IMG/VR virus record: IMGVR_UViG_3300037508_001008
Span: 1-64,000 of that record
Reading direction: 5' to 3' (one strand)
DNA: 64,000 nt
Source: a virus
The first letter of the stretch is position 1; each line of letters begins with the position of its first letter. The notes below the pieces were generated by a model, which saw only the letters and a list, made by a program, of their open reading frames with translations, was not told where the DNA came from and searched no databases. Both the position numbers and the translations under genes were made by a program. Shown here piece after piece: positions 1 through 64,000 of the stretch.

Positions 1-3000
1 TTCGTCTGTTAGTTCTTGAGCCATGGCAGGATCAAATTCTTCAAGAGCTTTAATGTTTCTTAGTCTTCTCGCATTTTTTAAATTTTGTGCTGCGTCAACT
101 AACCTTTGATTTCCTGTAACTGATTCAAGTGTAGCAATATCAACTCTACTACCTAGTGTTAATTTATCTACTGCATTAGTAAATTCTTCCATAGATATAT
201 TTTTTAATTGTGACGCTTCATCAATTTGCTTTAATAAATCTTCTTGCAAAAAATCTGATCTGGCGTAGAAGTTTGCTTTTTGCAGTTCAGAAAATGCTGC
301 TCGATCTTCTTGGTTTGTACCAAAAATATAATCTAATTTATCTCTATTGGACTCCAAGAAAGCCTGTGCTAACTTCATTGAATCTTCAGATACAATTGAA
401 GTTCTTCTAATTACATCATCTATATTTGCTAAATTAGCTTTTCTTGTAACTTCGAAAAAACCAAATAGTTCTTCGCCCACTTGCGCGTTTTTTGCTTGAG
501 ATGAATATTTGTGGCTCGCTTTTAGCAAAAATGGTTTTAGAGCTTCTGCCATAACTGTAGCGTCCTGTGTGTCATATGCTTTCTGAAGTTCTTCTATTCT
601 TGCGGTAAAGCTATTAACACCAAAAAAATTTTGAGATCTTTTCATCTCATCAATGACACCCTTTAGTAAGATTTGTTTATCCTTGTCTGCCACTCTTTTG
701 GTAAATACATATTCATCTATTCCTAGCATGAGCTCTTGGTCCATGCCAAGATGCTCGCCAGCCACTCTGCTAAAACCAATTAATTTTCCTAGATTTTCAA
801 TACCCTGTTGTCCAATTTCATCTGCTGTTATTCTTCCGGCATTTGCCCCTTGATAGCCCATTAGTCTAGCTATAGCCCTATTAACACCTTCTTGATTAAG
901 AAAATCAGCTTTAGCTATCTGATCTGTTATTGCAATTTGTGTTGACATTGCAGTATCAATTGCCTGTTGGATTCCAACAGGATTTGTTGCTAAGTCAATA
1001 ACTGATTCAGCAGACAGCATTCCTATTTGAAAATTCTCAAGTAAATACTTAGTTATATTTTTATCATTTTGTCCAGCTTTTGTTAGAAAATCTCGATATT
1101 GCCTCATTGTTGAACTAATTGCTGTAGATCTATTAATGTAGACACCTAAAATATCTCCACCAGCTTCAATGACATCCTCTTGCTTTCTTTGAAATGCTGC
1201 TCCAAAAAGTGCCTGAAATGCTGAGTCGCTTCTACCAAAAACTTTCATTACTTCTTCAAAATCTCCACCAGCTTGTTTTATTTCTCTCCTAAATCTTGCG
1301 CCACCTTTATATTTATTTAAGAAATTATTTACTTCTTCTGACTGCATTATTTCTTCAATCTGTGTGCTCATATCAAAAGCTTTTTCGTCTTTGAATGTTG
1401 TAAATACACGGAAAATATTTGGAGTTGTGTATCGAGGCTGAGCTGTTGGGCTAGTTGTAACTAATGAGCCCATTCCTTCTCTTGCAATTCTTATTTTATC
1501 AGCGTTTGTTAGATTGACTACTGTTGTAGATCCTGCAGATTCCATTTGGCGATATACTGTATCTATTGTACTTTCGATTAAGCTTCTTCTTCTTTTGGCT
1601 ATATCTTCTGTTCTAGTTAACACATTGCGAGTACTAATCCCGGCGAATCCAAAATCTTGAAAAGCTTTGTCAAGAGATTGGCCACCATATATAACATTTT
1701 CTAATGCTAAAACAGCGGCGCGCTGTGCTTCTGTAGATGTTGCTTTTTGGCCACGTAAAAACACATTAGAAAAATCTGACGATTCTACATCTACCATTTT
1801 TTTAGTTCCGTATATTATATCTTCTGCTGCCGATTTAAAATAATCTTGCTTTTTAAACATGCCAGTAAGAGTATCCTCATCAAAATATGCCCTAGCAAAT
1901 AATCTTTCCTCTATAGCTGTAGGCTGACGTATCATATTAAATCCAACCCTACTTCTACCCTTATCATCCTGGTAGCGAATCATCTTGATGATTCCTTTGT
2001 CGTCTAAGTCGAATCCACCTAATGCGTCTTTAATTCTTCCAACAGCTTCTCCGCCAAAAAGCATTGTTTTACCTTTTATTCTAAAAGATACAAGTTCTTC
2101 TGATAGTTGCTTCGCATTGCCAGATTCATCAATATAATCTGTATGCAAGTTTTTAACTGGAGATCCCTGACCAGTAAAGCCTTTTCCTAATACTCTTTTA
2201 TCTCCCGGAATTCTTGCTTCGGTGCTTACTGAAAATCGCATAGCTTCAGGAATTACTGGTTGAATTATTCCATCTCTTTCCCTAAATACTTGCGTTGAAT
2301 ATAGCTTCACTAGCATATTCATCATTTTTGGACTTTCCATTGGTCCAACACCACTTTGGTGTAATTCCAAAATTGATTGAGCTAATTGTTTAGCGCGAAG
2401 CCTAGAAGCTCTTAATTCATTCGGTAGAGCTTCTATATCTTGATCTACCATCTGTTCTAGTGTTTTCTTTAATCTTTGTGGAAGAATATTTGCTCGTAAT
2501 ACGTCCTCTAATTCATTAAGCTTAGTTATCCCTCTATTTCTCATTGCGCTTAAAGTAGCTTCATCAGAAAATATATCTGAATGTACTGCTGCAGAAATTG
2601 GATCTAGAAAAACTTCATTTCTTGGATGGCCAAAACCTGCCAGTAAGACTTGATCAACTCCTCTAGCAAGCCCTGATTCAGTCTTAATATCTTCTGTGCT
2701 AAGTATGGCTGCTAAATTTTTTAAAGGCTTAACTGTTTTAACTGTTCCTTCATTACGCCCAAGCTCTTTCTTAAAGTACTTATCTAGTTTTCTTATTTCT
2801 TGTTCTGCTGCAATTTCATCTTTAGCTGAAGCAGCTGTTTTTATTCGCTGCAGTCTGCCAGATAACATAGCCATTGCTTTTTGTTGAGTTGATGTTATGG
2901 AGCCAATTGTTTGGAAGCCTTCTAATCTTTTTAATTCTTTTTGTATCATTTTTTCTACAGATTTAACATCCTTAACAATATCTACCGAAACATTAAATGC

Positions 3001-4404
3001 GTCTCTACCCACTGTAAATGATGATTTTATATCTCCGATTCCAGCTACATGACCTCTACCAATTATGTCATCTAAATTTGAACCTTTTATTTGATCAAAA
3101 ATATTTTTTAAATTATTAAACTCATTTCTTGCAATTTCTCTTTGATCTGCCGGAAGACCCATATTGTCGATTGTTGCCTTAAGGTCTTGCATTCTAGACT
3201 TTAGTTCTTTTTTGTGAGAAGTTAGAAATCTTGAATTAAGTAATGAGCTTCCGTCAACTGCGCTTTTTGCGCTTGATGCTCCGTCATTAAATTGTTTTAA
3301 TATATTTTCTTTAGCAGTAGTACTTACGCTTGAACCTTCAATGTATCTTTTTACATGATCTGCTAAATTTTTAATATTTTTTCCACCAACACCTTTTCCA
3401 GGACTATAGCTATTAATTGCTTCAGCTAAAAGAGTGCTTTGATCATTACTTAATCTGCCAATATATGTACCTATATAGTCTTCAACTTTTAAGCCCTTAT
3501 AAGCGGCCATAGTCCTCAGTGTCTCCTCTGAGACTCTAGAACTTCTTCTGAGTACACTAAATCCAAATTTATATTCTCCACCATTTACTTTTTCGTGCGC
3601 AAATTTTTTCATTATCTCATACTGAAATTCGCTAATGAAAGAACTTTGTTTTAAAGTTTTTCCGCTTAGAATGGATGAAAGATCTGCTCCAGCTATTGCT
3701 ACTTCTCTTTCTGATGTTAATGTTCTTATTCTTTTAGATAGTTTTAATAATTTATCACCAAGAACATTTGAATCTTCATCTTTAAATATTTTATTAAATA
3801 CATCTGGATCTGCTAAGTTATGCCCAGAGACAGAGAGTAGTAAGTGGGACTGTAAAGCTGTTAGAGATTTTCCTCCCATTCTAAAATTAAGAACTCTTGC
3901 CCCCTGGTCGTCCATTACAGATATTCCATGTATTTCGCCCCTTTCCCTAAGGGTCTTAAGTCTCTTAACTATGCTTTTAGCATCACCTTTGCCACCTGAC
4001 ATTATTTGAATGTCCATTTTTAAATCACGTAGGTTTGGTATATCAATTCCTGCAGCCTCTAATGCCTTTATCTGATTGGCTGTATAATTTTTATTAGTTA
4101 TATCTTTTAGAACCGCTCCTAAACCAGAAACTTTATTACCTATCATAGGGTCTGTTACAGATAAATTTTGAGTAACAAATAAAGTTGATGCCCTACCTAT
4201 AGCTGGAGCCATAGAGTCAAACTCTTCTCCGGTTCCTGATATGACATATTTAATATTATCACCATCTGGAACGACTTCAATAACTTTACCTAATCCATAT
4301 ACAGTTTTTCTTAACGCAGCTCTTGCTGCCATAACTTTTTCTGCTGTTGTCTTATATACACCAAAATCAAAATTTGATTTATGATAACTAATTGGATTGG
4401 GCAT
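1..4404 (-). CDS. Giant putative virion protein, C-terminus beyond left edge (partial)
   Basis: An open frame runs from an ATG at 4404 to the left edge without a stop (at least 1468 residues), so the gene is truncated by the window. A GGAG Shine-Dalgarno lies 7 nt upstream, and the ATG overlaps the stop of the previous gene (TAATG), implying translational coupling. The product is mostly helical and charged, rich in Lys/Glu/Gln, with no motif I recognise. Its place directly behind another giant ORF and the tail chaperones suggests a tail or internal virion protein, possibly a second tape-measure-like or baseplate protein. The function is inferred from position only. Confidence 0.7.
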   Translation of the reverse strand, partial: MPNPISYHKSNFDFGVYKTTAEKVMAARAALRKTVYGLGKVIEVVPDGDNIKYVISGTGEEFDSMAPAIGRASTLFVTQNLSVTDPMIGNKVSGLGAVLKDITNKNYTANQIKALEAAGIDIPNLRDLKMDIQIMSGGKGDAKSIVKRLKTLRERGEIHGISVMDDQGARVLNFRMGGKSLTALQSHLLLSVSGHNLADPDVFNKIFKDEDSNVLGDKLLKLSKRIRTLTSEREVAIAGADLSSILSGKTLKQSSFISEFQYEIMKKFAHEKVNGGEYKFGFSVLRRSSRVSEETLRTMAAYKGLKVEDYIGTYIGRLSNDQSTLLAEAINSYSPGKGVGGKNIKNLADHVKRYIEGSSVSTTAKENILKQFNDGASSAKSAVDGSSLLNSRFLTSHKKELKSRMQDLKATIDNMGLPADQREIARNEFNNLKNIFDQIKGSNLDDIIGRGHVAGIGDIKSSFTVGRDAFNVSVDIVKDVKSVEKMIQKELKRLEGFQTIGSITSTQQKAMAMLSGRLQRIKTAASAKDEIAAEQEIRKLDKYFKKELGRNEGTVKTVKPLKNLAAILSTEDIKTESGLARGVDQVLLAGFGHPRNEVFLDPISAAVHSDIFSDEATLSAMRNRGITKLNELEDVLRANILPQRLKKTLEQMVDQDIEALPNELRASRLRAKQLAQSILELHQSGVGPMESPKMMNMLVKLYSTQVFRERDGIIQPVIPEAMRFSVSTEARIPGDKRVLGKGFTGQGSPVKNLHTDYIDESGNAKQLSEELVSFRIKGKTMLFGGEAVGRIKDALGGFDLDDKGIIKMIRYQDDKGRSRVGFNMIRQPTAIEERLFARAYFDEDTLTGMFKKQDYFKSAAEDIIYGTKKMVDVESSDFSNVFLRGQKATSTEAQRAAVLALENVIYGGQSLDKAFQDFGFAGISTRNVLTRTEDIAKRRRSLIESTIDTVYRQMESAGSTTVVNLTNADKIRIAREGMGSLVTTSPTAQPRYTTPNIFRVFTTFKDEKAFDMSTQIEEIMQSEEVNNFLNKYKGGARFRREIKQAGGDFEEVMKVFGRSDSAFQALFGAAFQRKQEDVIEAGGDILGVYINRSTAISSTMRQYRDFLTKAGQNDKNITKYLLENFQIGMLSAESVIDLATNPVGIQQAIDTAMSTQIAITDQIAKADFLNQEGVNRAIARLMGYQGANAGRITADEIGQQGIENLGKLIGFSRVAGEHLGMDQELMLGIDEYVFTKRVADKDKQILLKGVIDEMKRSQNFFGVNSFTARIEELQKAYDTQDATVMAEALKPFLLKASHKYSSQAKNAQVGEELFGFFEVTRKANLANIDDVIRRTSIVSEDSMKLAQAFLESNRDKLDYIFGTNQEDRAAFSELQKANFYARSDFLQEDLLKQIDEASQLKNISMEEFTNAVDKLTLGSRVDIATLESVTGNQRLVDAAQNLKNARRLRNIKALEEFDPAMAQELTDE

Positions 4405-7400
4405 TATCTCACTCCGGCAGATACATTAAAATTATTAGAACCAAATGGATTAGATGAAACATTTACAGAACCAGATAAACCCATTCCAGACATCAGTGAC
4501 CTTAGCTTATACACTACGTCTTGTCTATCATTATTGTAATTAAAATTTGGGTAGCTTGGATTTACCAAATTTGCTTCTTTTATCTGTTGTGGATAGTAAC
4601 CCATTTGGGACATTTCCAGACCCATTGATTGGCCCATTTTAATTTTAACTGCGTCTATATTTGTATTTGGATGCCAACCTTCCCAGCTAGCGTCTGGTAG
4701 CTCATGTCTTGCAAAATAATCTTCTAGTTCTGGACGTTTCTCAACTTTCATCCCCCAAGCTGCTTCATATAATCTTCTTTCAAGTCTTCCAGAAGTGGAA
4801 AGAATTTTTTCTCTTTCAGATACTGGGGCACTGATCATTGCTTTAAAATGTTCTCTTTTTCTCTTGGGTACAGCTAATGATAATGTTTCAACATCTGAAC
4901 CATATAGATCTGCACCATACATAGTTCTTTTAGCTGCCATTCTAAATTGATTTGCAGACGCCATATCTCCAGATTGCTTAGACATATTTGCTAGTCTTGT
5001 ATTTTTTACGTAACTAAGAATATCAGTATATTCCTCAAGAGCTAATTCTTTTTTACGCTCTTGAGGAATAAACCTATCGCCAGTAATTAATTCATAGGCG
5101 TTGCCGAAAATAGAGCTTCCACCACCAGCCACTATTCCTGCTGTTGTACCAAAAAGTTTTGCCCCAGGTGTAGCTCCAAACATACTGCCTACAAACCCTA
5201 AAGTGGCTGCGGCACTTATTGGATTTTCTTGTGTAGATTTGTTTAACATTGGTTTTATATAACTTTCGTATGGCCTAGACCATTCTGGGAAAGTTGTTCC
5301 GTAAACATTTCTTCTTTCCCAATCTTCTACTGCACTTCTTTTACCTATAGTTTTAGCTATTAAAAAGTTATCAGAATGGACAATAGATTCCCCTAATCTT
5401 GTCATAGAAAATTTAAATGGCTGTGTCGTTGCCATTTTTATATTTTCCGGTGTAGATATATCTGAATATTTATAATCTGAGAACTCATATTTTTTAGTTG
5501 TTTGTTCAACTTGATTTCTAATCTCTGCTACTCTAATTCTTTCTTCTGCTGTTAACGGCTGTTTATCTATCATTGTATTAACATTTTTAAATTGCTTAGA
5601 ATATGGGGCTACATCACCTAATATATCAAGTTGATTAATTAAACCATATTCACCTGTTTGATCTGGATATAGCTTATTAAATCTTTCGTAACCAACTCCA
5701 GGAAGTCTTATTTCACCTTCTTGTATTTTAGAAAATGGATCTCCTCTTGTAAAATCTGTATAATATTCTGGCCCTGGCAAAAATGGATACTGTTGTCCCA
5801 TTAGATTTTGAATTGGATTAATATAATCTACGCCAGTTCTTTCTTTTGGAATGAATCTTCTTACAATTTCAGAAAATTCAATATTACCAATTGCCTCTCG
5901 ACTAGGTATTGGAACGTCACCAAGTCCACCTAAATTTAGATCCCAGAAAGCTCTAGTTGTTCCATAAGCTTTTTGTGCTGACTGTAGAACTGATCTTTGT
6001 GGCTCAAAATCACTTTGACCAAAACCAAATTTTTCCCTAAAAGTACCGAACGCAAATCCATAAATACCAGCCATTTCTTGCATTTTATAACCAAACTCTG
6101 TTAATTGATAATTCAAATGAGATGGCTTTAGTGGACTTCCTGCTCCAACTACTCGTGGCTGCATTACTCCAGAAACTTTCGGAGGACCATAGGCTGCATT
6201 AAGGTAACTCTGGTTAATATTTCCAATAGTATTTGCAGTTGCCATTCCTGCAGTATTCATTGCTCCTGCCATTGAAGCCATTTGCGTATTATAATTAGCA
6301 ATTGGAGCCGCATAGCCACTTTGCCCTCTTGGGGATTGAACTGCCCCTCCAAAACCCATTGAACCAGAGACTCCAGATGTTACTCTAGATAGTGTCTGAG
6401 GCGCATATGCCAAAGTATCATAGGCTCCTGATTGACCAGCTGGTGCATATGATGCAAGGCCGGCAGCAACCTCTTGTTCGTGCATCATTTTTTGAGGCTT
6501 AAGTATTTTCCCAACAGTCATATTTAGGAATGGAGTTAATGGCCCAAATGGGCCACTAAAGTATTCTCCAGTAACAGGGTACGGTCTATCCTCGTAGTGC
6601 TTTCTTTCAAATCTATAAGGATCAAGTGGTCGTAATGGTGATATATCATTATAGAATAAAAACTTTTCCATTGGGCTGCCGTATAAGTCGGAAGTAAATC
6701 CTGCTCCTCCTTGGAGTTTTTGATACCAAGATGGACGGTGGTACATAATCTTTCCACCTTTAAATGGAGTATTTCCAAGTGGCCAAAATCTACCTTGACG
6801 AATTGGCACTTCTCCTTCAACTAGCTGCTCACGCTTGTCTTGGTAGTTCATTCCGCCTGGCATTATTCCGCTCATTAAGGCTTGACCTTCTACGGCTGCT
6901 TTTGCAACTTGGCCAAGAACCAATGGTCTATATACTTTTTCGCCTCTTGCATCCTCTTCTGAGGTCATTCCACCTAAAGTTCTGTCTACGGTAAGAGCGG
7001 TTGTTCCTGCTGCATATATTGGCAACACTCTTTTGCCTATCATTCCTTTGGTATATAAAGAAAGTGGTCCACCAAAATCTGAAGTATCTAATTGCATTCC
7101 TAGTGTTCCGAAATATCTATTTAATCTTTCAACTGAGTGCGACATGGGCATACTTCCAGTTGAGAAGGATTGAGGATCGGAATATGTAGTTAGACCTATC
7201 GCGCTTTTAATTGCTCCCATTGGATCATTTCCAAAGACTGTGCCAAAAGTCGGAACTAATGTAACAGATTGCCCAGTACCTAATGGATCAACAGTTAAAT
7301 CATCAGTCTGATGTTGTGCTATTCCAAACTTTCTTTTTAGTGGTGTTGTTATTGGAGAAAATTTTGTTTGGATTCCACTAGAATTTACTTCAGATATTCT

Positions 7401-10400
7401 TCCACTAGAAAAAGGTTCTAATAGCCTTTTTGTCTCTGTACTTGATCTCACTGTAGTTAGCATTTGTTTTGCTGCCGCGAGCATATTTTGTTGCCCTGTT
7501 AGGCCATGCTTAAATGTTGTGAAGGCGCTTATGTTAAACATCGTTCCAAGTGCTGCTGCCTGTGCTTCAGTTCTTTGTGATGGAGATATTTTTCCTATTT
7601 TTACCAAATCATCAATTGCTTTTTGTATTTGAATGAATACTTCGCCTTGATTTGAAGCTCCTAATTTGACTTGATTAACTTGAGAAATGTATCTAAATAT
7701 TTCATTTCTTAATTGATCTAATCTAGTTGTAATAGTTGGAGACTTTTGAGACATTTGAGAAATGGCATTTAAGTTTCCATTATTAAGTAAATACTGTAAT
7801 CTAGATCCAGAGGTTGTTAAAAATTGTGGATCTACACCTAATCCTTTAAGTTCAAGGCCCAACAATTTTTGCCCACGAAGAAGTCCTTGGGCAAACTCTG
7901 CCATTTCTTGGCCGCTAGACATACTGCTAACCCTTTTGCCTCCCATTGTAAATAACTCTGGGTGGAGCTCCTCTAACTGCCTCATTACTACTGGATTTGT
8001 ACCATATTGAAAAGACTGTTTTCTTAATGATTCGTAAGCTTTTAATATATCAGATTGACTAAATTCATCAATAGCTTTTCCAGAGCTATCTACGACTCTC
8101 ATTGTACTTGAGTTTAATTTAATCCTTGTAGATGCCCCACCAATAGTGTAATCTATTTCTTCTCCAGCAACTAGTTTTGCGATCACTGATTTATTTTGAA
8201 TATCAGTTTTTCTTCCGCTAAATCTTTTAGCTAATCCAAATAGAGAGTTTGGCTGATCTGGAGCCATACTCATGGCTCTCTTAAATTTTAGAGCGCGCTG
8301 TTCCCCACCTAATATTTTATTTAGAAATCTTGAACCAGATGTTCTATTGATTTCATCAGTAGTCTCCCCTGACATACCTGATGCTAGGCGTGTTTGCCTA
8401 GTTAGTAAATCACTACTTGCAGTAGGAATAGGTCTATATGTGCCAGGTAAAGATTCTCCATAAACTTTGTCTGCTAATGAGTCAGTTTCAAAACCCATAA
8501 CCTTTCCTCTAGAGCCCTTTGTTTTATACCATAAATAAAAATCTTTCTCGGAAGTACCTTTATTTAAAAATGGCTGCGCGCTTCTAGAAGAAACATATTG
8601 TATTGGAGATCTTTTTGCCATTTCTGCAAAAGATCTATATCCAAATAAATCAAATGGATTAAAACCTAATACGGGTATTTTGAATTGCCCCATAAAAAAG
8701 TCTGCTGTATCTTTAAATGTAGTTTTAATAGCACTAAAGTCAAGAATTTCTCCTGCTTTAGTTTTATATACTCCATCAAGTTTACTAAAGCCTATTGATT
8801 TTGATACAGGGTCATTAACTGCCATTCTTACAGCAAGGTCGTTTATAGTTTTTCTTTCTGACTCGCCTAAATAATTAAATCTTCCTGCATTTCTTGCTTC
8901 GTCAATTGTTAATGGCTGTAGTCCAAATAAATTAAAACCACCATTAAAAATACCTGACGTCATTTGTTTATTTTTAATTAAAAAAGCTCTTAAATCTGTA
9001 AATTTAGTTGGATCAAACCCCTGCTTTCTTAGGGCGTTGTTAACTATATTATTTGAGACTTCTCTTCCAGAATCGTCTAATAATTTAATACCCAAAACTT
9101 CTGCTGTTTTTCTTTGTAAAAATTCTTGCTTCGATAAAGTTAATGGGCCAACAAAATCTTGATATTGAGCTTTTTTAGGTTTTAATAAAGATCCACCTAT
9201 TGTTGATAGGTGATCAGAGTAAAATGTGTTCCAATTTTTTTTGATATTTAAATTAAGATTTTTTTGGAATTCTCTTGAGGCAAATATATCTCGTGCATCT
9301 TTGACTGCATTATTTAATACTTGACTTGAAGATTGTGGTGTATTGTTTAGCGAGCCAGATTTTTCCAAAGCTTCTGATAGAGTTTTACCACCTTTAATTC
9401 CTCTATATCTTTTTAGAATTTTAGAAAAAAAATCATCCTCAATATCTATTGCGGTATCGCCGTCTTGAATTATTTTATTTTTACCAATTGTAATAATATT
9501 ACTTGCGTTCATATTACTTCTTGGTGCACGTACGTTTAGATAATCAACAAATTGACCAGCCTGCTTTTTATCAATTCCTCTTGCAATTAACTGCTGCGTT
9601 AAGACACCTTTAAATGCGTCCTGTTGCCTACCTCTATAGAAGTCACTTGAAGTAAAGGCTTTATCGCCAGGTCCACCTCCACCAAGAACCGTTAAGCCAG
9701 TAGCTAATGATGACAGCCTACTAGAGTGCTGTGACTGTATCTTTCTTATGGCTCCCTCTAAGGTGTTTGCCTGAAAGCTTCTATCAACAGAAGTCATTTG
9801 AGAAAGAACTTTATTAAATGCTATAGAATTTTCCATAGCATCATATGCTTTCCCTAGTAGCTTAAACTCTTTAGCACCAGCTTCGTAAGCTGCTCTAACT
9901 CCACGAAATGATGGAACTATATCTAATATTGAATTATAGTTTTCTGTTGTCTTTAATCCATTTGGGCCAGTAGAGGTTCCTTTAAATCCTTTAATAAGGG
10001 TTTCAAATTTAACCTTTTTTATTTCATCTCTACTTGCCTGGCGAGCAACTGCTTGCTGCTCTGCGGCGGTAATGCCTTGACGAAGATTATGCAGATTCTG
10101 CACAAAACCTCTTTGCCCCTCTGTCTTATATACGTCAACTGCAGAACTAAATCCGCCAGAAGTTTGAGCAGACACTTTTAGAAATTTATTAGTTAGTGTT
10201 GCAAAGTCATGGCCAACTTCAGATAATACTTCACTTAAGTCTACGAATGCATTATGAAACTTAGCCTGTCTTGGTGTTAGGTTGGCCATATCATTAAGTG
10301 AATACCTTAATGTTTGTAGCGATGATCTGCCAGCAGACGTTGCAGCTCCAGCAAATTCAAATGGAAGAATCATTGTTGCAATATTACTTAAAGATTGCTT

Positions 10401-11075
10401 AGTAAAATCAGCCATTACATCTGCTGGATTATACCACTTGACTTTTCTTTCGCCTTCTTCTCTTCTGCCAAAAATAGGATCTGTTAGCCCTCTTTGGGCG
10501 CCATACAGAGCTGGCAATTCATACGGCATTCTCCTTCCAGCTCTAACTAGTCTGACCTGAAGTTCTTCTCTCCAAGACCAGACTCCAGCTGGCTCTCTAG
10601 TTAAACCAAATCCAGCTTGTCTTTTTTCTTGATCATTTAAAAATCTATATCCAAATCTTTCACTTTTCATTCCCTGATAGCCGGTAGTATATTTGCCATC
10701 CTGTTGAAAAATTAATTTAGAATAAGGATCGTCCCCATCTATCTGACGAGCTACTCCTTGAAGTTCATCTAATTCTCTTCTGATTTCTGTAACAGACTTA
10801 ATTAATCTAGTCGCAATTGGAGAAGTTTCAGATCTTTTTTGAAGATGCTTAGCGAGTTTTATTCCACCAGATTTAGTTAATTTTGAAGCGACAAATGTCC
10901 CACCAATTGTTGCAGCAGTCGTTGCAAAAAATCTAATTATTGGATGACTATTTAAAGCTTTACTAATAACTCCTGAATTATGAGAAATACCTTCTTTGTC
11001 TCCCTCATTAATTGGGAGATCACGAGAAGTTACGCTGTAACCTAAATTATGTATTGGTCCTGGATCGCGTATCAA
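4404..11075 (-). CDS. Giant virion protein in tape-measure position (2223 aa)
   Basis: This is the first large gene after the two tail-assembly chaperones, the conserved place of the tape-measure protein. The start is TTG at 11075 with AGGAG 7 nt upstream; no nearby in-frame ATG exists. An N-terminal hydrophobic stretch (about residues 48-65) and a Gly/Ala-rich stretch near residue 2000 (SMFGATPGAKLFGTTAGIVA) could insert in membrane. A Pro/aromatic-rich block around residues 1390-1500 (motifs RPSWY, YGSPMEKFL, RPLDPYRFE, DRPYPVTGEY) looks strongly constrained. No classical tape-measure coiled-coil or tandem repeat is obvious, so tape measure is a positional inference; a multidomain ejected protein is the alternative. 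Confidence 0.65.
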   Translation of the reverse strand: MIRDPGPIHNLGYSVTSRDLPINEGDKEGISHNSGVISKALNSHPIIRFFATTAATIGGTFVASKLTKSGGIKLAKHLQKRSETSPIATRLIKSVTEIRRELDELQGVARQIDGDDPYSKLIFQQDGKYTTGYQGMKSERFGYRFLNDQEKRQAGFGLTREPAGVWSWREELQVRLVRAGRRMPYELPALYGAQRGLTDPIFGRREEGERKVKWYNPADVMADFTKQSLSNIATMILPFEFAGAATSAGRSSLQTLRYSLNDMANLTPRQAKFHNAFVDLSEVLSEVGHDFATLTNKFLKVSAQTSGGFSSAVDVYKTEGQRGFVQNLHNLRQGITAAEQQAVARQASRDEIKKVKFETLIKGFKGTSTGPNGLKTTENYNSILDIVPSFRGVRAAYEAGAKEFKLLGKAYDAMENSIAFNKVLSQMTSVDRSFQANTLEGAIRKIQSQHSSRLSSLATGLTVLGGGGPGDKAFTSSDFYRGRQQDAFKGVLTQQLIARGIDKKQAGQFVDYLNVRAPRSNMNASNIITIGKNKIIQDGDTAIDIEDDFFSKILKRYRGIKGGKTLSEALEKSGSLNNTPQSSSQVLNNAVKDARDIFASREFQKNLNLNIKKNWNTFYSDHLSTIGGSLLKPKKAQYQDFVGPLTLSKQEFLQRKTAEVLGIKLLDDSGREVSNNIVNNALRKQGFDPTKFTDLRAFLIKNKQMTSGIFNGGFNLFGLQPLTIDEARNAGRFNYLGESERKTINDLAVRMAVNDPVSKSIGFSKLDGVYKTKAGEILDFSAIKTTFKDTADFFMGQFKIPVLGFNPFDLFGYRSFAEMAKRSPIQYVSSRSAQPFLNKGTSEKDFYLWYKTKGSRGKVMGFETDSLADKVYGESLPGTYRPIPTASSDLLTRQTRLASGMSGETTDEINRTSGSRFLNKILGGEQRALKFKRAMSMAPDQPNSLFGLAKRFSGRKTDIQNKSVIAKLVAGEEIDYTIGGASTRIKLNSSTMRVVDSSGKAIDEFSQSDILKAYESLRKQSFQYGTNPVVMRQLEELHPELFTMGGKRVSSMSSGQEMAEFAQGLLRGQKLLGLELKGLGVDPQFLTTSGSRLQYLLNNGNLNAISQMSQKSPTITTRLDQLRNEIFRYISQVNQVKLGASNQGEVFIQIQKAIDDLVKIGKISPSQRTEAQAAALGTMFNISAFTTFKHGLTGQQNMLAAAKQMLTTVRSSTETKRLLEPFSSGRISEVNSSGIQTKFSPITTPLKRKFGIAQHQTDDLTVDPLGTGQSVTLVPTFGTVFGNDPMGAIKSAIGLTTYSDPQSFSTGSMPMSHSVERLNRYFGTLGMQLDTSDFGGPLSLYTKGMIGKRVLPIYAAGTTALTVDRTLGGMTSEEDARGEKVYRPLVLGQVAKAAVEGQALMSGIMPGGMNYQDKREQLVEGEVPIRQGRFWPLGNTPFKGGKIMYHRPSWYQKLQGGAGFTSDLYGSPMEKFLFYNDISPLRPLDPYRFERKHYEDRPYPVTGEYFSGPFGPLTPFLNMTVGKILKPQKMMHEQEVAAGLASYAPAGQSGAYDTLAYAPQTLSRVTSGVSGSMGFGGAVQSPRGQSGYAAPIANYNTQMASMAGAMNTAGMATANTIGNINQSYLNAAYGPPKVSGVMQPRVVGAGSPLKPSHLNYQLTEFGYKMQEMAGIYGFAFGTFREKFGFGQSDFEPQRSVLQSAQKAYGTTRAFWDLNLGGLGDVPIPSREAIGNIEFSEIVRRFIPKERTGVDYINPIQNLMGQQYPFLPGPEYYTDFTRGDPFSKIQEGEIRLPGVGYERFNKLYPDQTGEYGLINQLDILGDVAPYSKQFKNVNTMIDKQPLTAEERIRVAEIRNQVEQTTKKYEFSDYKYSDISTPENIKMATTQPFKFSMTRLGESIVHSDNFLIAKTIGKRSAVEDWERRNVYGTTFPEWSRPYESYIKPMLNKSTQENPISAAATLGFVGSMFGATPGAKLFGTTAGIVAGGGSSIFGNAYELITGDRFIPQERKKELALEEYTDILSYVKNTRLANMSKQSGDMASANQFRMAAKRTMYGADLYGSDVETLSLAVPKRKREHFKAMISAPVSEREKILSTSGRLERRLYEAAWGMKVEKRPELEDYFARHELPDASWEGWHPNTNIDAVKIKMGQSMGLEMSQMGYYPQQIKEANLVNPSYPNFNYNNDRQDVVYKLRSLMSGMGLSGSVNVSSNPFGSNNFNVSAGVR

Positions 11076-11093
11076 TTAAGCTCCTAACTTAAG

Positions 11094-11720
11094 TTATGAA
11101 CCCCATAGTTTTCTTGCAATTGGGTCATCATACGTTGCTGCACCTGTTGGTTTAGATAGATTATGTTTTGCAGCTCTAGCTTTTTCTTTTTCTTCTTCTT
11201 CTTCCGGATCAATTAGTTGCAGTCTTAGATTAGTTGGTTCTATACCATTAATGCCCTGTTTGATTTCTATAATCTTCTCTGCGAGTGCAACTTTTTCTGC
11301 TAATTGAGAAAATGTACATTCATCTAATTGTTCTGGAGAATATGTATTTATAGTAGCTAGAACAAAGGCTTTCATTAAATTTTTTACTTCATTTGCATTA
11401 AGTCTTTTATTGTCAAGCGTTTGTTTAGCAATTTTGGCAGAGGAAAAACCAGATATATCTAATATTTCATTTGCCAATGACGTGACATTGCCGGGAGGAA
11501 TTTTTAATGTATCATAATTCTCTGGAAAAACAATTGTATATTCAAGAATTATATCTTCAAGATCAGCAGAAGAAAAGTCATTTAAATCTCTATATGAGAG
11601 AATTTTACTATGTTCCTTGAATGTTAATTCTCTAAAGATAAGAATAATATCTTTAATTTTTACACTATAAATATTTCCATATTTATTTTTTAATTCAAAA
11701 ATTAATTGAGAATCCAACAT
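11094..11720 (-). CDS. Putative tail assembly chaperone, second paralog
   Basis: A 208-aa protein immediately upstream of the giant tape-measure-position gene. It resembles the preceding 174-aa protein: both have a [IL]xExKxxYGxxY segment, a block with FPxxYD, and a VPSLxxEIL/NVTSLANEIL-(x)nSGF block. That paralogy and the position match the paired chaperones of tailed phages. The C-terminus is acidic then basic (EEEEEKEKARAAKH). It begins two stop codons after the first paralog in the same reading frame (CTC TAA TAA ATG), so a fusion would need readthrough rather than the usual frameshift. Family assignment is by context and internal similarity. Confidence 0.6.
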   Translation of the reverse strand: MLDSQLIFELKNKYGNIYSVKIKDIILIFRELTFKEHSKILSYRDLNDFSSADLEDIILEYTIVFPENYDTLKIPPGNVTSLANEILDISGFSSAKIAKQTLDNKRLNANEVKNLMKAFVLATINTYSPEQLDECTFSQLAEKVALAEKIIEIKQGINGIEPTNLRLQLIDPEEEEEKEKARAAKHNLSKPTGAATYDDPIARKLWGS

Positions 11721-11723
11721 TTA

Positions 11724-12248
11724 TTAGAGCTGTCTAACCTCTAGGGCAACAAATCCAGACGCTTCAAGTACTTCTTGAGCGATGAGGGATGGGACTCCGG
11801 CCATCATACCTGTTGCCTGTTTTCTGTCATAGACTGGGAATAGAATACACATTTCAGAAATTGTCTCTTCATTCCACATATTAGCCTCAGCGGAAGATAA
11901 CTGCCCTGACTGCATAAGCTGCTCCATTTTCTTAACAATATGCTTATACTCAACTCTATTTAATACGCGCCACACAATATGCTTATCGTAGGTAATTGAT
12001 GTTACGTAAACTTCACCATATTGTTCTTTCCACTCTTTAATTTGGCCAGCTGTAGGTCCACCTTCCCAAATGTGTTCTGAATCCTCAAGATCTTCTACTG
12101 ATTTATATTCTTCATCTGATAATGAATTATTAAATTCTAAAATATCTACATCATCTGGATCATCTGACATTTCTATAGTGACAATATCTTCTAAAGAATC
12201 AATATCTTGTGATTCACTTTTAATTACTACTTTTCTTTCATTTGACAT
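11724..12248 (-). CDS. Putative tail assembly chaperone, first paralog
   Basis: A 174-aa protein with an acidic N-terminal third (SLEDIVTIEMSDDPDDVDI) followed by a domain shared with the next gene (IKEWKEQYGEVYVTSI; CILFPVYDRK; VPSLIAQEVLEASGF). It lies between the tube/peptidoglycan-binding gene and the tape-measure-position gene, as expected for a tail chaperone. The ATG at 12248 follows a good AAGGAG. It ends in two consecutive TAA codons. I see no convincing slippery heptamer near the end. Confidence 0.6.
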   Translation of the reverse strand: MSNERKVVIKSESQDIDSLEDIVTIEMSDDPDDVDILEFNNSLSDEEYKSVEDLEDSEHIWEGGPTAGQIKEWKEQYGEVYVTSITYDKHIVWRVLNRVEYKHIVKKMEQLMQSGQLSSAEANMWNEETISEMCILFPVYDRKQATGMMAGVPSLIAQEVLEASGFVALEVRQL

Positions 12249-12312
12249 TATTTAATCTCCTTATTTTTAATATCTCATTATACCATAATACTGAAAACAT
12301 TTCTACAAATAA

Positions 12313-13794
12313 CTAAATAGAAAAAATTAGTTGCCACGTTTGAGCATCTACAATGCCATTGGCTGGTGATATTCCATTTGCAGCCTGAAAATTAATAACA
12401 GCCTCTAAGGTTACTGAACCAAACGTTCCAAATTCTGCAATTCCAATTGCTGGATCGCTGTCAGGAGGTCCACTAGGCTTAAAGCCTAGTTTTCTTTGAA
12501 TCCACTTTACGTATTCACTTTCATACCCATATTGAATTGGGCCAGGCCAAACTAAGGTCAGTGTATCTGGAACTCCAGGTTCAAATATATTAAGTATAGA
12601 TTCATATGTTTGCCTATTGACTATTCCATTAGCTGGAGTTATTCCTACTGAAAGTTGGAATTCAGCAACAGCTTCAGCTAGTTCACCGCTAAATCTTCCA
12701 TTAATTGGATAAATACCTAATTTTTCTTGAATTATTCCAATGTATGCATTTTGCGGTGTTCCAAAAGTTAATTCATAACCAGGATACCCATATGATCCAC
12801 CGATATCTGGGCCAGGTGTATTTGATCCATTTCCTCCTGTTATCGTTTCTTCTGGAATTGGATTTGGGTTAGTTGGTTCTGCTACAGTTTCGTCTGATGT
12901 TACAGATGTAGATAGTCTCTTAATAAAGCTAAGATCAGCTTGTGTGAAGTAATAATCTCTAGCTATAAATTGATAACTCTCTGCGACTGGCTGACCACCA
13001 GGAGTATATACGGTAGACATATTCATTAATTGAACTTCTTGTAGTATGATTTTCATCGGAGATGATGCGGCGTCGGCTTTCATTGTCCTTTGATTAATGT
13101 CTGTATACATCATTCTGTCTAAGTTATTTTCTATTTTTAGATTTACATTATCAGTTGCACCGGTGTCTGGAGAAGGTGTAGGAAATGGACTAGAAGAAAC
13201 TTCTTCTATACCATAAAGAATAACAAAATTAAATGGTGGATGTGCGCTAAAGATACTTTTATTGCTAGCTTCAGACATTGCTGGATCTGAAGTTATTCTA
13301 TCTAATTGACTATAGGCCCAATATTTTTGTATATTTCTTTCATCTTGAGTTGAACCCAAAATTTGTCCATTATTTGAATACAAGTTTGACACTATCATAT
13401 TTTGAGGAGCTCTTTCAGCTGGAAGTGTTGCTCTAGCTGTAGCTGCCTGTTCTAATAGATCAGTCATTCTTCTTGGGTATCTAGTGAATAATGTAATTTC
13501 ACCGCTGATTATTCTTGTGCCCAACATCACATTATCGTAGTTATATGACCAAAATCCATATAACGGTTGCTTTTCTTGCCTTATGGAGTATGCAAATGTG
13601 GCTATATCTAGTTCATTTTCTGCGCCAAAAAGACCATCTATATAAACTTTTATATCTTCACCGCTAAAATAATAGTCATAATAATTACTAAAATTTTTAC
13701 TAGAATCAGAAGATTGACCGGCCCATATTCTATCTATATTAGAATCTCTGTCGGAAAGTGGATCAAATAATAATGGTCTTCTTTGTGAAGTCAT
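12313..13794 (-). CDS. Tube-related tail protein fused to two peptidoglycan-binding domains
   Basis: A 493-aa protein. Residues about 40-110 align with the two upstream tube-like proteins (FSGEDIKVYIDG; YSIRQEKQPLYG; GTRIISGEITLF), and the later part keeps the PPFNFVI and YQFIARDYY counterparts. A Gly/Pro linker (about residues 310-340) leads to two PG_binding_1-like repeats at about 350-410 (IQEKLGIYPINGRFSGELAEA, FQLSVGITPANGIV) and 425-493 (IQRKLGFKPSG, INFQAANGISPANGIVDA). I infer a tail-tip or tube-end protein that contacts host peptidoglycan, without a visible catalytic domain. Confidence 0.75.
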   Translation of the reverse strand: MTSQRRPLLFDPLSDRDSNIDRIWAGQSSDSSKNFSNYYDYYFSGEDIKVYIDGLFGAENELDIATFAYSIRQEKQPLYGFWSYNYDNVMLGTRIISGEITLFTRYPRRMTDLLEQAATARATLPAERAPQNMIVSNLYSNNGQILGSTQDERNIQKYWAYSQLDRITSDPAMSEASNKSIFSAHPPFNFVILYGIEEVSSSPFPTPSPDTGATDNVNLKIENNLDRMMYTDINQRTMKADAASSPMKIILQEVQLMNMSTVYTPGGQPVAESYQFIARDYYFTQADLSFIKRLSTSVTSDETVAEPTNPNPIPEETITGGNGSNTPGPDIGGSYGYPGYELTFGTPQNAYIGIIQEKLGIYPINGRFSGELAEAVAEFQLSVGITPANGIVNRQTYESILNIFEPGVPDTLTLVWPGPIQYGYESEYVKWIQRKLGFKPSGPPDSDPAIGIAEFGTFGSVTLEAVINFQAANGISPANGIVDAQTWQLIFSI

Positions 13795-13796
13795 AT

Positions 13797-14567
13797 TTAA
13801 GGCCTCGCTATAGTTTCTGTTGGATTGATGCTTGCATCTAGTGCTTCATCGTAATATTCATCTAGTAGCTGGGCGTACTGACTAGTAACCACGTCACCAA
13901 ATACATTCTGTGATATCTGGATATTTCTTGCCGACACTTCTGCGCTTGTGGTTGAATTTGGATCTTGCTCTTTACTCATCTTAATTAATGGCTGTATGCC
14001 TCTAGCCATAAATGTATATGTTTGCTCTATAAATAGGTCATCTATAGATAATGTTTGACCTTCGTCTATAATTGTTACTCCAAATATTTTCATCTTAGCG
14101 TACTGGCCATATTCGTTAACTAATGTAATAATTATATCAAATGGTGGCAACATATCTGCTAAAGGTGCGAAGAAACCATTGCCACGGTATAACATTTGTC
14201 TATATTGACTAAGTCTATAAAATGCGTATTCATTAAATACTGCAAAAATAAGGCTTCCAGCTATTGTTCTAGCACCTTTAACAAAGCCTCTTGTATTAAC
14301 ATGACCCAGTGTTCTAACTGGAGAATTTTCTCTATGTATAGAATATGATATTGTTTGTAGTTCACCAAGTTCAATAATGTCTGAACCAACTGGCTTATTA
14401 TCTGGACCAATAATGGGAACAATCAATGTAGCTACTGCATCTGCTCCGCTAAATGAAATATTTTGAAGAGTATAGTTTTGATCATAATTAACTTTATTTG
14501 GAGCGTCAGTTGTTGCATTTGTTGTCTGCGCATTCGCCTCATTAAATGTATTATATACTGTTGACAT
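13797..14567 (-). CDS. Tail-tube-like protein, paralog B
   Basis: A 256-aa protein closely related to the upstream 233-aa protein: FSGADAVATLI, SYSIHRENSPVRTLG, RTIAGSLIFAVF, PPFDIIITLVNEYGQYAK and IEQTYTFMARGIQPL have direct counterparts there. Position after the sheath genes and before chaperones and tape measure fits tail tube or a specialised tube-end protein. The ATG at 14567 follows AAGGAG. A strong hairpin separates it from paralog A, suggesting different expression levels of the two paralogs. Confidence 0.7.
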   Translation of the reverse strand: MSTVYNTFNEANAQTTNATTDAPNKVNYDQNYTLQNISFSGADAVATLIVPIIGPDNKPVGSDIIELGELQTISYSIHRENSPVRTLGHVNTRGFVKGARTIAGSLIFAVFNEYAFYRLSQYRQMLYRGNGFFAPLADMLPPFDIIITLVNEYGQYAKMKIFGVTIIDEGQTLSIDDLFIEQTYTFMARGIQPLIKMSKEQDPNSTTSAEVSARNIQISQNVFGDVVTSQYAQLLDEYYDEALDASINPTETIARP

Positions 14568-14582
14568 ATTGCTCCTTAAATA

Positions 14583-14620
14583 AATATAGGCACGAGCTAA
14601 TTAATGCCCGTGCCTATATT
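14583..14620 (-). terminator. Hairpin between the two tube paralogs
   Basis: A 12-bp perfect inverted repeat: AATATAGGCACG (14583-14594) and its complement at 14609-14620, with a 14-nt loop. On the minus transcript the following sequence is TATTTAAGGAG, so there is no long U-tract. It could be a partial terminator or a stabiliser of the upstream tube mRNA. Confidence 0.6.
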
Positions 14621-14637
14621 GCAGATAATTTTATAAA

Positions 14638-15339
14638 TTATGGTCTGATAATGTCTGTATTAAGATTCTTAATATTTCTTACGAAATCAGACATTGTAGG
14701 ATCATCGTTATCGATCAATGGATCTGTCTTTATTGAATACATGGGACCAAGTTCACGAGCAACATAGGTCATTGTTTCTTCTATGACAATATCGTCCATT
14801 GATGCGCCAGATCCTTCATTTAAGAGTTCAACGCCATAAATTGATCTTACAGCTGCTTGACCATATTCGTTTACAAATGTAATTGTAATATCAAATGGGG
14901 GGATTTGGTCAGCGTAGTATGGGACCTTCTTTACAACACTTGAACCCTGATCATTTACATCTGCAATTCCGCGGTTTTTATAGGCTGTATCACCGGGTAG
15001 TGCGTTGTGGGCTCTTGTGAAGAATTGTTGCTGAACAACGTTTGAATTATTTCTATTTTTGTCCAACATTGTATATAGAGCTGGACGATCAAAAACTGTA
15101 AATATTAATGATCCAGCAATACCTCTTTTTCCTCTAGAAAAAGAACGAGGATTAGGGGATCCCATTGTATAAATGGGAGCTTTTTCTCTAGTTACAGAGA
15201 ATGTAATTCCTGATAGTGCGCCAATTTCTATACCGCCAAACGTAGCAACAATATCTGCTCCAGAAAATGTGGTATATGTTTGTAAATATTTAGACGAACT
15301 AGTGGGTGAATAATCGTTATAGTTATCTTCTAATGCCAT
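14638..15339 (-). CDS. Tail-tube-like protein, paralog A
   Basis: A 233-aa protein directly downstream of a sheath gene, the usual place of the tail tube. Diagnostic shared segments are FSGADIVATFGGIEIG, FSVTREKAPIYTMGSPNPRS, KRGIAGSLIFTVFD, PPFDITITFVNEYGQAAV and IEETMTYVARELGPM. It is probably the major tube subunit because it follows the sheath directly and has a hairpin behind it. The ATG at 15339 follows GGAGGG. The identification rests on order and the family pattern, not on a database hit. Confidence 0.7.
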   Translation of the reverse strand: MALEDNYNDYSPTSSSKYLQTYTTFSGADIVATFGGIEIGALSGITFSVTREKAPIYTMGSPNPRSFSRGKRGIAGSLIFTVFDRPALYTMLDKNRNNSNVVQQQFFTRAHNALPGDTAYKNRGIADVNDQGSSVVKKVPYYADQIPPFDITITFVNEYGQAAVRSIYGVELLNEGSGASMDDIVIEETMTYVARELGPMYSIKTDPLIDNDDPTMSDFVRNIKNLNTDIIRP

Positions 15340-15364
15340 CTAGGTTACCCTCCATTCGGTAATT

Positions 15365-16630
15365 TTATAGGTTGATAGCTACCTGTACTTCGATATTTCT
15401 CAACTCGAAGGCAGGTGTTAATACGAGGTCAACAATCGCTTTATTTTGAGCAGGGACATATGATACTGAGAAGTCACTGCCTAATATAGCTCCTAATAGT
15501 TGCATTCCTCTTAGTGCTGAAGTAATTGCTGTTTCCATCGAATTTCTTGTTTGAATACTTGATGGTTCTCCAACAAAACTCTGACACACTTGTCTGACGA
15601 GCATAACTGCTTCGTCTATAATTCTCTTAGTTGACAAACGAGTATAATCTGATGTTGACTGAGCGAATGTTAAACTTTCTCCAAATACAGCGATCTTATT
15701 AAAGTTAAGAACCACTGTGTTTACGCCCTTTATAGCTAGTGCCGACTGCTGACTTCTAGTTGGAGCGTATCTTAGTGATTGAACATTAAAGACTGGCTTA
15801 TTAACTAATGAGCTATATGAAGAAAGTCTGCTTAATGTTCCTGCTAAAAATGATGCGCCATTAGAATAACCAAAATCAGTGCCACCACTAGTATAATTTA
15901 CCGGCTTAAGTTCCGTTGCAACTACAGTAACATATGGTCCTAGTTCCTTCTGGTAAATTTCATTTACGTTATCATATGTGCCACTACCATCTCTATCGGC
16001 AAGGCCTGATACAGCAAGATGCGCAGCTACTTGACCTGGTGTCATTTTTTCTGCGGCTGCAATGTATGGCTTGACTCCCATTACGGCAATGCATGGATTG
16101 CTATTTTCAGAAATTGACTTAACGGCATTTGCAACTTTATATGTCCAGCTATAGGTTAGTGTAGTGCTATTGTCTGCGTGGAATCCAAACTCATCCGAAT
16201 CTGATGGTGTAGCAGTTGGAATCTCCCAGTCACTATCATTTCCACCTCTGCCCCAAGGAATAATGATATCAGGAAGTGCTGCCTCTGCTGCATCAAACGC
16301 TTCTTGAAATACACTAATCCCACCACTTGTTAAGGAGCCTGTAGTATGATTAAATGCTGTATTGCTTGGTAGTGGAACTAAATATATTCTTTCTGCTCCC
16401 GCAATAATTAATTCAATAAAGGCTTTATGTGCGTCTGAGCCTTCTCCAAAAATTGATATTACATCAGCTTCATTTGAGGCTCTAACGACATCAAGATCTG
16501 CTATGCCACCAGTCCCATCAGCTGTACTACGGCGAGCTATAGCGACAACTCTTGGACCAGATGGTGTATCGTTTCTTGTTACGCTATAGAATCGATCTCT
16601 AATTTTAGTAGTTACTCCAGGTATACTCAT
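15365..16630 (-). CDS. Tail sheath protein (421 aa)
   Basis: Contractile tail sheath. The N-terminus has the sheath-type start SIPGVTTKIRDRFYSVTRND and a nucleotide-fold-like segment with AFIELIIAGAERIYLVPLP. The C-terminal third carries the conserved sheath pattern (FAQSTSDYTRLSTKRIIDEA, LRGMQLLGAILGSDFSVSY, ELRNIEVQVAINL). The ATG at 16630 has a CGGAGG Shine-Dalgarno. A tail-tube gene follows within 25 nt. A 116-nt AT-rich gap upstream probably holds its own promoter. A second sheath-like gene lies at 17556-19151. Confidence 0.85.
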   Translation of the reverse strand: MSIPGVTTKIRDRFYSVTRNDTPSGPRVVAIARRSTADGTGGIADLDVVRASNEADVISIFGEGSDAHKAFIELIIAGAERIYLVPLPSNTAFNHTTGSLTSGGISVFQEAFDAAEAALPDIIIPWGRGGNDSDWEIPTATPSDSDEFGFHADNSTTLTYSWTYKVANAVKSISENSNPCIAVMGVKPYIAAAEKMTPGQVAAHLAVSGLADRDGSGTYDNVNEIYQKELGPYVTVVATELKPVNYTSGGTDFGYSNGASFLAGTLSRLSSYSSLVNKPVFNVQSLRYAPTRSQQSALAIKGVNTVVLNFNKIAVFGESLTFAQSTSDYTRLSTKRIIDEAVMLVRQVCQSFVGEPSSIQTRNSMETAITSALRGMQLLGAILGSDFSVSYVPAQNKAIVDLVLTPAFELRNIEVQVAINL

Positions 16631-16746
16631 GTTGACTTTTAACCTCCGGCTAAATGGAAAATCTTAGAATTAAATCTTCATTTATAGTAACAAAAAAGTT
16701 ATAAAAACAACTAGATAGACTTGTTGATTAAAATAATATATATAAG
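16631..16746 (-). promoter_or_regulatory. AT-rich gap before the sheath gene
   Basis: One of the longer gaps in the otherwise packed structural operon. On the minus strand it contains a weak inverted repeat (CAAC...GTTG), a run of six T, and TACTATAAATG, a candidate -10-like segment about 60 nt before the sheath ATG. It may hold a promoter giving extra sheath/tube transcripts. No ORF is seen. Confidence 0.35.
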
Positions 16747-17556
16747 TTACTGTGAATTTGGAGTTGCTGTTTTGCTTAAATCTACAATGTTTACTGATAC
16801 ATTTTCATAATTTGGAGTAGCTAAAGAGTTAACGTACTCAGATTCATAAGCCATCCAATTTCGTATATCTACTAAAATGCTACTAATTCTCGCATTTTCA
16901 ATTGCAAAGGTTTTTTCTGTAGTTAACATATAGGTAACAGTTCTTTTATGAATATCTGATCCATCTCGATTTATTTCAGAATCAGCTAAACGCCTAGAGT
17001 AGACTAATTCGGAAGCTCCAGCTGCCTTAAATATTGGTGTGTACTCAAGCATAAAATCTTCAAAAGCTTCAGTAATTTGATCACACATGACTGCAGCATC
17101 CATGTCGTCGGATGTAATTCCTGGATTGCTACCCTGAAGAGTGGTAATTCTCATCATAGGAGAAAATGAGACTATATTTTGATATTTTTGCCCATATATA
17201 GTATACCTATTATTTTCTACGTTTTGACGCATTCTTGGTTTAGGTTCTACTGTATGAGTTTTTCTTAATTCTAATGCATATCCTATAATTGATGTAATAT
17301 CTTTTCCATTAACCTGCTGTGAGAATGTATCTAAATTAACCCCAACTGGAACAACCGGAATAGAAGGATGACTTTCTTCCCATACTTTTTTAACTAAAGA
17401 TATAAATTGCAAATAGTTTAGAGAACCTGGATATAATTCTTCTACTCCACCAATATTTAATCTAATTCCTGGAGATTGCAAATGTGCTTGACCAGGAACG
17501 CCTTCCCATCTTGAGGAAATTGAACTAGTTGGAAAAACTCTATTATAATATACCAT
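16747..17556 (-). CDS. Putative tail-completion or neck protein (269 aa)
   Basis: Unrecognised 269-aa protein lying between the two sheath-like genes; its ATG overlaps the upstream stop by one base. It has mixed alpha/beta character, no membrane segments, and a central region with ITEAFEDFMLEYTPIFKAAG. Tail terminator or completion proteins often sit next to the sheath, so this is the best positional guess, but I see no family signature. Confidence 0.5.
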   Translation of the reverse strand: MVYYNRVFPTSSISSRWEGVPGQAHLQSPGIRLNIGGVEELYPGSLNYLQFISLVKKVWEESHPSIPVVPVGVNLDTFSQQVNGKDITSIIGYALELRKTHTVEPKPRMRQNVENNRYTIYGQKYQNIVSFSPMMRITTLQGSNPGITSDDMDAAVMCDQITEAFEDFMLEYTPIFKAAGASELVYSRRLADSEINRDGSDIHKRTVTYMLTTEKTFAIENARISSILVDIRNWMAYESEYVNSLATPNYENVSVNIVDLSKTATPNSQ

Positions 17557-19151
17557 TATGCACCGGGTCCTGCAGCTATTCTAAAATCGATTTTTTTAAG
17601 TCCAAGCGCAGATAGTAGTTCTATGTATACAAACATTTTTCCAGGATCATTAACTGCTACTTGTCTATTAAGTGAAAAATCCAAAATTATATTATCAGAT
17701 TTCATTGAACGTAATAATTTATTAAGTTTATCCATAAATACATCATGACCAAACTTACCTATACTTTCATACGCGTAGTCTTTAGCCATATTAACCACAT
17801 AGCCTACTAATCTCATTTGTGCAGCTTTTTGGAGTGTGCTATTTGACTTTGCCATTGTATAATCATTTGTTAGATATACCTCAAACGGTATTGATCTTTT
17901 AGTTTTTTTGCCACGATATATTGTATTGATCCCAATATTTTCTAATCTTCTAAAATCCTGTTGAGATAAATCTGAACCATATAAAGACATTAATCCTGGC
18001 ACCCTAGCTCTTATTAGAGATCTGTTTAATGGATTACTAGCCAATAGTCCAGCGTAGGCTGCTGCCATATTTGATATATAGGAACTATTTATTTGTGAGT
18101 GTTGAAAGACACCTTCACCATATACTGGAATGACAAACCGTCCATTGTCTGATAGGACAGTATTGTCTATATTGTACTCTGTAAGCTTATCTGTAATTAT
18201 TTCATCTGCTTCTAAAAAGTCAATATCCACTGAATTGACGCCACCGGATCTAGAACCAATTATACCCATCTGGACATATCCTGTTGTATTATGAAAGTCC
18301 GCGCAGTAATCTGCTAATTGTGTAATAAAATCAACACCATTAGTTTTTAGTATTGAAGTTTCTAAGGGAACAATTATATCTACAAAATCAAGATCTTTAA
18401 TTATTGAATATGTTTCCTCTAATCTTTCATAATATTTTTCATAAAAAGTATATGAAGAAGGTGTCGCATTTTGTAGATCAAATATTGTAGTTGGAATATT
18501 TTTTTCATAAAATTTTTCGACATACTCTAACATAGGGGCTGCCGCACAAATCATTATATCTCTAGCTCCTGCTGCGTATGCGTCAAAAACGCCTCTTAGT
18601 AGAGGAGACTTTAAGTCTGCGCCTAAAAGATCTACCGCTTGTTGAACTGTTTTTATTTCAACTGGTACATTTAATTCTATATTATTTGCATGCCCGATTA
18701 ATAAAATAGTTGACGTATTTCCTGCTGACAGTTGTGCATATCGTGGTTGATAATTTATAACAGTACTTTTTTCAGAGTTAACTATAACTGGAGATAAAGT
18801 AATTGGATCACCTTTTACTTCAAAATTAGATGTAACTACAAGTTGTGAAGCTGAGTCTGAAGTTCTGGCTAATACAGTATATGTACCATTAAATAATGTA
18901 CTGGGAATTCTATAATTAAATGTAAATTCGTATGTGTTTGATTTTTCAATGTATGCGTCAGTATTTGGTGTAGAGTTTTGACTCCAGTATGAATATGGGC
19001 CATCTATTACTGGTCCAGAACCATCTGCCCCTCTAAGGATTGTTGTATACAAATCTGATGGACTTGCAACTGAGGTTGGATCGTACGGTAAACCTCTAGA
19101 GGTAAATATAAATTTAAATTTAACTAATTGACCTCTTTGTAATACTAGCAT
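17556..19151 (-). CDS. Sheath-like protein with N-terminal Ig-like domain (531 aa)
   Basis: The C-terminal two thirds look like a contractile sheath: LLIGHANNIELNVPVEIKTV, LRGVFDAYAAGARDIMICAA, a central PVYGEGVFQHSQINSSYISN region and a C-terminal LVGYVVNMAKDYAYESIGKF domain. The first ~120 residues form a beta-rich Ig-like module (VKFKFIFTSRGLPYDPTSV, FNGTYTVLAR) absent from the other sheath protein. I place the start at ATG 19151, preceded by GAGAGAAG, rather than a TTG at 19175. It may be a second sheath or a neck/baseplate sheath initiator. Confidence 0.75.
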   Translation of the reverse strand: MLVLQRGQLVKFKFIFTSRGLPYDPTSVASPSDLYTTILRGADGSGPVIDGPYSYWSQNSTPNTDAYIEKSNTYEFTFNYRIPSTLFNGTYTVLARTSDSASQLVVTSNFEVKGDPITLSPVIVNSEKSTVINYQPRYAQLSAGNTSTILLIGHANNIELNVPVEIKTVQQAVDLLGADLKSPLLRGVFDAYAAGARDIMICAAAPMLEYVEKFYEKNIPTTIFDLQNATPSSYTFYEKYYERLEETYSIIKDLDFVDIIVPLETSILKTNGVDFITQLADYCADFHNTTGYVQMGIIGSRSGGVNSVDIDFLEADEIITDKLTEYNIDNTVLSDNGRFVIPVYGEGVFQHSQINSSYISNMAAAYAGLLASNPLNRSLIRARVPGLMSLYGSDLSQQDFRRLENIGINTIYRGKKTKRSIPFEVYLTNDYTMAKSNSTLQKAAQMRLVGYVVNMAKDYAYESIGKFGHDVFMDKLNKLLRSMKSDNIILDFSLNRQVAVNDPGKMFVYIELLSALGLKKIDFRIAAGPGA

Positions 19152-19152
19152 T

Positions 19153-19524
19153 TCACTTCTCTCTTGTAGCTCCAACTACCCAATAGTTAATTTCACCTAG
19201 TCTACCTCTAATAGCGGAAACTGTATCTATCCTGAAGACAGTATAATTTTTATTTACTTTTAAAGAATAATTTTCATATATTCTATCACCTTCTTTAGGT
19301 GATATATGCTTTTCGAAGTAATAGACTGCATCATAGTTTGATACTATCCCTTCGGGCATTTCTTGTGTAGAGTTAGCGTTTGTCATACCTGACTGTCCAA
19401 CTTGACGAGTTGTTACTCTTTCAAATTGATCAGAATGATTTCCATTTGATAACATTCGCTGAAAATAAATATCATGTCCCCACTCGCGCATTACTTTTCT
19501 AAATGCTCGCTTAGCGTCAATCAT
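19153..19524 (-). CDS. Putative head-closure (neck) protein (123 aa)
   Basis: A small beta-rich protein between the connector-like gene and the sheath-like gene. Features such as GDRIYENYSLKVNKNYTVFRID resemble head-closure or stopper proteins, which often carry a GDxI motif. It overlaps the upstream gene by 8 nt and ends one base before the next ATG. Assignment is from size, order and fold impression. Confidence 0.5.
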   Translation of the reverse strand: MIDAKRAFRKVMREWGHDIYFQRMLSNGNHSDQFERVTTRQVGQSGMTNANSTQEMPEGIVSNYDAVYYFEKHISPKEGDRIYENYSLKVNKNYTVFRIDTVSAIRGRLGEINYWVVGATREK

Positions 19525-20404
19525 AGCTCTTCAACCCCCTCTTTGGCATAGGGTCATCTTTAGATATTATGGTTGTTCCTGGGCCATATAATTCTTTATC
19601 TGATAGATATATTGTTTTTCCAGTTAATGGATCTATATTTGTACCAGTTGAAACACTTGGTAAATTTTTTGGCGTAAATGATCTTGGTGAGACTTTATTT
19701 GCTAAAATTTCTTTTCTTAAAGCTGTTGCTATCTGACACCATGTCGTTGCATTATCCCTAGTTACCACTCTTCTAGGAAGTGATCTATTTGTAATATTAA
19801 AATCACCCAATCTTAGCGAAACTTCATCATCTCCACCAAATCCATAAGTTCTACTTAACTCACATGCAGTTGCCGCTTTTATGTATTCTAAAACTGTAAA
19901 AGATAAATTAGTTCCATCTTCTTCATCCAAAAGACCATATAATGATTTAATTTCATTTGAGTAATTATGTATAATTTCTCCTATTTCCAATAAAGACGCG
20001 TCTGGAAAATATGGAATTAATGTTTCGGGATCAAGATATAATGGATCTACATTTGGGGCAAAAATAATTGTTTCTTCATTTTTTAATATAATAGTTGGTT
20101 GATATTCTTCGCTGACAGAACTAACATATAGTTTTTGCTCAACAACTACATTATTTCCAGAAGATAAAGTTCCAGTAAATTTAACAGTATATGTATCAGC
20201 TAAACTTGGTGTATAGTCATAGTAAAATATTGATGAGGTTGATTGAGTTGCATTAGTTGCAACTATTGTTGTTCCACTTGAGTTTTTAATAGTTACGCTG
20301 ACAGTGCTGGGCGACAACTCAACTTCTAGTCCATTGGAATCTATATCTTTAAATTTTACAGTTACTCTAACCGTATCACTAACTACAACTCTATCTGTTG
20401 ACAT
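19517..20404 (-). CDS. Ig-like domain plus head-tail connector-like protein (295 aa)
   Basis: Residues 1-95 form a beta-sandwich-like module (VRVTVKFKDIDSNGLEVELS, YTVKFTGTLSSG) resembling the N-terminus of the Ig-fused sheath protein. The rest is helical, with LEYIKAATACELSRTYGFGG and ATTWCQIATALRKEILAN, a pattern like gp6-type head-tail connectors. It precedes the putative head-closure gene, consistent with neck assembly. The fusion of a surface-type Ig domain to a connector is unusual. Confidence 0.5.
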   Translation of the reverse strand: MSTDRVVVSDTVRVTVKFKDIDSNGLEVELSPSTVSVTIKNSSGTTIVATNATQSTSSIFYYDYTPSLADTYTVKFTGTLSSGNNVVVEQKLYVSSVSEEYQPTIILKNEETIIFAPNVDPLYLDPETLIPYFPDASLLEIGEIIHNYSNEIKSLYGLLDEEDGTNLSFTVLEYIKAATACELSRTYGFGGDDEVSLRLGDFNITNRSLPRRVVTRDNATTWCQIATALRKEILANKVSPRSFTPKNLPSVSTGTNIDPLTGKTIYLSDKELYGPGTTIISKDDPMPKRGLKSYD

Positions 20405-20418
20405 TTTTACCTCTTAGT

Positions 20419-20871
20419 TCATGCGTTAGATATAATAGTAACGTTTACTGTGCCTGCTGAGTTATTCTCTAAGATAATACTTTCTGCGTTGGAGATTGCA
20501 TATACGTCATTTTTATTAACTGATATGGCAAAGACACCGGCGCTGTATGATTCCTGACTACCCACACTTGCTAATGCAAACGCATCTGCATTAATTTTAT
20601 TTATCTCAGAAGACCCATAGCCATCAAACTGAGCAAATGAGATCGTAGAGATCGTTTCACTATTCTCTACTATCCCAGTAGAGCCTATTATGTTATGAGT
20701 ATCTACAAAAACTAATGTGCTATTTACAGACGGTGGTGATATGACGATAACGCCTAATACTTTTAGGCCACCAAAATTAGTAGTTAATCCAAAAGACTGA
20801 GGAGAAACTACATATACACCACTGTAATTGAAATGATCTTGATTATAGGCTATATCTCCATTGTAGAGCAT
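20419..20871 (-). CDS. Small beta-rich structural protein (150 aa)
   Basis: Unrecognised. A beta-rich, Ser/Asn/Val-rich protein without Cys or membrane segment, 13 nt downstream of the fibre-like gene and 14 nt upstream of the connector-like gene. Composition resembles small decoration or fibre-accessory proteins. No function assigned. Confidence 0.5.
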   Translation of the reverse strand: MLYNGDIAYNQDHFNYSGVYVVSPQSFGLTTNFGGLKVLGVIVISPPSVNSTLVFVDTHNIIGSTGIVENSETISTISFAQFDGYGSSEINKINADAFALASVGSQESYSAGVFAISVNKNDVYAISNAESIILENNSAGTVNVTIISNA

Positions 20872-20884
20872 CTACATCCTTTAA

Positions 20885-22642
20885 TTAGAATGTTCCACCA
20901 TCAATGGAGAAACCACTTAATGTACTGCTATTTCCGTACAATGCGCCTGAGACTCCGATTCCACCAGTTACAACTAAGGTGCCAGTTGTATAAGATGATG
21001 ACGCAGTTGCTGCAGTAAATGTTGTAGCACCGTTTGAGGTTAAGGTAGTGAAAGCTCCTGTGCCTTTAGTTGTTGCGCCTATATTGGACGAATCAATTGT
21101 CTTATTTGTAAGACTTTCAGATCCAGCTAAAGTGGCAAGAGTTCCAGATGTTGGAAGAGTTACGCCTGTTGTTCCAGTCGAGGTAAAGGTTATTGCATTA
21201 GCTCCAGATGTAACAAGGTTGCCACCAAGAGTAATGGTACTAGCTCCATTGTTTACTCCGGTTCCACCATAAGTTGAACCGATTACTGTGCCATTCCAAG
21301 TCCCAGTTGCAATTGTTCCAACTGAAGTAAGGCTTGAGGCAGTCACTCCTGAGCCAAGAGTAGAACCAGAGAGTACAGAAGTCCCTGCAATCAACAATGA
21401 CTTGCCAGTCAGAAGATTAAGATTTTCTGAAGACGTCCATGCGTCAGTTGCGTCAACCCAGTTAAAAGTCTTGTCTGTATCACCCTTAAGAGTGATGCCA
21501 CCACCATCGGCACCTGCGTCTGTCGGAGAGGCGCTTGAGCCAAGTTCAAGATTCTTATCGTCAACAGTTACGGTAGTTGAATTGATTGTAGTTGTTGTAC
21601 CGTTAACTGTTAGATCGCCGGAAAGGACAAGGGACGTGCCAGTGGCAGCGCCGATATTTGGTGTTACAAGCGTTGGCGTGTTAGCAAATACAAGTGCTCC
21701 AGTACCAGTTTCATCCGATATAATTCCAGCAAGTTCTGCTGAGGAAGTTGCTGCAAAATCCGAAAGCTTATTATTAGTAAGTGCAACCGTACCTGTTGCA
21801 TCTGGCAGAGTGATAGTGCGGTCTGCAGTTGGATCTGTGACTGCAAGAGTTGTTTCAAAGTCATTTGCAGTTGCACCTTCAAAAACCATGCTTCCACTAT
21901 TGAGTGTAAGCCCTGCAAATGTTACACTTGCAGAGGTTGCTACATCTTGACCAATAGACAATGAGTGAGTTGTCCCCTCACCTGTTGTTGCTGCAGAAGA
22001 AGTAACACCAGTTCCACCAGTTATTGTTGCTACATAGTTTCCTGAAGTATTAGTTCCAAGCGCAATTTCTATAGTTGTAGAACTTGCTGCGATTAAACGA
22101 CCCTGGGCGTCAACCGTGAAGCTACCGACTGAGGCAGCACCGCCGTATGAACCAGCAGTAACTGTTGTATTGTCAAGATTTAGTGTTATGGTATTTGTAG
22201 ATGATGCTATTGATGAAAGCCCAGTTCCACCTGATATGGTTACAGTCTCCGCGTCGTCAATTGTCTGCGATGTTCCAGAATCACCTGCTAAAGTAAAGTT
22301 ATATGTAGCAGCTACGACAGCTGCATCCACATATCCTGTTGTTGCAACTTTAGTGCTATTGTCCCCGGCTGTTTGTGTTGTTGCAGTTGCAGAAGATCCT
22401 AAGGCTACTGTTCCAGAAAATGTTTTATTTCCAGTAATAGTTTGAGTCCCAGTGAGGTCGACATATGCGCCTTTACCACCGATTGCTTCAACGGTAGTCG
22501 CAATTCCACCAACTCCACCAGTTCCCTTACCATAATAAAGGGTATCATCTACTTCATTATATGCGAGTTCTGCATTTTCCAGACTGCTTGGTGCACCAGA
22601 AGCTCCTGATGCCCTTCTTTTAATTCTGATTGTATTAGCCAT
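20885..22642 (-). CDS. Fibre-like repeat protein (585 aa)
   Basis: Begins MANTIRIKRRASGASGAP and ANAELAYNEVDD-type sequence (here LENAELAYNEVDDTLYYGKG), a known opening of phage fibre/structural proteins common in aquatic phages. It continues with Ser/Thr/Gly/Ala-rich repeats, including GTQTITGNKTFSG and SLTNKTIDSSNIG, typical of trimeric fibre shafts. The coding DNA is markedly richer in GC than neighbouring genes. Likely a tail or head fibre subunit; receptor unknown. Confidence 0.75.
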   Translation of the reverse strand: MANTIRIKRRASGASGAPSSLENAELAYNEVDDTLYYGKGTGGVGGIATTVEAIGGKGAYVDLTGTQTITGNKTFSGTVALGSSATATTQTAGDNSTKVATTGYVDAAVVAATYNFTLAGDSGTSQTIDDAETVTISGGTGLSSIASSTNTITLNLDNTTVTAGSYGGAASVGSFTVDAQGRLIAASSTTIEIALGTNTSGNYVATITGGTGVTSSAATTGEGTTHSLSIGQDVATSASVTFAGLTLNSGSMVFEGATANDFETTLAVTDPTADRTITLPDATGTVALTNNKLSDFAATSSAELAGIISDETGTGALVFANTPTLVTPNIGAATGTSLVLSGDLTVNGTTTTINSTTVTVDDKNLELGSSASPTDAGADGGGITLKGDTDKTFNWVDATDAWTSSENLNLLTGKSLLIAGTSVLSGSTLGSGVTASSLTSVGTIATGTWNGTVIGSTYGGTGVNNGASTITLGGNLVTSGANAITFTSTGTTGVTLPTSGTLATLAGSESLTNKTIDSSNIGATTKGTGAFTTLTSNGATTFTAATASSSYTTGTLVVTGGIGVSGALYGNSSTLSGFSIDGGTF

Positions 22643-22644
22643 TG

Positions 22645-22983
22645 TTAAAAGTTTCCTCCATCAACAAGATTTTCTTCATTATAATTAACCCAAACTGAGC
22701 CATTGTAACGTAAAACATCACCAGGATTAACTGTTGATATAGTAACATCGGTTAAACCATTTAAAACGGATTGTGTAGTAATTGCAGTTTCTGCAGATAT
22801 TATTCTATCTTTAACTGTTAAATGACTGCCCGCTGGATTTAATCCGATAACCGTCTGCATGGCCTCAATGGCGTCATTTGCATTAGCGTGCTGTTGATGG
22901 TGAGGTACCGTTACTGAATTAAGCGCATCAGATGATGTAGGATTGATCAATACGTCCAATGCTGCGGGATACTGGGTGGTCAT
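22645..22983 (-). CDS. Small structural protein upstream of fibre gene (112 aa)
   Basis: Contains TVPHHQQHANANDAIEAMQT, a segment often seen at the N-terminus of phage fibre-associated proteins in marine and freshwater phages, and ends in a short beta region (VLRYNGSVWVNYNEENLVDG). It abuts the fibre gene (2-nt gap). Probably a fibre-attachment or trimer-capping partner. Confidence 0.6.
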   Translation of the reverse strand: MTTQYPAALDVLINPTSSDALNSVTVPHHQQHANANDAIEAMQTVIGLNPAGSHLTVKDRIISAETAITTQSVLNGLTDVTISTVNPGDVLRYNGSVWVNYNEENLVDGGNF

Positions 22984-22992
22984 AAAAATCCT

Positions 22993-23403
22993 TTATAAAC
23001 TAAATATTTTATATTGTTCGTTACTCCAATTAATTGTGATGGAGATAGGACTAGCACTAGAAGATACTGGAAGTCCAGTAGCTGTATCTATGTAGGCTAA
23101 AAGTCTTGATGTAGATCTAACTCCAGTATCTTTATATAAAACTAGATAGGCAAAACCGCTAGTCCCGTAATCTTCTATTGTAATATTATCAGCATCAAAG
23201 ACACCAGATGCTGTTGTTTTTCCGCTTAATAAACTAGTAGTTGCTGCGACTGAATCTTCACTAATGCTTGATAAGAATTCATGTGTACTTAAATTTACTG
23301 TATAAGTATTTTTTACTAATGCAATTTTTAAGTTATTGTCAGTCAGGTCAAATAAACCCTCTAGTAGGCCTTCTTTCCCTTTTGCATATAGTGCATTTGC
23401 CAT
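22993..23403 (-). CDS. Phage structural protein (136 aa)
   Basis: A beta-rich protein beginning NALYAKGKEGLLEGLFDL, followed by NNLKIALVKNTYTVN, a pattern seen in small phage structural proteins that accompany fibres. It shares a one-base overlap with the upstream gene. Exact role not determinable. Confidence 0.55.
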   Translation of the reverse strand: MANALYAKGKEGLLEGLFDLTDNNLKIALVKNTYTVNLSTHEFLSSISEDSVAATTSLLSGKTTASGVFDADNITIEDYGTSGFAYLVLYKDTGVRSTSRLLAYIDTATGLPVSSSASPISITINWSNEQYKIFSL

Positions 23404-24176
23404 TATATGCCAACTTCCGAAGAGACAATAACTCTATATTTATAGCCTTTTTCGAAATAAGTTTTATCATCAATATAGAAAACGGGTGTAGCGTCTGTAG
23501 ATGGGAAATCTACATATACATCTGGTTTCCATGAGTGCATTGATATATTTGTATCTACATTTTCCCATCTTGATGGAGTCTTTTGTATCTTTTTGCGCTG
23601 CGCTTTAAAGTATTTAGAGATCAAAAAGTTTGAAGCTGGTCGAGAACTAAATGTAATTGTTACCCTACCATTATTCTCATCATTTGCTAGATAAAAATCT
23701 CCAGCCGTTGGATTAGTTGATATTATATAAAAATCTGGGTTTTTTGCTAATATTTGATATCCAGTTTCAATATCTGCTCTAACAGACTTATCTTCTATTA
23801 AAACTTCATTAAGAACTGTAGCTTTACTGTCAGTAAGAATCGAAGGTGTCGCTGCGCTAGTCTGGCTTGTAAAGGTTATTTTTTCTTCTGGAATTATAAA
23901 ACCTGAAGAGTCTAATAAATTTGTTATTTTAAGAACATAATCTGTGTTTGGCTGTAATACTATATCCCAATATAAAGTTAAAGTTCTACTAATCTGATTA
24001 TAGTCAGTTATTGTATTTATTACCTTAAATGGAGAAACTAGTTGAACTGGTGTTGCGGTATCTGTATTTACAGTAAAATTGGCATCTACTATCGAAGATA
24101 TCTTAATAGTTCTTCCAAACTTAATGTTAACTGTATTTACTGTTACAGTTGCATTATCAATCAAATATAGTGCCAC
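23403..24176 (-). CDS. Ig-like (SbsA/Big_5-type) structural protein (~257 aa)
   Basis: Residues about 25-110 resemble bacterial Ig-like SbsA domains (NTITDYNQISRTLTLYWDIV, LQPNTDYVLKITNLLDSSG). The second half is beta-rich with GYQILAKNPDFYIISTNPT. It is the first gene after the capsid gene and its hairpin. The start is ambiguous: GTG at 24185, or GTG at 24176, which has GGAG 8 nt upstream and is preferred. Confidence 0.55.
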   Translation of the reverse strand: MALYLIDNATVTVNTVNIKFGRTIKISSIVDANFTVNTDTATPVQLVSPFKVINTITDYNQISRTLTLYWDIVLQPNTDYVLKITNLLDSSGFIIPEEKITFTSQTSAATPSILTDSKATVLNEVLIEDKSVRADIETGYQILAKNPDFYIISTNPTAGDFYLANDENNGRVTITFSSRPASNFLISKYFKAQRKKIQKTPSRWENVDTNISMHSWKPDVYVDFPSTDATPVFYIDDKTYFEKGYKYRVIVSSEVGI

Positions 24177-24237
24177 TTTACACACTCCATAATACGCATC
24201 TATTTTAATAGTAACAAATTAATGCAATTAATAGCAT

Positions 24238-24268
24238 AGGGGACGGTAGATTTATTCCACCGTCCCCT
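24238..24268 (-). terminator. Strong hairpin after the major capsid gene
   Basis: A perfect 10-bp GC-rich stem: AGGGGACGGT (24238-24247) and its complement (24259-24268) with an 11-nt loop. On the minus strand it sits about 45 nt after the capsid stop and is not followed by a clear U-tract. It likely separates or stabilises the abundant capsid mRNA. Confidence 0.65.
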
Positions 24269-24310
24269 AGCTTTAGGGCTAATTCGTAACTATAGCAACC
24301 CTAAGGTTTA

Positions 24311-25375
24311 TCAGCTCAAAGCTACGTCGTTTGTAACCTGAACTTCGTAGTTGCGGCTGAGTCTTACGTTCTTAGCAACAGTGATACCTTCACCATCACC
24401 TAACATTACGATATCATACCGCTCCTTCATTTTAAGTGAGCGAATGTCACGACTTGGATCATCAAACTGATCTGTACTCATATCATCCTTCACTAGAAGT
24501 GAGCCGACCTCATTGCGATCAATGAGGAAGAGGTCTGACTTAGCAGCTGTTGCGCCACTCTTAGCAGTAAAGCTAACGAATGGTGAAACAAGCACATTGA
24601 GACCCATGGGTGCTGTTGCATTTAGAGCGCCTTCGGCTGACTGAGGACGATATCCCCAGCTACTTCCAACACCTGAAGCTGCACCACCGGCGTGGAAAAT
24701 AGCGTCCTTAAGGAACACTGACCACATCAAGGGGTGTAGGATAAAGTCTGTTGGAATATGGTTTTCAGCCATAAGAACAGCAGCCATGTCAATGATGTCA
24801 TCCCATGTCACGGTCTTGTTGGCTGTGCCATCAATGTCGCGACCTGTGGTGTCATCGTATGAACCGCTATCGTTATCAAATACGATAGTAGCTGCGTCTT
24901 TGAATCGGCTAAGTGCAATTTGCTCTTTCAAACGAGCCATGGCACGCCCAGCTGCACGAACATGTAGGCCAACAATGTCCCAAAGTGAATCGGCAATTAC
25001 CTCTTCTGTAAAGGCGAGCTTAACGCCCTTCTTTGAAACTTTGCCCTCTACCTGCTTTGCAAATGCGAGTGCTTGCTCTGGATACTCTTGTCCTTCTGGG
25101 ATCTCTGCTGCTTGGATTGCATTGACTGCTGGGAACTCCAAAGAGCGCCCCTTGCCGAGGCGAACTGTAGAGAGAAGCGGCGTAACCAGCAATTGTGGCT
25201 CCGCAGCCTCACGCAGAGTGCGAGAGAGAACCTTGGGGAAAAGGGCAGCTGCATCAGAAGATGCAAATGCTTCCTTAATGGTTACTCTATTATCTGCGTC
25301 TATATACCCGTCCTCAGTCAGTGCAGCCTCCCAAGCTGGGAGACCCGAGAGGAGCTCTTGGATTGTCTTACTCAT
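24311..25375 (-). CDS. Major capsid protein (HK97 fold)
   Basis: A 354-aa protein following the protease/scaffold and a decoration-like gene. An N-terminal arm (IQELLSGLPAWEAAL) leads into LFPKVLSRTLREAAEPQLL, then EFPAVNAIQAAEIPEGQEYP and a helical EVIADSLWDIVGLHVRAAGR, consistent with an HK97-type major capsid protein of the expected length. AGGAGGAAT is its Shine-Dalgarno. Codon use is more GC-rich than average for this arm, consistent with high expression, and a hairpin follows. Confidence 0.85.
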   Translation of the reverse strand: MSKTIQELLSGLPAWEAALTEDGYIDADNRVTIKEAFASSDAAALFPKVLSRTLREAAEPQLLVTPLLSTVRLGKGRSLEFPAVNAIQAAEIPEGQEYPEQALAFAKQVEGKVSKKGVKLAFTEEVIADSLWDIVGLHVRAAGRAMARLKEQIALSRFKDAATIVFDNDSGSYDDTTGRDIDGTANKTVTWDDIIDMAAVLMAENHIPTDFILHPLMWSVFLKDAIFHAGGAASGVGSSWGYRPQSAEGALNATAPMGLNVLVSPFVSFTAKSGATAAKSDLFLIDRNEVGSLLVKDDMSTDQFDDPSRDIRSLKMKERYDIVMLGDGEGITVAKNVRLSRNYEVQVTNDVALS

Positions 25376-25413
25376 CTTAGGATTATTCCTCCTGTGCTAT
25401 TGTTTTCTATTTA

Positions 25414-26187
25414 TCAGAGTGTCAAATTAACGCGGAATGCGCCAATGACATTATTTACGTCCAGGTTCGCCCGAATGCCAAGCTTACCGCTAAAAGTACC
25501 GGCACGAGTAAGCTCGTAAACAGTCTTTAAAGCGCCTGGATCTGATGGAAGCTGCATGTAGCTAAGGAGGCCGTCATCAAAGTTTGTAGCAAACTTCTCT
25601 ACTTCGACAACCTTACCAACTTGCAAGTATGCGTAGGCAGCTGAGCTATCATAGAAGTCAGTTGCTGCAGCCAATACTGGGCGTCCCATAACATCGGAGC
25701 GAACGACGGAACCAACTGTTACGTCATTGTTCAATCCGCTAACCATGGGATACTCTACATAACCATGCGTAATAAAGCCAGCACCCTGAGATGTGCCCTT
25801 ATCGAATGGTCTGTAAAGATCATACTGTGCGCAACCAATTGGAATTGAGCGAGCAGGGACTGAAATTGTGTCAGTAGCTCCTGAGCTATAGTTTGGTGTT
25901 GCACCGTCTAGCGGATCCCAAGTTGTGGGCATTGAATCGCCCCAGGACTTGCTTGAGCTAGTTCCGTTAGCGGGAACTACTCTTGCGTCGCCATTGGAAT
26001 CAGCTACGACTGAAAGAATGGTACCCTTAGGAATGACAATCTCAAAGCGATCATCTTCACTATCTGAATACCAAGTTGGAAGACCTGGATGTGGAAGCAA
26101 GTAGGCTGCGGGAGCAACTCCCTCAGAAACTACAAACCTTCCAGCACCAGTCTTACTATGTACCTTGCGGAATTTTGCTAAACTCAT
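25414..26187 (-). CDS. Putative capsid decoration or minor head protein (257 aa)
   Basis: Lies between the protease/scaffold and the major capsid gene, the usual place of a decoration protein. Beta-rich, with FEIVIPKGTILSVVADSNGD and VPARSIPIGCAQYDLYRP. Like the capsid gene it has a richer codon usage than most of the arm. It ends 38 nt before the capsid start. No catalytic motif is seen. Confidence 0.6.
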   Translation of the reverse strand: MSLAKFRKVHSKTGAGRFVVSEGVAPAAYLLPHPGLPTWYSDSEDDRFEIVIPKGTILSVVADSNGDARVVPANGTSSSKSWGDSMPTTWDPLDGATPNYSSGATDTISVPARSIPIGCAQYDLYRPFDKGTSQGAGFITHGYVEYPMVSGLNNDVTVGSVVRSDVMGRPVLAAATDFYDSSAAYAYLQVGKVVEVEKFATNFDDGLLSYMQLPSDPGALKTVYELTRAGTFSGKLGIRANLDVNNVIGAFRVNLTL

Positions 26188-26207
26188 TGTTTATTCTCCT
26201 TAACTTA

Positions 26208-27839
26208 TCAGAGTTTACGTCTACCCATTAGGGCATCAACTAAAACTTGCTCGAAAGAATCGGCAACTGGTGCAGTTTGTTCAACTACATCCTCTTTGCC
26301 AACTGTTAATACATTTTCTTCAGCTTCTGTAACTTCAGCTTCTGAGGTAACCTGTGGCATACCTATAAAGTTTGAAATTCTTTTAGCTAATTTCACCGGT
26401 GTTTTAGCTAGATCTCTAAGAGTATCTGCCAATGATGAAGCTGTTCTAGCTACGTGGTCAGCAATTAGCTTTTCACGGTCCTCAACTTGCTCATAGCCAA
26501 GTGCAATCTTTGTATCAACAACTCTTTCAACAAGAGTCATGTGCAATGCGCCCTTTAGGCGTGCATTTTCTTCTTCAAGAAGTTTTACCTTACCTTGTAG
26601 TTCTTCAGTAACATGCTCAATGCCAGCGTTTTCCGCACTGAGATCATTGGACTGATTCACTTCTTCTTGAACTTCATCATCGCTTTCGGATGATGCCTCT
26701 TCTGGCTTTTCAGCATTTTCGGAATCTACGTTATGTACTTCCGCCTCTTCTGAATCGTCAGATGAGTTCTCTTCAGCCTTATCTTCACTGACAGTTTCTT
26801 CTTCAGAAACGATAACCTCTTGACTATCTCCTTCGGAAGGAGTGTCAACAGTTTCTTGTGAAGTGGCTTCTTCAGAATCTTCTTTATTTGTAGCGGCTGC
26901 TATATTTGACAAATCCTCGCTCAAGCCAGCAGCTACAGCTAGGATATCTTCATCCTTAGTAACTTCATCCATGCTATGGGTCTCCTCAGAATCTATTATT
27001 TTTGAATCTTCATTACATAGTAATGATTTTGTATTATTATTATCATTTTCACTTTCATGTAGAGCTAAAGCCGTCAAGAAAGCGCCCTTTAAGTGTAGGT
27101 AAATAGGTTTGGATTCTTTCTTTTTCATTTCTTTCAGAATTGATTTATTTTCAGTAATTGAAAATATATCTTCATTATCCATACTTAAAACAAACGCAGA
27201 ACTTTTAGCGACCCAATTATCAGAATTACTTACTTCAGCAGAACCAGAACCAACCTTAGTCGTACGAACTCCAGATTTTTGATCTGCTGGTTGGTTTACG
27301 AAAGAATATTCTTTAAAGGAGATGTCTTGCATATCGATATATGCTAATTTGCCTTTGTAAACTTGACCCCGTTTAAACTTTGCAGGCTGTGGTCTTCCGG
27401 ATGCATCTTCGCGAGCTAGATCATTTCCTGTTATTGAACAGACCGCTTTGCCAGCTCTACCACCAACAGATCCTGTTAGATATCTTTTATCTAAAACTTT
27501 TTGTGCAGCGACTGGATCTGTTATTGCGATTTGCAAACGTACATACATCGATCCATCATTTTCCTTATCCATCTTTGCAGCGATAACACGACCCATTGGC
27601 TCAGTGTTCATATCATGATTTAATATAATTGGCTTTGGATATGGCTCAACCCAAGACTGCAGCGCCTTCTCTAACTCTTCAGCTGAATAGTTGTTGTAAT
27701 TAGAAGTTAATCCCTCATGTATTGCTGCCACTTCAATGATCAGACCATGTTTGGAATTAAAGGATTCAGAAAAATTTAAGTCCATTTTACTGAAATCGGG
27801 CATTTGGATTGTAAAGTTTTCTACAAAATCAAAAGACAT
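26208..27839 (-). CDS. Prohead serine protease fused to scaffold (543 aa)
   Basis: The first ~200 residues look like a phage prohead protease: EVAAIHEGLTSNYNNYSAEE, a candidate catalytic His75 in ILNHD, ITDPVAAQKVLDKRYLTGS with candidate Ser124 in TGSVGG. Residues about 290-420 are highly acidic (Glu/Ser/Asp), followed by a coiled coil (ELQGKVKLLEEENARLK), a scaffold-like layout. The C-terminus (VDALMGRRKL) is basic. I choose ATG 27839, preceded by AAAGGAAAACAA, over a longer start at 27902. Expected to scaffold head assembly and then cleave itself and head proteins. Confidence 0.8.
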   Translation of the reverse strand: MSFDFVENFTIQMPDFSKMDLNFSESFNSKHGLIIEVAAIHEGLTSNYNNYSAEELEKALQSWVEPYPKPIILNHDMNTEPMGRVIAAKMDKENDGSMYVRLQIAITDPVAAQKVLDKRYLTGSVGGRAGKAVCSITGNDLAREDASGRPQPAKFKRGQVYKGKLAYIDMQDISFKEYSFVNQPADQKSGVRTTKVGSGSAEVSNSDNWVAKSSAFVLSMDNEDIFSITENKSILKEMKKKESKPIYLHLKGAFLTALALHESENDNNNTKSLLCNEDSKIIDSEETHSMDEVTKDEDILAVAAGLSEDLSNIAAATNKEDSEEATSQETVDTPSEGDSQEVIVSEEETVSEDKAEENSSDDSEEAEVHNVDSENAEKPEEASSESDDEVQEEVNQSNDLSAENAGIEHVTEELQGKVKLLEEENARLKGALHMTLVERVVDTKIALGYEQVEDREKLIADHVARTASSLADTLRDLAKTPVKLAKRISNFIGMPQVTSEAEVTEAEENVLTVGKEDVVEQTAPVADSFEQVLVDALMGRRKL

Positions 27840-27934
27840 TTTGTTTTCCTTTATAAAGTAATTCTCTTTTAATAGTAAGTTTATTTTTATGACATTGAAC
27901 AAATTTATATGAATTTATCAAACCTTAAATAGTT

Positions 27935-28702
27935 TTATACTAATTCATACTCCTTTAATCTATTGTCTCCATTTTTTAAAAAATCTGAATACATAATTGG
28001 CGACATTATATGAGGGGCATACAGGTATGAGGCGGAAAATAAATTATAATTTTTCTGCTTACAATTTAATGACCAACCAACATCTTCGCCCTGTTCATGA
28101 ATATTATATCTCACATTTTTATAAACATTTTTACTCATCATTTTTGCTGCCATAATAATATCAGATTGAAAGTACGTACCGAGTGGGTAATGTTCTTTTC
28201 TATAAGCTTTTCCTGGCACATCGTCTCTCCAAGTCATAACGCTTGGAAACTGTTTGCCCATTGGTGTCATAAACATTAATGGACTAACAGCATCGGCGCC
28301 TTGTTTTATGTGCGCTATTAATAATTCTAATGTGTTGGGATTTTCTATTAAAATATCAGAATCTAAACTGAAATAATATTCTGGTTCTATTTCTGTAACT
28401 CTATCCAAAATATGATTTCTAAGTTTTGACATATTTTCATATTTTGAAATTGTCCACTGTCGTCCATTATTTTGATGTTCAAAATGAGGAGTATCATCTC
28501 TAATAACTATCTCAAAATGAGCTATACTTTTATCATATTTTCTCCAAGTATCTAAAATACTTAGTGTTTTATCATCACTTGATGAAGTTTCAAAGATAAA
28601 GCCAATCTCTTCAGTCGAAACTGATTGACTCTTAACACATTTAATCCAGTGATTCAATATCCAATCTCTTTTATAGATTGGACAACCAATAATTAATTTC
28701 AT
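27935..28702 (-). CDS. Glycosyltransferase-like protein (255 aa)
   Basis: GT-A-like fold: LIIGCPIYKRDWILNHWIK at the N-terminus, FETSSSDDKT, a DSD metal-binding motif at residues 114-116 (YFSLDSDILI) and a GEDVGWSL motif near the C-terminus resembling the acidic catalytic region. The reaction should be transfer of a sugar from an activated donor. It overlaps the upstream gene by 4 nt (ATGA) within the head operon, suggesting that a virion protein or host surface glycan is modified. Substrate unknown. Confidence 0.7.
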   Translation of the reverse strand: MKLIIGCPIYKRDWILNHWIKCVKSQSVSTEEIGFIFETSSSDDKTLSILDTWRKYDKSIAHFEIVIRDDTPHFEHQNNGRQWTISKYENMSKLRNHILDRVTEIEPEYYFSLDSDILIENPNTLELLIAHIKQGADAVSPLMFMTPMGKQFPSVMTWRDDVPGKAYRKEHYPLGTYFQSDIIMAAKMMSKNVYKNVRYNIHEQGEDVGWSLNCKQKNYNLFSASYLYAPHIMSPIMYSDFLKNGDNRLKEYELV

Positions 28703-29004
28703 ACCTTTACTTTATCTTCAGTCTTTTCTTTGGTTACTTTTATTTCCTGCTTAGTCTCCAAATCTATATCAACTTGTTCTTTAGAAACTGTCAAAGTGGG
28801 TTCAACTTTAACTGGAGAAAGTTCTTCTATTCTACATTCTAACTCTTCTATTTTTTCAACTAAAGTATTGACAATGTCAACTAAAACTTGTAAAGATAGT
28901 CTTGTCTGACCATTTGCTACGGTCATATTAAATGCTTCTACTGCATCATCTGTTCTAGCATAAGACTTTAGGGCCTCAGTGGTAATTTCAATATCAAAAG
29001 ACAT
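28699..29004 (-). CDS. Small head-operon protein (101 aa)
   Basis: Unrecognised. An N-terminal helical half, a short coiled coil (LVDIVNTLVEKIEELECRIE) and a Lys/Glu/Val-rich tail. Coupled to the portal gene by a one-base overlap and to the glycosyltransferase gene by ATGA. Probably a small head-assembly or accessory protein. Confidence 0.5.
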   Translation of the reverse strand: MSFDIEITTEALKSYARTDDAVEAFNMTVANGQTRLSLQVLVDIVNTLVEKIEELECRIEELSPVKVEPTLTVSKEQVDIDLETKQEIKVTKEKTEDKVKV

Positions 29005-30644
29005 TATTTATCGCTTTCCTTCTTTTCATCAATGTAGACTATATTATAGTCCTTTTCTAAAAGATTTTCAATTACAGATAGAGATTCTAGATCTGATCTT
29101 CTAATATTTGGAGAATTATTTCTCCCCTGCTGATTTGCTGGACGTGTTGCATTACCAACCCCACGTCTATTACTTTTTAGATTTCTTTGTCCTTGTGGGG
29201 CAGGTGCTTGCTTGTCACCATCTTTTACAACATCTTTCATTTGAGATTTAGCTACTATATCTGCTTGATTTTTTGCTATATCCATTTGGACATCAGCCTG
29301 TATGCTAGCAAAGAAGTCGTCAATTTCATATTCTGGATCTATACCCAATTCAATTCTAGCCTCAGTAAGTCCAATTATATTATTTACATATTTTTGAATT
29401 ATATGAGTTTCTTTTTTAACTTGAGTATCGACGTCTATCTCGTTAAATTTAAAATAACATCTATCAGATATTCCATCTTCCATTGGATTAGTTATTGGGT
29501 CAAAACCACCCTCAAGTAATAATTCATTGAATATATTAACTCTTACCATCTCAGCAAATAGTTTTTGATATTGCTTTATCTTATCGTATAAAGCTGTATC
29601 TAAACGATCTGTAACAGATCTATTACCGCCGTTCATCATCATTCCTAAATGATGTGGAGCTACACCCAAACCAACTGCAACTCTTTCTTTAAAGTGCTCT
29701 AAGTACTTTGATGCATCTAGTCCCGCATTACCAGAATTAACAACGTCAATATCATGTCTATGCGGAATTATTAGACCACCTTCTGCTCGCATATTCTCTA
29801 TCTCGCTAGCAGCTTTATCAATTTCATCTGGTTCAGCTGGTTGTTCGGGTGTGCCAATTTTATATTTGTACAATGGAAACAATTCTCTATGAACAAGATT
29901 TTGAATATCTTCTTCCATTTGTCGTAAAGCTATAATATCATCAAGTACTGAGCTTAAAAATGGTGTACCAAAAGCTCGACCAGTTTTTCTATCAATGTGC
30001 ATGTGCACTACTCTGTCAGCTGTCCAAACTGGATCTCTTTCAGTTGGTGAATAGGTTAGCGGATCTGTTGCTTGCTGATAAGACTTTGGCCTATTAAACT
30101 TGTCTCTTAAAATTCTAACTTGTTCAGTTGGAATTAAATAATATCCAACAACAGGCTGACCACCATTCATTGAGTTTAATGTTCGTGGAAAATAGTCAGA
30201 AATATCACCCCTAGCCTTAACTATGAAGGCATTTGCGTATTTAAATAGCTGGTCTGATATTTCAGTTAAGAAATCTAAAAATGGCCTTTTCATTGCCATT
30301 TCCATAAAATCTATTCTTTCATAGAGATATGCTACAGCCTCTGGATTCTCTCCAGCAATTTTCCAGCCCTCTTTCCAAAAGAGTTCCTTGTATTTAAATA
30401 AAGCTTGTTTAACATAGGAGTCGGTATCGGATGCCTGCATAATACGATCAAAGTCATAAGGTGCAGGTTCAAAAGTTGCTCTTGTATTGTAATAATATGT
30501 AGTACCCTGAAAACCAAGTGCTAACGCAGCAACTTTCATTACCTTGCTTATGGATTTAATCTCCTCAGAATCAAGAGCCTTAGCTACAACATTGTTAGAG
30601 GATTGATTTATTTGCCTGAACGGCAAAAAGTCTAATACGGCCAT
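29004..30644 (-). CDS. Portal protein (546 aa)
   Basis: Length and motifs fit a phage portal: YVKQALFKYKELFWKEGWKI, DRVVHMHIDRKTGRAFGTPF, SSVLDDIIALRQMEEDIQN, and a clip/stem-like region FKERVAVGLGVAPHHLGMMM. The C-terminus is Lys/Arg/Asn-rich and disordered. It forms the dodecameric DNA gateway that docks the terminase. The protease/scaffold and capsid genes lie downstream, as in most tailed phages. Confidence 0.85.
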   Translation of the reverse strand: MAVLDFLPFRQINQSSNNVVAKALDSEEIKSISKVMKVAALALGFQGTTYYYNTRATFEPAPYDFDRIMQASDTDSYVKQALFKYKELFWKEGWKIAGENPEAVAYLYERIDFMEMAMKRPFLDFLTEISDQLFKYANAFIVKARGDISDYFPRTLNSMNGGQPVVGYYLIPTEQVRILRDKFNRPKSYQQATDPLTYSPTERDPVWTADRVVHMHIDRKTGRAFGTPFLSSVLDDIIALRQMEEDIQNLVHRELFPLYKYKIGTPEQPAEPDEIDKAASEIENMRAEGGLIIPHRHDIDVVNSGNAGLDASKYLEHFKERVAVGLGVAPHHLGMMMNGGNRSVTDRLDTALYDKIKQYQKLFAEMVRVNIFNELLLEGGFDPITNPMEDGISDRCYFKFNEIDVDTQVKKETHIIQKYVNNIIGLTEARIELGIDPEYEIDDFFASIQADVQMDIAKNQADIVAKSQMKDVVKDGDKQAPAPQGQRNLKSNRRGVGNATRPANQQGRNNSPNIRRSDLESLSVIENLLEKDYNIVYIDEKKESDK

Positions 30645-30702
30645 TTTTTCTCCAAATTAAAAAGTCTAACAAAATAGTACTTAATTTAGCCAGTTTTTAT
30701 AA

Positions 30703-30906
30703 CTAGTTGTTTTGCTGTAAGTTGCCCTTTTCAAAGGCGTTCTTAATAACTAAGTCTTTTACTGACTCCAGCCAAAATACTGTTTCTGCTTCATTAAAAT
30801 CACTTCTATATTGAAGATTAGCGTCTGAAATTTTAATTTCAATTACAAATTCTTTAGCTTCTACTGGAACAGTTGCTTTAGTTTCTTCTATTGTTTCTTC
30901 TGACAT
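30703..30906 (-). CDS. Small acidic protein (67 aa)
   Basis: Unrecognised. I choose ATG 30906, preceded by GAGGTAAATAAA, over an upstream TTG at 30924. The N-terminus is Glu/Thr-rich (MSEETIEETKATVPVEAKEF) followed by a beta-type segment. It sits 58 nt before the portal gene. Confidence 0.5.
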   Translation of the reverse strand: MSEETIEETKATVPVEAKEFVIEIKISDANLQYRSDFNEAETVFWLESVKDLVIKNAFEKGNLQQNN

Positions 30907-30916
30907 TTTATTTACC

Positions 30917-31111
30917 TCATTCAAAATTATCTAATTGTTTTTTATCTTCTTGCTTTTTATTTTGTTTTGTAGCTCTAACGACTTCCATCATTTTTTCCAT
31001 TTCACCTTTTAATTGTTTAATTGTAGCTTCTTTTATAACAACTTCTGTTATAAGTGAAGCTAATCTTTCATTAAAGGTTTGAACTAAAATATTTACATCT
31101 AAATCATTCAT
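30917..31111 (-). CDS. Small coiled-coil protein (64 aa)
   Basis: Unrecognised; predominantly helical with a coiled-coil core (EVVIKEATIKQLKGEMEKMM) and a Lys/Gln-rich C-terminus. It precedes the small acidic gene and the portal gene. Confidence 0.5.
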   Translation of the reverse strand: MNDLDVNILVQTFNERLASLITEVVIKEATIKQLKGEMEKMMEVVRATKQNKKQEDKKQLDNFE

Positions 31112-31136
31112 ATTTTTACTCTTTTCTATTTATACA

Positions 31137-31685
31137 TTATAGCATCTGATTTACTTTATCATCAACAAATTGCCATATTTTTTTTTGCTCATTCCAGGAA
31201 TATAAATAATATTTTTTATTTTTTATCCATTTTTTAGATATTTTATCCCAAACAAATTTAGTTTCTGGTTGAATTGGATGAGGTATTGGTGCTTGCCACT
31301 TATTTTCGATAGAATTCCATATCCATGAATCATATGGTTTATTCCTTGGATCGGTGTATATATTATTCTTTACATTTTTCTTTTGGTAAATATTTATCTT
31401 TCCATTTACATTCTTCCTACAGCGATATATCCAAGACGTACTTTCGATAGCTTCTTTAACTTCTTTGTAAGATAGTTCTTGTATTTGTGTTGCTTTTTTA
31501 TAATTTTCACTTAAAAGATTTAATGGAGTATTTTGATTAATATACGCAAAAAAATATATATAGTTTGTCTGTTTATCTGTTTCGGAAAAAAATGGAGATA
31601 TATCCATAACTTCTAATAACAGTTGTTCCCAATTTTCAAGAACATAATCATATAATGGTTTTGATAATATTTTTATATATCTCAT
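31137..31685 (-). CDS. Trp/Tyr-rich protein (182 aa)
   Basis: Unrecognised. The C-terminal half contains four spaced Trp-rich segments (WIWNSIENKWQAP, FVWDKISKKWIKN, YLYSWNEQKKIWQF) separated by Pro-rich linkers, a pattern I associate with short tandem repeats in proteins of aquatic phages. N-terminal half helical. It abuts the 628-aa adhesin-like gene (3-nt gap). Confidence 0.55.
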   Translation of the reverse strand: MRYIKILSKPLYDYVLENWEQLLLEVMDISPFFSETDKQTNYIYFFAYINQNTPLNLLSENYKKATQIQELSYKEVKEAIESTSWIYRCRKNVNGKINIYQKKNVKNNIYTDPRNKPYDSWIWNSIENKWQAPIPHPIQPETKFVWDKISKKWIKNKKYYLYSWNEQKKIWQFVDDKVNQML

Positions 31686-31688
31686 ATT

Positions 31689-33575
31689 TTACTCTAAAAC
31701 ATTGTGACTATAAGAAATTTGAACTTCATATATCGTTGCATAATAACCATAAGCTGTTGCAATTCTTGGAACTGATAAGGCCACATTAAAATAACTTTGC
31801 CCTAGGTAAGCGTCGTATAAGGGGGTAATTTGACTTGGTATTGAAAAATCTTTTGTCTCGTCAGCGGTGAATGCTAGTGAACCCAAACTTGTTCCATTTA
31901 TTGATGCAGTAATTGTTCTAGCCTGACCTCCATTTTTAATTCTTAAATGATTTGATCCACTAATCATTCTTGAATTTGTGTAGGTACTTTTTGGCTGAAA
32001 TAAAACATTTAAAGTTTCTGATCCAGCGCCTTTTGGGGTATAAGTTTTATAATATCTAGTTAATGTACCATTAACTAGTCTTGCATTTGGAAATGCAGTT
32101 CCAGAATCTGAGAACGCAATATTTGTAATATTTCCATTAGAGTTTGTTGTAACAGAAAAAGGTGCTTGTTTTGTTTTATTTGTACTAAATGAACCAATCT
32201 GCGCGTATGCATTAAGGAAAATAGTTGGATTAGCTTCGTTTCCTGTTAGAACTGCGGTACTTAAAAAAAATGTTTTTCTATAAAAAATAACACCTGGTTC
32301 TGGAGAATATGTATCAACTCCACCTATAGTCCTAGATCCATCTATATTTAAACCGCTAAAACCGCTTAATGTAACTGTAGTACCAGCTCCAAATGGAACA
32401 TCTGATAGAAAGTACAAAGTTACAGCTCTTCCAAAACTTGTATTTCTAGTCCAAACTCTTACTGAAGTATATCTTACATTCGTAACTCCACTTAGCTGTG
32501 CTTCATCTGCTACTCCACCAGTAAAGGCTGTAGTTGGAGTTACCACCAATACACCAAGCCCTCGTGCTGCGTTTACTACTGTTCTTGCTTCTGAGTCATT
32601 AGTTATTGATGCCCAAGGATAGGATAACCATTGATCATCAAAGTTGTTATTTGATGCGTTTGATTTTGGCCAATCTGGTGTGAATTCAGAACTAGCTATT
32701 ATTACACCAGATGAAAGATGATCAGTATTATTAGAGGAAACAAAACCAGTACTTTTTACCACTGTTTTTAAAGTTGTTATATTTGTGGAGTACGCACTCC
32801 AACCTGAATTTTTACTAATTGTAGAATATACTGTTCTTGCCCTACATCGATATGTTGTGCCCGATGTAAGATTTGCAAATGTTACCTGCTTAGCTTGATC
32901 GCTATCATTTGCTGTTAAATTAGTACTATTTTCACTTGCGACATAATACCAAGTACTAAATATGTCTAATGCCTCTAATTCAAATTCAATATAAGTAGTG
33001 CTTGCATTAGTGCTATAGTTTGCATTTGATGTTGCTTCAAAGTTAAGTGCATTTTGGCCTCTACTAGTATTTGTGGGAGTAGTTGGAGTTGTAATTGTAT
33101 AAGCTGATGTTGTTACAGTTACACTAACAGTTTCACTGCTTTCTATAAATGTTCCATCTTCTGCGTAAAAATTTGTATAACAATAGAAAGTGTAAGATGT
33201 ATTATCTGTTAGTCCTGAAAAAGTAAATGTTTGATCGATGCTACTACTAGTCGGTGAATTTTCTGCGAGGGGAAAAGCTTGCACTGTTCCTAAATCAGTA
33301 CCCCTGTAAACAATTACTCTTTTTCTTTCTGGATTTGAAGTTTGAACTCTTACTGTTACTGAGGTAAATGTTTTAGAGGATGAAGTTATAGTTGGATTAG
33401 TTGCTCCACTAAATCTTTGATAAAATGTAGTCCAATCATTTGCTCCTGCACCTGTTTTAATTTCGCCTTTATTAACATTAACCCAATCATTTGCTCCTGC
33501 ACCTGTTTTAATTTGTGGATTAGTTACAGTTGACCAATCATTAGCTCCAGCGCCTGTTTTAATTTGTATAGTCAT
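31689..33575 (-). CDS. FN3-type adhesin/fibre-like protein (628 aa)
   Basis: Opens with three near-identical 17-residue repeats built on IKTGAGANDW, then FN3/Ig-like beta-sandwich segments (FTFSGLTDNTSYTFYCYTN; VTFANLTSGTTYRCRARTVY). A C-terminal beta-rich domain follows (about residues 280-628). No catalytic motif is seen. Likely a decoration, fibre or receptor-binding subunit. The N-terminal repeats could anchor it to the virion or to its trimer partner. Confidence 0.65.
   Translation of the reverse strand: MTIQIKTGAGANDWSTVTNPQIKTGAGANDWVNVNKGEIKTGAGANDWTTFYQRFSGATNPTITSSSKTFTSVTVRVQTSNPERKRVIVYRGTDLGTVQAFPLAENSPTSSSIDQTFTFSGLTDNTSYTFYCYTNFYAEDGTFIESSETVSVTVTTSAYTITTPTTPTNTSRGQNALNFEATSNANYSTNASTTYIEFELEALDIFSTWYYVASENSTNLTANDSDQAKQVTFANLTSGTTYRCRARTVYSTISKNSGWSAYSTNITTLKTVVKSTGFVSSNNTDHLSSGVIIASSEFTPDWPKSNASNNNFDDQWLSYPWASITNDSEARTVVNAARGLGVLVVTPTTAFTGGVADEAQLSGVTNVRYTSVRVWTRNTSFGRAVTLYFLSDVPFGAGTTVTLSGFSGLNIDGSRTIGGVDTYSPEPGVIFYRKTFFLSTAVLTGNEANPTIFLNAYAQIGSFSTNKTKQAPFSVTTNSNGNITNIAFSDSGTAFPNARLVNGTLTRYYKTYTPKGAGSETLNVLFQPKSTYTNSRMISGSNHLRIKNGGQARTITASINGTSLGSLAFTADETKDFSIPSQITPLYDAYLGQSYFNVALSVPRIATAYGYYATIYEVQISYSHNVLE
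33423..33575 (-). repeat. Three 51-bp direct repeats at the 5' end of the adhesin-like gene
   Basis: Three in-frame copies with a 51-bp period (reference points about 33432, 33483 and 33534). Each encodes the core KTGAGANDW followed by a variable 6-residue spacer. The high identity at DNA level implies recent duplication or ongoing homogenisation. Confidence 0.85.
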
Positions 33576-33583
33576 AATAAATC

Positions 33584-35212
33584 CTACGATAGATATATGT
33601 CACCAATGGCACCACCGTTTGGTCTACCGCCACCATACTGGATATTTCTTATAAACATAGATTGCAATCCTCCACCTGAACTTGAAGTTCCTGAACCATA
33701 ACCACCTATAAGTGGGGTTATAATCCTTGAAGAAAACCATGCCCAACCACCAGGTGCAATTGCGCTCAAAGAAGATCCAGAACCATTGTATAAAGCTCCA
33801 CTTAATGCACCACTCCCATTCTGATCTACAATTCCTATATTCCATCCACCTAGTGTGCCCGATGCTGCAGTTATTGTTCCGGTAAAAGATGCTATGCCAT
33901 CTGATCCTATTGAAACAGTATTGGTACCTGAAGAATTATATGCTTTTATTCCTGTTGAATTTATTTGTAATCTTGCTCCACTCGATCCAGTCTGAACATT
34001 TACAACACCTAGATTAATTGTTCCAGTAGTAATGACTCCACCACTAATTGCAGTTACGTTAGAGTTTACTTGTCCGCCAGTAATTAAACTTGTTGCTGCA
34101 TTGCCGCCAATAGTTAAAGTATTTCCATTCCAACTCAATTGATCTTTTAATGAAAATTGACCAGCGTTGTCAACATAAAATGCTGTGTTCGCATTATTAA
34201 AAGTTCCTGTTCCAATATACATTTTTGTAGGACTTATAGTTAGTCCTGCAATTGATCCACCAGTAATTGCATCACCATTATCAAATGTCCCAGGAGTTGT
34301 TCCATCTGCAAACTGCAAAGTCCCTCTTATAGATAGAGCTGTACCATTCCATGAAACAAAATTAGTTGCATTTCCAGTTCTGAACTGTCCGTTGGTGTAC
34401 CAATAGTTGAATCCTCCAGAGCCCAGTGTCATTCCACCTGCACCAGAATTGATGGCGCCATTAATATTTAACAGGTTTCCGCCTGAACCCACACTAATAC
34501 TATCTGCAGCTAAGTTTGCTTGGACCTGAACATCAGATCCAATTGTTATACTTTCATTATCGTAAGTAATTCCATTTGGCCCACCTAAACTAAAATGACC
34601 ATCTCCTCTAATCTGCCAACCTTGTGTACCTGAAGTGTCTAGATAAGTGGTTGATTGAATAATAGAGTTTGCTCCATTAAGATTGATAGTATGAGCCCCA
34701 ATTGTACCAGCAGTTAATTTTGAAACGGTTAAAGATCCAATATACTGATTATCGATTAAAGGTGTATGCGGGTCAGTCTCAGTCAATGGAGTCCATGGAC
34801 CAACATTTCCTGAAGTATCAATAGCCCTAACTCTACCCCAATATGGCCATAAACCTTCACCATCTTCTTCTAACCTTAAGTTAGTAACACGTACGGTAAA
34901 GACATTGGCGTCTGCAAAACCTGTTAGTGGACCATCCTCATCAGACATGTCTTCATTTTCATATAATTGATATTCATATCCATCTATATCTAGATTTTCA
35001 CTGTAATCAAAGACAAACATTACATTCTCTAATCCAGAATATATTTTAAGACTTGTTAATGCGTCTGGTATAGTTGAATCTGCTGGAACTTCAAATCTAA
35101 TCGTATCCGTATAGCCAGATAGCACATTGAGATCTGCGTTCTTAGATCTTACACTTAATAGATATTGTCTACCCGGTTTTAAGTTTTCTAATTTATTTTT
35201 TAATATAACCAT
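33584..35212 (-). CDS. Tail-fibre/tip-like protein with FN3 domain (542 aa)
   Basis: Residues 1-50 end an FN3-type unit (LKPGRQYLLSVRSKNADLNV) and a second beta sandwich follows (YSENLDIDGYEYQLYENEDM ... GLWPYWGRVRAIDTSGNVGP). From about residue 150 the sequence becomes the Gly/Asn/Thr-rich shaft seen in J-type tip and fibre proteins (GSLTVSKLTAGTIGAHTINL, then GTLGGWNIGIVDQNGSG). A glycine-rich C-terminal tip follows. Likely host-recognition fibre. One-base overlap with the upstream gene. Confidence 0.65.
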   Translation of the reverse strand: MVILKNKLENLKPGRQYLLSVRSKNADLNVLSGYTDTIRFEVPADSTIPDALTSLKIYSGLENVMFVFDYSENLDIDGYEYQLYENEDMSDEDGPLTGFADANVFTVRVTNLRLEEDGEGLWPYWGRVRAIDTSGNVGPWTPLTETDPHTPLIDNQYIGSLTVSKLTAGTIGAHTINLNGANSIIQSTTYLDTSGTQGWQIRGDGHFSLGGPNGITYDNESITIGSDVQVQANLAADSISVGSGGNLLNINGAINSGAGGMTLGSGGFNYWYTNGQFRTGNATNFVSWNGTALSIRGTLQFADGTTPGTFDNGDAITGGSIAGLTISPTKMYIGTGTFNNANTAFYVDNAGQFSLKDQLSWNGNTLTIGGNAATSLITGGQVNSNVTAISGGVITTGTINLGVVNVQTGSSGARLQINSTGIKAYNSSGTNTVSIGSDGIASFTGTITAASGTLGGWNIGIVDQNGSGALSGALYNGSGSSLSAIAPGGWAWFSSRIITPLIGGYGSGTSSSGGGLQSMFIRNIQYGGGRPNGGAIGDIYLS

Positions 35213-36150
35213 TATCTAACTCCGCCAAAAACGACAAATGAAGTATTTTCTGTTATTTGTTCCGTATCTGTTTCTAAGTATAAATTATATGTAAATGAAT
35301 ATGAATTTATTTTAACTATATTGTTAGATGACAAAATATTCTTATCATCTAATACTTGCAATTCTAAATTATAGTCTCTTAATTCTAAATTATTTTTTTG
35401 AAATAAAATTTGATTTGATAGGTTATTGCTTGAGTAGCAATCTATAACTTGCCAGTCTTGAACTAAAGTTGGACCCTCTGAGTTTTGTCCTTGTAGGGAA
35501 AAGATTCTTAATTTAAATTTTCCAAAATTAGAACCTTTATCACCATAAATATATATATTTGGACCAGTAAATGTTAATGTTAAAAAAGATGAAGAGTTTT
35601 TAGAAACTCCATTTTCCCATTCTGAATTAAAAGAAAAGTTATAGAAAGAATTTGAACTAAGATTTACATCAAAAGATGATAAATCTACTTGCGAATAACT
35701 ACAATGATATTCACCTAGAGATTCTGTAGTTAATTGGTACGATGTTTTACTTCCATTATTTATAGATTTAATATATCTTAAACCTGGAGTTTTATAGTAC
35801 ATTGCGTACTGTTTTACTACATTTACTCCAGATTCGTGTTGTTCCGCTATTTGAAAATATAATATATTATTATAAATAATACTTTTAACTGGTTTAAAAT
35901 CATTTTCATTTGTTGTACTTTCATAAACAACTAAGTAAGAAGATTCATCTACTACATTTTCTAAAGAAGAATTTAAATATTTATTTATTTCCAAATCCTG
36001 AACACTAATAAAAGCCCATGTCCCAGATAGTATTGTATCTAGGGGTTTAAAATTTTTTATAGCTCTTTTTAGATATGGATATTTATAGTTAATATTTTCA
36101 ATAGAAGAGTTAGTTATTTCAGAAGATTTTAAATATTTAAACCAAGTCAT
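35212..36150 (-). CDS. Beta-rich structural protein of the adhesin block (312 aa)
   Basis: Unrecognised. Beta-rich with many Ser/Asn/Tyr; a galactose-binding-like or Ig-like sandwich is possible (WENGVSKNSSSFLTLTFTGP, IYIYGDKGSNFGKFKLRIFS). ATG 36150 is preferred because it directly follows the upstream TAA (TAATATG); a TTG at 36159 is the alternative. Coupled to the fibre-like gene by a one-base overlap. Confidence 0.5.
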   Translation of the reverse strand: MTWFKYLKSSEITNSSIENINYKYPYLKRAIKNFKPLDTILSGTWAFISVQDLEINKYLNSSLENVVDESSYLVVYESTTNENDFKPVKSIIYNNILYFQIAEQHESGVNVVKQYAMYYKTPGLRYIKSINNGSKTSYQLTTESLGEYHCSYSQVDLSSFDVNLSSNSFYNFSFNSEWENGVSKNSSSFLTLTFTGPNIYIYGDKGSNFGKFKLRIFSLQGQNSEGPTLVQDWQVIDCYSSNNLSNQILFQKNNLELRDYNLELQVLDDKNILSSNNIVKINSYSFTYNLYLETDTEQITENTSFVVFGGVR

Positions 36151-36151
36151 A

Positions 36152-37909
36152 TTAATCAATTTCCGTATATATTATTTCATATTCATAGTTTCCAACAGCC
36201 AAATCATCAATTTCTATTGAAACAATCACGTCACAAACAGGAACTCTCCCATTAATTATATCAGATTGAAATCCATCAATAGTTACAGAAATTGGTTTAA
36301 TAACAGTCCTAGATGAGCTAGAGTAGGAATTTCTTACTGTATCATAATCAATATCTGTTGACTTTATACGTTGTGATCCATCTGCTCCATTATGTGCATG
36401 GGTGCTGATATCTACGCCATCAATCCTTACCCCATCTATAACATCAATATTTCCAATTATTATTCCACCATCTCTTAATAGATATTGTGGATGATCATCA
36501 TTCAAAAGTCCATGTAATTCAGAATGATTGGATGTAAAGTTGTTATTTCTATTATCATTAATTATGATTGATTTAAATAATTCACTATATCTATCTTTTG
36601 TCACATCTTTTAAAACTTTTTTCTTTTTAACTGCAATATTTGCTAGTTGCGCTATATAGTTTGCATACTTTCTTTTTTCGTGGATTAATGTAAAAGCTGC
36701 ATCTATTCTTCTATTTAAGAGACTGAATCTTTCTATGACATCTGCGTGTACTGATGTAAAGTTTCCTTTAATAGAATTTGTTGCAACAATTAATTCTGAC
36801 ACAAGCACAGATTCTCTTGGTAGAAATTTTTCATATAAATAATCAAACTCTAATGGGTTAGATATCTGATTAAATACTGTCAACGATGCGTGAATAAATC
36901 TTTTATAGAAACTTTCTGCTTGATCAAAAGATTCTCTATATGATGTATCAATAAGGTCATTTACTTCTTTATTAATAGCATTTAATCTAATCGCAAAAAA
37001 AGCTTGGAATTCAGCGGCTTGTTTTTGAGAGATTTTATCCAATTCGGCTGTTGGAATTTCTCCTGAGCTTGATAAGAAGGTTTTCTGAATCCTGCCCGAA
37101 TAGTGTAGGGCCGTTTTTGCCCACGCTTCATAGTGTAATGCGATTTGTTTTTGTGCATCGTTTTCGTAATCCTCTCCAAAATCACTTGCCAATGACTCCC
37201 TAATGTATGATAATTCATTTAATAATGTGTTTAATATTTTTCTAAATTGATATATATATGAGAATGTTTGCTGAGCTATTGCTTCCTCAAATTCATATAT
37301 AAACTTTCTACATACAGTAGATTTATATCTTTCTGCAAAAATATATTGATCAAAACATATATAATTTGGAATAGAAGACTTGTATACTAAGTCGTCAACA
37401 ATTGTTGGAAAATCTTCTAAATTTGTATCATCAATAATAGTTGGAAAATCTTCTAGATTATCTTCGTCAGTTGCTCTTTTGCTTTTTTCTGGATCTGAAT
37501 CAAATATTGGAAGTATTTTATATATTTGATCTTCTTCAATAACTGGTATCGAAATATTGTTTGGTTTTTCTGGTAGATTTAAATACTTGCATGCCTCTTG
37601 CCATACTTTGAAATGAACTTGCTCTAGATCGCTATCAAAGTAGGGGTCTACAAAAATTTTTCTTAAAATATTTCTTTCTATATTTAATTTTAATTCAAAA
37701 ATAGCTAATTCTGTAGAGCTGACACTTTCTCGAACGTATGAAAGTGGAATCGAATATACTTCTTGTATAGCTCCAGATGATCCAGTTGGTACTCTTCCAA
37801 AAGAGCTGCTGTTATTAGATGCCTCATTTGTTGGTTGAGTATAAATTGGGTCAGCGAATTTATAATCGCCATACAATTCTTTTGTGTTTATATTTGACAT
37901 ATCAGTCAT
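36152..37909 (-). CDS. Helical structural protein with fibre-type DHPQYL motif (585 aa)
   Basis: The long helical central region (about 200-430) probably forms coiled coils (FQAFFAIRLNAINKEVNDLI). At about 470 there is LHGLLNDDHPQYLLRDG, the HxxLxxDDHPQYL pattern found before the collar or trimerisation parts of phage fibres, followed by a short beta domain. A duplicated segment DDTNLEDFPTI / DNLEDFPTI occurs near residue 150. Located directly after the terminase gene. Possibly a fibre base or adaptor. Confidence 0.55.
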   Translation of the reverse strand: MTDMSNINTKELYGDYKFADPIYTQPTNEASNNSSSFGRVPTGSSGAIQEVYSIPLSYVRESVSSTELAIFELKLNIERNILRKIFVDPYFDSDLEQVHFKVWQEACKYLNLPEKPNNISIPVIEEDQIYKILPIFDSDPEKSKRATDEDNLEDFPTIIDDTNLEDFPTIVDDLVYKSSIPNYICFDQYIFAERYKSTVCRKFIYEFEEAIAQQTFSYIYQFRKILNTLLNELSYIRESLASDFGEDYENDAQKQIALHYEAWAKTALHYSGRIQKTFLSSSGEIPTAELDKISQKQAAEFQAFFAIRLNAINKEVNDLIDTSYRESFDQAESFYKRFIHASLTVFNQISNPLEFDYLYEKFLPRESVLVSELIVATNSIKGNFTSVHADVIERFSLLNRRIDAAFTLIHEKRKYANYIAQLANIAVKKKKVLKDVTKDRYSELFKSIIINDNRNNNFTSNHSELHGLLNDDHPQYLLRDGGIIIGNIDVIDGVRIDGVDISTHAHNGADGSQRIKSTDIDYDTVRNSYSSSSRTVIKPISVTIDGFQSDIINGRVPVCDVIVSIEIDDLAVGNYEYEIIYTEID

Positions 37910-37917
37910 AGTAATCC

Positions 37918-39771
37918 TTAAAACATCCTGCGATTAATACTATTAGTACTAGATTTTTTGGCAGATCTTCTACTACTCATAGCAGCTACTCTACCAGATA
38001 GATATGATTTTGAAGATTCTTCATCTTCTTTACTATTTTTTGGTATAAAGAAATCATTAGAAAATGTTTCTACTTTTGTAACAGAGCTTATCTTGGCAAA
38101 CTCTCCATAATTTTGAGTTATTGCTAATAAAGCTAGCATTAGTGCGTCGTGTGCGTGATCGACAGCTGAACCACCAGCCTCAAATACTGGTCTTCCAGTA
38201 GAGGTCATTCTTATAACTACATATGATATTAATTGTAGATACATTTCTTCATCATGTTCAGAAAAAAGTACTTGTTCTCTTTCAAGAAATTGTCTAAGAT
38301 TGTCAACCATATATGGTTTTATTTCTTTTTTAATCATTAACTTTGTATAAGGATCTCTTACCTCTATGCTTTCACCAAAGCCAATTCCTTTTACTCTTTC
38401 TTTAAGTTTTGAAGAAGGATTTTCTACTCCATGCTTACGTAAAAGTTCTACTTGAACTTCTCCATAACCTCTGTCAACATAAATATGCTTAGGATTAAAT
38501 ATTTGATTTAATTCAATAATTCTATCTACTGCTTTAGTCAAAGTGTATTCAGATTTATCTATTTCCTCACGATAACAAAGTCTTACTTTATCTCTAAATC
38601 TTTCATCTTCATAATTATCTGAACAAACTTCAAGAACAACTATATTTGTTCCCGCTCCATATTTATCCCAGTCAACACCTATTGTATGAAAAGATCTTGC
38701 TGAAGTTAATTCTGGAGAGTATGTCCAAGATGGAGATATAAAAGCTTTATCAATAAATTTTCTTGGATATACGCCTTCAGAATCTTCTCCCCAATCTGCC
38801 TCAATTTCATGTCTATAGCCAGAACTTGAATACTGCTCCCTAAATTCTTCTTCTTGCTCTTTACTAAAGAATGGATTACAGTATGATGGAAACCAAAACT
38901 CTTTAAATCTTTTACTATTGCACCATTCCCAAAATCTTTCTCTTCTGCCTGTTGGCGTAGACGCTCCAATCAAAACCTTATCCGGTTGATCTTCAGCGGT
39001 TTTTTGCAACATTGCATAAAGGGCATCTAGGTCATCTGCGTGCATGTAGTCCATTTCGTCAAGAATAATTAAATGAGCTTCTTGACCACGAGCTACGTCT
39101 GACTTGCCACCACTTCGCATTCCTGAAGTGAAGAATCTAATAGTTGATCCATTAGTAAATTGAATCATAAACTGTGGACTGGTAATTTTTCTAGTTATAG
39201 AATTCATAACGACTTCATTTTTAGAAGCTATTCTTAGTATCTCTTGATAAATTAATTCTACTTGGGTTTTCATTGGCGCAATAACTAATGATCTACCATC
39301 TTTTCTAGTGTAACTATAATGCAGCAGCTGAACTGCTAGACTAAATGTTTTACCTAGACGACGACCAGCTCTTAGAACTTTTCTTAATGATGGATCACGT
39401 AAAATTAATATTTGATATACTCTTAAATCAGCTTGTAAAAATTGTTTAGCCCAAACAACTACATCTTTGGCAATATGAAGCTGTCTTTGTTGTTCTGCGC
39501 CAATTCCAGCAGCAAGAAGGTCTTGATCTATTTCAAATGGTTCATCAACTAAAAGTGCTAATTCTTTATTAGACATTTTCCTTTCTATAACTGGTGTTCC
39601 ATCGTTCCAGTTAAGATGAGAAAGTTTATTTTCAAAAACCCATTCAATTCTATTTATTTGTTTAATTAGATCTGGATCTTGGGCGCGAATTATCTCTAAA
39701 AGATCTTCTCTCGGAAGGACTTCCAGTGCTTTTCTAAATTCTTGAGTTCTACTATAAATTCCCATAATCAC
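37918..39771 (-). CDS. terL: Terminase large subunit
   Basis: Packaging ATPase-nuclease. ATPase: Walker A AGRRLGKT (residues 135-142), Walker B LIILDE (234-239) and coupling motif GASTPTG (269-275). RNase H-like nuclease: IGVDWDKYG (Asp367), IYVDRG (Asp433) and AVDHAHDAL (Asp538/Asp542). Length (615-617 aa) is normal. It would cut concatemers and translocate DNA through the portal. The start is either GTG 39771, overlapping the upstream stop, or ATG 39765. The small subunit was not identified; candidates are the Cys-rich genes upstream. Confidence 0.93.
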   Translation of the reverse strand: MIMGIYSRTQEFRKALEVLPREDLLEIIRAQDPDLIKQINRIEWVFENKLSHLNWNDGTPVIERKMSNKELALLVDEPFEIDQDLLAAGIGAEQQRQLHIAKDVVVWAKQFLQADLRVYQILILRDPSLRKVLRAGRRLGKTFSLAVQLLHYSYTRKDGRSLVIAPMKTQVELIYQEILRIASKNEVVMNSITRKITSPQFMIQFTNGSTIRFFTSGMRSGGKSDVARGQEAHLIILDEMDYMHADDLDALYAMLQKTAEDQPDKVLIGASTPTGRRERFWEWCNSKRFKEFWFPSYCNPFFSKEQEEEFREQYSSSGYRHEIEADWGEDSEGVYPRKFIDKAFISPSWTYSPELTSARSFHTIGVDWDKYGAGTNIVVLEVCSDNYEDERFRDKVRLCYREEIDKSEYTLTKAVDRIIELNQIFNPKHIYVDRGYGEVQVELLRKHGVENPSSKLKERVKGIGFGESIEVRDPYTKLMIKKEIKPYMVDNLRQFLEREQVLFSEHDEEMYLQLISYVVIRMTSTGRPVFEAGGSAVDHAHDALMLALLAITQNYGEFAKISSVTKVETFSNDFFIPKNSKEDEESSKSYLSGRVAAMSSRRSAKKSSTNSINRRMF

Positions 39772-41453
39772 CCATAGTGTGCTGCCATCATTGCAGCTTC
39801 TGATCCTAGCATACTTCTTGCATTCAGTCTAGAGTTTTGGATTGCCATGACACCTCTTGCCCTAGAGGTTGCTGCAGCTTCAGTATCTCTGTATCCCATT
39901 CCAAATAATGGTTTATTTATGCTACCCTGCAGAGATTTATTAGCGTCTTTTGCTAAATTAATTCCACTCTTTATTACTTCACCAGCCACCTGACCTAAGT
40001 CGTAAACTAGAGAAGCCATCATAACAAGGTTTATGCCAGGTAGTGCCATACCTAAAGCCCTCGCGCCCAATACCTTTGCGCCTGCTTTAGTTTTAGCTGC
40101 TTGCATAACGCCTTTTTTACCTAATGTTTTAAAAACACCTTTTTCTAGAGCTACTTCCGCTGCTTCAGCTCCAGCTTTTGAACCAACTTTAATACCAGCC
40201 TGTTCTAGTCCGGCACCGAATGTGTGAATAGCAGCTTGAGATCCAGCTAAGGCTTCACCAAACAAACCTTTTACTAATGCTCCCTCAGCAACTGCTGCCT
40301 GATAGCCTACCCTATTAAGTACTGCTCCACTAGCATCTCTCATAAGCATAGATTTACCTAGAGCTCCGCGGAAATATCCTGCAGCATACCTTGTTCCAGC
40401 ACCAGCCATTGATGATGCCATCATATTGCCTCTTATGCCAACTTGGTCTGCTGCCCCTCCACCAATCATCATTCTACTAGCGGCAGCTTCGTTATACGCA
40501 CTTCCCATTGGAGTTACTCTAAATTTATTTTGATCAAAATATGCCTGTGCGCCGAGGCCGCCTCTTTCCAAGTTCGTCATATTTAATGCTTGGTTATATG
40601 TCAGACCGGAGGTTCCCCCATATGAAATTCTACTTGCGTGAAACGCTGGATTATTTATCTGAGATAAAGATTCAATAGTCTTATCCATTGTTGCTAATTT
40701 TCTCATTGCTCTCTTACTACCTTTAAGAGCCTTTGTTTCCAATACATCTGCCTTTCTTCCAGCAGAAATAAATGACATTAAGCCTGGACCAAATATTGAC
40801 TGATTTGAAGCTAATATAGATTCTGGAGTAGTGCCCTTAACTAATTGATCAAGACCAAATCTTTTAGTAAAAAATGTTTTTGCTCTTTCTGTCCTACCTA
40901 CCATGGTAGCTAATGCAAATGGACTATATGCTCCAGCACTTTGATCTGCAAAGGCAGAAGCTGAATGATATCTACCTAATGCTTTAGGGTTAGCTGTTAA
41001 ATAGTTTACTCGTGTACCACGAAATTGAAAATTGCTTGAACCGGTTAAACTTCCTCCAAAGCCACCAACTGCAGCTGCAGCAGATTTAGCTTCAGCTCTT
41101 CTCATTAACCTTGTATTCTGAGTTGATCTTCTAAGTAGACCTCTCTTTTGATTATATCCACCTACGTAGTTTCCTGCTGATGGTGCAACTAGTTGTGAAG
41201 AACTATCAAAAACTCTGAATTTACTTTGCAGTCTTGCAGCACGTCTACCAGCCCTTCCTCCAACGTTAGGGTCAAGAAAATCATATCTTCCACCCTTAAT
41301 CAGAGTATTTGCACCGCGATAATTCATATATCCAGCAGCGCCTATTATGCCTGGACTTTGATCCACCATTCTAGAAGCTAGTGCAACATCTCTGTCTTCT
41401 ATTCCAGCTACTCCTGTTGTAGCTTGAAATATATCTGATCTCAATTCAGCCAT
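39768..41453 (-). CDS. Gly/Ala/Arg-rich putative internal virion protein (561 aa)
   Basis: Unrecognised. Highly basic, Gly/Ala/Met-rich (GGRAGRRAARLQSKF, GGGAADQVGIRGNMM) with a hydrophobic stretch near 465-490 (GMALPGINLVMMASLVYDLG) that could cross a membrane. It is coupled to the terminase and to the next Gly-rich gene by 1-4 nt overlaps. The basic and membrane-active character suggests a protein packaged in the head or ejected with DNA. Confidence 0.5.
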   Translation of the reverse strand: MAELRSDIFQATTGVAGIEDRDVALASRMVDQSPGIIGAAGYMNYRGANTLIKGGRYDFLDPNVGGRAGRRAARLQSKFRVFDSSSQLVAPSAGNYVGGYNQKRGLLRRSTQNTRLMRRAEAKSAAAAVGGFGGSLTGSSNFQFRGTRVNYLTANPKALGRYHSASAFADQSAGAYSPFALATMVGRTERAKTFFTKRFGLDQLVKGTTPESILASNQSIFGPGLMSFISAGRKADVLETKALKGSKRAMRKLATMDKTIESLSQINNPAFHASRISYGGTSGLTYNQALNMTNLERGGLGAQAYFDQNKFRVTPMGSAYNEAAASRMMIGGGAADQVGIRGNMMASSMAGAGTRYAAGYFRGALGKSMLMRDASGAVLNRVGYQAAVAEGALVKGLFGEALAGSQAAIHTFGAGLEQAGIKVGSKAGAEAAEVALEKGVFKTLGKKGVMQAAKTKAGAKVLGARALGMALPGINLVMMASLVYDLGQVAGEVIKSGINLAKDANKSLQGSINKPLFGMGYRDTEAAATSRARGVMAIQNSRLNARSMLGSEAAMMAAHYG

Positions 41454-42073
41454 TAGTATCCTCTTCTTGAATTATGCATTCCTAGCACTATGTCGCCAGT
41501 TGCATTTAATGCTGATGCCTGTGTATTACCTAGGGGAGAATATGGTGACTGACTAAAAAACTCTCTGTTTTGTCTCATGTAACCTAATGGTGCTGCTGCA
41601 GCAGAAGATCCACCAGCTATGCCTCCAGCTAACATGCCTAATGTTGCACCTAAAGCTCCACCTTTAAATCCCTTTTTAGCACCACCTATTGCTCCACCCA
41701 AAAGCGCTCCAGTTAGAGAACCGCCAATACCAGATGCCATTGGACTTGGAGCTACTGGATTAATCATATAATTTTGTAAAGGATCAGTACTTTGAATTGC
41801 ACTACCAAGAATTCCTCCAGTAGCTTGTCCAACTAAAGTCCTTGCAGATAAATCCATTCCTGTAAAATATCTATCTGCATTTTCGTCGCCAAATGCGCCT
41901 TCCATTGCAAAATCCACGGCTTCAGGCCCTGCTGCATTTGCCATGCCTAGTACTCCAGCGCCTATCATTACTGCAGCTGCTCCTGTAGTGCTGTTTCCAA
42001 AATTAGCTGCTCTCCTACCCATAAACTGTCCGGTAGATTTAATTGCTTTTTTTCCATACTTTAACAGTGGCAT
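41453..42073 (-). CDS. Glycine-rich putative membrane-active protein (206 aa)
   Basis: Two Gly/Ala-rich hydrophobic segments: AAAVMIGAGVLGMANAAG (about 34-51) and ALLGGAIGGAKKGFKGGALG followed by ATLGMLAGGIAGGSSAAAA (about 125-165), resembling glycine-zipper membrane proteins. Overlaps both neighbours by one base. A role in DNA ejection or in the head interior is inferred from composition and position. Confidence 0.5.
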   Translation of the reverse strand: MPLLKYGKKAIKSTGQFMGRRAANFGNSTTGAAAVMIGAGVLGMANAAGPEAVDFAMEGAFGDENADRYFTGMDLSARTLVGQATGGILGSAIQSTDPLQNYMINPVAPSPMASGIGGSLTGALLGGAIGGAKKGFKGGALGATLGMLAGGIAGGSSAAAAPLGYMRQNREFFSQSPYSPLGNTQASALNATGDIVLGMHNSRRGY

Positions 42074-45000
42074 TACATGGCTCCTCTAAATAGGTGATTG
42101 TCTTTTCTTGATCCCATTCTTGTGTGTCCTATTTTTGCTCTATCTAAATTTCCAACAACTCCAGCTGTTGATAATGGATCTCTTCGAAGTGAGTTTAAAC
42201 TCATTTTTGGTGGCGCCATTTTTGATTCCATATTTGAATCATATTGACGAGCAGCCTCTGTTGGTTGAGATTGAAGAGTTTCGTCGTATAATTGTCTTTC
42301 TCTATGCTTCTTAGATATATAGTAACCAATTCCAGTTAATGCTAATCCAGCTAAAGCTATACCAACTTTTGGTTTGTGAAAATTATAAAAGTCAAGCATT
42401 TTATTTGCTTCTTTTCCGGCTTTTGCTCGGTTTAATCTTCCAATTAAAAGTCTTTTATTGCCCGGAGACTCATTTATTTTTTCCGTTAAAATATTAGCTA
42501 CTTGTATGGCGTTAGATGTTTGTTTGCCATTTGGATCTGTCACTACTCGAGTAGCCTGTGCTGCTGCCGTCTTTGCAGAATCAACTGCACTAGTAGTTTT
42601 CTTACTTACTTGAGGTCCTACTGCAAAAAAGTCTTCTTGAAGTCCAGATTTTAGTACTGTGCCTTTTCTTTCTTGTAAGAATACGTCGGTTCCGGTTTCC
42701 ATTCCAGTTCTTTGTAATCCTGCCTCTAGAGCTTGTGCTGCTTCTCCCCTGGCGCCGCCAATAATTAACCCCCCACCTTCATCAAGAAGTGATCTTTCTA
42801 TTGCCTCAAGAGCTTCTTGTTTTTTTATTCCACCTTCACTAGCTATTCTTGATAGACCAGTTACCTGAGTTCTTACTGACTGATCAAGATCTTGCAAATC
42901 TTTATCCATTATGGACGCAACTTCGTCTCCATCTGACATAATATTAAATATTTCTTCTGCCAATCTTTTAGAACCATCTTTACCTAATTGACTATTAGCA
43001 TCCCATACTACGTTCGCGACTAGGCCATTTTTTTGTGTATCGGCAAAAGATAAACTGACTTCCATTCCATCTGTAGTTATACCCATAGCAGAACTTACCC
43101 TTTCTAGAGCTTGTTCTGCTATTAATTTTGGTAGTTGCATCTTTGATATATTAGTTTCTTCTACACCAAAGTCTAATATTCTTGCAGTTTGAGAAGCTTC
43201 ATAAACCTGAATACCAAGAGCAGAAGTTAATTTTGGCGTAGCCGTAAAAGCGATGTCTGACAATTCGTATCCCGCTCTAGCTCCAGCAATGTTCGCAGCT
43301 TTTGCTATACCAGTAGTTGCTTCTGCAGCAACGCTTGAAAATACTCTATCAGTCATTGACATATATGCGAATGGATCGCCTATTGCAGCAAAGTTTTTAG
43401 CTATTCCTTTAGCTACGTCTAATCCATAATTAGCCATTCCGGCTTCAAATGGAGAGCCTAAGACATCTTGACCAGCTGCATAGCGCATTTGATCTACAGG
43501 ATCTAGACCAGAACCTAACTCTTTAAATACACTAGAAAATGCATCTATTATCTGCATGTCCGTTGCCTTAGTTGCCTTACCAATTTTTAATGCACCGATG
43601 TGTTCAAGTTCATTTACCGCTGAAGCTTGAGAATAATTCCATCCTGTACCAATTATGGATGACGCTTCTAAATTAATTTTCTGTACTACGCCACCAATAT
43701 TTATTGGTGTTACTGCGCCTTGATCTCCAGATCTAGCCATTCTTAATACATCTTCAATCATAGAAGAAGCTTCTGAATCTCCAACTTTTGTAAATGTGAA
43801 TTGATTAGCTGCTTGTTGTCCAGTTTGATTGATATTATTTAAGAGATAATATCCCTCACCTTGGAATTTTTGAGAAGGCATCATTGTAGTTTCAAGATCT
43901 GTAGGTTGTGATATGTATGAAAGTATGCCTGGACCAACTTTGCCAGAATATTTATTTGCTAGCTGATCGCTAATGCTAAGTGTAACTTTTTTTGGATCAA
44001 CATTTTTAAAGACAGTATCAGACATATGCTGTACATCAGCGATTGTTGTTGTTGGGGTAATTGCTTGAGACTGAAATATTTTAGCTCTAGCAAATCTACC
44101 AAAATCATTAATAGGCTCTTGGGCTAATTGAGATATTTTTAATTTATCTTCATGTATATATTTAGCTATATATGACTGCAGTAATGTGTCAACTTTTGCT
44201 ACGTGAGAACCTTTTTGAATATCCTTGAATAATTCAGCTGCTTTTCCTTCATTTTCTATTAATTCAAATAAATTTGTATTTAATGCGATATTTTCTACGC
44301 TAGCGTATGCAGCTGATCCACCCTTATGTACTGTGGATAAAATCTCTTGCGAGTATAAAGATGTAACATATTGATTTGATTTCTGTATTACATTTGTAGC
44401 TGTAGAACTTTGTATTATCTGTTCTACTTGATTCTGCAGATAGCTTCTTGCTTCACCTAATGTATCGACTAAATAGTTTCCTTTATCTATTTTTCTATAC
44501 AATTGATTAAGTGCAGATTGAACACCTTTGTGTGATCCAAAGGCACTTTGTGCCTCTATTGTCTCTGTCATTTTTGTTATGTCGAATGATGCGTTATGTG
44601 CGACTAGCCTGTCTGCAGACAATAGCTCTTGTATGAATTTTTCTGCTTCATCTAAAAATTTTTTTCCACCATCAGCCATATCAATAGATGTTTTTCCATC
44701 ATTTTCTATTTGTGCTAAAAATTTATTCATACTTACTAGACCGTTATTAGTGTCAGATACAGTCATACCTGATAACTGTTTTGATGCCATAAATAAGTTT
44801 CTAGTTTGACTAGAGTCTGGCGCAACTAATTTACCACTTGCGTCTACTGTCATCATAGAGGCTGACATTGATCTAACTTGAGATCCTTCAAAAACTCCAG
44901 TTGTTTCAACGTCAAAAGTAATTATTTTTTGACCAGCTGAAAGGGATCCAAAAATATTTCCTGATGGTTTTTGTGCAGATTCTTCAAACATTCTTTTTAG

Positions 45001-45570
45001 GGTTTTATGAGTTAGAATATTTGATCTAGAAATATTAATTGATTTCATTCCAACTCTACTTGGATTAAAGTTTATTATCATTGAATTTAGAATTTCTCTA
45101 GCTGGATGATATGGACCAGTTTGTTCTACCATGAATTTAAAGGCGCTTCTATACAAGTTACCTGATGGTAATTCTACAGCTGGAGCTCCAACTTTTTTCA
45201 AGAGTTGAGGTATTCTCAATACGTCATTTACATAGCTTTCATATAGTTCATCCGCAGTTTTTTTATTAAACATATTTAAATTCATAGAGCTTCTTCTTGC
45301 AAGAAGCCTTGCATTTACATTTTGATTTCCTCTAACTCTTAATTGGGTAGCCATTGCTTGTTCTGCTTTTTTTTGCCAATCTGACATTCTATTTAGAAAA
45401 TCTTCAGGTGCTCCAAAAATATCAACTAAATCTTTATGAGCTATTGACCCTTGTTGGAAAAACAAATTGATTTTAGGACCAGGTTTTTCAAAAGCTTTAA
45501 GTCCACCTTTTGCAGTAATTAGACCCTGCGTCTGCAGTGCATTTATTAGCCTTTGCCTATTACTAGCCAT
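42073..45570 (-). CDS. DEDDh 3'-5' exonuclease domain in a 1165-aa virion-region protein
   Basis: Residues about 214-470 form a DnaQ-like DEDDh exonuclease with all five catalytic residues visible: Asp220 and Glu222 (ITFDVETTG), Asp330 (LVAHNASFD), His456 and Asp461 (SHVAKVD). A VDT at 368-370 and SVENIAL at 424-430 match the usual intermediate motifs. It is flanked by ~210 N-terminal and ~690 C-terminal residues of unknown type, with a near-terminal hydrophobic helix (VGIALAGLALTGIGYYISKK, about 1085-1105) and a basic tail. It sits among packaging and internal-protein genes, so it may act on DNA during packaging or ejection rather than as polymerase proofreading. Confidence 0.75.
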   Translation of the reverse strand: MASNRQRLINALQTQGLITAKGGLKAFEKPGPKINLFFQQGSIAHKDLVDIFGAPEDFLNRMSDWQKKAEQAMATQLRVRGNQNVNARLLARRSSMNLNMFNKKTADELYESYVNDVLRIPQLLKKVGAPAVELPSGNLYRSAFKFMVEQTGPYHPAREILNSMIINFNPSRVGMKSINISRSNILTHKTLKRMFEESAQKPSGNIFGSLSAGQKIITFDVETTGVFEGSQVRSMSASMMTVDASGKLVAPDSSQTRNLFMASKQLSGMTVSDTNNGLVSMNKFLAQIENDGKTSIDMADGGKKFLDEAEKFIQELLSADRLVAHNASFDITKMTETIEAQSAFGSHKGVQSALNQLYRKIDKGNYLVDTLGEARSYLQNQVEQIIQSSTATNVIQKSNQYVTSLYSQEILSTVHKGGSAAYASVENIALNTNLFELIENEGKAAELFKDIQKGSHVAKVDTLLQSYIAKYIHEDKLKISQLAQEPINDFGRFARAKIFQSQAITPTTTIADVQHMSDTVFKNVDPKKVTLSISDQLANKYSGKVGPGILSYISQPTDLETTMMPSQKFQGEGYYLLNNINQTGQQAANQFTFTKVGDSEASSMIEDVLRMARSGDQGAVTPINIGGVVQKINLEASSIIGTGWNYSQASAVNELEHIGALKIGKATKATDMQIIDAFSSVFKELGSGLDPVDQMRYAAGQDVLGSPFEAGMANYGLDVAKGIAKNFAAIGDPFAYMSMTDRVFSSVAAEATTGIAKAANIAGARAGYELSDIAFTATPKLTSALGIQVYEASQTARILDFGVEETNISKMQLPKLIAEQALERVSSAMGITTDGMEVSLSFADTQKNGLVANVVWDANSQLGKDGSKRLAEEIFNIMSDGDEVASIMDKDLQDLDQSVRTQVTGLSRIASEGGIKKQEALEAIERSLLDEGGGLIIGGARGEAAQALEAGLQRTGMETGTDVFLQERKGTVLKSGLQEDFFAVGPQVSKKTTSAVDSAKTAAAQATRVVTDPNGKQTSNAIQVANILTEKINESPGNKRLLIGRLNRAKAGKEANKMLDFYNFHKPKVGIALAGLALTGIGYYISKKHRERQLYDETLQSQPTEAARQYDSNMESKMAPPKMSLNSLRRDPLSTAGVVGNLDRAKIGHTRMGSRKDNHLFRGAM

Positions 45571-46282
45571 TATCCACTATCTCTTCCTCTGTGTCGATAA
45601 TTTCTATATAATCATCTTTATCGTAGGTTCCAAGCTTCTTTTTAATAAGCTTTTCTCTTTCAATTTCTATAGACTGAACTTTATGAATAATATCTGATAT
45701 TGCTTGCGCGGTATCAAGTTGAGTTTGTCCAACTTTTGCTTTTGCTTCTCGAGTTGCTAGTAGTTGATTTCTTAAATCTTTTCTTCTTTTATGAAGCTTA
45801 TCCTCTAATTCAACAGCTAAGTGCAGTTCTTTTTTAAGAATAGGATTTCCATCTTTGTCAATTCCAATAATATTTTCTTGAACAAAATGTTCCTTAGCCA
45901 GCAGTTTAGTTTTACGTATGTATTGAACTTCTTGATCAACAAGATCTCTAACCATAGAAACTTCAACTAGATTATCTGGGTGAACATCCAACTGCTCCAT
46001 ATATTCTGTTGTAAATTGTGCAACAATTGACATTTCAATTGGACATGGATTTCCTCTTGGCGCTAAATTTTCCTGATACAAAGGACATGTCGAAGCAAAT
46101 ATACATTTAGAGCCTTCGCAATTCATGGGAATTGATGAAAACATAGACGTTCTAGTTTTTTGTGGCCTTATTAAATTAACTGCTTGTTCCCTTTGTTCTG
46201 TGGACCAGCTTTCTGGAAAAAATAAATCTGGTCTTAGTGACTCAAATTCTTTTAAAAATTTTGTTTTTTCAATATTAGTCAT
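45563..46282 (-). CDS. Cys-rich helical protein (239 aa)
   Basis: Has a compact Cys cluster (residues about 54-81: C-x4-C-x5-CPLY...GNPCPIE) that looks like a metal or Fe-S site, then a long charged coiled coil (LEDKLHKRRKDLRNQLLATR) and an acidic C-terminus. Overlaps the exonuclease-domain gene by 8 nt. A small-terminase or regulatory role is conceivable from its place upstream of terL, but there is no recognised signature. Confidence 0.5.
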   Translation of the reverse strand: MTNIEKTKFLKEFESLRPDLFFPESWSTEQREQAVNLIRPQKTRTSMFSSIPMNCEGSKCIFASTCPLYQENLAPRGNPCPIEMSIVAQFTTEYMEQLDVHPDNLVEVSMVRDLVDQEVQYIRKTKLLAKEHFVQENIIGIDKDGNPILKKELHLAVELEDKLHKRRKDLRNQLLATREAKAKVGQTQLDTAQAISDIIHKVQSIEIEREKLIKKKLGTYDKDDYIEIIDTEEEIVDNG

Positions 46283-46445
46283 TTAAATCTATCCATTCGG
46301 TACTGTAGGAGCTGTCGGAATAAAACTTTTGTATTGTAACACTTTTGCAATAGGAGCAGTAGTTGTCTCTGCATAAACAATCCAGTTTAAAGTCAAAATA
46401 TTCACTGACTATTTCTGTTTGCTTATCACATCTAGGACAGTTCAT
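46275..46445 (-). CDS. Small zinc-ribbon protein (56 aa)
   Basis: A short ORF beginning MNCPRCDKQTEIVSEYFDFK with a second Cys cluster CLCRDNYCSYCKS. The CxxC...CxxC spacing indicates a zinc ribbon. It starts inside the upstream gene (14-nt overlap) and ends inside the downstream gene (8-nt overlap), which fits the coupled style of this operon. Confidence 0.7.
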   Translation of the reverse strand: MNCPRCDKQTEIVSEYFDFKLDCLCRDNYCSYCKSVTIQKFYSDSSYSTEWIDLND

Positions 46446-46845
46446 CCAAAACTTTCATTAAACCTTTTTGAAGTTTGTCTGCCAATTCCGTGTTGCGTTG
46501 TGCGCCGTAAAAAATTCCAACTTCTTTAACCTCATCTGCTGTTAGATATGAGCAGACTCTATAACGAGCACCTTTGCATATGTCGCAGTACTGTTCTTGT
46601 TGCTCTGAGTGACACACGCATTTTTCTATGATGTCAAAAAATTCTAAGCTCTGTGCAATATCGAACCATTTTGATTTAAATAGCTTTTTTGTCTGCTCTT
46701 TATAGGCTCGCAATTTCTGTGGATCACTTGATAATAAAGTTCCCATATCCAAAGAGTGTTTCATCAATTCATTTACACTTTTGTATAAAAAATTAGCTAA
46801 TTGAAAATCTCCATTTGAATCTATATATTTTTTCCAATCTTCCAT
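46432..46845 (-). CDS. Cys-rich protein, possible zinc finger (137 aa)
   Basis: A helical N-terminal region followed by CVCHSEQQEQYCDICKGARY (about residues 78-97), a CxC...CxxC cluster likely to bind zinc, and a helical C-terminus. It lies in the group of short genes between the ClpB-like gene and the exonuclease-domain gene. Function unknown. Confidence 0.55.
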   Translation of the reverse strand: MEDWKKYIDSNGDFQLANFLYKSVNELMKHSLDMGTLLSSDPQKLRAYKEQTKKLFKSKWFDIAQSLEFFDIIEKCVCHSEQQEQYCDICKGARYRVCSYLTADEVKEVGIFYGAQRNTELADKLQKGLMKVLDELS

Positions 46846-46868
46846 TACATATCACATCTTTCATAAGT

Positions 46869-47183
46869 TTATGAGAATCTTCCTATACCTCTACCTGTTT
46901 GCGTTGGACCTCTATATGAAGTTCTAGATTCATTAGCGTTTGGTCTCATAGCAAATGGCGCTGCAACAAGTGGCGCTGCAACTGCAGCACGTCTACCAAC
47001 TTGTCTAGCTCTTGTTTGATAGGCGGATTGAAAAGCTTTTGCTGCATCTTTTTTAGATGCCCCTTTTCCCGCTATTCCATACGCACTTCTATTTGAAAGG
47101 ACATGTGATTTTATTTTAGATGGACTAGAAACCATTTGCCCTAGTGAGGCCATCATGCCTTTTGCTCCATATTTGCCAAACAT
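46869..47183 (-). CDS. Small basic Gly/Ala/Arg-rich protein (104 aa)
   Basis: Unrecognised, strongly basic. Contains KDAAKAFQSAYQTRARQVGR and an Ala/Pro hydrophobic stretch (AAVAAPLVAAPFAM), ending RGIGRFS. Composition resembles the neighbouring 72-aa protein and the larger Gly-rich proteins, suggesting packaged DNA-binding or membrane-active proteins. Confidence 0.5.
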   Translation of the reverse strand: MFGKYGAKGMMASLGQMVSSPSKIKSHVLSNRSAYGIAGKGASKKDAAKAFQSAYQTRARQVGRRAAVAAPLVAAPFAMRPNANESRTSYRGPTQTGRGIGRFS

Positions 47184-47200
47184 TAAATCAACCTACCTTA

Positions 47201-47419
47201 TTAGTACTTGTAAATTCCAGTTGGTCTGCCACCGGGCATCTTGTCTACACCTCTGCCAGACCTACCTCTACCCATGTAGCCAATGCCACCTAATGCCGCT
47301 GATCCGGCGACTATTGATCTACCTTTATGGGCCATCGCATAGCTTCCAACCCTTTTGCCTCCGGCAACCATTTTTGAGGTTAACTTTGCGTCTCTTGCTG
47401 CTTTCATTGGATTTATCAT
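47201..47419 (-). CDS. Small basic glycine-rich protein (72 aa)
   Basis: Unrecognised. A basic N-terminus and a short hydrophobic centre (SIVAGSAALGGIGYMG) followed by GRGRSGRGVDKMPGGRPTG. Starts 2 nt after the ClpB-like stop, so it is co-translated with it. Confidence 0.5.
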   Translation of the reverse strand: MINPMKAARDAKLTSKMVAGGKRVGSYAMAHKGRSIVAGSAALGGIGYMGRGRSGRGVDKMPGGRPTGIYKY

Positions 47420-47421
47420 TT

Positions 47422-48843
47422 TTATTGTTCCTTTGATTTACTTCTTCTAATTGGTTTCTGAAAATCAAAAACAAAATTATCATTTAAATAATCTATATGA
47501 AATATAGTACCTTTTGGAAGGTTACTATACACAATTGTTTTAGCAATTGGTGTTTCGATTACATCTCTTCTAATCTGTGATATCCCTCTTGCGCCTTTGA
47601 CAGTATCAATTCCCAGGTCAATTAAACCACTTATAACCCTATCGGTATAGGAAACGGATATTCCTTTTCTAGAAAGCTTATCTGCGATAACCGACATTTC
47701 TATTTCGGCAATCTTTTCACAGTCTTCTCTACTTAAATGATTAAATACAACTATTTTATCCACTCTATTTAAAAACTCAGGTCTAAAGTATTTATTAATT
47801 GCCTCATTAGTATTTTTCTCAACTATTGATCTGGTTGGAATTTCTTTAGTTCTTCTTTCAAAAATAACATTCCTATTAAAGCCAGGACCGGTTGAAATTA
47901 AATTATCTACTGTTTTATCATTACCAAGATTAGTTGTCATAATAATAATTGTATTTTTAAAATCTACTAATTCACCCTTGGAATCTGTAACAATTCCTTC
48001 ATCAAAAATTCTTAAGAATGTATTCCAAATATCATTATGTGCCTTTTCTACTTCATCTATTAGAACAACTGAATATGGATTCTTTTTAATTTGATTAGTT
48101 AACTGGCCACCTTCATCATGACCAACATAACCTGGGGGTGATCCAATTAATTTTTGATTCTCATGCTTATGTTGAAATTCACCACAATCAATTCTAACCA
48201 TGGGGGCATCACTGTCGAATAAATACTTATGCAATGTGTTTGCTAAGTGTGTTTTCCCTACTCCAGAAGATCCGGCAAATAAAAATGTACCTAAAGGTTT
48301 ATTGAGATCATTTAGGTCAGCTTGAGATCTAGATAGCGCTGCGACAATTTCTTCTATTGCTTGATCTTGACCAATGACATTAGATTTTAAATAATCTTCT
48401 AATCCTAAAAACTTTTGTCGTGACATTTTTCTAGGCCTAACAATCTTAGTTTGCTTAGTTTTATTTGATTTGCTAGTTTCTCTTAAAAACTTTTTTACTT
48501 GATCTAGGTATTCGCTTTCGGGATATTGATCACTTGGAGTCACTGGAGCTGTTGAGTATGCAATGTTAATCCAGTAATCTAAATCTAGACCTGGGTTAAG
48601 CATGATGCATCCTGCGTAGATGGCCTCTAAAGCTCGCTCTGCTGCGATGCGAGACAATATCGCTAGTGATGAAGCCACATCGGTGTTTAAATTGAATACA
48701 ACCAATTGTAGAACTTCTTTGCGCAAATCTTTATTTTTCTTATTTTTAATACTATCTAAAAATGCAGAGGTATCTTCAGTAGACAATATTTTAAATTTTA
48801 CGTTTGCGTTTAATTCTGGTACAAAAATTTGATATATCTGCAT
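47422..48843 (-). CDS. ClpB/Hsp100-like AAA+ ATPase, single ATPase domain (473 aa)
   Basis: Residues about 150-465 match the second AAA+ domain of ClpA/ClpB: Walker A GSSGVGKT (191-198), pore-loop region GSPPGYVGHDEGG (234-246), Walker B VVLIDE (259-264), sensor-1 TTN (303-305), arginine-finger region YFRPEFLNRVD, and a C-terminal small domain (VKGARGISQIRRDVIETPIA). The first ~140 residues replace the usual N/D1/M parts and are unrecognised. Such enzymes thread and remodel proteins. Heading the structural operon, it may assist head or tail assembly or remodel host protein. Confidence 0.85.
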   Translation of the reverse strand: MQIYQIFVPELNANVKFKILSTEDTSAFLDSIKNKKNKDLRKEVLQLVVFNLNTDVASSLAILSRIAAERALEAIYAGCIMLNPGLDLDYWINIAYSTAPVTPSDQYPESEYLDQVKKFLRETSKSNKTKQTKIVRPRKMSRQKFLGLEDYLKSNVIGQDQAIEEIVAALSRSQADLNDLNKPLGTFLFAGSSGVGKTHLANTLHKYLFDSDAPMVRIDCGEFQHKHENQKLIGSPPGYVGHDEGGQLTNQIKKNPYSVVLIDEVEKAHNDIWNTFLRIFDEGIVTDSKGELVDFKNTIIIMTTNLGNDKTVDNLISTGPGFNRNVIFERRTKEIPTRSIVEKNTNEAINKYFRPEFLNRVDKIVVFNHLSREDCEKIAEIEMSVIADKLSRKGISVSYTDRVISGLIDLGIDTVKGARGISQIRRDVIETPIAKTIVYSNLPKGTIFHIDYLNDNFVFDFQKPIRRSKSKEQ

Positions 48844-48846
48844 AAC

Positions 48847-48870
48847 GACCTTTCGGGCCTATATAAGTAT
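48847..48870 (-). promoter_or_regulatory. TATAG start element with 5' hairpin for the structural operon
   Basis: On the minus strand the sequence reads ATACTTATATAG followed by GGCC-CGAAA-GGTC and then GTT-ATG of the ClpB-like gene. The same TATAG plus GNCC/GGNC hairpin recurs before most right-arm genes. There is no normal Shine-Dalgarno between hairpin and ATG. Confidence 0.55.
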
Positions 48871-48917
48871 ATATTTATATATTAGTATTATATCTTAATA
48901 TATAAGTATATAGTAAA

Positions 48918-48939
48918 GGGGGGAAGGGGGGAAGGGGGG
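48918..48939. repeat. Three G6 tracts separated by AA
   Basis: Three runs of six G spaced by AA, within an intergenic region otherwise very AT-rich. Could form a G-quadruplex on the plus strand, or a C-tract in minus-strand RNA upstream of the structural operon. Confidence 0.8.
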
Positions 48940-48983
48940 ATCATGGCTAGCTTATCACACGTGTCAAGTTGCACGCAAGCACA

Positions 48984-49145
48984 TTACTCACAATCTTTGG
49001 TATAATCTTCTAATGAAGGATGATCTTCTACACATGGTCCAGCAACAGCCCAATACTTTAAAAGATCTATCGGCGCATGCATTCGCTTGCGTAATAAGTA
49101 AATTGCTAAATTAAGTTGTTCATTTGTTATTTGAGGTTTGCTCAT
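48984..49145 (-). CDS. Small protein upstream of structural operon (53 aa)
   Basis: A short ORF: MSKPQITNEQLNLAIYLLRK at the N-terminus, two Cys and an acidic C-terminus. The ATG at 49145 has AGGAG 7 nt upstream, which supports it. It is divergent from recA and transcribed toward the ClpB-like gene. Function unknown; the helical N-terminal half could be a regulator. Confidence 0.6.
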   Translation of the reverse strand: MSKPQITNEQLNLAIYLLRKRMHAPIDLLKYWAVAGPCVEDHPSLEDYTKDCE

Positions 49146-49161
49146 AGCTACTCCTAAATGA

Positions 49162-49211
49162 TATAATATTTGTTAACAATTATAGCATTTATGCTGGTCC
49201 TTCACCGGGAC
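49162..49211 (+). promoter_or_regulatory. Putative recA promoter and 5' hairpin
   Basis: TATAAT at 49162-49167 and TTATAG (ATAG at 49182-49185) lie 55-75 nt before the recA ATG, followed by a small GTCC...GGAC hairpin (49197-49211). This matches the TATAG-plus-hairpin arrangement of other right-arm genes. Confidence 0.45.
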
Positions 49212-49239
49212 GTAACAATCGCAAAGGATTATAACTAAA

Positions 49240-50250
49240 ATGGAAAACGAAATGGCACAAGATTCTGAACAAGAAGTCATCTTGCCAAAGATGAAACAGG
49301 AATCTAAGGCACTCGAAGTGGCAATAGCTCAACTCCAAAGAAAATACGGTGCTGGATCAGTCGTTAAGCTTGGGTCAACAAGCGTTAAGCCCTGGGACTC
49401 AATTTCAACTGGAGCTGCAAATCTCGATGTTGCCCTTGGAATTGGAGGACTACCAAGAGGTAGAGTGGTGGAGATATTCGGACCAGAGTCATCTGGTAAA
49501 TCTACTATCGCTCTAACAACAGTCGCCAAGGCTCAGCAAATGGGCCTCACGTGCGCGTACATCGACGCTGAGCATGCTTTGGACCCAGTGTACATGCAGG
49601 CCATTGGAATTGACCTAGACAACCTTTTATTGGCTCAGCCAGATCACGGAGAACAAGGTCTTGACATCGCAGACTCTTTAATTAGAACTGGTGACATTGG
49701 AATCATTGTTATCGACTCTGTTGCCGCACTTGTTCCAAAAGCTGAGTTAGATGGAGAAATGGATCAGGCACATATGGGACTTCAGGCACGCATGATGGCT
49801 AAGGCCCTAAGAAAGCTTACTGGACTTGCTGCTCAGCACGGCACCTTAATCATTTTTATCAATCAACTGCGCAATAAGATTGGAGTTATGTTTGGTAATC
49901 CAGAAACTACTCCAGGAGGAATGTCACTTAAGTTCTACGCCTCTGTACGTATTGATGTTCGTAAGCGTGAAGATATTAAAGATAAATCTGGTGATTCTGT
50001 GGGAGTTACAGTCAAAGCCAAGATTATCAAAAATAAGATGGCGCCACCAATGAAAATAGTAGAGTTTGATATCTTATATGCTCGCGGGATAGATGAGTAT
50101 GGTTGCCTATTTAATCTTGGAATGGACAGAGGAATCTTTACCCAAAAGGGCGCATGGGTTTACTATAACGGAGAGAACTTTGCTCAAGGGCGAGACAACG
50201 CTATTGAGAAGCTAAAGTCTTTACCGGAAATTATTCAACAAATCAAGTGA
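49240..50250 (+). CDS. recA: RecA recombinase
   Basis: A 336-aa RecA with Walker A GPESSGKST (81-89), Walker B IIVIDS (155-160), the L2 region (GNPETTPGGMSLKFYASVRI) and the C-terminal domain ending in short Lys/Glu sequence without the long acidic tail of many bacterial RecAs. It should form filaments on ssDNA for homologous strand exchange, supporting phage recombination-dependent replication or repair. Its codon usage is richer than the left arm. First plus-strand gene of the right arm; a zinc-ribbon gene follows 6 nt later. The start is ATG 49240, with a second Met five codons on. Confidence 0.95.
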   Translation: MENEMAQDSEQEVILPKMKQESKALEVAIAQLQRKYGAGSVVKLGSTSVKPWDSISTGAANLDVALGIGGLPRGRVVEIFGPESSGKSTIALTTVAKAQQMGLTCAYIDAEHALDPVYMQAIGIDLDNLLLAQPDHGEQGLDIADSLIRTGDIGIIVIDSVAALVPKAELDGEMDQAHMGLQARMMAKALRKLTGLAAQHGTLIIFINQLRNKIGVMFGNPETTPGGMSLKFYASVRIDVRKREDIKDKSGDSVGVTVKAKIIKNKMAPPMKIVEFDILYARGIDEYGCLFNLGMDRGIFTQKGAWVYYNGENFAQGRDNAIEKLKSLPEIIQQIK

Positions 50251-50256
50251 TCAATT

Positions 50257-50454
50257 ATGGCTTTCGAACCAACAACATGTTCTGATTGTAGTTATCCCCC
50301 AAACTTTACTGTTCTAGAAATGAAAAATAAAAAAAATGGTACTTATTTTTCTGTAAAATGCCGAGATTGTGGTGACTCATGGAACGAAACCGCCGACTCA
50401 AATTTTTCGGAAATTTTTTTTGAAATACCACAGGAGAATCAAGATGAAGAATAA
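50257..50454 (+). CDS. Small zinc-ribbon protein (65 aa)
   Basis: Two CxxC knuckles (CSDCSYP near residue 8 and CRDCGDSW near 35) make a zinc ribbon, followed by an acidic C-terminus ending NQDEE. Only 6 nt behind recA, probably in the same transcript. Function unknown; DNA or RNA binding is likely for this fold. Confidence 0.75.
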   Translation: MAFEPTTCSDCSYPPNFTVLEMKNKKNGTYFSVKCRDCGDSWNETADSNFSEIFFEIPQENQDEE

Positions 50455-50521
50455 CTTATACCAAATGTCTGTTTATGTTTCCTTATTAGAAATAGCCCAA
50501 CAGCTTAGTGTAATTAAGTAA
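50444..50521 (+). CDS. Possible micro-protein (25 aa)
   Basis: ATG 50444 overlaps the end of the zinc-ribbon gene and has AGGAG 8 nt upstream. Reads MKNNLYQMSVYVSLLEIAQQ then five residues and a stop. Could be a coupled micro-protein or chance. Confidence 0.3.
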   Translation: MKNNLYQMSVYVSLLEIAQQLSVIK

Positions 50522-50541
50522 AAAAAAAGTACTATCAACTC

Positions 50542-50823
50542 ATGGACTTCTTGAAGAAAATATTAAAGATCATCAGTGAGTCAGTATCTAAAGATGGTGT
50601 GTCTCATTACATTCATGAATCAAATGATGTAATAGAAGAACGCGTTATTACAGTCCACGCTAATGATGAAGGAATGATGATATTTTCTATATTTACTCCT
50701 GAACAATGGAGTATGGTCAGCGACATTGCTGAGCTATCTGAAAGAGACATAGAAGATGTCCTACGTGAAATAGCAGAAGAAGACGACATTGCGTCAATTG
50801 TCATAGATCCTAAAGAATTCTAG
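50542..50823 (+). CDS. Acidic protein (93 aa)
   Basis: Unrecognised. Helix-beta-helix pattern, acidic, with ELSERDIEDVLREIAEEDDI. No good Shine-Dalgarno (AAAAAAAAG upstream). It ends just before a strong bidirectional terminator, so it closes the recA transcription unit. Confidence 0.6.
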   Translation: MDFLKKILKIISESVSKDGVSHYIHESNDVIEERVITVHANDEGMMIFSIFTPEQWSMVSDIAELSERDIEDVLREIAEEDDIASIVIDPKEF

Positions 50824-50842
50824 TTTCGCCGGATATAAAAAC

Positions 50843-50888
50843 AAAAGAGGAGCGAATCCTACCTTGTGTAGGGAAACGCTCCTCTTTT
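50843..50888. terminator. Bidirectional terminator between convergent genes
   Basis: A 12-bp stem AAAAGAGGAGCG (50843-50854) / complement (50877-50888), with an inner CCTAC...GTAGG hairpin, gives A/T tracts on both sides and serves the plus-strand 93-aa gene and the minus-strand zinc-ribbon gene. Confidence 0.85.
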
Positions 50889-50912
50889 GCTATTTCTAAA
50901 GATTAACGATAA

Positions 50913-51131
50913 TCAGTAATCGTAGCCTGCTTCATAACCCATTTCTTCCCAAATCTCAACCTGGTGAGAAGAAGAATATCCTACGTCTAAATCTTCATGG
51001 TTAGACTGTACAGGTCCTCCGAAAGGATTCATCCACTGAAAGCAGTGTGGACATCTTACGTTGGAACCTAGTAGTTCTTCTGCTACGACAAACTCGTGTC
51101 CGCATGTGGGACATTCCATATGTGAGCTCAT
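50913..51131 (-). CDS. Zinc-ribbon protein (72 aa)
   Basis: CPTCGHEF (7-10) and CPHCFQW (28-31) are paired CxxC knuckles of a zinc ribbon, followed by an acidic tail rich in Tyr/Glu. It is minus strand in an otherwise plus-strand arm, and its ATG overlaps the stop of a small upstream ORF (ATGA), indicating coupling. Confidence 0.75.
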   Translation of the reverse strand: MSSHMECPTCGHEFVVAEELLGSNVRCPHCFQWMNPFGGPVQSNHEDLDVGYSSSHQVEIWEEMGYEAGYDY

Positions 51132-51277
51132 TTGTTTTCCTTTGCAAGTGTAAGCATTGTGTGCTTGGTGTGTGTATCTATAGCTGGATTAGCCATGTAC
51201 GTATGATAGGCATGTCTTGCATCTAGTTGCAACTTCTTATAGGAACATTTGTGATTTTTTCCTGCGGCGTTTGTCAC
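51128..51277 (-). CDS. Possible small basic protein coupled to the zinc-ribbon gene (49 aa)
   Basis: GTG-started ORF reading MTNAAGKNHKCSYKKLQLDA and onward, rich in His/Lys/Thr. Its TGA overlaps the next ATG. A clear Shine-Dalgarno is missing and an internal ATG is possible, so the start is uncertain. Confidence 0.45.
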   Translation of the reverse strand: MTNAAGKNHKCSYKKLQLDARHAYHTYMANPAIDTHTKHTMLTLAKENK

Positions 51278-51278
51278 A

Positions 51279-51300
51279 CTATATCGTAGCCTATATAAAC
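51279..51300 (-). promoter_or_regulatory. TATAG start element for the minus-strand zinc-ribbon pair
   Basis: On the minus strand it reads GTTTATATAGGCTACGATATAG just before the GTG start, the same TTATATAGG core found before the structural operon. Confidence 0.45.
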
Positions 51301-51334
51301 ATGTAAAGATTTATTAGAGGTAAAAATAGGGGAA

Positions 51335-51403
51335 AAATTTATAGATGTGTTTATATATCTTTATATAAGTTTAATAAGGGATAAATAGAAGAAAAATTTA
51401 TAG
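51335..51403 (+). promoter_or_regulatory. Tandem TTATAG elements
   Basis: Two copies of AAAAATTTATAG (ATAG at 51341-51344 and 51400-51403) in a purine- and AT-rich stretch precede the first cassette gene. They match the TATAG-like core of the right-arm start elements. Confidence 0.45.
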
Positions 51404-51413
51404 GGAGGGGATT

Positions 51414-51443
51414 ATGAGTACATGTCGTGTACTTGGCCTTTAA
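51414..51443 (+). CDS. Possible 9-codon leader peptide
   Basis: ATG AGT ACA TGT CGT GTA CTT GGC CTT TAA follows GGGAGGGGATT, a very strong Shine-Dalgarno, and ends 42 nt before the next gene. It could be a leader ORF; a chance occurrence cannot be excluded. Confidence 0.3.
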   Translation: MSTCRVLGL

Positions 51444-51485
51444 CGTGCCCACCGGGGTATGGGGTCTTAACAGAAAGGAAATGTA

Positions 51486-51788
51486 ATGATTACATGTATG
51501 AGTGATGTTATAGGAAAGTACGCAATGGACAGTGAGGGTAACGCGTTGCCCATGCGTAGATCATATACTGGGAAGTTTAGCGCCCATACGGGCACTGAAG
51601 TGTGGTTACGTGCAACCTTCTATGGTGCAGGTGAAACAGATGCAGTTCAGTTCGGGCACATCTGCTCAAATACAGAGTGGTTTAACCGCGAATTTCGTGG
51701 TCGTATGATCACGATTGAACAAGAAATGAAATATAGTTATACAATGGGCGTATGGTACTGGACTAATACGGTCCACCACGCACGCTAG
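51486..51788 (+). CDS. Unknown cassette protein (100 aa)
   Basis: Unrecognised. Compact, with SYTGKFSAHTGTEVWLRATF and a Trp-rich C-terminus (YTMGVWYWTNTVHHAR). AAGGA precedes ATG 51486. First of the single-gene cassettes that end with the recurring UUCGG-loop terminator. Confidence 0.6.
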   Translation: MITCMSDVIGKYAMDSEGNALPMRRSYTGKFSAHTGTEVWLRATFYGAGETDAVQFGHICSNTEWFNREFRGRMITIEQEMKYSYTMGVWYWTNTVHHAR

Positions 51789-51802
51789 TTAAAAGAAGGT
51801 TT

Positions 51803-51841
51803 GTTCCCGGGGATTTCGGTCCTCGGGAACTTCCTTTTTTT
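51803..51841 (+). terminator. Cassette terminator, GTTCCCG family, copy 1
   Basis: An 11-bp stem GTTCCCGGGGA / TCCTCGGGAAC around TTTCGG, followed by TTCC and eight T. Identical stems recur at 52291, 53361 and 56741. Confidence 0.93.
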
Positions 51842-51976
51842 GAGGATAGGCCATTGTCCTTGCTGGTAGCCAGAATGCAGGCATAAAACCAGTCCGGGTG
51901 ACGCCGGTACATCAGTCAACGTAATAATCACGTTCAGTACGTTAAGCTGAACAAAGGCATGTTTCTTGGAGGAATC
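51842..51976 (+). promoter_or_regulatory. Start element and 130-nt structured leader
   Basis: GAGGATAGG follows the T-tract directly (ATAG 51846-51849). The long leader contains short hairpins (CTGGTAGCCAG, CCGGGTGACGCCGG, ACGTAATAATCACGT). It ends at GGAGGAATC before ATG 51977. Confidence 0.5.
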
Positions 51977-52246
51977 ATGTTCTCATTCATTAATAAGAAG
52001 GTTGTATTGGTTATTGCGGCGATTGTCGCAATGTTGTTGGTATTGGAGCCTACCAGCAACTTGACAGTAGAAGTACTGTCCACCCCAAGTAATCTGGCCT
52101 GGACGCTCTTGGGCTTCCTGGTTGGCATCATCAATTGGGGAATGCTGGTGATGGTGGCCATTGGCTTCACCGTCGCCTACTTGGCCAGGACCCGGACCAT
52201 TGACTGGTCACAGGTAAAAGCTTACTTCCGCTCAGAAGAAGCTTAA
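51977..52246 (+). CDS. Small membrane protein (89 aa)
   Basis: ATG 51977 has GGAGG 4 nt upstream and is preferred over 51959. Two or three membrane segments: VVLVIAAIVAMLLVLEP (about 9-25) and LAWTLLGFLVGIINWGMLVM (about 41-60) running into VAIGFTVAYLA. Positively charged C-terminus (RTRTIDWSQVKAYF). Could alter the host membrane; function unknown. Confidence 0.65.
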   Translation: MFSFINKKVVLVIAAIVAMLLVLEPTSNLTVEVLSTPSNLAWTLLGFLVGIINWGMLVMVAIGFTVAYLARTRTIDWSQVKAYFRSEEA

Positions 52247-52290
52247 TACAATGAGGTGATGGTCCACCTCTTTAATAAAGAAGAAGGTTT

Positions 52291-52329
52291 GTTCCCGGGG
52301 ATTTCGGTCCTCGGGAACTTCCTTTTTTT
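52291..52329 (+). terminator. Cassette terminator, GTTCCCG family, copy 2
   Basis: Same 28-nt hairpin and T-tract as copy 1, including about 25 flanking bases. Confidence 0.93.
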
Positions 52330-52487
52330 GAGGATAGGCCACTGTCCTTAAATCTGGTATCTGTTTAGTGTAAAACCAGACGATGTTTGTCACATTGTTA
52401 GCGTTGCAGACTATAGAACACCTGCAATTTAAAAGACTAGGAGACTACGCGAGCCTTAACAGCGTATTATGATTCCTAGGAGGAATT
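52330..52487 (+). promoter_or_regulatory. Start element and 150-nt leader
   Basis: GAGGATAGG (ATAG 52334-52337) directly after the T-tract, as at 51846, then a long leader ending CCTAGGAGGAATT-ATG. The first ~20 nt resemble the previous leader (GGATAGGCCAnTGTCCTT). Confidence 0.5.
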
Positions 52488-52934
52488 ATGAACGAAATGC
52501 AAATCAGAATCCTGATGCTCAGGATCTTGGGAAATATCATCATGAGCAATGGCATCACCATGCTCGCATCAGAGGTGATCGTTGTTGACGGTCTCGTCTC
52601 AACCACGGTGCGCATGGGTGGTCGTGATTGCCACCACCAGCCCAACTCCACCAATCAGTGGTGGAATGCAATGTCAAATGTCTCGTACTGGGATTGGACA
52701 ATTGTTAATGAAGCTGACCGAGTGGAAAATCACGGCAACAAATTCCACGTGGGATGTCAGCTGGACTACGACATTGAGCAGATTGATTCTGCCCTTTATG
52801 TAGTTGAATGGCAAGTGAATCGTTTGCCGAAGATCACGATTAGCAACAAGATCTCTGAAAATGAGATCAACTTGTTAGGTGACAGGTTGGAGGATCAATT
52901 TGGGCGAGTTGTACGCGCTCAAACTGTAAGTTAA
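52488..52934 (+). CDS. Unknown cassette protein (148 aa)
   Basis: Unrecognised. An N-terminal helix (MQIRILMLRILGNIIMSNGI), a central His/Trp/Asn-rich part (GRDCHHQPNSTNQWWNAM) and a C-terminal helical part. AGGAGG precedes the ATG. The Trp/His-rich core might bind metal or ligand, but there is no known signature. Confidence 0.6.
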   Translation: MNEMQIRILMLRILGNIIMSNGITMLASEVIVVDGLVSTTVRMGGRDCHHQPNSTNQWWNAMSNVSYWDWTIVNEADRVENHGNKFHVGCQLDYDIEQIDSALYVVEWQVNRLPKITISNKISENEINLLGDRLEDQFGRVVRAQTVS

Positions 52935-52964
52935 TAAATAAGCCAGGGCCTAGCTAAAAGAATT

Positions 52965-53010
52965 GGAGTTCTCTCTTACGCATCCAGCGTAGGAGGGAAC
53001 TCCTTTTTTT
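52965..53010 (+). terminator. Cassette terminator, TACGC-atcca-GCGTA family
   Basis: Stem GGAGTTC...TTACGC / GCGTA...GAACTCC (52965-53003), loop ATCCA, then seven T. Confidence 0.92.
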
Positions 53011-53029
53011 GGGATAGACCATTGGGGTC
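53011..53029 (+). promoter_or_regulatory. TATAG start element with 5' hairpin
   Basis: GGGATAG (ATAG 53014-53017) followed by GACC-ATTGG-GGTC (53017-53029), then leader and Shine-Dalgarno GGAGGT before ATG 53062. Confidence 0.55.
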
Positions 53030-53061
53030 AATCTCACCTAGCTGATGGAGGTCAGCAAATT

Positions 53062-53325
53062 ATGAAAGTATCAGAAATAATCAACTCGTTGGTGTATCGT
53101 CAAACAGGCAGGGATGAATACATCCTTTTGCCTGAGGGTACTCATGTCATTGATACGAATGGCTTCTCAGAAGTCAAAATCGAGAAGCTCATCAAGGCCT
53201 TCATGGCTTTCGATGAGGCGTATGAGGGGAACTCAGTCTGGTCATTGCACCAGGAAGTAACAGTCAGCAAGAAGGGTACTTCAATTGTGGTGGATGTCTA
53301 CCACGAAGAGAGCACTCTTCACTAA
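53062..53325 (+). CDS. Unknown cassette protein (87 aa)
   Basis: Unrecognised alpha/beta protein with LPEGTHVIDTNGFSEVKIEK and a C-terminal beta hairpin (QEVTVSKKGTSIVVDVYHEE). GGAGGT is the Shine-Dalgarno. Its stop codon is the first unit of a TAAG array. Confidence 0.6.
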   Translation: MKVSEIINSLVYRQTGRDEYILLPEGTHVIDTNGFSEVKIEKLIKAFMAFDEAYEGNSVWSLHQEVTVSKKGTSIVVDVYHEESTLH

Positions 53326-53353
53326 GTAAGTAGATAAGTAAGTAAGTAAGTAG
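53323..53353 (+). repeat. (TAAG)n all-frame stop array
   Basis: Seven 4-nt units (one TAGA variant) plus TAG. A period of 4 places TAA in all three frames. Confidence 0.85.
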
Positions 53354-53360
53354 AAGGGTT

Positions 53361-53398
53361 GTTCCCGGGGATTTCGGTCCTCGGGAACTCCCTTTTTT
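53361..53398 (+). terminator. Cassette terminator, GTTCCCG family, copy 3
   Basis: Same 28-nt hairpin as at 51803, with a six-T tract. Confidence 0.93.
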
Positions 53399-53402
53399 GG
53401 GG

Positions 53403-53418
53403 ATAGACCATTGGGGTC
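53403..53418 (+). promoter_or_regulatory. TATAG start element with 5' hairpin
   Basis: GGGGATAG (ATAG 53403-53406) and GACC-ATTGG-GGTC (53406-53418), identical to the element at 53011. Confidence 0.55.
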
Positions 53419-53452
53419 AGTCCACAACTCACCAACGAAAGGAGGTGAAATA

Positions 53453-53629
53453 ATGGCTCCCACCTGGGACTCGGTTGGTGTTTGTTCGCTTTGCGGACAG
53501 GACATAACTGTAGAAGAGGTGGTGGATTACCAGTACAAGCTCCCTACAGGGGAACTTGGAACAACGGTTCACCGCACCAGGGATGAATCCATGCCGCTCG
53601 TTCACGGGCAGTGCGTCGATTCTCTCTGA
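53453..53629 (+). CDS. Small Cys/His protein, probable zinc finger (58 aa)
   Basis: ATG 53453 follows AAAGGAGGTGAA, a near-perfect Shine-Dalgarno, and is preferred over the upstream TTG. CSLCGQ near residue 10 and HGQC near the C-terminus form a CxxC...HxxC site. Function unknown. Confidence 0.65.
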   Translation: MAPTWDSVGVCSLCGQDITVEEVVDYQYKLPTGELGTTVHRTRDESMPLVHGQCVDSL

Positions 53630-53715
53630 GACCCTCGTCCCACAAGCCGCTACTTGAAAGAGAGTAGCCGGGGTGAACACTCCTAACCTGGGAACAGAAT
53701 GGAGGCAACTCGTCC

Positions 53716-53766
53716 CTACCCTGGGGATCTTCGGATCCCTGGGGTAGAGACCCTACCCTTTTTTTT
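53716..53766 (+). terminator. Cassette terminator with UUCG tetraloop
   Basis: Stem CTACCCTGGGGATC / GATCCCTGGGGTAG (two wobble pairs) around TTCG, 53716-53747, followed by a short spacer and an eight-T tract. The stop codon of the gene lies about 90 nt upstream; no further ORF is seen between. Confidence 0.92.
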
Positions 53767-53770
53767 GAGG

Positions 53771-53788
53771 ATAGGGGAAAGGCCCCTA
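53771..53788 (+). promoter_or_regulatory. TATAG start element with TAGGGG hairpin
   Basis: GAGGATAG (ATAG 53771-53774) and hairpin TAGGGG-AAAGG-CCCCTA (53772-53788), then GAAAGGGGAA before ATG. The same element occurs at 56784. Confidence 0.55.
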
Positions 53789-53814
53789 GCTCATTCTCTT
53801 GAAAGGGGAATATA

Positions 53815-53958
53815 ATGGGTCAACCATATGAATGCATGGATGGGGTGTGTCAGGACGTAGTGTCCTGGTCACCTATGGGAATTGCAGCTGCAGTAGCCAT
53901 TACGGTTATAGCTGTTTGCATCATTGCTTACGTTGTTGGAGAAATCCGACGCAAATAA
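53815..53958 (+). CDS. Small single-pass membrane protein (47 aa)
   Basis: A short ORF with AAAGGGG Shine-Dalgarno: a Cys-containing N-terminus (MGQPYECMDGVCQDVVSW), one membrane helix (MGIAAAVAITVIAVCIIAYV, residues 21-40) and a basic end (EIRRK). It fits the cassette pattern exactly between a start element and a TAAG array. Probably inserts in the host membrane. Confidence 0.7.
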   Translation: MGQPYECMDGVCQDVVSWSPMGIAAAVAITVIAVCIIAYVVGEIRRK

Positions 53959-53974
53959 GCAAGTAAGTAAGTAG
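53956..53974 (+). repeat. (TAAG)n all-frame stop array
   Basis: TAAG-CAAG-TAAG-TAAG-TAG beginning at the stop codon of the membrane-protein gene. Confidence 0.75.
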
Positions 53975-53981
53975 TTGAGTT

Positions 53982-54031
53982 GTTCCCCGGGGATTGGCAG
54001 AGATGCTGGTCCTCGGGGAAACTTCTTTTTT
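53982..54031 (+). terminator. Cassette terminator, expanded GTTCCCC hairpin
   Basis: GTTCCCCGGGGA / TCCTCGGGGAAAC with an enlarged, partly paired loop (53982-54022), then a T-tract. Related to the GTTCCCG family. Confidence 0.85.
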
Positions 54032-54035
54032 GACC

Positions 54036-54062
54036 ATAGACCCCCGAACAACCGAAGGGGTC
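54036..54062 (+). promoter_or_regulatory. TATAG start element with GACCCC hairpin
   Basis: ACCATAG (ATAG 54036-54039) and hairpin GACCCC / GGGGTC (54039-54062) with a 12-nt loop, then AGAAAGG and the GTG start. Confidence 0.55.
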
Positions 54063-54074
54063 AGAAAGGTTGTC

Positions 54075-54362
54075 GTGAAGAACGAATGCGTTTCCTGTGG
54101 GAAACAGTATAGCAATGCAAAGTACACACTGCCCGTCCTCCCTAATGGAGAAATGGGTTACTGCGCTAGTTGCAGAAAGGAGGTAATGCAATTGGAAGAC
54201 ATGTATGGTGAGCCTGCAGCTTACCACGACAACATGTGTCAAAATGCTGACTACAACGGCAGCATTAATATGTTGGAAAAGCGTTATAACCAATGGCGTC
54301 ATGTAGAAAGAAAGTTGCGTCTTATCTGTGAAGTAATTACACAGATAAACCGACGCAAGTAA
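54075..54362 (+). CDS. Zinc-finger-like protein (95 aa)
   Basis: GTG 54075 with AGAAAGG 5 nt upstream is the likely start; a longer frame would run back into the terminator. CVSCGKQY and CASCRKEV form a CxxC...CxxC knuckle pair (residues about 5-40), followed by a helical C-terminal half (INMLEKRYNQWRHVERKLRL). Probably nucleic-acid or protein binding. Confidence 0.65.
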   Translation: MKNECVSCGKQYSNAKYTLPVLPNGEMGYCASCRKEVMQLEDMYGEPAAYHDNMCQNADYNGSINMLEKRYNQWRHVERKLRLICEVITQINRRK

Positions 54363-54390
54363 ATTAGTTAAGTTAGTTAAGTTAGTTGAA
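54360..54390 (+). repeat. TTAG/TTAAG stop-rich array
   Basis: TAAATTAG then two copies of TTAAGTTAG and TTGAAG; a degenerate relative of the TAAG arrays with stops in several frames. Confidence 0.65.
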
Positions 54391-54393
54391 GTT

Positions 54394-54435
54394 GTTTCCC
54401 CTGGGGCATTTGCCTTGGGGGAAACTTCTTTTTTT
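54394..54435 (+). terminator. Cassette terminator, GTTTCCCC hairpin
   Basis: GTTTCCCC / GGGGAAAC with an inner GGGGC...GCCTT stem (54394-54425) and seven T. Confidence 0.9.
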
Positions 54436-54438
54436 GGG

Positions 54439-54454
54439 ATAGATCAACCGGATC
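54439..54454 (+). promoter_or_regulatory. TATAG start element with GATC hairpin
   Basis: GGGATAG (ATAG 54439-54442) and GATC-AACCG-GATC (54442-54454), then AGAAAGGGG before ATG 54479. Confidence 0.5.
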
Positions 54455-54478
54455 AGTCCATAACAGAAAGGGGCTATC

Positions 54479-54724
54479 ATGGCCTTGTTATTTCAAGAAG
54501 GAAAGGTGATTGGCTCCCAGCCTTCACCGAACATTGGGGATGTCTTGGACTTCCACAACTGCTTCGGAAAAGTCCTGGGATATGATGATCCTGTATCAAC
54601 AAGCGAAATCTCGCAAGAGATTAGACTGTGGGTCCAGGACCTGAATAACTTTTCCCTGTTTGAGGCTGTGTTGGTAAACACTTACCTCGGTATGGGGGAG
54701 TGGAGAATGCGCGTTCGTCGCTGA
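54479..54724 (+). CDS. Unknown cassette protein (81 aa)
   Basis: Unrecognised. Mixed alpha/beta: NIGDVLDFHNCFGKVLGYDD then a helix-rich C-terminus ending RMRVRR. AAAGGGG precedes ATG. Confidence 0.6.
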   Translation: MALLFQEGKVIGSQPSPNIGDVLDFHNCFGKVLGYDDPVSTSEISQEIRLWVQDLNNFSLFEAVLVNTYLGMGEWRMRVRR

Positions 54725-54729
54725 CTCCA

Positions 54730-54756
54730 TAAGTAAGTAAGTAAGTAAGTAAGTAA
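54730..54756 (+). repeat. (TAAG)6 all-frame stop array
   Basis: Six perfect TAAG units and a TAA, starting 5 nt after the gene's TGA; the purest array in the window. Confidence 0.9.
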
Positions 54757-54761
54757 AGGTT

Positions 54762-54796
54762 GTCCCTGGGGAGAAATCCCTGGGGACTTCCTTTTT
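54762..54796 (+). terminator. Cassette terminator, GTCCCTGGGGA family
   Basis: GTCCCTGGGGA-GAAA-TCCCTGGGGAC (54762-54787) then five T; a close copy lies at 57058. Confidence 0.92.
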
Positions 54797-54800
54797 GCCA

Positions 54801-54816
54801 ATAGACCATCGGGGTC
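54801..54816 (+). promoter_or_regulatory. ATAG start element with GACC hairpin
   Basis: GCCAATAG (ATAG 54801-54804) and GACC-ATCGG-GGTC (54804-54816), followed by GAAGGCAAGGAGGAA before ATG 54839. Confidence 0.6.
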
Positions 54817-54838
54817 GAAGGCAAGGAGGAAACAGAAA

Positions 54839-55306
54839 ATGGCAAAACGCAAGAGAAAGGAGCGGAAGGAGAATTGGAGTAAAATCCAACCTCTTCAACC
54901 GAAGTATAAAGAGGATGGATACGATTTTCATCCTCCCTTTACGGAAGTTGACTTCTTCGTTGGTGAAGTAGACCAGATCTGCAAAGATCATGGCTACTAC
55001 ATCAATGTAGTCACCTTTCTTGTCCCGACCCAGTTCTTTCTGCAGAGCAGGGAGAACCCGAACGAGAACTACTACGTTCGCACTCGTGGATACCGCTGGT
55101 CGGTAACACAAGTCAACGAAGAGAGTTTTAGTTCAGGCGAACTGCTGATCTTTAAAGAGGTTGAAACCGTTTCTGACGGCATGAAGATCGGTAAGGGTGT
55201 CAGGGGCACTCAACCCACAGCTCTCATCGCAGAGGGCCTATGGGAGCAGGGGCTTCGTACATTAACAGATATTTTGTTAGTCATAGAAGCCAATCGTCTC
55301 AAATAG
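54839..55306 (+). CDS. Unknown cassette protein (155 aa)
   Basis: Unrecognised. A strongly basic N-terminus (MAKRKRKERKENWSKIQ), central beta-rich part (YVRTRGYRWSVTQVNEESFS) and a helical end. AAGGAGG is the Shine-Dalgarno. The basic tail suggests nucleic-acid contact. Confidence 0.6.
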   Translation: MAKRKRKERKENWSKIQPLQPKYKEDGYDFHPPFTEVDFFVGEVDQICKDHGYYINVVTFLVPTQFFLQSRENPNENYYVRTRGYRWSVTQVNEESFSSGELLIFKEVETVSDGMKIGKGVRGTQPTALIAEGLWEQGLRTLTDILLVIEANRLK

Positions 55307-55330
55307 ACGATCAGTCACGTTAATCCACTA

Positions 55331-55378
55331 TCCCAGGGGGGGGCTTCGGTCTCCCTCTGGGAAGGAGGTCTCTTTTTT
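55331..55378 (+). terminator. Cassette terminator with UUCG loop
   Basis: TCCCAGggGGGGgc-TTCG-gtCTCCCtCTGGGA (55331-55362), then GGAGGTC and six T. Confidence 0.85.
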
Positions 55379-55382
55379 GCCA

Positions 55383-55398
55383 ATAGACCATCGGGGTC
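55383..55398 (+). promoter_or_regulatory. ATAG start element with GACC hairpin
   Basis: Same element as at 54801: ATAG 55383-55386 and hairpin 55386-55398, followed by GGCAAAGGAGAAAAC before the whiB-like ATG. Confidence 0.6.
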
Positions 55399-55419
55399 GA
55401 AGGCAAAGGAGAAAACAAA

Positions 55420-55665
55420 ATGAAATGGCAAGATCAAGGCGCCTGTAAGGGTGTCACAGAACACGCAATATTCTTCCCAAACACAAACGAGAAAGGATGG
55501 CAGGCCAAACAAGCCAAGGCAATAACAATTTGCCGAGGCTGCCAAGTCAAGGAGGAGTGCCTCAACCATGCCCTCCAAAATGATGAACACTTCGGTGTTT
55601 GGGGCGGGACCACCGAAAGGGGACGCCGAAGGATCAGGAGTCTCAGGCTCCAGGTCCAAAGCTGA
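55420..55665 (+). CDS. WhiB-family transcriptional regulator (81 aa)
   Basis: The WhiB signature is complete: Cys9, Cys38, Cys41 and Cys47 (C...CxxCxxxxxC) to hold a [4Fe-4S] cluster, the GVWGG turn (59-63) and a basic C-terminal region (ERGRRRIRSLRLQ) for DNA contact. WhiB-like proteins bind the primary sigma factor or DNA and are confined almost entirely to Actinobacteria and their phages, so this gene gives the best host clue. It probably redirects or represses host transcription. Confidence 0.92.
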   Translation: MKWQDQGACKGVTEHAIFFPNTNEKGWQAKQAKAITICRGCQVKEECLNHALQNDEHFGVWGGTTERGRRRIRSLRLQVQS

Positions 55666-55672
55666 CAAAAAG

Positions 55673-55720
55673 GGTATGCCCTCTTCTACGCAACCAGCGT
55701 AGGAGGGGGTTCCCCTTTTT
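55673..55720 (+). terminator. Cassette terminator, CTACGC-aacca-GCGTAG family, copy 1
   Basis: CCCTCTTCTACGC / GCGTAGGAGGGGG (core 55679-55709) with outer GGG...CCCC and five T. An identical copy with its flanks lies at 57614. Confidence 0.92.
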
Positions 55721-55724
55721 GCCA

Positions 55725-55740
55725 ATAGACCATCGGGGTC
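55725..55740 (+). promoter_or_regulatory. ATAG start element with GACC hairpin
   Basis: ATAG 55725-55728, hairpin 55728-55740, then GGCAAAGGAGAAAACAG and ATG 55764. Confidence 0.6.
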
Positions 55741-55763
55741 GAAGGCAAAGGAGAAAACAGAAA

Positions 55764-56000
55764 ATGAAACAAAAGTTCAGAATTGATGAATGGTGCAAAC
55801 TCATCATGAACCACGAGCCATATCAGCTCACTTTCGAATACGACCGCGATATAGACGCGTACTACGCGTTAATCAAAGATTTTTGGGGTCGGAATGTGTC
55901 TGACATTGCATTCATGGACGAAATTGACGGAGAGATGTGGCCTGTCTACCAAACCTCCGACATTCTTTCGAATTCCGCGTTAGACCTCGACTGGGACTGA
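55764..56000 (+). CDS. Acidic cassette protein (78 aa)
   Basis: ATG 55764 with AAAGGAGAAAA upstream; longer upstream frames run through the terminator. Unrecognised acidic protein, ending SNSALDLDWD. Acidic small proteins of this kind often inhibit host DNA-binding proteins, but that is only a possibility here. Confidence 0.6.
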   Translation: MKQKFRIDEWCKLIMNHEPYQLTFEYDRDIDAYYALIKDFWGRNVSDIAFMDEIDGEMWPVYQTSDILSNSALDLDWD

Positions 56001-56085
56001 GACGATACGGAAACATTTGAGTAGTACTCTCTGAAAAATGATGACGACGACAATCCATGGGAGTAGTCACCCCATGAAGAAGGAT

Positions 56086-56128
56086 GTCCCCTTGAACCTC
56101 TCGTATGGGTTCAGGGGACTCCCCTTTT
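56086..56128 (+). terminator. Cassette terminator, GTCCCCTTGAACC stem
   Basis: GTCCCC.TGAACC / GGTTCA.GGGGAC (56086-56119) with a short loop, followed by CCCC and four T. Confidence 0.88.
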
Positions 56129-56132
56129 GCCG

Positions 56133-56148
56133 ATAGGCCATCGGGGCC
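56133..56148 (+). promoter_or_regulatory. ATAG start element with GGCC hairpin
   Basis: GCCGATAG (ATAG 56133-56136) and GGCC-ATCGG-GGCC (56136-56148). The G-C for A-T exchange in both arms relative to the GACC/GGTC version is a compensatory change that supports the hairpin. Confidence 0.65.
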
Positions 56149-56171
56149 GAAGGCAAAGGAGAAAACAGAAA

Positions 56172-56708
56172 ATGAAACATAAAAATCCATATAAAAGAGT
56201 CAAGCAGTTGCTTGAATCTTTTGAAATTGCAAATGGACCAATTGAAATCCGTGAAATTACAAATGGACCAATTGAAATCGGTCAAGTAAGGTCAATCAGT
56301 GTTCAGTTGGATGATGGAAGTCTGCAACGATATGTTGCTGTGGCTTCAATGCCAGAACAAGCTTTTGTTCAAATCATTCTCATTGGAGATGATGAGCAGG
56401 GGGCTGGCTACAACGACATCATTCTTGAACAAAATGAACGACCAATGCCGCTTTCGTCTGTCTTACAAACAGACTGGACATTTGGGGTTTTAATTGAAGA
56501 TTTGGGGCCGGTTTATTCCACCTTAAGTCAGGAAACACTTAATCTTGTTTCCAAAATGAATAATTGGTCGGGACGGGATTTGTCTCGCGTTGGGTTTCAT
56601 CCCAATGACCAAGACCCAAACCGGATTGAAATAATTGAAGAGAACTTCCAAGTTTCCCATTGGGCGCTGGGTCGTGTTTTAAGTCATTTAGAAAATCTGG
56701 AAAACTAA
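56172..56708 (+). CDS. Unknown cassette protein (178 aa)
   Basis: Unrecognised. Starts MKHKNPYKRVKQLLESFEIA, then contains a duplicated 10-residue unit EI(A/T)NGPIEI(R/G), encoded by two adjacent 30-bp repeats (56222-56281). The rest is alpha/beta with no motif. Its codon usage is more AT-rich than flanking cassettes, suggesting a separate origin. Confidence 0.6.
   Translation: MKHKNPYKRVKQLLESFEIANGPIEIREITNGPIEIGQVRSISVQLDDGSLQRYVAVASMPEQAFVQIILIGDDEQGAGYNDIILEQNERPMPLSSVLQTDWTFGVLIEDLGPVYSTLSQETLNLVSKMNNWSGRDLSRVGFHPNDQDPNRIEIIEENFQVSHWALGRVLSHLENLEN
56222..56281 (+). repeat. Two tandem 30-bp repeats within the 178-aa gene
   Basis: Two adjacent, nearly identical units containing AAATGGACCAATTGAAATC, in frame, encoding NGPIEI twice. 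Confidence 0.85.
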
Positions 56709-56722
56709 TTTAATTTTTAACG

Positions 56723-56733
56723 TAAGTAAGTAA
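56723..56733 (+). repeat. Short (TAAG)2 stop array
   Basis: TAAG-TAAG-TAA, 14 nt after the gene's stop and just before the terminator. Confidence 0.65.
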
Positions 56734-56740
56734 AAGGTTT

Positions 56741-56779
56741 GTTCCCGGGGATTTCGGTCCTCGGGAACTTCCTTTTTTT
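56741..56779 (+). terminator. Cassette terminator, GTTCCCG family, copy 4
   Basis: Identical hairpin and T-tract to those at 51803 and 52291. Confidence 0.93.
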
Positions 56780-56783
56780 GAGG

Positions 56784-56801
56784 ATAGGGGAAAGGCCCCT
56801 A
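56784..56801 (+). promoter_or_regulatory. ATAG start element with TAGGGG hairpin
   Basis: Same as at 53771: ATAG 56784-56787 and TAGGGG-AAAGG-CCCCTA, followed by AAAGGAGGTGAAAAC-ATG. Confidence 0.55.
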
Positions 56802-56829
56802 GCTCATTCTCTTGAAAGGAGGTGAAAAC

Positions 56830-57024
56830 ATGGATGAATACATTGAATACTTGAAGGAGGTAGCGGACCAAGCAATCCGCCACATCTCCGACTGCACGTG
56901 TGATCCTTGGCACGTGTGCCGACCCAGAGAGCGTCTCATTGACGAACTCAATGGGATCACACATGGATATTCCCGCAACACAAGTGCGTTCCGGGAAGAC
57001 TACAAGTTTTGGTGGAATTGCTGA
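56830..57024 (+). CDS. Small Cys-containing protein (64 aa)
   Basis: ATG 56830 follows a near-perfect AAAGGAGGTGA. Helical N-terminal half (YIEYLKEVADQAIRHIS), then CTCDPWHVC (possible CxC...C metal site) and a C-terminal WWNC. Unrecognised. Confidence 0.6.
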   Translation: MDEYIEYLKEVADQAIRHISDCTCDPWHVCRPRERLIDELNGITHGYSRNTSAFREDYKFWWNC

Positions 57025-57057
57025 GATATTCAGCCACTAAGTAGTCACATAAAGGTC

Positions 57058-57092
57058 GTCCCTAGGGAGAAATCCCTGGGGACTTCCTTTTT
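57058..57092 (+). terminator. Cassette terminator, GTCCCTAGGGA family
   Basis: GTCCCTAGGGA-GAAA-TCCCTGGGGAC (57058-57083) and five T; near copy of that at 54762. Confidence 0.92.
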
Positions 57093-57096
57093 GCCG

Positions 57097-57112
57097 ATAG
57101 GCCATCGGGGCC
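57097..57112 (+). promoter_or_regulatory. ATAG start element with GGCC hairpin
   Basis: ATAG 57097-57100 and GGCC-ATCGG-GGCC (57100-57112), then GGCAAAGGAGAAATAC and ATG 57136. Confidence 0.6.
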
Positions 57113-57135
57113 GAAGGCAAAGGAGAAATACAACA

Positions 57136-57591
57136 ATGGAAAACAATAACGAAACTCGAGCCGTGTTCATCAACGCGGGAGAGAACCGTGTTATGCTCAA
57201 CCCGCTCAAGGGGCAATGGGAACACAAGGGCAAGAAAGTAAACTTGTGGTTCGATGTCCCTAACGGCGCGCGCGAGTTCGTCGTTGACGCCCTACAGAAG
57301 ACCATGATGGTCAACGACAAGGGTCAGCAGGTCATGGTGAACTCAAACGTGATCATCTGGGAAATGCCCACGAACCTCATGGTGTTGAATAAGAACGCCA
57401 AGAATGAGTGGTATTTCACTGTCACGATCAACGACGATGGCTTGGAAGAATGGTTAGATATGGTCACCGAAAACGTCCGTCCAAAGGGCGCAATCAGTGA
57501 GAAGAATGAACCAGTCATCAGCGACGCTCGAGCAAAGCTGCAAGAGAAGTTGGCTCAAATCAAGAAGATCGACGAAGACTTCGATTTCTGA
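57136..57591 (+). CDS. Putative single-stranded DNA-binding protein, paralog 1 (151 aa)
   Basis: Paralogous to the protein at 62119: shared FINAGENRVMLN / WVNAGESKIVLN, (D/N)(V/A)PNGxRE and an acidic C-terminal tail ending DEDFDF. A compact beta-rich core followed by an acidic tail with terminal Phe is the design of phage ssDNA-binding proteins such as T7 gp2.5 and of bacterial SSB tips. Predicted to coat ssDNA and recruit replication and recombination partners, fitting with recA nearby. The family call is an inference from the tail and the duplication. Confidence 0.5.
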   Translation: MENNNETRAVFINAGENRVMLNPLKGQWEHKGKKVNLWFDVPNGAREFVVDALQKTMMVNDKGQQVMVNSNVIIWEMPTNLMVLNKNAKNEWYFTVTINDDGLEEWLDMVTENVRPKGAISEKNEPVISDARAKLQEKLAQIKKIDEDFDF

Positions 57592-57613
57592 TCCACGGTA
57601 AAGCTAGCGAAAG

Positions 57614-57661
57614 GGTATGCCCTCTTCTACGCAACCAGCGTAGGAGGGGGTTCCCCTTTTT
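57614..57661 (+). terminator. Cassette terminator, CTACGC-aacca-GCGTAG family, copy 2
   Basis: Same stem as at 55679 (core 57620-57650), with the same outer bases and T-tract. Confidence 0.92.
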
Positions 57662-57665
57662 GCCA

Positions 57666-57681
57666 ATAGACCATCGGGGTC
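57666..57681 (+). promoter_or_regulatory. ATAG start element with GACC hairpin
   Basis: ATAG 57666-57669 and GACC-ATCGG-GGTC (57669-57681), then GGCAAAGGAGAAATAC and ATG 57705. Confidence 0.6.
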
Positions 57682-57704
57682 GAAGGCAAAGGAGAAATAC
57701 AACA

Positions 57705-58259
57705 ATGGATAACAAGGAAAAATCCCGCAAGCAGGTGTATCGAGAGATTCGCCAGCGTCAGAAAGCTCAGATCAAGAAGGCCAGAAAGAAGGCCAGAATT
57801 CAGGAAAAGGCCTACAAAAAGGTCAATCCATTTTGGACATTCTTTATCCTTCTCACCTCAGCATGGGTGCAGACTGCAGGGTTCAAGGTTGACAAGAAGG
57901 GACGTCCCTTCTTCTCGGTCAAGTTCAAGACCGAAGGCCAGCCAAAGGCTCACCTTGTCAAGACCGCATGCGTTTGGCGGGATGACAAGGGCAGTTACCG
58001 CGTTCTCATGAACGTCTCTCGCAGTTACTGGTTTCGTGTCTACCATGAAAACGGTAGCTACGAGATGAAGGAAGCCACCAAGCACTACAGCATTAGCTTT
58101 CTTCTGAAGAACCAGAAGACAGTGCCTGTGTTAATCAATCAGAAGGTGATGATCGGTTTCTTGCCGATTGAACTGGATGACATGATGAACGCGATCATGG
58201 ACCGTGCCTTGGGGTTGGACATTCCAGTTCCGCAGAACACGGACGACGAGCCGTTCTGA
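57705..58259 (+). CDS. Basic protein with SSB-like C-terminal tip (184 aa)
   Basis: The N-terminal ~45 residues are strongly basic and helical (KQVYREIRQRQKAQIKKARK). A hydrophobic segment follows (PFWTFFILLTSAWVQTAGF), then a beta-rich domain, ending NTDDEPF. That end is very like the SSB C-terminal peptide DDDIPF, which docks RecO, RecQ, PriA and other partners. It might be a DNA-binding replication accessory or a mimic of the host SSB tip. Not otherwise recognised. Confidence 0.5.
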   Translation: MDNKEKSRKQVYREIRQRQKAQIKKARKKARIQEKAYKKVNPFWTFFILLTSAWVQTAGFKVDKKGRPFFSVKFKTEGQPKAHLVKTACVWRDDKGSYRVLMNVSRSYWFRVYHENGSYEMKEATKHYSISFLLKNQKTVPVLINQKVMIGFLPIELDDMMNAIMDRALGLDIPVPQNTDDEPF

Positions 58260-58270
58260 CAGGAGGTTTT

Positions 58271-58311
58271 AGTCCTCTCTACCTACGCAGCCAGCGTAGT
58301 TAGGGAGGACT
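58271..58311 (+). terminator. Cassette terminator, CTACGC-agcca-GCGTAG family
   Basis: AGTCCTC...CTACGC / GCGTAG...GAGGACT (58271-58311). No long T-run directly follows, but an AT-rich stretch does. Confidence 0.8.
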
Positions 58312-58395
58312 TTCCTCTTATGTATAGTTATTTAGTATTAATTAAAACTTCTTTTTTGCGCCTAGGCCATCGGCCTTACCTCAGATAGGGGGCGC
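58312..58395 (+). promoter_or_regulatory. Start region of the 836-aa gene with larger 5' hairpin
   Basis: An AT-rich stretch with GTATAG (ATAG 58323-58326) and CTTCTTTTTTGCGCCTAGG. The 5' structure is larger than elsewhere: GCGCC (58358-58362) / GGCGC (58391-58395) enclosing AGGCC-ATC-GGCCT (58364-58376). AAAGGAGGGC precedes ATG 58409. Confidence 0.5.
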
Positions 58396-58408
58396 AAAGG
58401 AGGGCATC

Positions 58409-60919
58409 ATGCCCAATAACAAGGAGCCTGAACAGGGCACCGAGGCCGCCGGACCTACTCCGGCAACCCGCGAGAGGGATGTCCGACAGGGCTTCTTTCA
58501 CGGGATCGTAAAGCGCACAGGTCGCTGGCTTCGGCTGGTGTCAGGTGCACCTCTCCTCTCAGGAGATGAGGTATTTGAAGAGTTTGAGGGAGGGCCTTAT
58601 GCCCCCGCATTCCTCATGCACTTCTTTGCTGATCGATTCCGCGTTGAAGTCCGAAAGGTCAACGAGAAGGCGCTTAAGGGCGTCAAGCCGGTGATCAAGT
58701 CGGATGGACCCGTGGTACTTCCCACGCCAATCTCTAGCGAAGTGATTCGCTTCAGTACGGCGTCAGAGCAGTACGTTGTCCGAGTTAAGGGCAATGACGG
58801 CTGGCTTGCCTCTTTCAAGGAGATCGGTCTTTTGATCGGTAATTCGAAGAAGATGAGCAAGCGTCTCGTGGAGCTTGTGCGCTTGTCGTGCATGTGGCTC
58901 TATCGAGATGCCAAAAATGCTCTGAAAGTGGAAGTCATCGACCATAAGGCGTTGGGCATGCCCGACAGCTACGTGGACGGTGCTACCGCAATCTCCAAGG
59001 GATTGGCTATCAAGTGCGTGAAGTCGAATACTTCGTCTTCGCGTGCTTGGCGAGCTCGTCACATCTGGGCGATCCGCAGTGGTAAAACCGCTGTTGTTCA
59101 GATCCGGATGATGTGCGAACTGGGCTTGATTAAGGGTAATGCCGTAATCGTGTCCAAGTCAATGATGAACGGTTTCGACATTCGTACGTTTGAGCCAAAC
59201 ATTAAGACTGAGGTTCGCACCTCTGGGTGGCAGTGGTTGACGATTGAACCGACATATGGGGCTATCCCTGTAAAGTCGGACGATCAAACCCATGCCATCT
59301 ATCGGCGTGTGGAAGGTCTTTATGACTCAACCACGTTACTCGATACTCTTCAGAAGAGCCTGGAGCAATTCTTCCAGGACCTAAAAGAGGGTAAGAGGTC
59401 TGAGTGGATGGAAAAGTTGGCAGATAATGCCGACGAACTCCTTCACGAAGATGAGGAGGACAAGTTCGGTCAAAACCGAGGAATGGTCCAGCTGATTCAG
59501 GAAACGGTTGCTAAGCTTAATAGGCTTGGTGTACCTCTACTGAGCTGTCAGACCCTCTTGTTCATGTCCGTGAGAGGACTCACACTGTCATTGCTTGGCG
59601 ATAGACGGGATGAGTTTAATCACGAAGTGAAGGGTGAAGTATGGCGTGATAAGAATCGGCACTGGTTTCCCGTGCCGTGGGCGTATGCCGCTCACGTTTA
59701 TACAAAGGAGGTACTGGAAATCTTTGGGTACAAGATGCCCAAAGGTAACCATGCCTTCTACCACGAGCAGACTCACAGCTTCGTGGTACCTGGTAAATTC
59801 TTTGAGGTTAACTTAAAGAATCATGGTGGTCCAGACTTAGATGATACGGTGAAGGTTCATATTCGCCGTGTCCGTCATAAGAATGGGCGAATCCAGACAA
59901 TGGCAATCATAATGCGCAACCCGAACGATTTCGGGGAGTGGTCAATGATTTCCGTTGGCAAGGACATGGGACCTGTATTCCATGCCTACGACCAGGAACC
60001 GCCAATGGTAGATTTGGAACAGCTAACCAAGTTCGTTCCACAATTTACGAAGCTGGAGAAGAGACTGAATATTGGTACTTTACCGGCCATGAAGAATCCA
60101 CCCAAATTGGGACCGGAGTTTTCGTTGTCCGATGAAGCCAGAATCAGACTCGCTGCAATGGGTTTTCCGCCAGGCGTTGGAGGGACTGTAATCCCGAAGA
60201 TGATCTGGAACGCACTCCTTGATCAGCCGATCATGAATCTTGTAGACTTGAACGAGAACATCATTGACGTTCTCCAACAAGGTCAGGGCTCTACGGCTGA
60301 CACAAATGCCATCAAGCAATGGGTGGCAGATGTGTTTCTCGATCTTGGTCAGCAATTGAGTTTCAAACTGGATCCATTCTGGTTCCATACTCGAATGCCA
60401 AAGCCAATTATTGAGGAACAGGGATGGCAAGCCGATGAGGCAGAAAATTCCTCGTGGATGACCCTTCACCTGGAGAGGGAGTCAATGGCTCGTAAATACA
60501 TTAAGGAAATGACGGATTGGCTTAATTGTCAGATCGTTATGCCTGAAGTATTGTCGAACATTGACTTTACGAACCAGGAATACACCAATGGTAACATTAA
60601 GTTGGCCAAGGTGCGTTCCGATTATCGACGTATCATTAAGATGCAATCTAGTGAAGCGTGGGTAAATTGGTTCTCCGGAAAGTTGGCTGAGTCTGATGAA
60701 GACGATGAGCGTGGTGAAGAGTATACGGATCGTATGATCTTACTACTCGCTCAACGCGCAATTGTCCAGAAGAAGGCGAGCCATCGATCCAATTACGACC
60801 AGTGGCTGTATTCGTTCTCTACGAAGAGCGAACGGCACCCGGTAGATTGGTATATCCGGGCTCTCCGACGGGTACAGGATGGAACCTACGATTGGTTTCG
60901 TTCCAACAGTCAGCCCTAA
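58409..60919 (+). CDS. Large unrecognised protein of the replication region (836 aa)
   Basis: The largest right-arm gene. No Walker, helicase or polymerase A/B motif is visible. Around residues 470-535 there is FEVNLKNHGGPDLDDTVKVH, then RIQTMAIIMRNPNDFGEWSM, a Gly-then-acidic-cluster arrangement that loosely recalls the DxDGD loop of two-barrel RNA polymerases of the YonO/cellular RdRP class; the exact DxDGD is absent, so this is weak. The region 330-370 is acidic and helical, and the C-terminus is basic and aromatic. Lying between SSB-like genes, it is a candidate replication or transcription enzyme. Codon use is GC-rich and uniform, indicating a well-expressed intact gene. Confidence 0.5.
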   Translation: MPNNKEPEQGTEAAGPTPATRERDVRQGFFHGIVKRTGRWLRLVSGAPLLSGDEVFEEFEGGPYAPAFLMHFFADRFRVEVRKVNEKALKGVKPVIKSDGPVVLPTPISSEVIRFSTASEQYVVRVKGNDGWLASFKEIGLLIGNSKKMSKRLVELVRLSCMWLYRDAKNALKVEVIDHKALGMPDSYVDGATAISKGLAIKCVKSNTSSSRAWRARHIWAIRSGKTAVVQIRMMCELGLIKGNAVIVSKSMMNGFDIRTFEPNIKTEVRTSGWQWLTIEPTYGAIPVKSDDQTHAIYRRVEGLYDSTTLLDTLQKSLEQFFQDLKEGKRSEWMEKLADNADELLHEDEEDKFGQNRGMVQLIQETVAKLNRLGVPLLSCQTLLFMSVRGLTLSLLGDRRDEFNHEVKGEVWRDKNRHWFPVPWAYAAHVYTKEVLEIFGYKMPKGNHAFYHEQTHSFVVPGKFFEVNLKNHGGPDLDDTVKVHIRRVRHKNGRIQTMAIIMRNPNDFGEWSMISVGKDMGPVFHAYDQEPPMVDLEQLTKFVPQFTKLEKRLNIGTLPAMKNPPKLGPEFSLSDEARIRLAAMGFPPGVGGTVIPKMIWNALLDQPIMNLVDLNENIIDVLQQGQGSTADTNAIKQWVADVFLDLGQQLSFKLDPFWFHTRMPKPIIEEQGWQADEAENSSWMTLHLERESMARKYIKEMTDWLNCQIVMPEVLSNIDFTNQEYTNGNIKLAKVRSDYRRIIKMQSSEAWVNWFSGKLAESDEDDERGEEYTDRMILLLAQRAIVQKKASHRSNYDQWLYSFSTKSERHPVDWYIRALRRVQDGTYDWFRSNSQP

Positions 60920-60960
60920 TTAGAGGGATCAAGTAGCCACTTAATGTGGTGAATGTCACA

Positions 60961-61009
60961 AGAGGAGCCTCTGCTACACATCCAGTGTAGTTAGAGGCTC
61001 TTCTTTTTT
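60961..61009 (+). terminator. Cassette terminator, CTACAC-atcca-GTGTAG family
   Basis: GAGCCTCT.GCTACAC / GTGTAG...AGAGGCTC (60965-61000) then six T. CG versus CA arm changes relative to other family members are compensatory. Confidence 0.92.
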
Positions 61010-61011
61010 GC

Positions 61012-61027
61012 CTAGGCCATCGGGGCC
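61012..61027 (+). promoter_or_regulatory. CTAG start element with GGCC hairpin
   Basis: GCCTAG and GGCC-ATCGG-GGCC (61015-61027); ATAG is replaced by CTAG. Followed by AACGGTAAGGAGAAAC before ATG 61048. Confidence 0.55.
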
Positions 61028-61047
61028 AACGGTAAGGAGAAACAGAA

Positions 61048-61467
61048 ATGAAAAAGACAACAAAGAAGGCGCAGGCCAAAAAGGTGTCCCGAGAGGAGCT
61101 AATCGATCAGATCGAAAAGCTGTTCGAAGGAGGCCAAAAAGCGTTGAACCTCACGCAAAAGCGAAACATCCTGAAGAAATTGCAGGAGTTCCGAAACAGC
61201 GAATTGGAATTCAACGCCGAACTGGCTCAGCAAATCATTGAGGCTCTTGCCAAGTACCAGGGAATGAAGAAGGTTGCTACTACACCTCAGCCCCTCAACC
61301 CACAGGGGAAAGCCCAGGTCAAGTGCCTTGGCTACTGGAACTCAAACGGCAAGCATGTGTGCGAAGAAATCCTTGAGGGAACCCGACAGGAAATCGGACG
61401 CAAGGCCAATCGGTGCGAAAGCTGCCGAAAGGAATACACGCCTCTCAAGGCAATCAGCAACAGCTGA
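61048..61467 (+). CDS. Basic protein with C-terminal zinc ribbon (139 aa)
   Basis: Lys-rich N-terminus (MKKTTKKAQAKKVSREELID), helical middle, then a Cys cluster CLGYWNSNGKHVCEEI ... NRCESCRKEY (about residues 94-130) typical of a zinc ribbon. Likely nucleic-acid binding. GTAAGGAG is the Shine-Dalgarno. Confidence 0.65.
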   Translation: MKKTTKKAQAKKVSREELIDQIEKLFEGGQKALNLTQKRNILKKLQEFRNSELEFNAELAQQIIEALAKYQGMKKVATTPQPLNPQGKAQVKCLGYWNSNGKHVCEEILEGTRQEIGRKANRCESCRKEYTPLKAISNS

Positions 61468-61493
61468 TCACAAAAGCAACACAAAAGGGTTTT

Positions 61494-61537
61494 GTCCCCT
61501 CCTACGTTCAGTACGTGGGTAGGGGACTTCCCTTTTT
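61494..61537 (+). terminator. Cassette terminator, GTCCCCT stem
   Basis: GTCCCC...TACG / ACGTgGG.TAGGGGAC (61494-61527) followed by TTCCC and five T. Confidence 0.88.
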
Positions 61538-61540
61538 CGC

Positions 61541-61556
61541 CTAGGCCATCGGGGCC
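61541..61556 (+). promoter_or_regulatory. CTAG start element with GGCC hairpin
   Basis: GCCTAG and GGCC-ATCGG-GGCC (61544-61556), as at 61012, then GGTAAGGAGGGC before ATG 61575. Confidence 0.55.
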
Positions 61557-61574
61557 AACGGTAAGGAGGGCATT

Positions 61575-61802
61575 ATGCCTAAGAAAAACAAATTCAGAAA
61601 GTACAACTTGGACAACCGAGATTGCGACTACTGTGGAGAATTTCACTGGGCGGGTGAAATGACTTACCTGGGAAACATTCCGGGAAGAGGACAGACATTC
61701 ATCTGCTCAAAGTGTGAGCTTCGGAGGAACGCAATCCAGAAAGCCAAGAAAGTGAAGAAAGAGCGAGAAGACCTCAAGGCATCGCAGCCAAAGTTGTTCT
61801 GA
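61575..61802 (+). CDS. Small zinc-finger protein (75 aa)
   Basis: CDYCGEFHW (about residues 17-20) and CSKCELRR (44-47) are the two CxxC knuckles; a basic helical tail follows (AIQKAKKVKKEREDL). Probably nucleic-acid binding. Confidence 0.75.
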   Translation: MPKKNKFRKYNLDNRDCDYCGEFHWAGEMTYLGNIPGRGQTFICSKCELRRNAIQKAKKVKKEREDLKASQPKLF

Positions 61803-61807
61803 AGCTA

Positions 61808-61861
61808 AGAGAGTAAGGTCATCATTCATATTGACAACATGGATGATGACCTTCTCTTTTT
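61808..61861 (+). terminator. Terminator with AAGGTCATCAT stem
   Basis: AGAG...AAGGTCATCAT and its complement ATGATGACCTT...CTCT (61808-61857) with a 17-nt loop and a U-tract. Confidence 0.88.
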
Positions 61862-61893
61862 CTTATAGTATATTAGTCTTTTTTTATTTATAG
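61862..61893 (+). promoter_or_regulatory. Two successive TATAG elements
   Basis: TTTTTCTTATAG (ATAG 61865-61868) and TCTTTTTTTATTTATAG (ATAG 61890-61893). The second shows the T-tract/TATAG core without a terminator in front, indicating that the T-run belongs to the start element itself. Confidence 0.55.
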
Positions 61894-62118
61894 CTGGCTA
61901 GGCGCATTCTAAACCCCTTCGGGGGGTGTGAATACACCTCTAGCGAAAAGAATGTAGTGAAAGTCACTCATTCTAAAAAGAAGGGATTAACTTCCTTCTA
62001 AAAAGAAGGGATTCTCTTCATTCTAAAAAGAAGGGACTAACTTCCTTCTAAAAAGAAGGGAGAGTTTCCCAACGAGATACCTGCTCGTACACAGGTTTGC
62101 CATCAAGGAGGAAACGAA
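61893..62118 (+). ncRNA. Structured 5' leader or small RNA with pseudoknot potential
   Basis: About 225 nt without an ORF before the second SSB-like gene. GCTAG (61897-61901) can pair with CTAGC (61940-61944) and CATTCT (61905-61910) with AGAATG (61949-61954), which cross, giving an H-type pseudoknot; inside is CCCC-TTC-GGGG and next is AGTGA-AAG-TCACT. Four hairpin repeats and AAGGAGGAAAC follow. Either a regulatory leader of the SSB-like gene or a separate RNA. Confidence 0.4.
61969..62062 (+). repeat. Four inverted-repeat units with exact 25-bp period
   Basis: TTCTAAAAAGAAGGGA begins at 61971, 61996, 62021 and 62046. Each is an inverted repeat (CTTCT-AAAA-AGAAG); odd and even units differ in flanks (CATTCT versus CCTTCT), so the array is a duplicated 50-bp pair. 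Related single copies lie near 62746, 63104 and 63689. Confidence 0.9.
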
Positions 62119-62619
62119 ATGGCACAAAATACCAAGTCCAACAAGACCATCAGCGTGTGGGTCAACGCGGGAGAAAGCAAGATCGTGTTGAACCGCAAGG
62201 ATGGTGCAGAATGGAGTCGTCCACTCTTCTTCAATGCTCCTAACGGAGTCCGCGAGAAGATCGCCATCTGGCTCGGAAAGGTGTTGACCGACGAGAACGG
62301 CAAGCCCGTACTCAAGCTCAACAAGATCACGGGTCAGATGGAGAAGCAGGTCGACTTCACGAAGAAGGCCACGAACAACTGCGAGTGGGAGATGGACCTG
62401 AAGATGGTTAAGACAGAAGCCATCAAGTCGGGCGCAAACGCTGGCAAGTTGGCGGACTCGATCACCATCACGGATGAGAACTTGTCCGAATGGTTGAAGC
62501 AGTTGGTGTTCACCAAGCGCGGTAGCATCCGTGCAAACGTGGCAACCACGCTCAGCGAGTTCGAGCCGACCATCATCGGTGACGACGACGAGGACGGTGA
62601 CGACTTCGAGGATTTCTGA
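62119..62619 (+). CDS. Putative single-stranded DNA-binding protein, paralog 2 (166 aa)
   Basis: Related to the 151-aa protein at 57136 (WVNAGESKIVLN, NAPNGVREKIAIWLGK, then a C-terminal ITDENLSEWLKQLVF / INDDGLEEWLDMV block) and ends in a strongly acidic tail with terminal Phe (DDDEDGDDFEDF). This is the most GC-rich, strongly codon-biased gene of the window, as expected for an abundant ssDNA-coating protein. GGAGGAAACGAA precedes the ATG. Confidence 0.55.
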   Translation: MAQNTKSNKTISVWVNAGESKIVLNRKDGAEWSRPLFFNAPNGVREKIAIWLGKVLTDENGKPVLKLNKITGQMEKQVDFTKKATNNCEWEMDLKMVKTEAIKSGANAGKLADSITITDENLSEWLKQLVFTKRGSIRANVATTLSEFEPTIIGDDDEDGDDFEDF

Positions 62620-62647
62620 TCCTCAGAGTCAGCGGTCAAGGAACGAA

Positions 62648-62681
62648 GGTTGGGTACTACGAGAAATCGTGGTACCCAGCC
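62648..62681 (+). terminator. Terminator-like hairpin after SSB-like gene
   Basis: TGGGTAC.TACGA-GAAA-TCGTGGTACCCA (within 62648-62681). A T-tract follows only 25-30 nt later, within the next start element. Confidence 0.75.
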
Positions 62682-62702
62682 TAAGTTTCTTATAAAAAGA
62701 TT

Positions 62703-62789
62703 CTTTTTTATTTATAGAGCTCTCTTTAATCTTTGAGCACATACAAAAAAGAAGGGGGATTATCATCTCTCTTTATTTTTTACTTATAG
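62703..62789 (+). promoter_or_regulatory. Two TATAG start elements flanking a short leader
   Basis: TTCTTTTTTATTTATAG (ATAG 62714-62717) and TTTATTTTTTACTTATAG (ATAG 62786-62789), 72 nt apart. The stretch between has AAAAAGAAGGG (62746-62756), a half-copy of the 25-bp repeat. The second lies 21 nt before ATG 62811. Confidence 0.55.
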
Positions 62790-62810
62790 ATACCAGAAAG
62801 GAAATAAGTC

Positions 62811-63107
62811 ATGGTGATGTTAATTAATGGTATGCTTTTGGGCATTTGTTTTACTTTTGCCGGCGCATATCTATATCAAACAGCTCGTTATCGCTTAACT
62901 CATGGTAAAAAGATCCTTGTTGCAAAGCAAGAGGTTGGATATGTCATTAGTTGTAGATATAATGGTTCAAAGCATTGGTTTTTTATTGATGAGTATGGTC
63001 AAAAGTCACAAGATCATTTCGATAAAAAGCAACATGCAGTAAGAACATGCAAAAAAGACTTCTTATCACGGCGACACAAGCAAACCACTATTGCACGTAT
63101 CGCCTAA
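62811..63107 (+). CDS. Small membrane-anchored protein (98 aa)
   Basis: One N-terminal membrane helix (LINGMLLGICFTFAGAYLYQ, about residues 4-23) and a basic cytoplasmic domain (RYRLTHGKKILVAKQEVGYV ... RRHKQTTIARIA). AGAAAGGAAA precedes ATG 62811. Its stop is followed at once by the large structured region. Confidence 0.6.
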   Translation: MVMLINGMLLGICFTFAGAYLYQTARYRLTHGKKILVAKQEVGYVISCRYNGSKHWFFIDEYGQKSQDHFDKKQHAVRTCKKDFLSRRHKQTTIARIA

Positions 63108-63660
63108 AAAGAAGGGTGTGTGAACTCCACTAGGGGAGTATAAACCGTTTTAAGCCTAGTGCGTTCCCCAGATAACACTGGGGAGATAACTGAGTTTCCG
63201 CGTACATACCAGTGTACGTCCGGCCCGATTATAAATCGGAATAAGGATATAAGATCTGGATAATCTTATATGGAATATTATATTATGATTGCAGATCCCG
63301 TCATAATATAAGAACTCCGATGCAGGAGGAACCTGCTGCGGTAACCATATTGGTACCGTAATACAGGGAAACAGGTGTAGTCAGTTCTAGTTCAGGACTA
63401 CATCGGCATAGATATAACTAGAGGGCTCTTGTATACGGATGTCCAAAGAACATATTGTTCGGCCTGATCAGCCAGTATATACTGAAAATAATCTCAAGCA
63501 GTTATACTTGAGTACCGGGAGCACCCAGTCCCCGAAGGATGTCGGAGATAGTAAACACTATCAACTGGGCTATTCTAAAGTTCTCCCCCCCGGGTTGAGC
63601 ACCTTGCGTTTTTACCCTCCTTTTCGCAAGAGTGCTCCCCGGGAGAGATCATAGTCTTCT
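63108..63660 (+). ncRNA. Large structured RNA candidate (~540 nt)
   Basis: No convincing ORF; a 71-codon frame at 63439-63654 lacks a Shine-Dalgarno and overlaps the helices. Visible stems (5' arm/3' arm): 63128-63134/63155-63161; 63166-63171/63178-63183; 63201-63206/63213-63218; 63225-63230/63234-63239; 63247-63255/63263-63271 (9 bp); 63278-63288/63301-63311 (11 bp); 63322-63326/63332-63336; 63339-63358; 63376-63382/63396-63402; 63473-63484; 63493-63498/63507-63512; 63547-63552/63557-63562 inside 63524-63529/63564-63569; 63603-63608/63625-63630. Long-range: 63517-63524 with 63632-63639 and 63315-63320 with 63542-63547. Size and ornateness recall phage RNAs such as ROOL or GOLLD; identity is not established. 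Confidence 0.65.
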
Positions 63661-63667
63661 AAAAAAT

Positions 63668-63706
63668 TCTTTTTTCTTTATAATTGTCCCTTCTAAAAAG
63701 AAGGGG
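63668..63706 (+). promoter_or_regulatory. TATAAT start element with CCCTTCT hairpin
   Basis: TTCTTTTTTCTTTATAAT, the T6-N3-TATA core, then CCCTTCT-AAAA-AGAAGGG as 5' hairpin, the same inverted repeat as in the 61969 array. AGAAAGGAACCCTT precedes ATG 63733. Confidence 0.55.
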
Positions 63707-63732
63707 TGTAATACCAACAGAAAGGAACCCTT

Positions 63733-63927
63733 ATGCAGTTAATTAAAAATTTAATAAAGATCTACGCAGCGATTCTTGTATGCTGTGCTATCGCCGGCGC
63801 AATTACCGGTGGTGCAAAAGCAGTTAAAGAGTTGCGCGCAGAAAACAACAAACCATTGTTCAATCATTCTCCAGAATTTCTGAAAATATTGAACCACTAT
63901 GAAAAGAAAGAAAAGGTAGCATCATGA
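63733..63927 (+). CDS. Small membrane protein (64 aa)
   Basis: One membrane helix (IYAAILVCCAIAGAITGG, about residues 9-26) and a charged soluble end (KAVKELRAENNKPLFNHSPE). AGAAAGGA precedes the ATG. Its TGA overlaps the next ATG (ATGA), so unlike most right-arm genes it is part of a coupled pair. Confidence 0.65.
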   Translation: MQLIKNLIKIYAAILVCCAIAGAITGGAKAVKELRAENNKPLFNHSPEFLKILNHYEKKEKVAS

Positions 63928-64000
63928 GTATTTCAAGCAAAATGGGTAAAATTGCAGGTAAGGTCGTGACCGGATCCAAGGCAGCACCCAAAGCAACAAA
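63924..64000 (+). CDS. Partial gene at right edge
   Basis: ATG 63924 overlaps the previous stop and an open frame continues off the window: MSISSKMGKIAGKVVTGSKA then Ala/Pro/Lys. A basic Gly/Lys/Ala-rich N-terminus. Only 25 codons are visible. Confidence 0.5.
   Translation, partial: MSISSKMGKIAGKVVTGSKAAPKAT

Follow-up and report, generated by a model that had tools for sequence, protein, structure and literature searches.

Genes and features at the locus

The window, which is the whole stretch of 64,000 nucleotides analyzed here, comes from a virus record of 67,138 bases. As genes for tail sheath, portal, and terminase are present, the source is a tailed phage. Among named phages, 14 records match the terminase; of the 12 of these that were listed, the best is that of Moorella phage MTATph1, with 36.0% identity.

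Relatives were gathered by terminase (80 kept of 345) and by an alignment of the 367-aa neighbor family (24 loci). Full homologs of the RNA described below, each headed by a pistol ribozyme, are present in G020 (IMGVR 3300020183_000007), L254 (3300018050_001813), and G024 (3300043414_001406), while G008 (IMGVR 3300035689_000037) is a twin of the window, identical over the 553 bases queried. The full sequences number four, two of which are close to each other in the middle domain.

The region at 63108-63660 is flanked by a 98-aa and a 64-aa open reading frame (ORF) (Table 1). The upstream ORF shows 31.9% identity in L254 (69 aa) and 35.7% in G020 (56 aa). The 64-aa downstream ORF is without a match in L254, G020, or G024 at an E value of 0.01, and the genes that follow it (49 aa and 367 aa) match all three at 29 to 42% identity, the values against L254 being 41.7% for the 49-aa protein and 29.5% for the 367-aa protein. 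A sequence-only reading of this locus had seen no credible coding in the region, and our comparison of the window, L254, and G020 agrees, as no conserved reading frame was found. In L254, the longest listed plus-strand ORF (63439-63654, 71 aa) is broken by an 11-residue gap and two stops, and all that is left of it in G020 are pieces of 31 and 7 residues. The longest open stretch of the minus strand is 117 residues in G020, 64 in the window, and 61 in L254.

TABLE 1 Coordinates of genes, signals, and RNA elements in and around the region
Feature	Position	Strand	Remarks
98-aa ORF	62811..63107	+	Upstream neighbor; stop 16 bases 5' of ribozyme
AAAAAGAAGGG promoter-like element	63106..63116	+	7 bases upstream of ribozyme
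Pistol self-cleaving ribozyme	63124..63191	+	RF02679; 45.4 bits vs gathering score of 34.5; E 9.6e-07 (local stretch)
Predicted mature structured RNA	63187..63650	+	~465 nt; predicted 5'-OH end; 3' end inferred; homologous in L254, G020, G024
Hairpin H1	63201-63206 with 63213-63218	+	Loop UACCAG
Hairpin H3	63247-63255 with 63263-63271	+	Loop CUGGAUA, identical in three homologs
Proposed kissing loop	63258-63261 with 63295-63298	+	H3 loop GGAU with H4 loop AUCC; pairable in 3/3 homologs
Hairpin H4	63278-63288 with 63301-63311	+	11-12 bp in window, L254, G020; 2 pairs doubly changed
Hairpin H5	63322-63326 with 63332-63336	+	GCAGG/CCUGC, GCAGA/UCUGC, AUCAGG/CCUGAU, located by hand
Hairpin H7	63375-63382 with 63396-63403	+	G-C to A-U compensatory pair vs L254
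Pseudoknot H8	63387-63392 with 63416-63421	+	H7 loop CUAGUU with AACUAG; 83.3% of cells on MAFFT alignment
Domain H9	63430-63436 with 63475-63481	+	Encloses hairpins H9a and H9b
Hairpin H10	63493-63498 with 63507-63512	+	CUCAAG/CUUGAG vs CUCAGG/CCUGAG in G020; absent from L254
3' H-type pseudoknot, S1	63516-63519 with 63531-63534	+	Within 63516..63569
3' H-type pseudoknot, S2	63524-63529 with 63564-63569	+	Hairpin 63547-63562 inside loop 3
3' compound hairpin	63580..63650	+	-35.3 kcal/mol in isolated fold; probable 3' boundary
AAAAAGAAGGG start-like element	63695..63705	+	Between RNA and next gene
64-aa ORF	63733..63927	+	Downstream flanking gene

A pistol ribozyme at the 5' edge

When the whole window was scanned with Rfam at gathering thresholds, the pistol ribozyme was the sole match. 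It lies at the 5' edge of the region, where the sequence-only reading had overlooked it. The homologs also score above gathering (48.0 bits in G020, 65.3 in L254, and 65.5 in G024). The pistol was drawn with 19 pairs, in P1, P2, P3, and the P1-loop pseudoknot; the window, L254, and G020 form all of them, and 3 are doubly changed. Relative to the Rfam model, the window has a mismatch at one outer P2 position. The alignment puts the two nucleotides that join P3 to P2 at A63186-U63187 in the window; L254, G020, and G024 have GU there. PMC4604425 places the pistol cut between the two junction nucleotides and describes the junction as strict in length and variable in identity. The predicted cut site is therefore the bond between A63186 and U63187. 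The score, the three helices with the P1-loop pseudoknot, the two-nucleotide junction, and the phage location are thus shared with the pistol family, whereas the AU of the window junction differs from the GU that most of the family has. No second ribozyme at the RNA 3' end was found among the Rfam matches.

At many of the pistol sites examined the ribozyme stands just before an ORF, whereas here it heads about 465 nt of structured non-coding sequence. In a rule-based count over 46 sites in fetched loci, a count that includes some false long gaps, the next ORF with a ribosome-binding-like site lay within 68 nt at 27 sites and within 189 nt at 5 more. Apparent pistol-led RNAs in L005, L009, L016, and L247 were rejected, since inspection showed likely closer downstream ORFs missed by the start rule; at the L250 site the same rule gives an ORF gap of 700. 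Tandem pistols were also seen, with eight in G006 (L169) that precede successive genes, each just before an ORF, and seven in G047 (L170), and these suggest ribozyme cutting between phage genes. As pistols are mostly close to the next ORF, with eight in G006, they look like a transcript-cutting device in several phages. Elsewhere, the pistols of L023 and L011 are followed by 420 nt that hold no long frame (open stretches of at most 47 and 70 residues; folding z scores, -3.7 and -4.7, respectively); these stretches are not obviously related to the window RNA. In L021, a pistol precedes what appears by eye to be a tRNA array.

Helices and pseudoknots of the RNA body

The sequence-only reading had described many local stems and long-range pairings in 63108-63660, ending in a long compound hairpin, and both descriptions were borne out (Table 1). 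The H1 stems of the homologs are CGUACA/UGUACG, CACACA/UGUGUG, and CCUACA/UGUAGG, with two of six pairs doubly changed, and G024 has a different hairpin in place of H1. The H3 stems are AUAAGAU/AUCUUAU, GAGAGU/ACUCUC, and AUAGAGAU/AUCUCUAU. The kissing loop between the H3 and H4 loops is put forward tentatively, because the changes there are one-sided only. Two elements score low on the alignment made with MAFFT, namely, H5, in which 53.3% of cells pair there and which is fully paired when located by hand, and H9a, with 73.3%. Pseudoknot H8 reads CUAGUU/AACUAG in the window and L254 and UCAGUUC/GAACUGA, located by hand, in G020. The closing stems of H9 in the four homologs are UGUAUAC/GUAUAUA, CUUGUAUAC/GUAUGCAAG, GUAGA/UCUAC, and GUACAU/AUGUAC, and the tip of H9b is the palindrome UGAUCA in the window, L254, and G024.

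An HDV-like fold, considered for the 3' pseudoknot, was rejected because at most 2 nt lie between S2 and S1'. A long hairpin after the pseudoknot is also present in L254 and G020; the 3' compound hairpin of the window was not among the matches of a simple terminator scan. The nested minimum free energy (MFE) fold is an incomplete picture of this RNA, as two covariation-supported pseudoknots are not representable in it.

Covariation

Helices were read by eye from the homologs and then counted on an alignment of the window, L254, and G020 that MAFFT had built without structural information. On this alignment 91.8% of 318 cells pair, a percentage that is flattered because the structure was derived from the same sequences that were counted. 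Changes on both sides of a pair, found in 25 of the 110 pairs (22 of the 25 outside the pistol), are the stronger point. In slid controls, with the 3' partners moved by 1 to 3 columns, 35.7 to 43.3% of cells pair and 1 to 5 pairs are doubly changed; among 500 letter shuffles, none reaches the observed value for four of five measures and 5 do for the fifth. By hand location, G024 supports P1, the pistol pseudoknot, P3, H9, H9b, S1, and S2, while its middle domain aligns poorly.

For the 3' H-type pseudoknot, five sequences including L271 were compared: 98% of 50 cells pair and 4 of 10 pairs are doubly changed, against at most 58% of cells and 2 doubly changed pairs in slid controls. A scan for the pseudoknot topology found exactly one place in the 121-nt test stretch of the window and none in 200 shuffles. 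It was also positive in L254, G024, and L271 (2, 1, and 1 of 200 shuffles, respectively) and misses G020 because loop 3 there, 37 nt by hand count, exceeds the limit of 36. Judged from these sequence comparisons, 63108-63660 is a real, conserved, structured RNA.

Along a 104-nt block in the middle of the RNA, the window and L254 are identical except for two substitutions and one 2-nt insertion, and both substitutions form a single G-C to A-U compensatory swap across H7. With neighboring proteins only 29 to 42% identical, this near-identity points to strong constraint, recent exchange, or both. Exchange between phage backgrounds would be explained if the region were a self-splicing or mobile intron-like element. 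We consider this highly improbable: homologous recombination or strong constraint would give the same pattern, no group I, group II, or HEARO profile is among the Rfam matches at E values up to 10, no endonuclease-sized ORF lies inside the RNA, and the RNA stands between genes beside the same small-gene cluster in all four phages.

Folding energy

The MFE of 63108-63660 is -191.1 kcal/mol (z, -6.78), and none of 100 shuffles is as low. The body alone gives a z score of -6.53, and its reverse complement gives -5.36. With the ribozyme, the z scores are -7.34 in L254, -6.74 in G020, and -3.73 in G024; those of the bodies alone are -4.76, -6.07, and -2.24, respectively. The region therefore lies below its shuffled controls, as the sequence-only reading had expected, but in this genome such a value is unspecific. 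Of 37 consecutive 400-nt plus-strand windows over 49001-63800 (30 shuffles each), two of which overlap the RNA, 23 have z scores of -4 or lower, and the coding stretch 59001-59400 reaches -7.81. These values give no support to the claim of that reading that the density of structure is far beyond other intergenic regions, and with control windows and coding DNA as low, we have dropped folding energy as evidence of function.

Low folding energy that is widespread in the genome, including in coding DNA, is also what would be expected if the region were non-functional intergenic DNA with chance structure. That explanation has next to no probability in our view, given the ribozyme family match in four homologs, and it is contradicted by the covariation count, in which the compensatory changes (25/110 doubly changed versus at most 5) are far above the slid controls.

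Better-than-expected folding in coding DNA was seen on the plus strand in ORF 58409-60919 and in much of 50600-62600. With codon-preserving shuffles, three segments covering the first 1.2 kb of this ORF have z scores of -5.7 to -7.5; other plus-strand ORFs give -3.2, 1.4, and -3.6, and 12 segments of four minus-strand ORFs give 0.9 to -3.7.

Distribution of the RNA

In a set of 50 records that included 40 terminase relatives, a pistol above cut-off was found in 4 of these 40 (G008, G020, G024, and G025), and among the 14 scanned loci of the 24-locus neighbor family it was found in one (L254); many contigs in both sets are fragments. In G025 the contig ends after the pistol, and only 3' ends are seen in G016 and G015, since the former begins and the latter ends inside the RNA at CAACTGGGC. 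At the same locus, L271/L272 carry a stretch without a recognized pistol and with the same type of 3' pseudoknot, which is a probable distant relative of the window RNA. The RNA is absent at the locus, as read, in relatives including G030 and G041.

The pattern CCCCGAAGGATGTCNGAGA gave 3 viral and 4 genome matches, including the twin of the window and G020; the matches in L173 and L174-L177 were rejected, as no homology is apparent by eye outside the matched bases. A second pattern, CCAGTCC..AGGAT..CAACTGG, gave 27 viral matches, which are the twin, G020, G024, and 24 others. L224, L229, L227, and L215, read from those 24, do not look homologous, and no pistol was found in the 24 records at E values up to 0.1. 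A 24-nt match in G012 looks like coding sequence and was set aside; G013 has another 24-nt match. Searches of named phages with the window RNA and its flanks, the G020 element, and the L254 body, and of plasmids with the window RNA, returned pistol-sized or no matches only. A covariance model of the middle domain (R1), searched against 50 records, scored strongly only in its three sources; five other records scored weakly (E, 0.09 to 0.91; taken as chance), and G024 was not found.

Promoter-like elements and the transcript

Seven copies of the motif AAAAAGAAGGG are present in the window, where 0.15 would be expected; all are plus-strand copies within 61975-63705, and the motif looks like a phage-specific promoter. 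Its copy at 63695 agrees with the independent start element that the sequence-only reading had placed after the region. In L254, G020, and G024, AAAAGAAGGG is absent upstream of the ribozyme, and none lies between the RNA and the next gene. As a separate observation, 8 of 11 related loci checked have at least one copy of AAAAGAAGGG in the orientation of the RNA locus.

Between the end of the upstream ORF and the ribozyme there are 16 bases in the window, 6 in G020, and 2 in G025; in G024 the ORF stops right at the ribozyme, and in L254 a 40-aa upstream ORF runs 20 bases into it before stopping. Stops at such positions in five phages are what trimming of a longer transcript by the ribozyme would predict. 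In the phage of the window, transcription of the RNA probably starts from the AAAAAGAAGGG element at 63106. The upstream motif is lacking in L254, G020, and G024, which have an upstream ORF ending near or inside the ribozyme; in these three the RNA is probably carried on the transcript of the upstream gene, from which it would presumably be cut.

The arrangement of pistols between genes at most sites examined, with the next ORF within 68 nt at the 27 sites counted above, raises the possibility that the pistol only separates the RNA from the upstream message and that the RNA is a structured 5' leader or intercistronic element (riboswitch-like or translation controlling) of the downstream small-gene operon. 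This is the main rival explanation. The downstream genes are common to L254, G020, and G024, in which the lack of AAAAGAAGGG between the RNA and the next gene makes a leader possible. In the window, however, a further AAAAAGAAGGG separates the RNA from the next gene, and the hairpin of -35 kcal/mol closes the RNA. The usual leader is far shorter than this RNA body, which also counts against such a function, and G041 keeps the downstream 367-aa gene family without the RNA. On balance, we regard a leader as unlikely.

As a joint explanation of the findings, we favor, with moderate confidence, that 63108-63660 encodes a stand-alone structured phage RNA that would be freed by pistol self-cleavage and would act in trans. 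On this free-RNA explanation, the pistol would cut itself at A63186/U63187 and leave a 5'-OH RNA of about 465 nt, whose 3' end is placed near 63650 by the compound hairpin. The RNA would fold as local hairpins tied by two pseudoknots and possibly by the kissing loop. Our best guess is that the freed RNA would have a structural or protein-binding role in trans during infection, one comparable to that of ROOL and GOLLD. To our knowledge, the role of self-cleaving ribozymes in phages is an open question. Here the pistol is placed exactly so as to define the 5' end of a covarying RNA, which makes ribozyme maturation of phage non-coding RNAs directly testable.

Comparison with known RNA families

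The body of about 465 nt reaches no Rfam gathering score in the window or in the three homologs. In the window, its one match at E values up to 10 falls on the 3' hairpin and is to a microRNA family (17.8 bits versus a cut-off of 50); the non-pistol matches at this level are to other kinds of families, all far below their cut-offs. The Rfam check that the sequence-only reading had proposed thus yielded the pistol above gathering, and among matches at E values up to 10 it yielded no group I intron, group II intron, HEARO, or OLE profile in the window and three homologs and no ROOL or GOLLD profile in 62640-64000 of the window, L254, L164, and L204. No earlier report of the window RNA was found in the open-access literature, which is weak as an absence. 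With no catalogued family to which it can be assigned, the body probably represents a large phage RNA of a new kind; if this is correct, the small number of large RNA classes known from phages grows by one.

ARAGORN found no tRNA in the window or in L004; in the L254 contig, a single tRNA follows the RNA at a distance of about 5.6 kb. Short tmRNA-like matches of 73 to 78 nt were seen in L164 (4716-4793, about 1.7 kb downstream), L271/L272 (5129-5201), and L004 (about 5420-5555), with scores of 54.6 and 47.3 bits. Their size is about that of the tRNA-like end alone, without the tag region. In the genome of the window, a similar T-arm-like stretch was seen by eye and reached no cut-off.

PMC12286853 describes ROOL and GOLLD as phage-encoded RNAs that assemble into nanocages and have no known function. 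Many GOLLD members are over 800 nt long according to the same source, versus about 465 nt here, and the 3' part of GOLLD, like that of the window RNA, occurs in more homologs than the rest. Like both, the window RNA is a large phage RNA with no known function. Its ornate structure, its pseudoknots, and a total length close to the roughly 580 nt given for ROOL in the sequence-only reading are further likenesses to ROOL. ROOL is often near tRNA islands, whereas the window and L004 are without a tRNA. We know of no ROOL RNA with a ribozyme-trimmed 5' end.

The sequence-only reading had proposed either a new class or a divergent member of the ROOL or GOLLD class. The first part is favored by the covariation, by the finding of no conserved frame, and by the lack of any Rfam family besides the pistol. 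The second part, widened to include a close functional copy assembling into RNA-only multimers, could draw on the phage location, a size near that of ROOL, the pseudoknots, and the palindromic tip of H9b in three of four homologs. PMC12286853 describes symmetric kissing loops that bridge OLE and GOLLD chains, and it notes that the OLE L9.3 kissing loop can be a GAUC palindrome, which may be compared with the H9b tip. Yet neither profile is among the matches of four homologs at E values up to 10, so that membership is not supported; a body of about 465 nt and the lack of a tRNA in the window and L004 speak in the same direction, and the G020 loop, GACG, is not palindromic. We therefore hold a divergent ROOL or GOLLD RNA, or such a copy, to be very unlikely. 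OLE is likewise a large ornate RNA, but its profile gave no match, and OLE, as its name and the abstract of PMC11332333 indicate, belongs to extremophile genomes, unlike the phage found here.

The UGAUCA tip in three of four homologs, with G020 lacking the palindrome, is the only hint of self-association, and we think it quite unlikely that this is a new pistol-released class forming homo-oligomers through that tip. If true, one more RNA-only particle would join ROOL and GOLLD in phages, in this case with maturation by a self-cleaving ribozyme.

Other non-coding stretches at the locus

Other non-coding stretches were seen at the same locus, in L260/L263 (about 1960-2250) and in L261, L265, and L274 (about 2350-2620), with motifs common within each set and apparent compensatory stems by eye. 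Their folding z scores are 0.04 in L260, -4.43 in L263, and -4.76 in L274. A hairpin with ACCUCCC recurs at the locus in L198, L199, L261, L265, L268, and L274, also where the large RNA is absent; this motif resembles the 16S 3' end.
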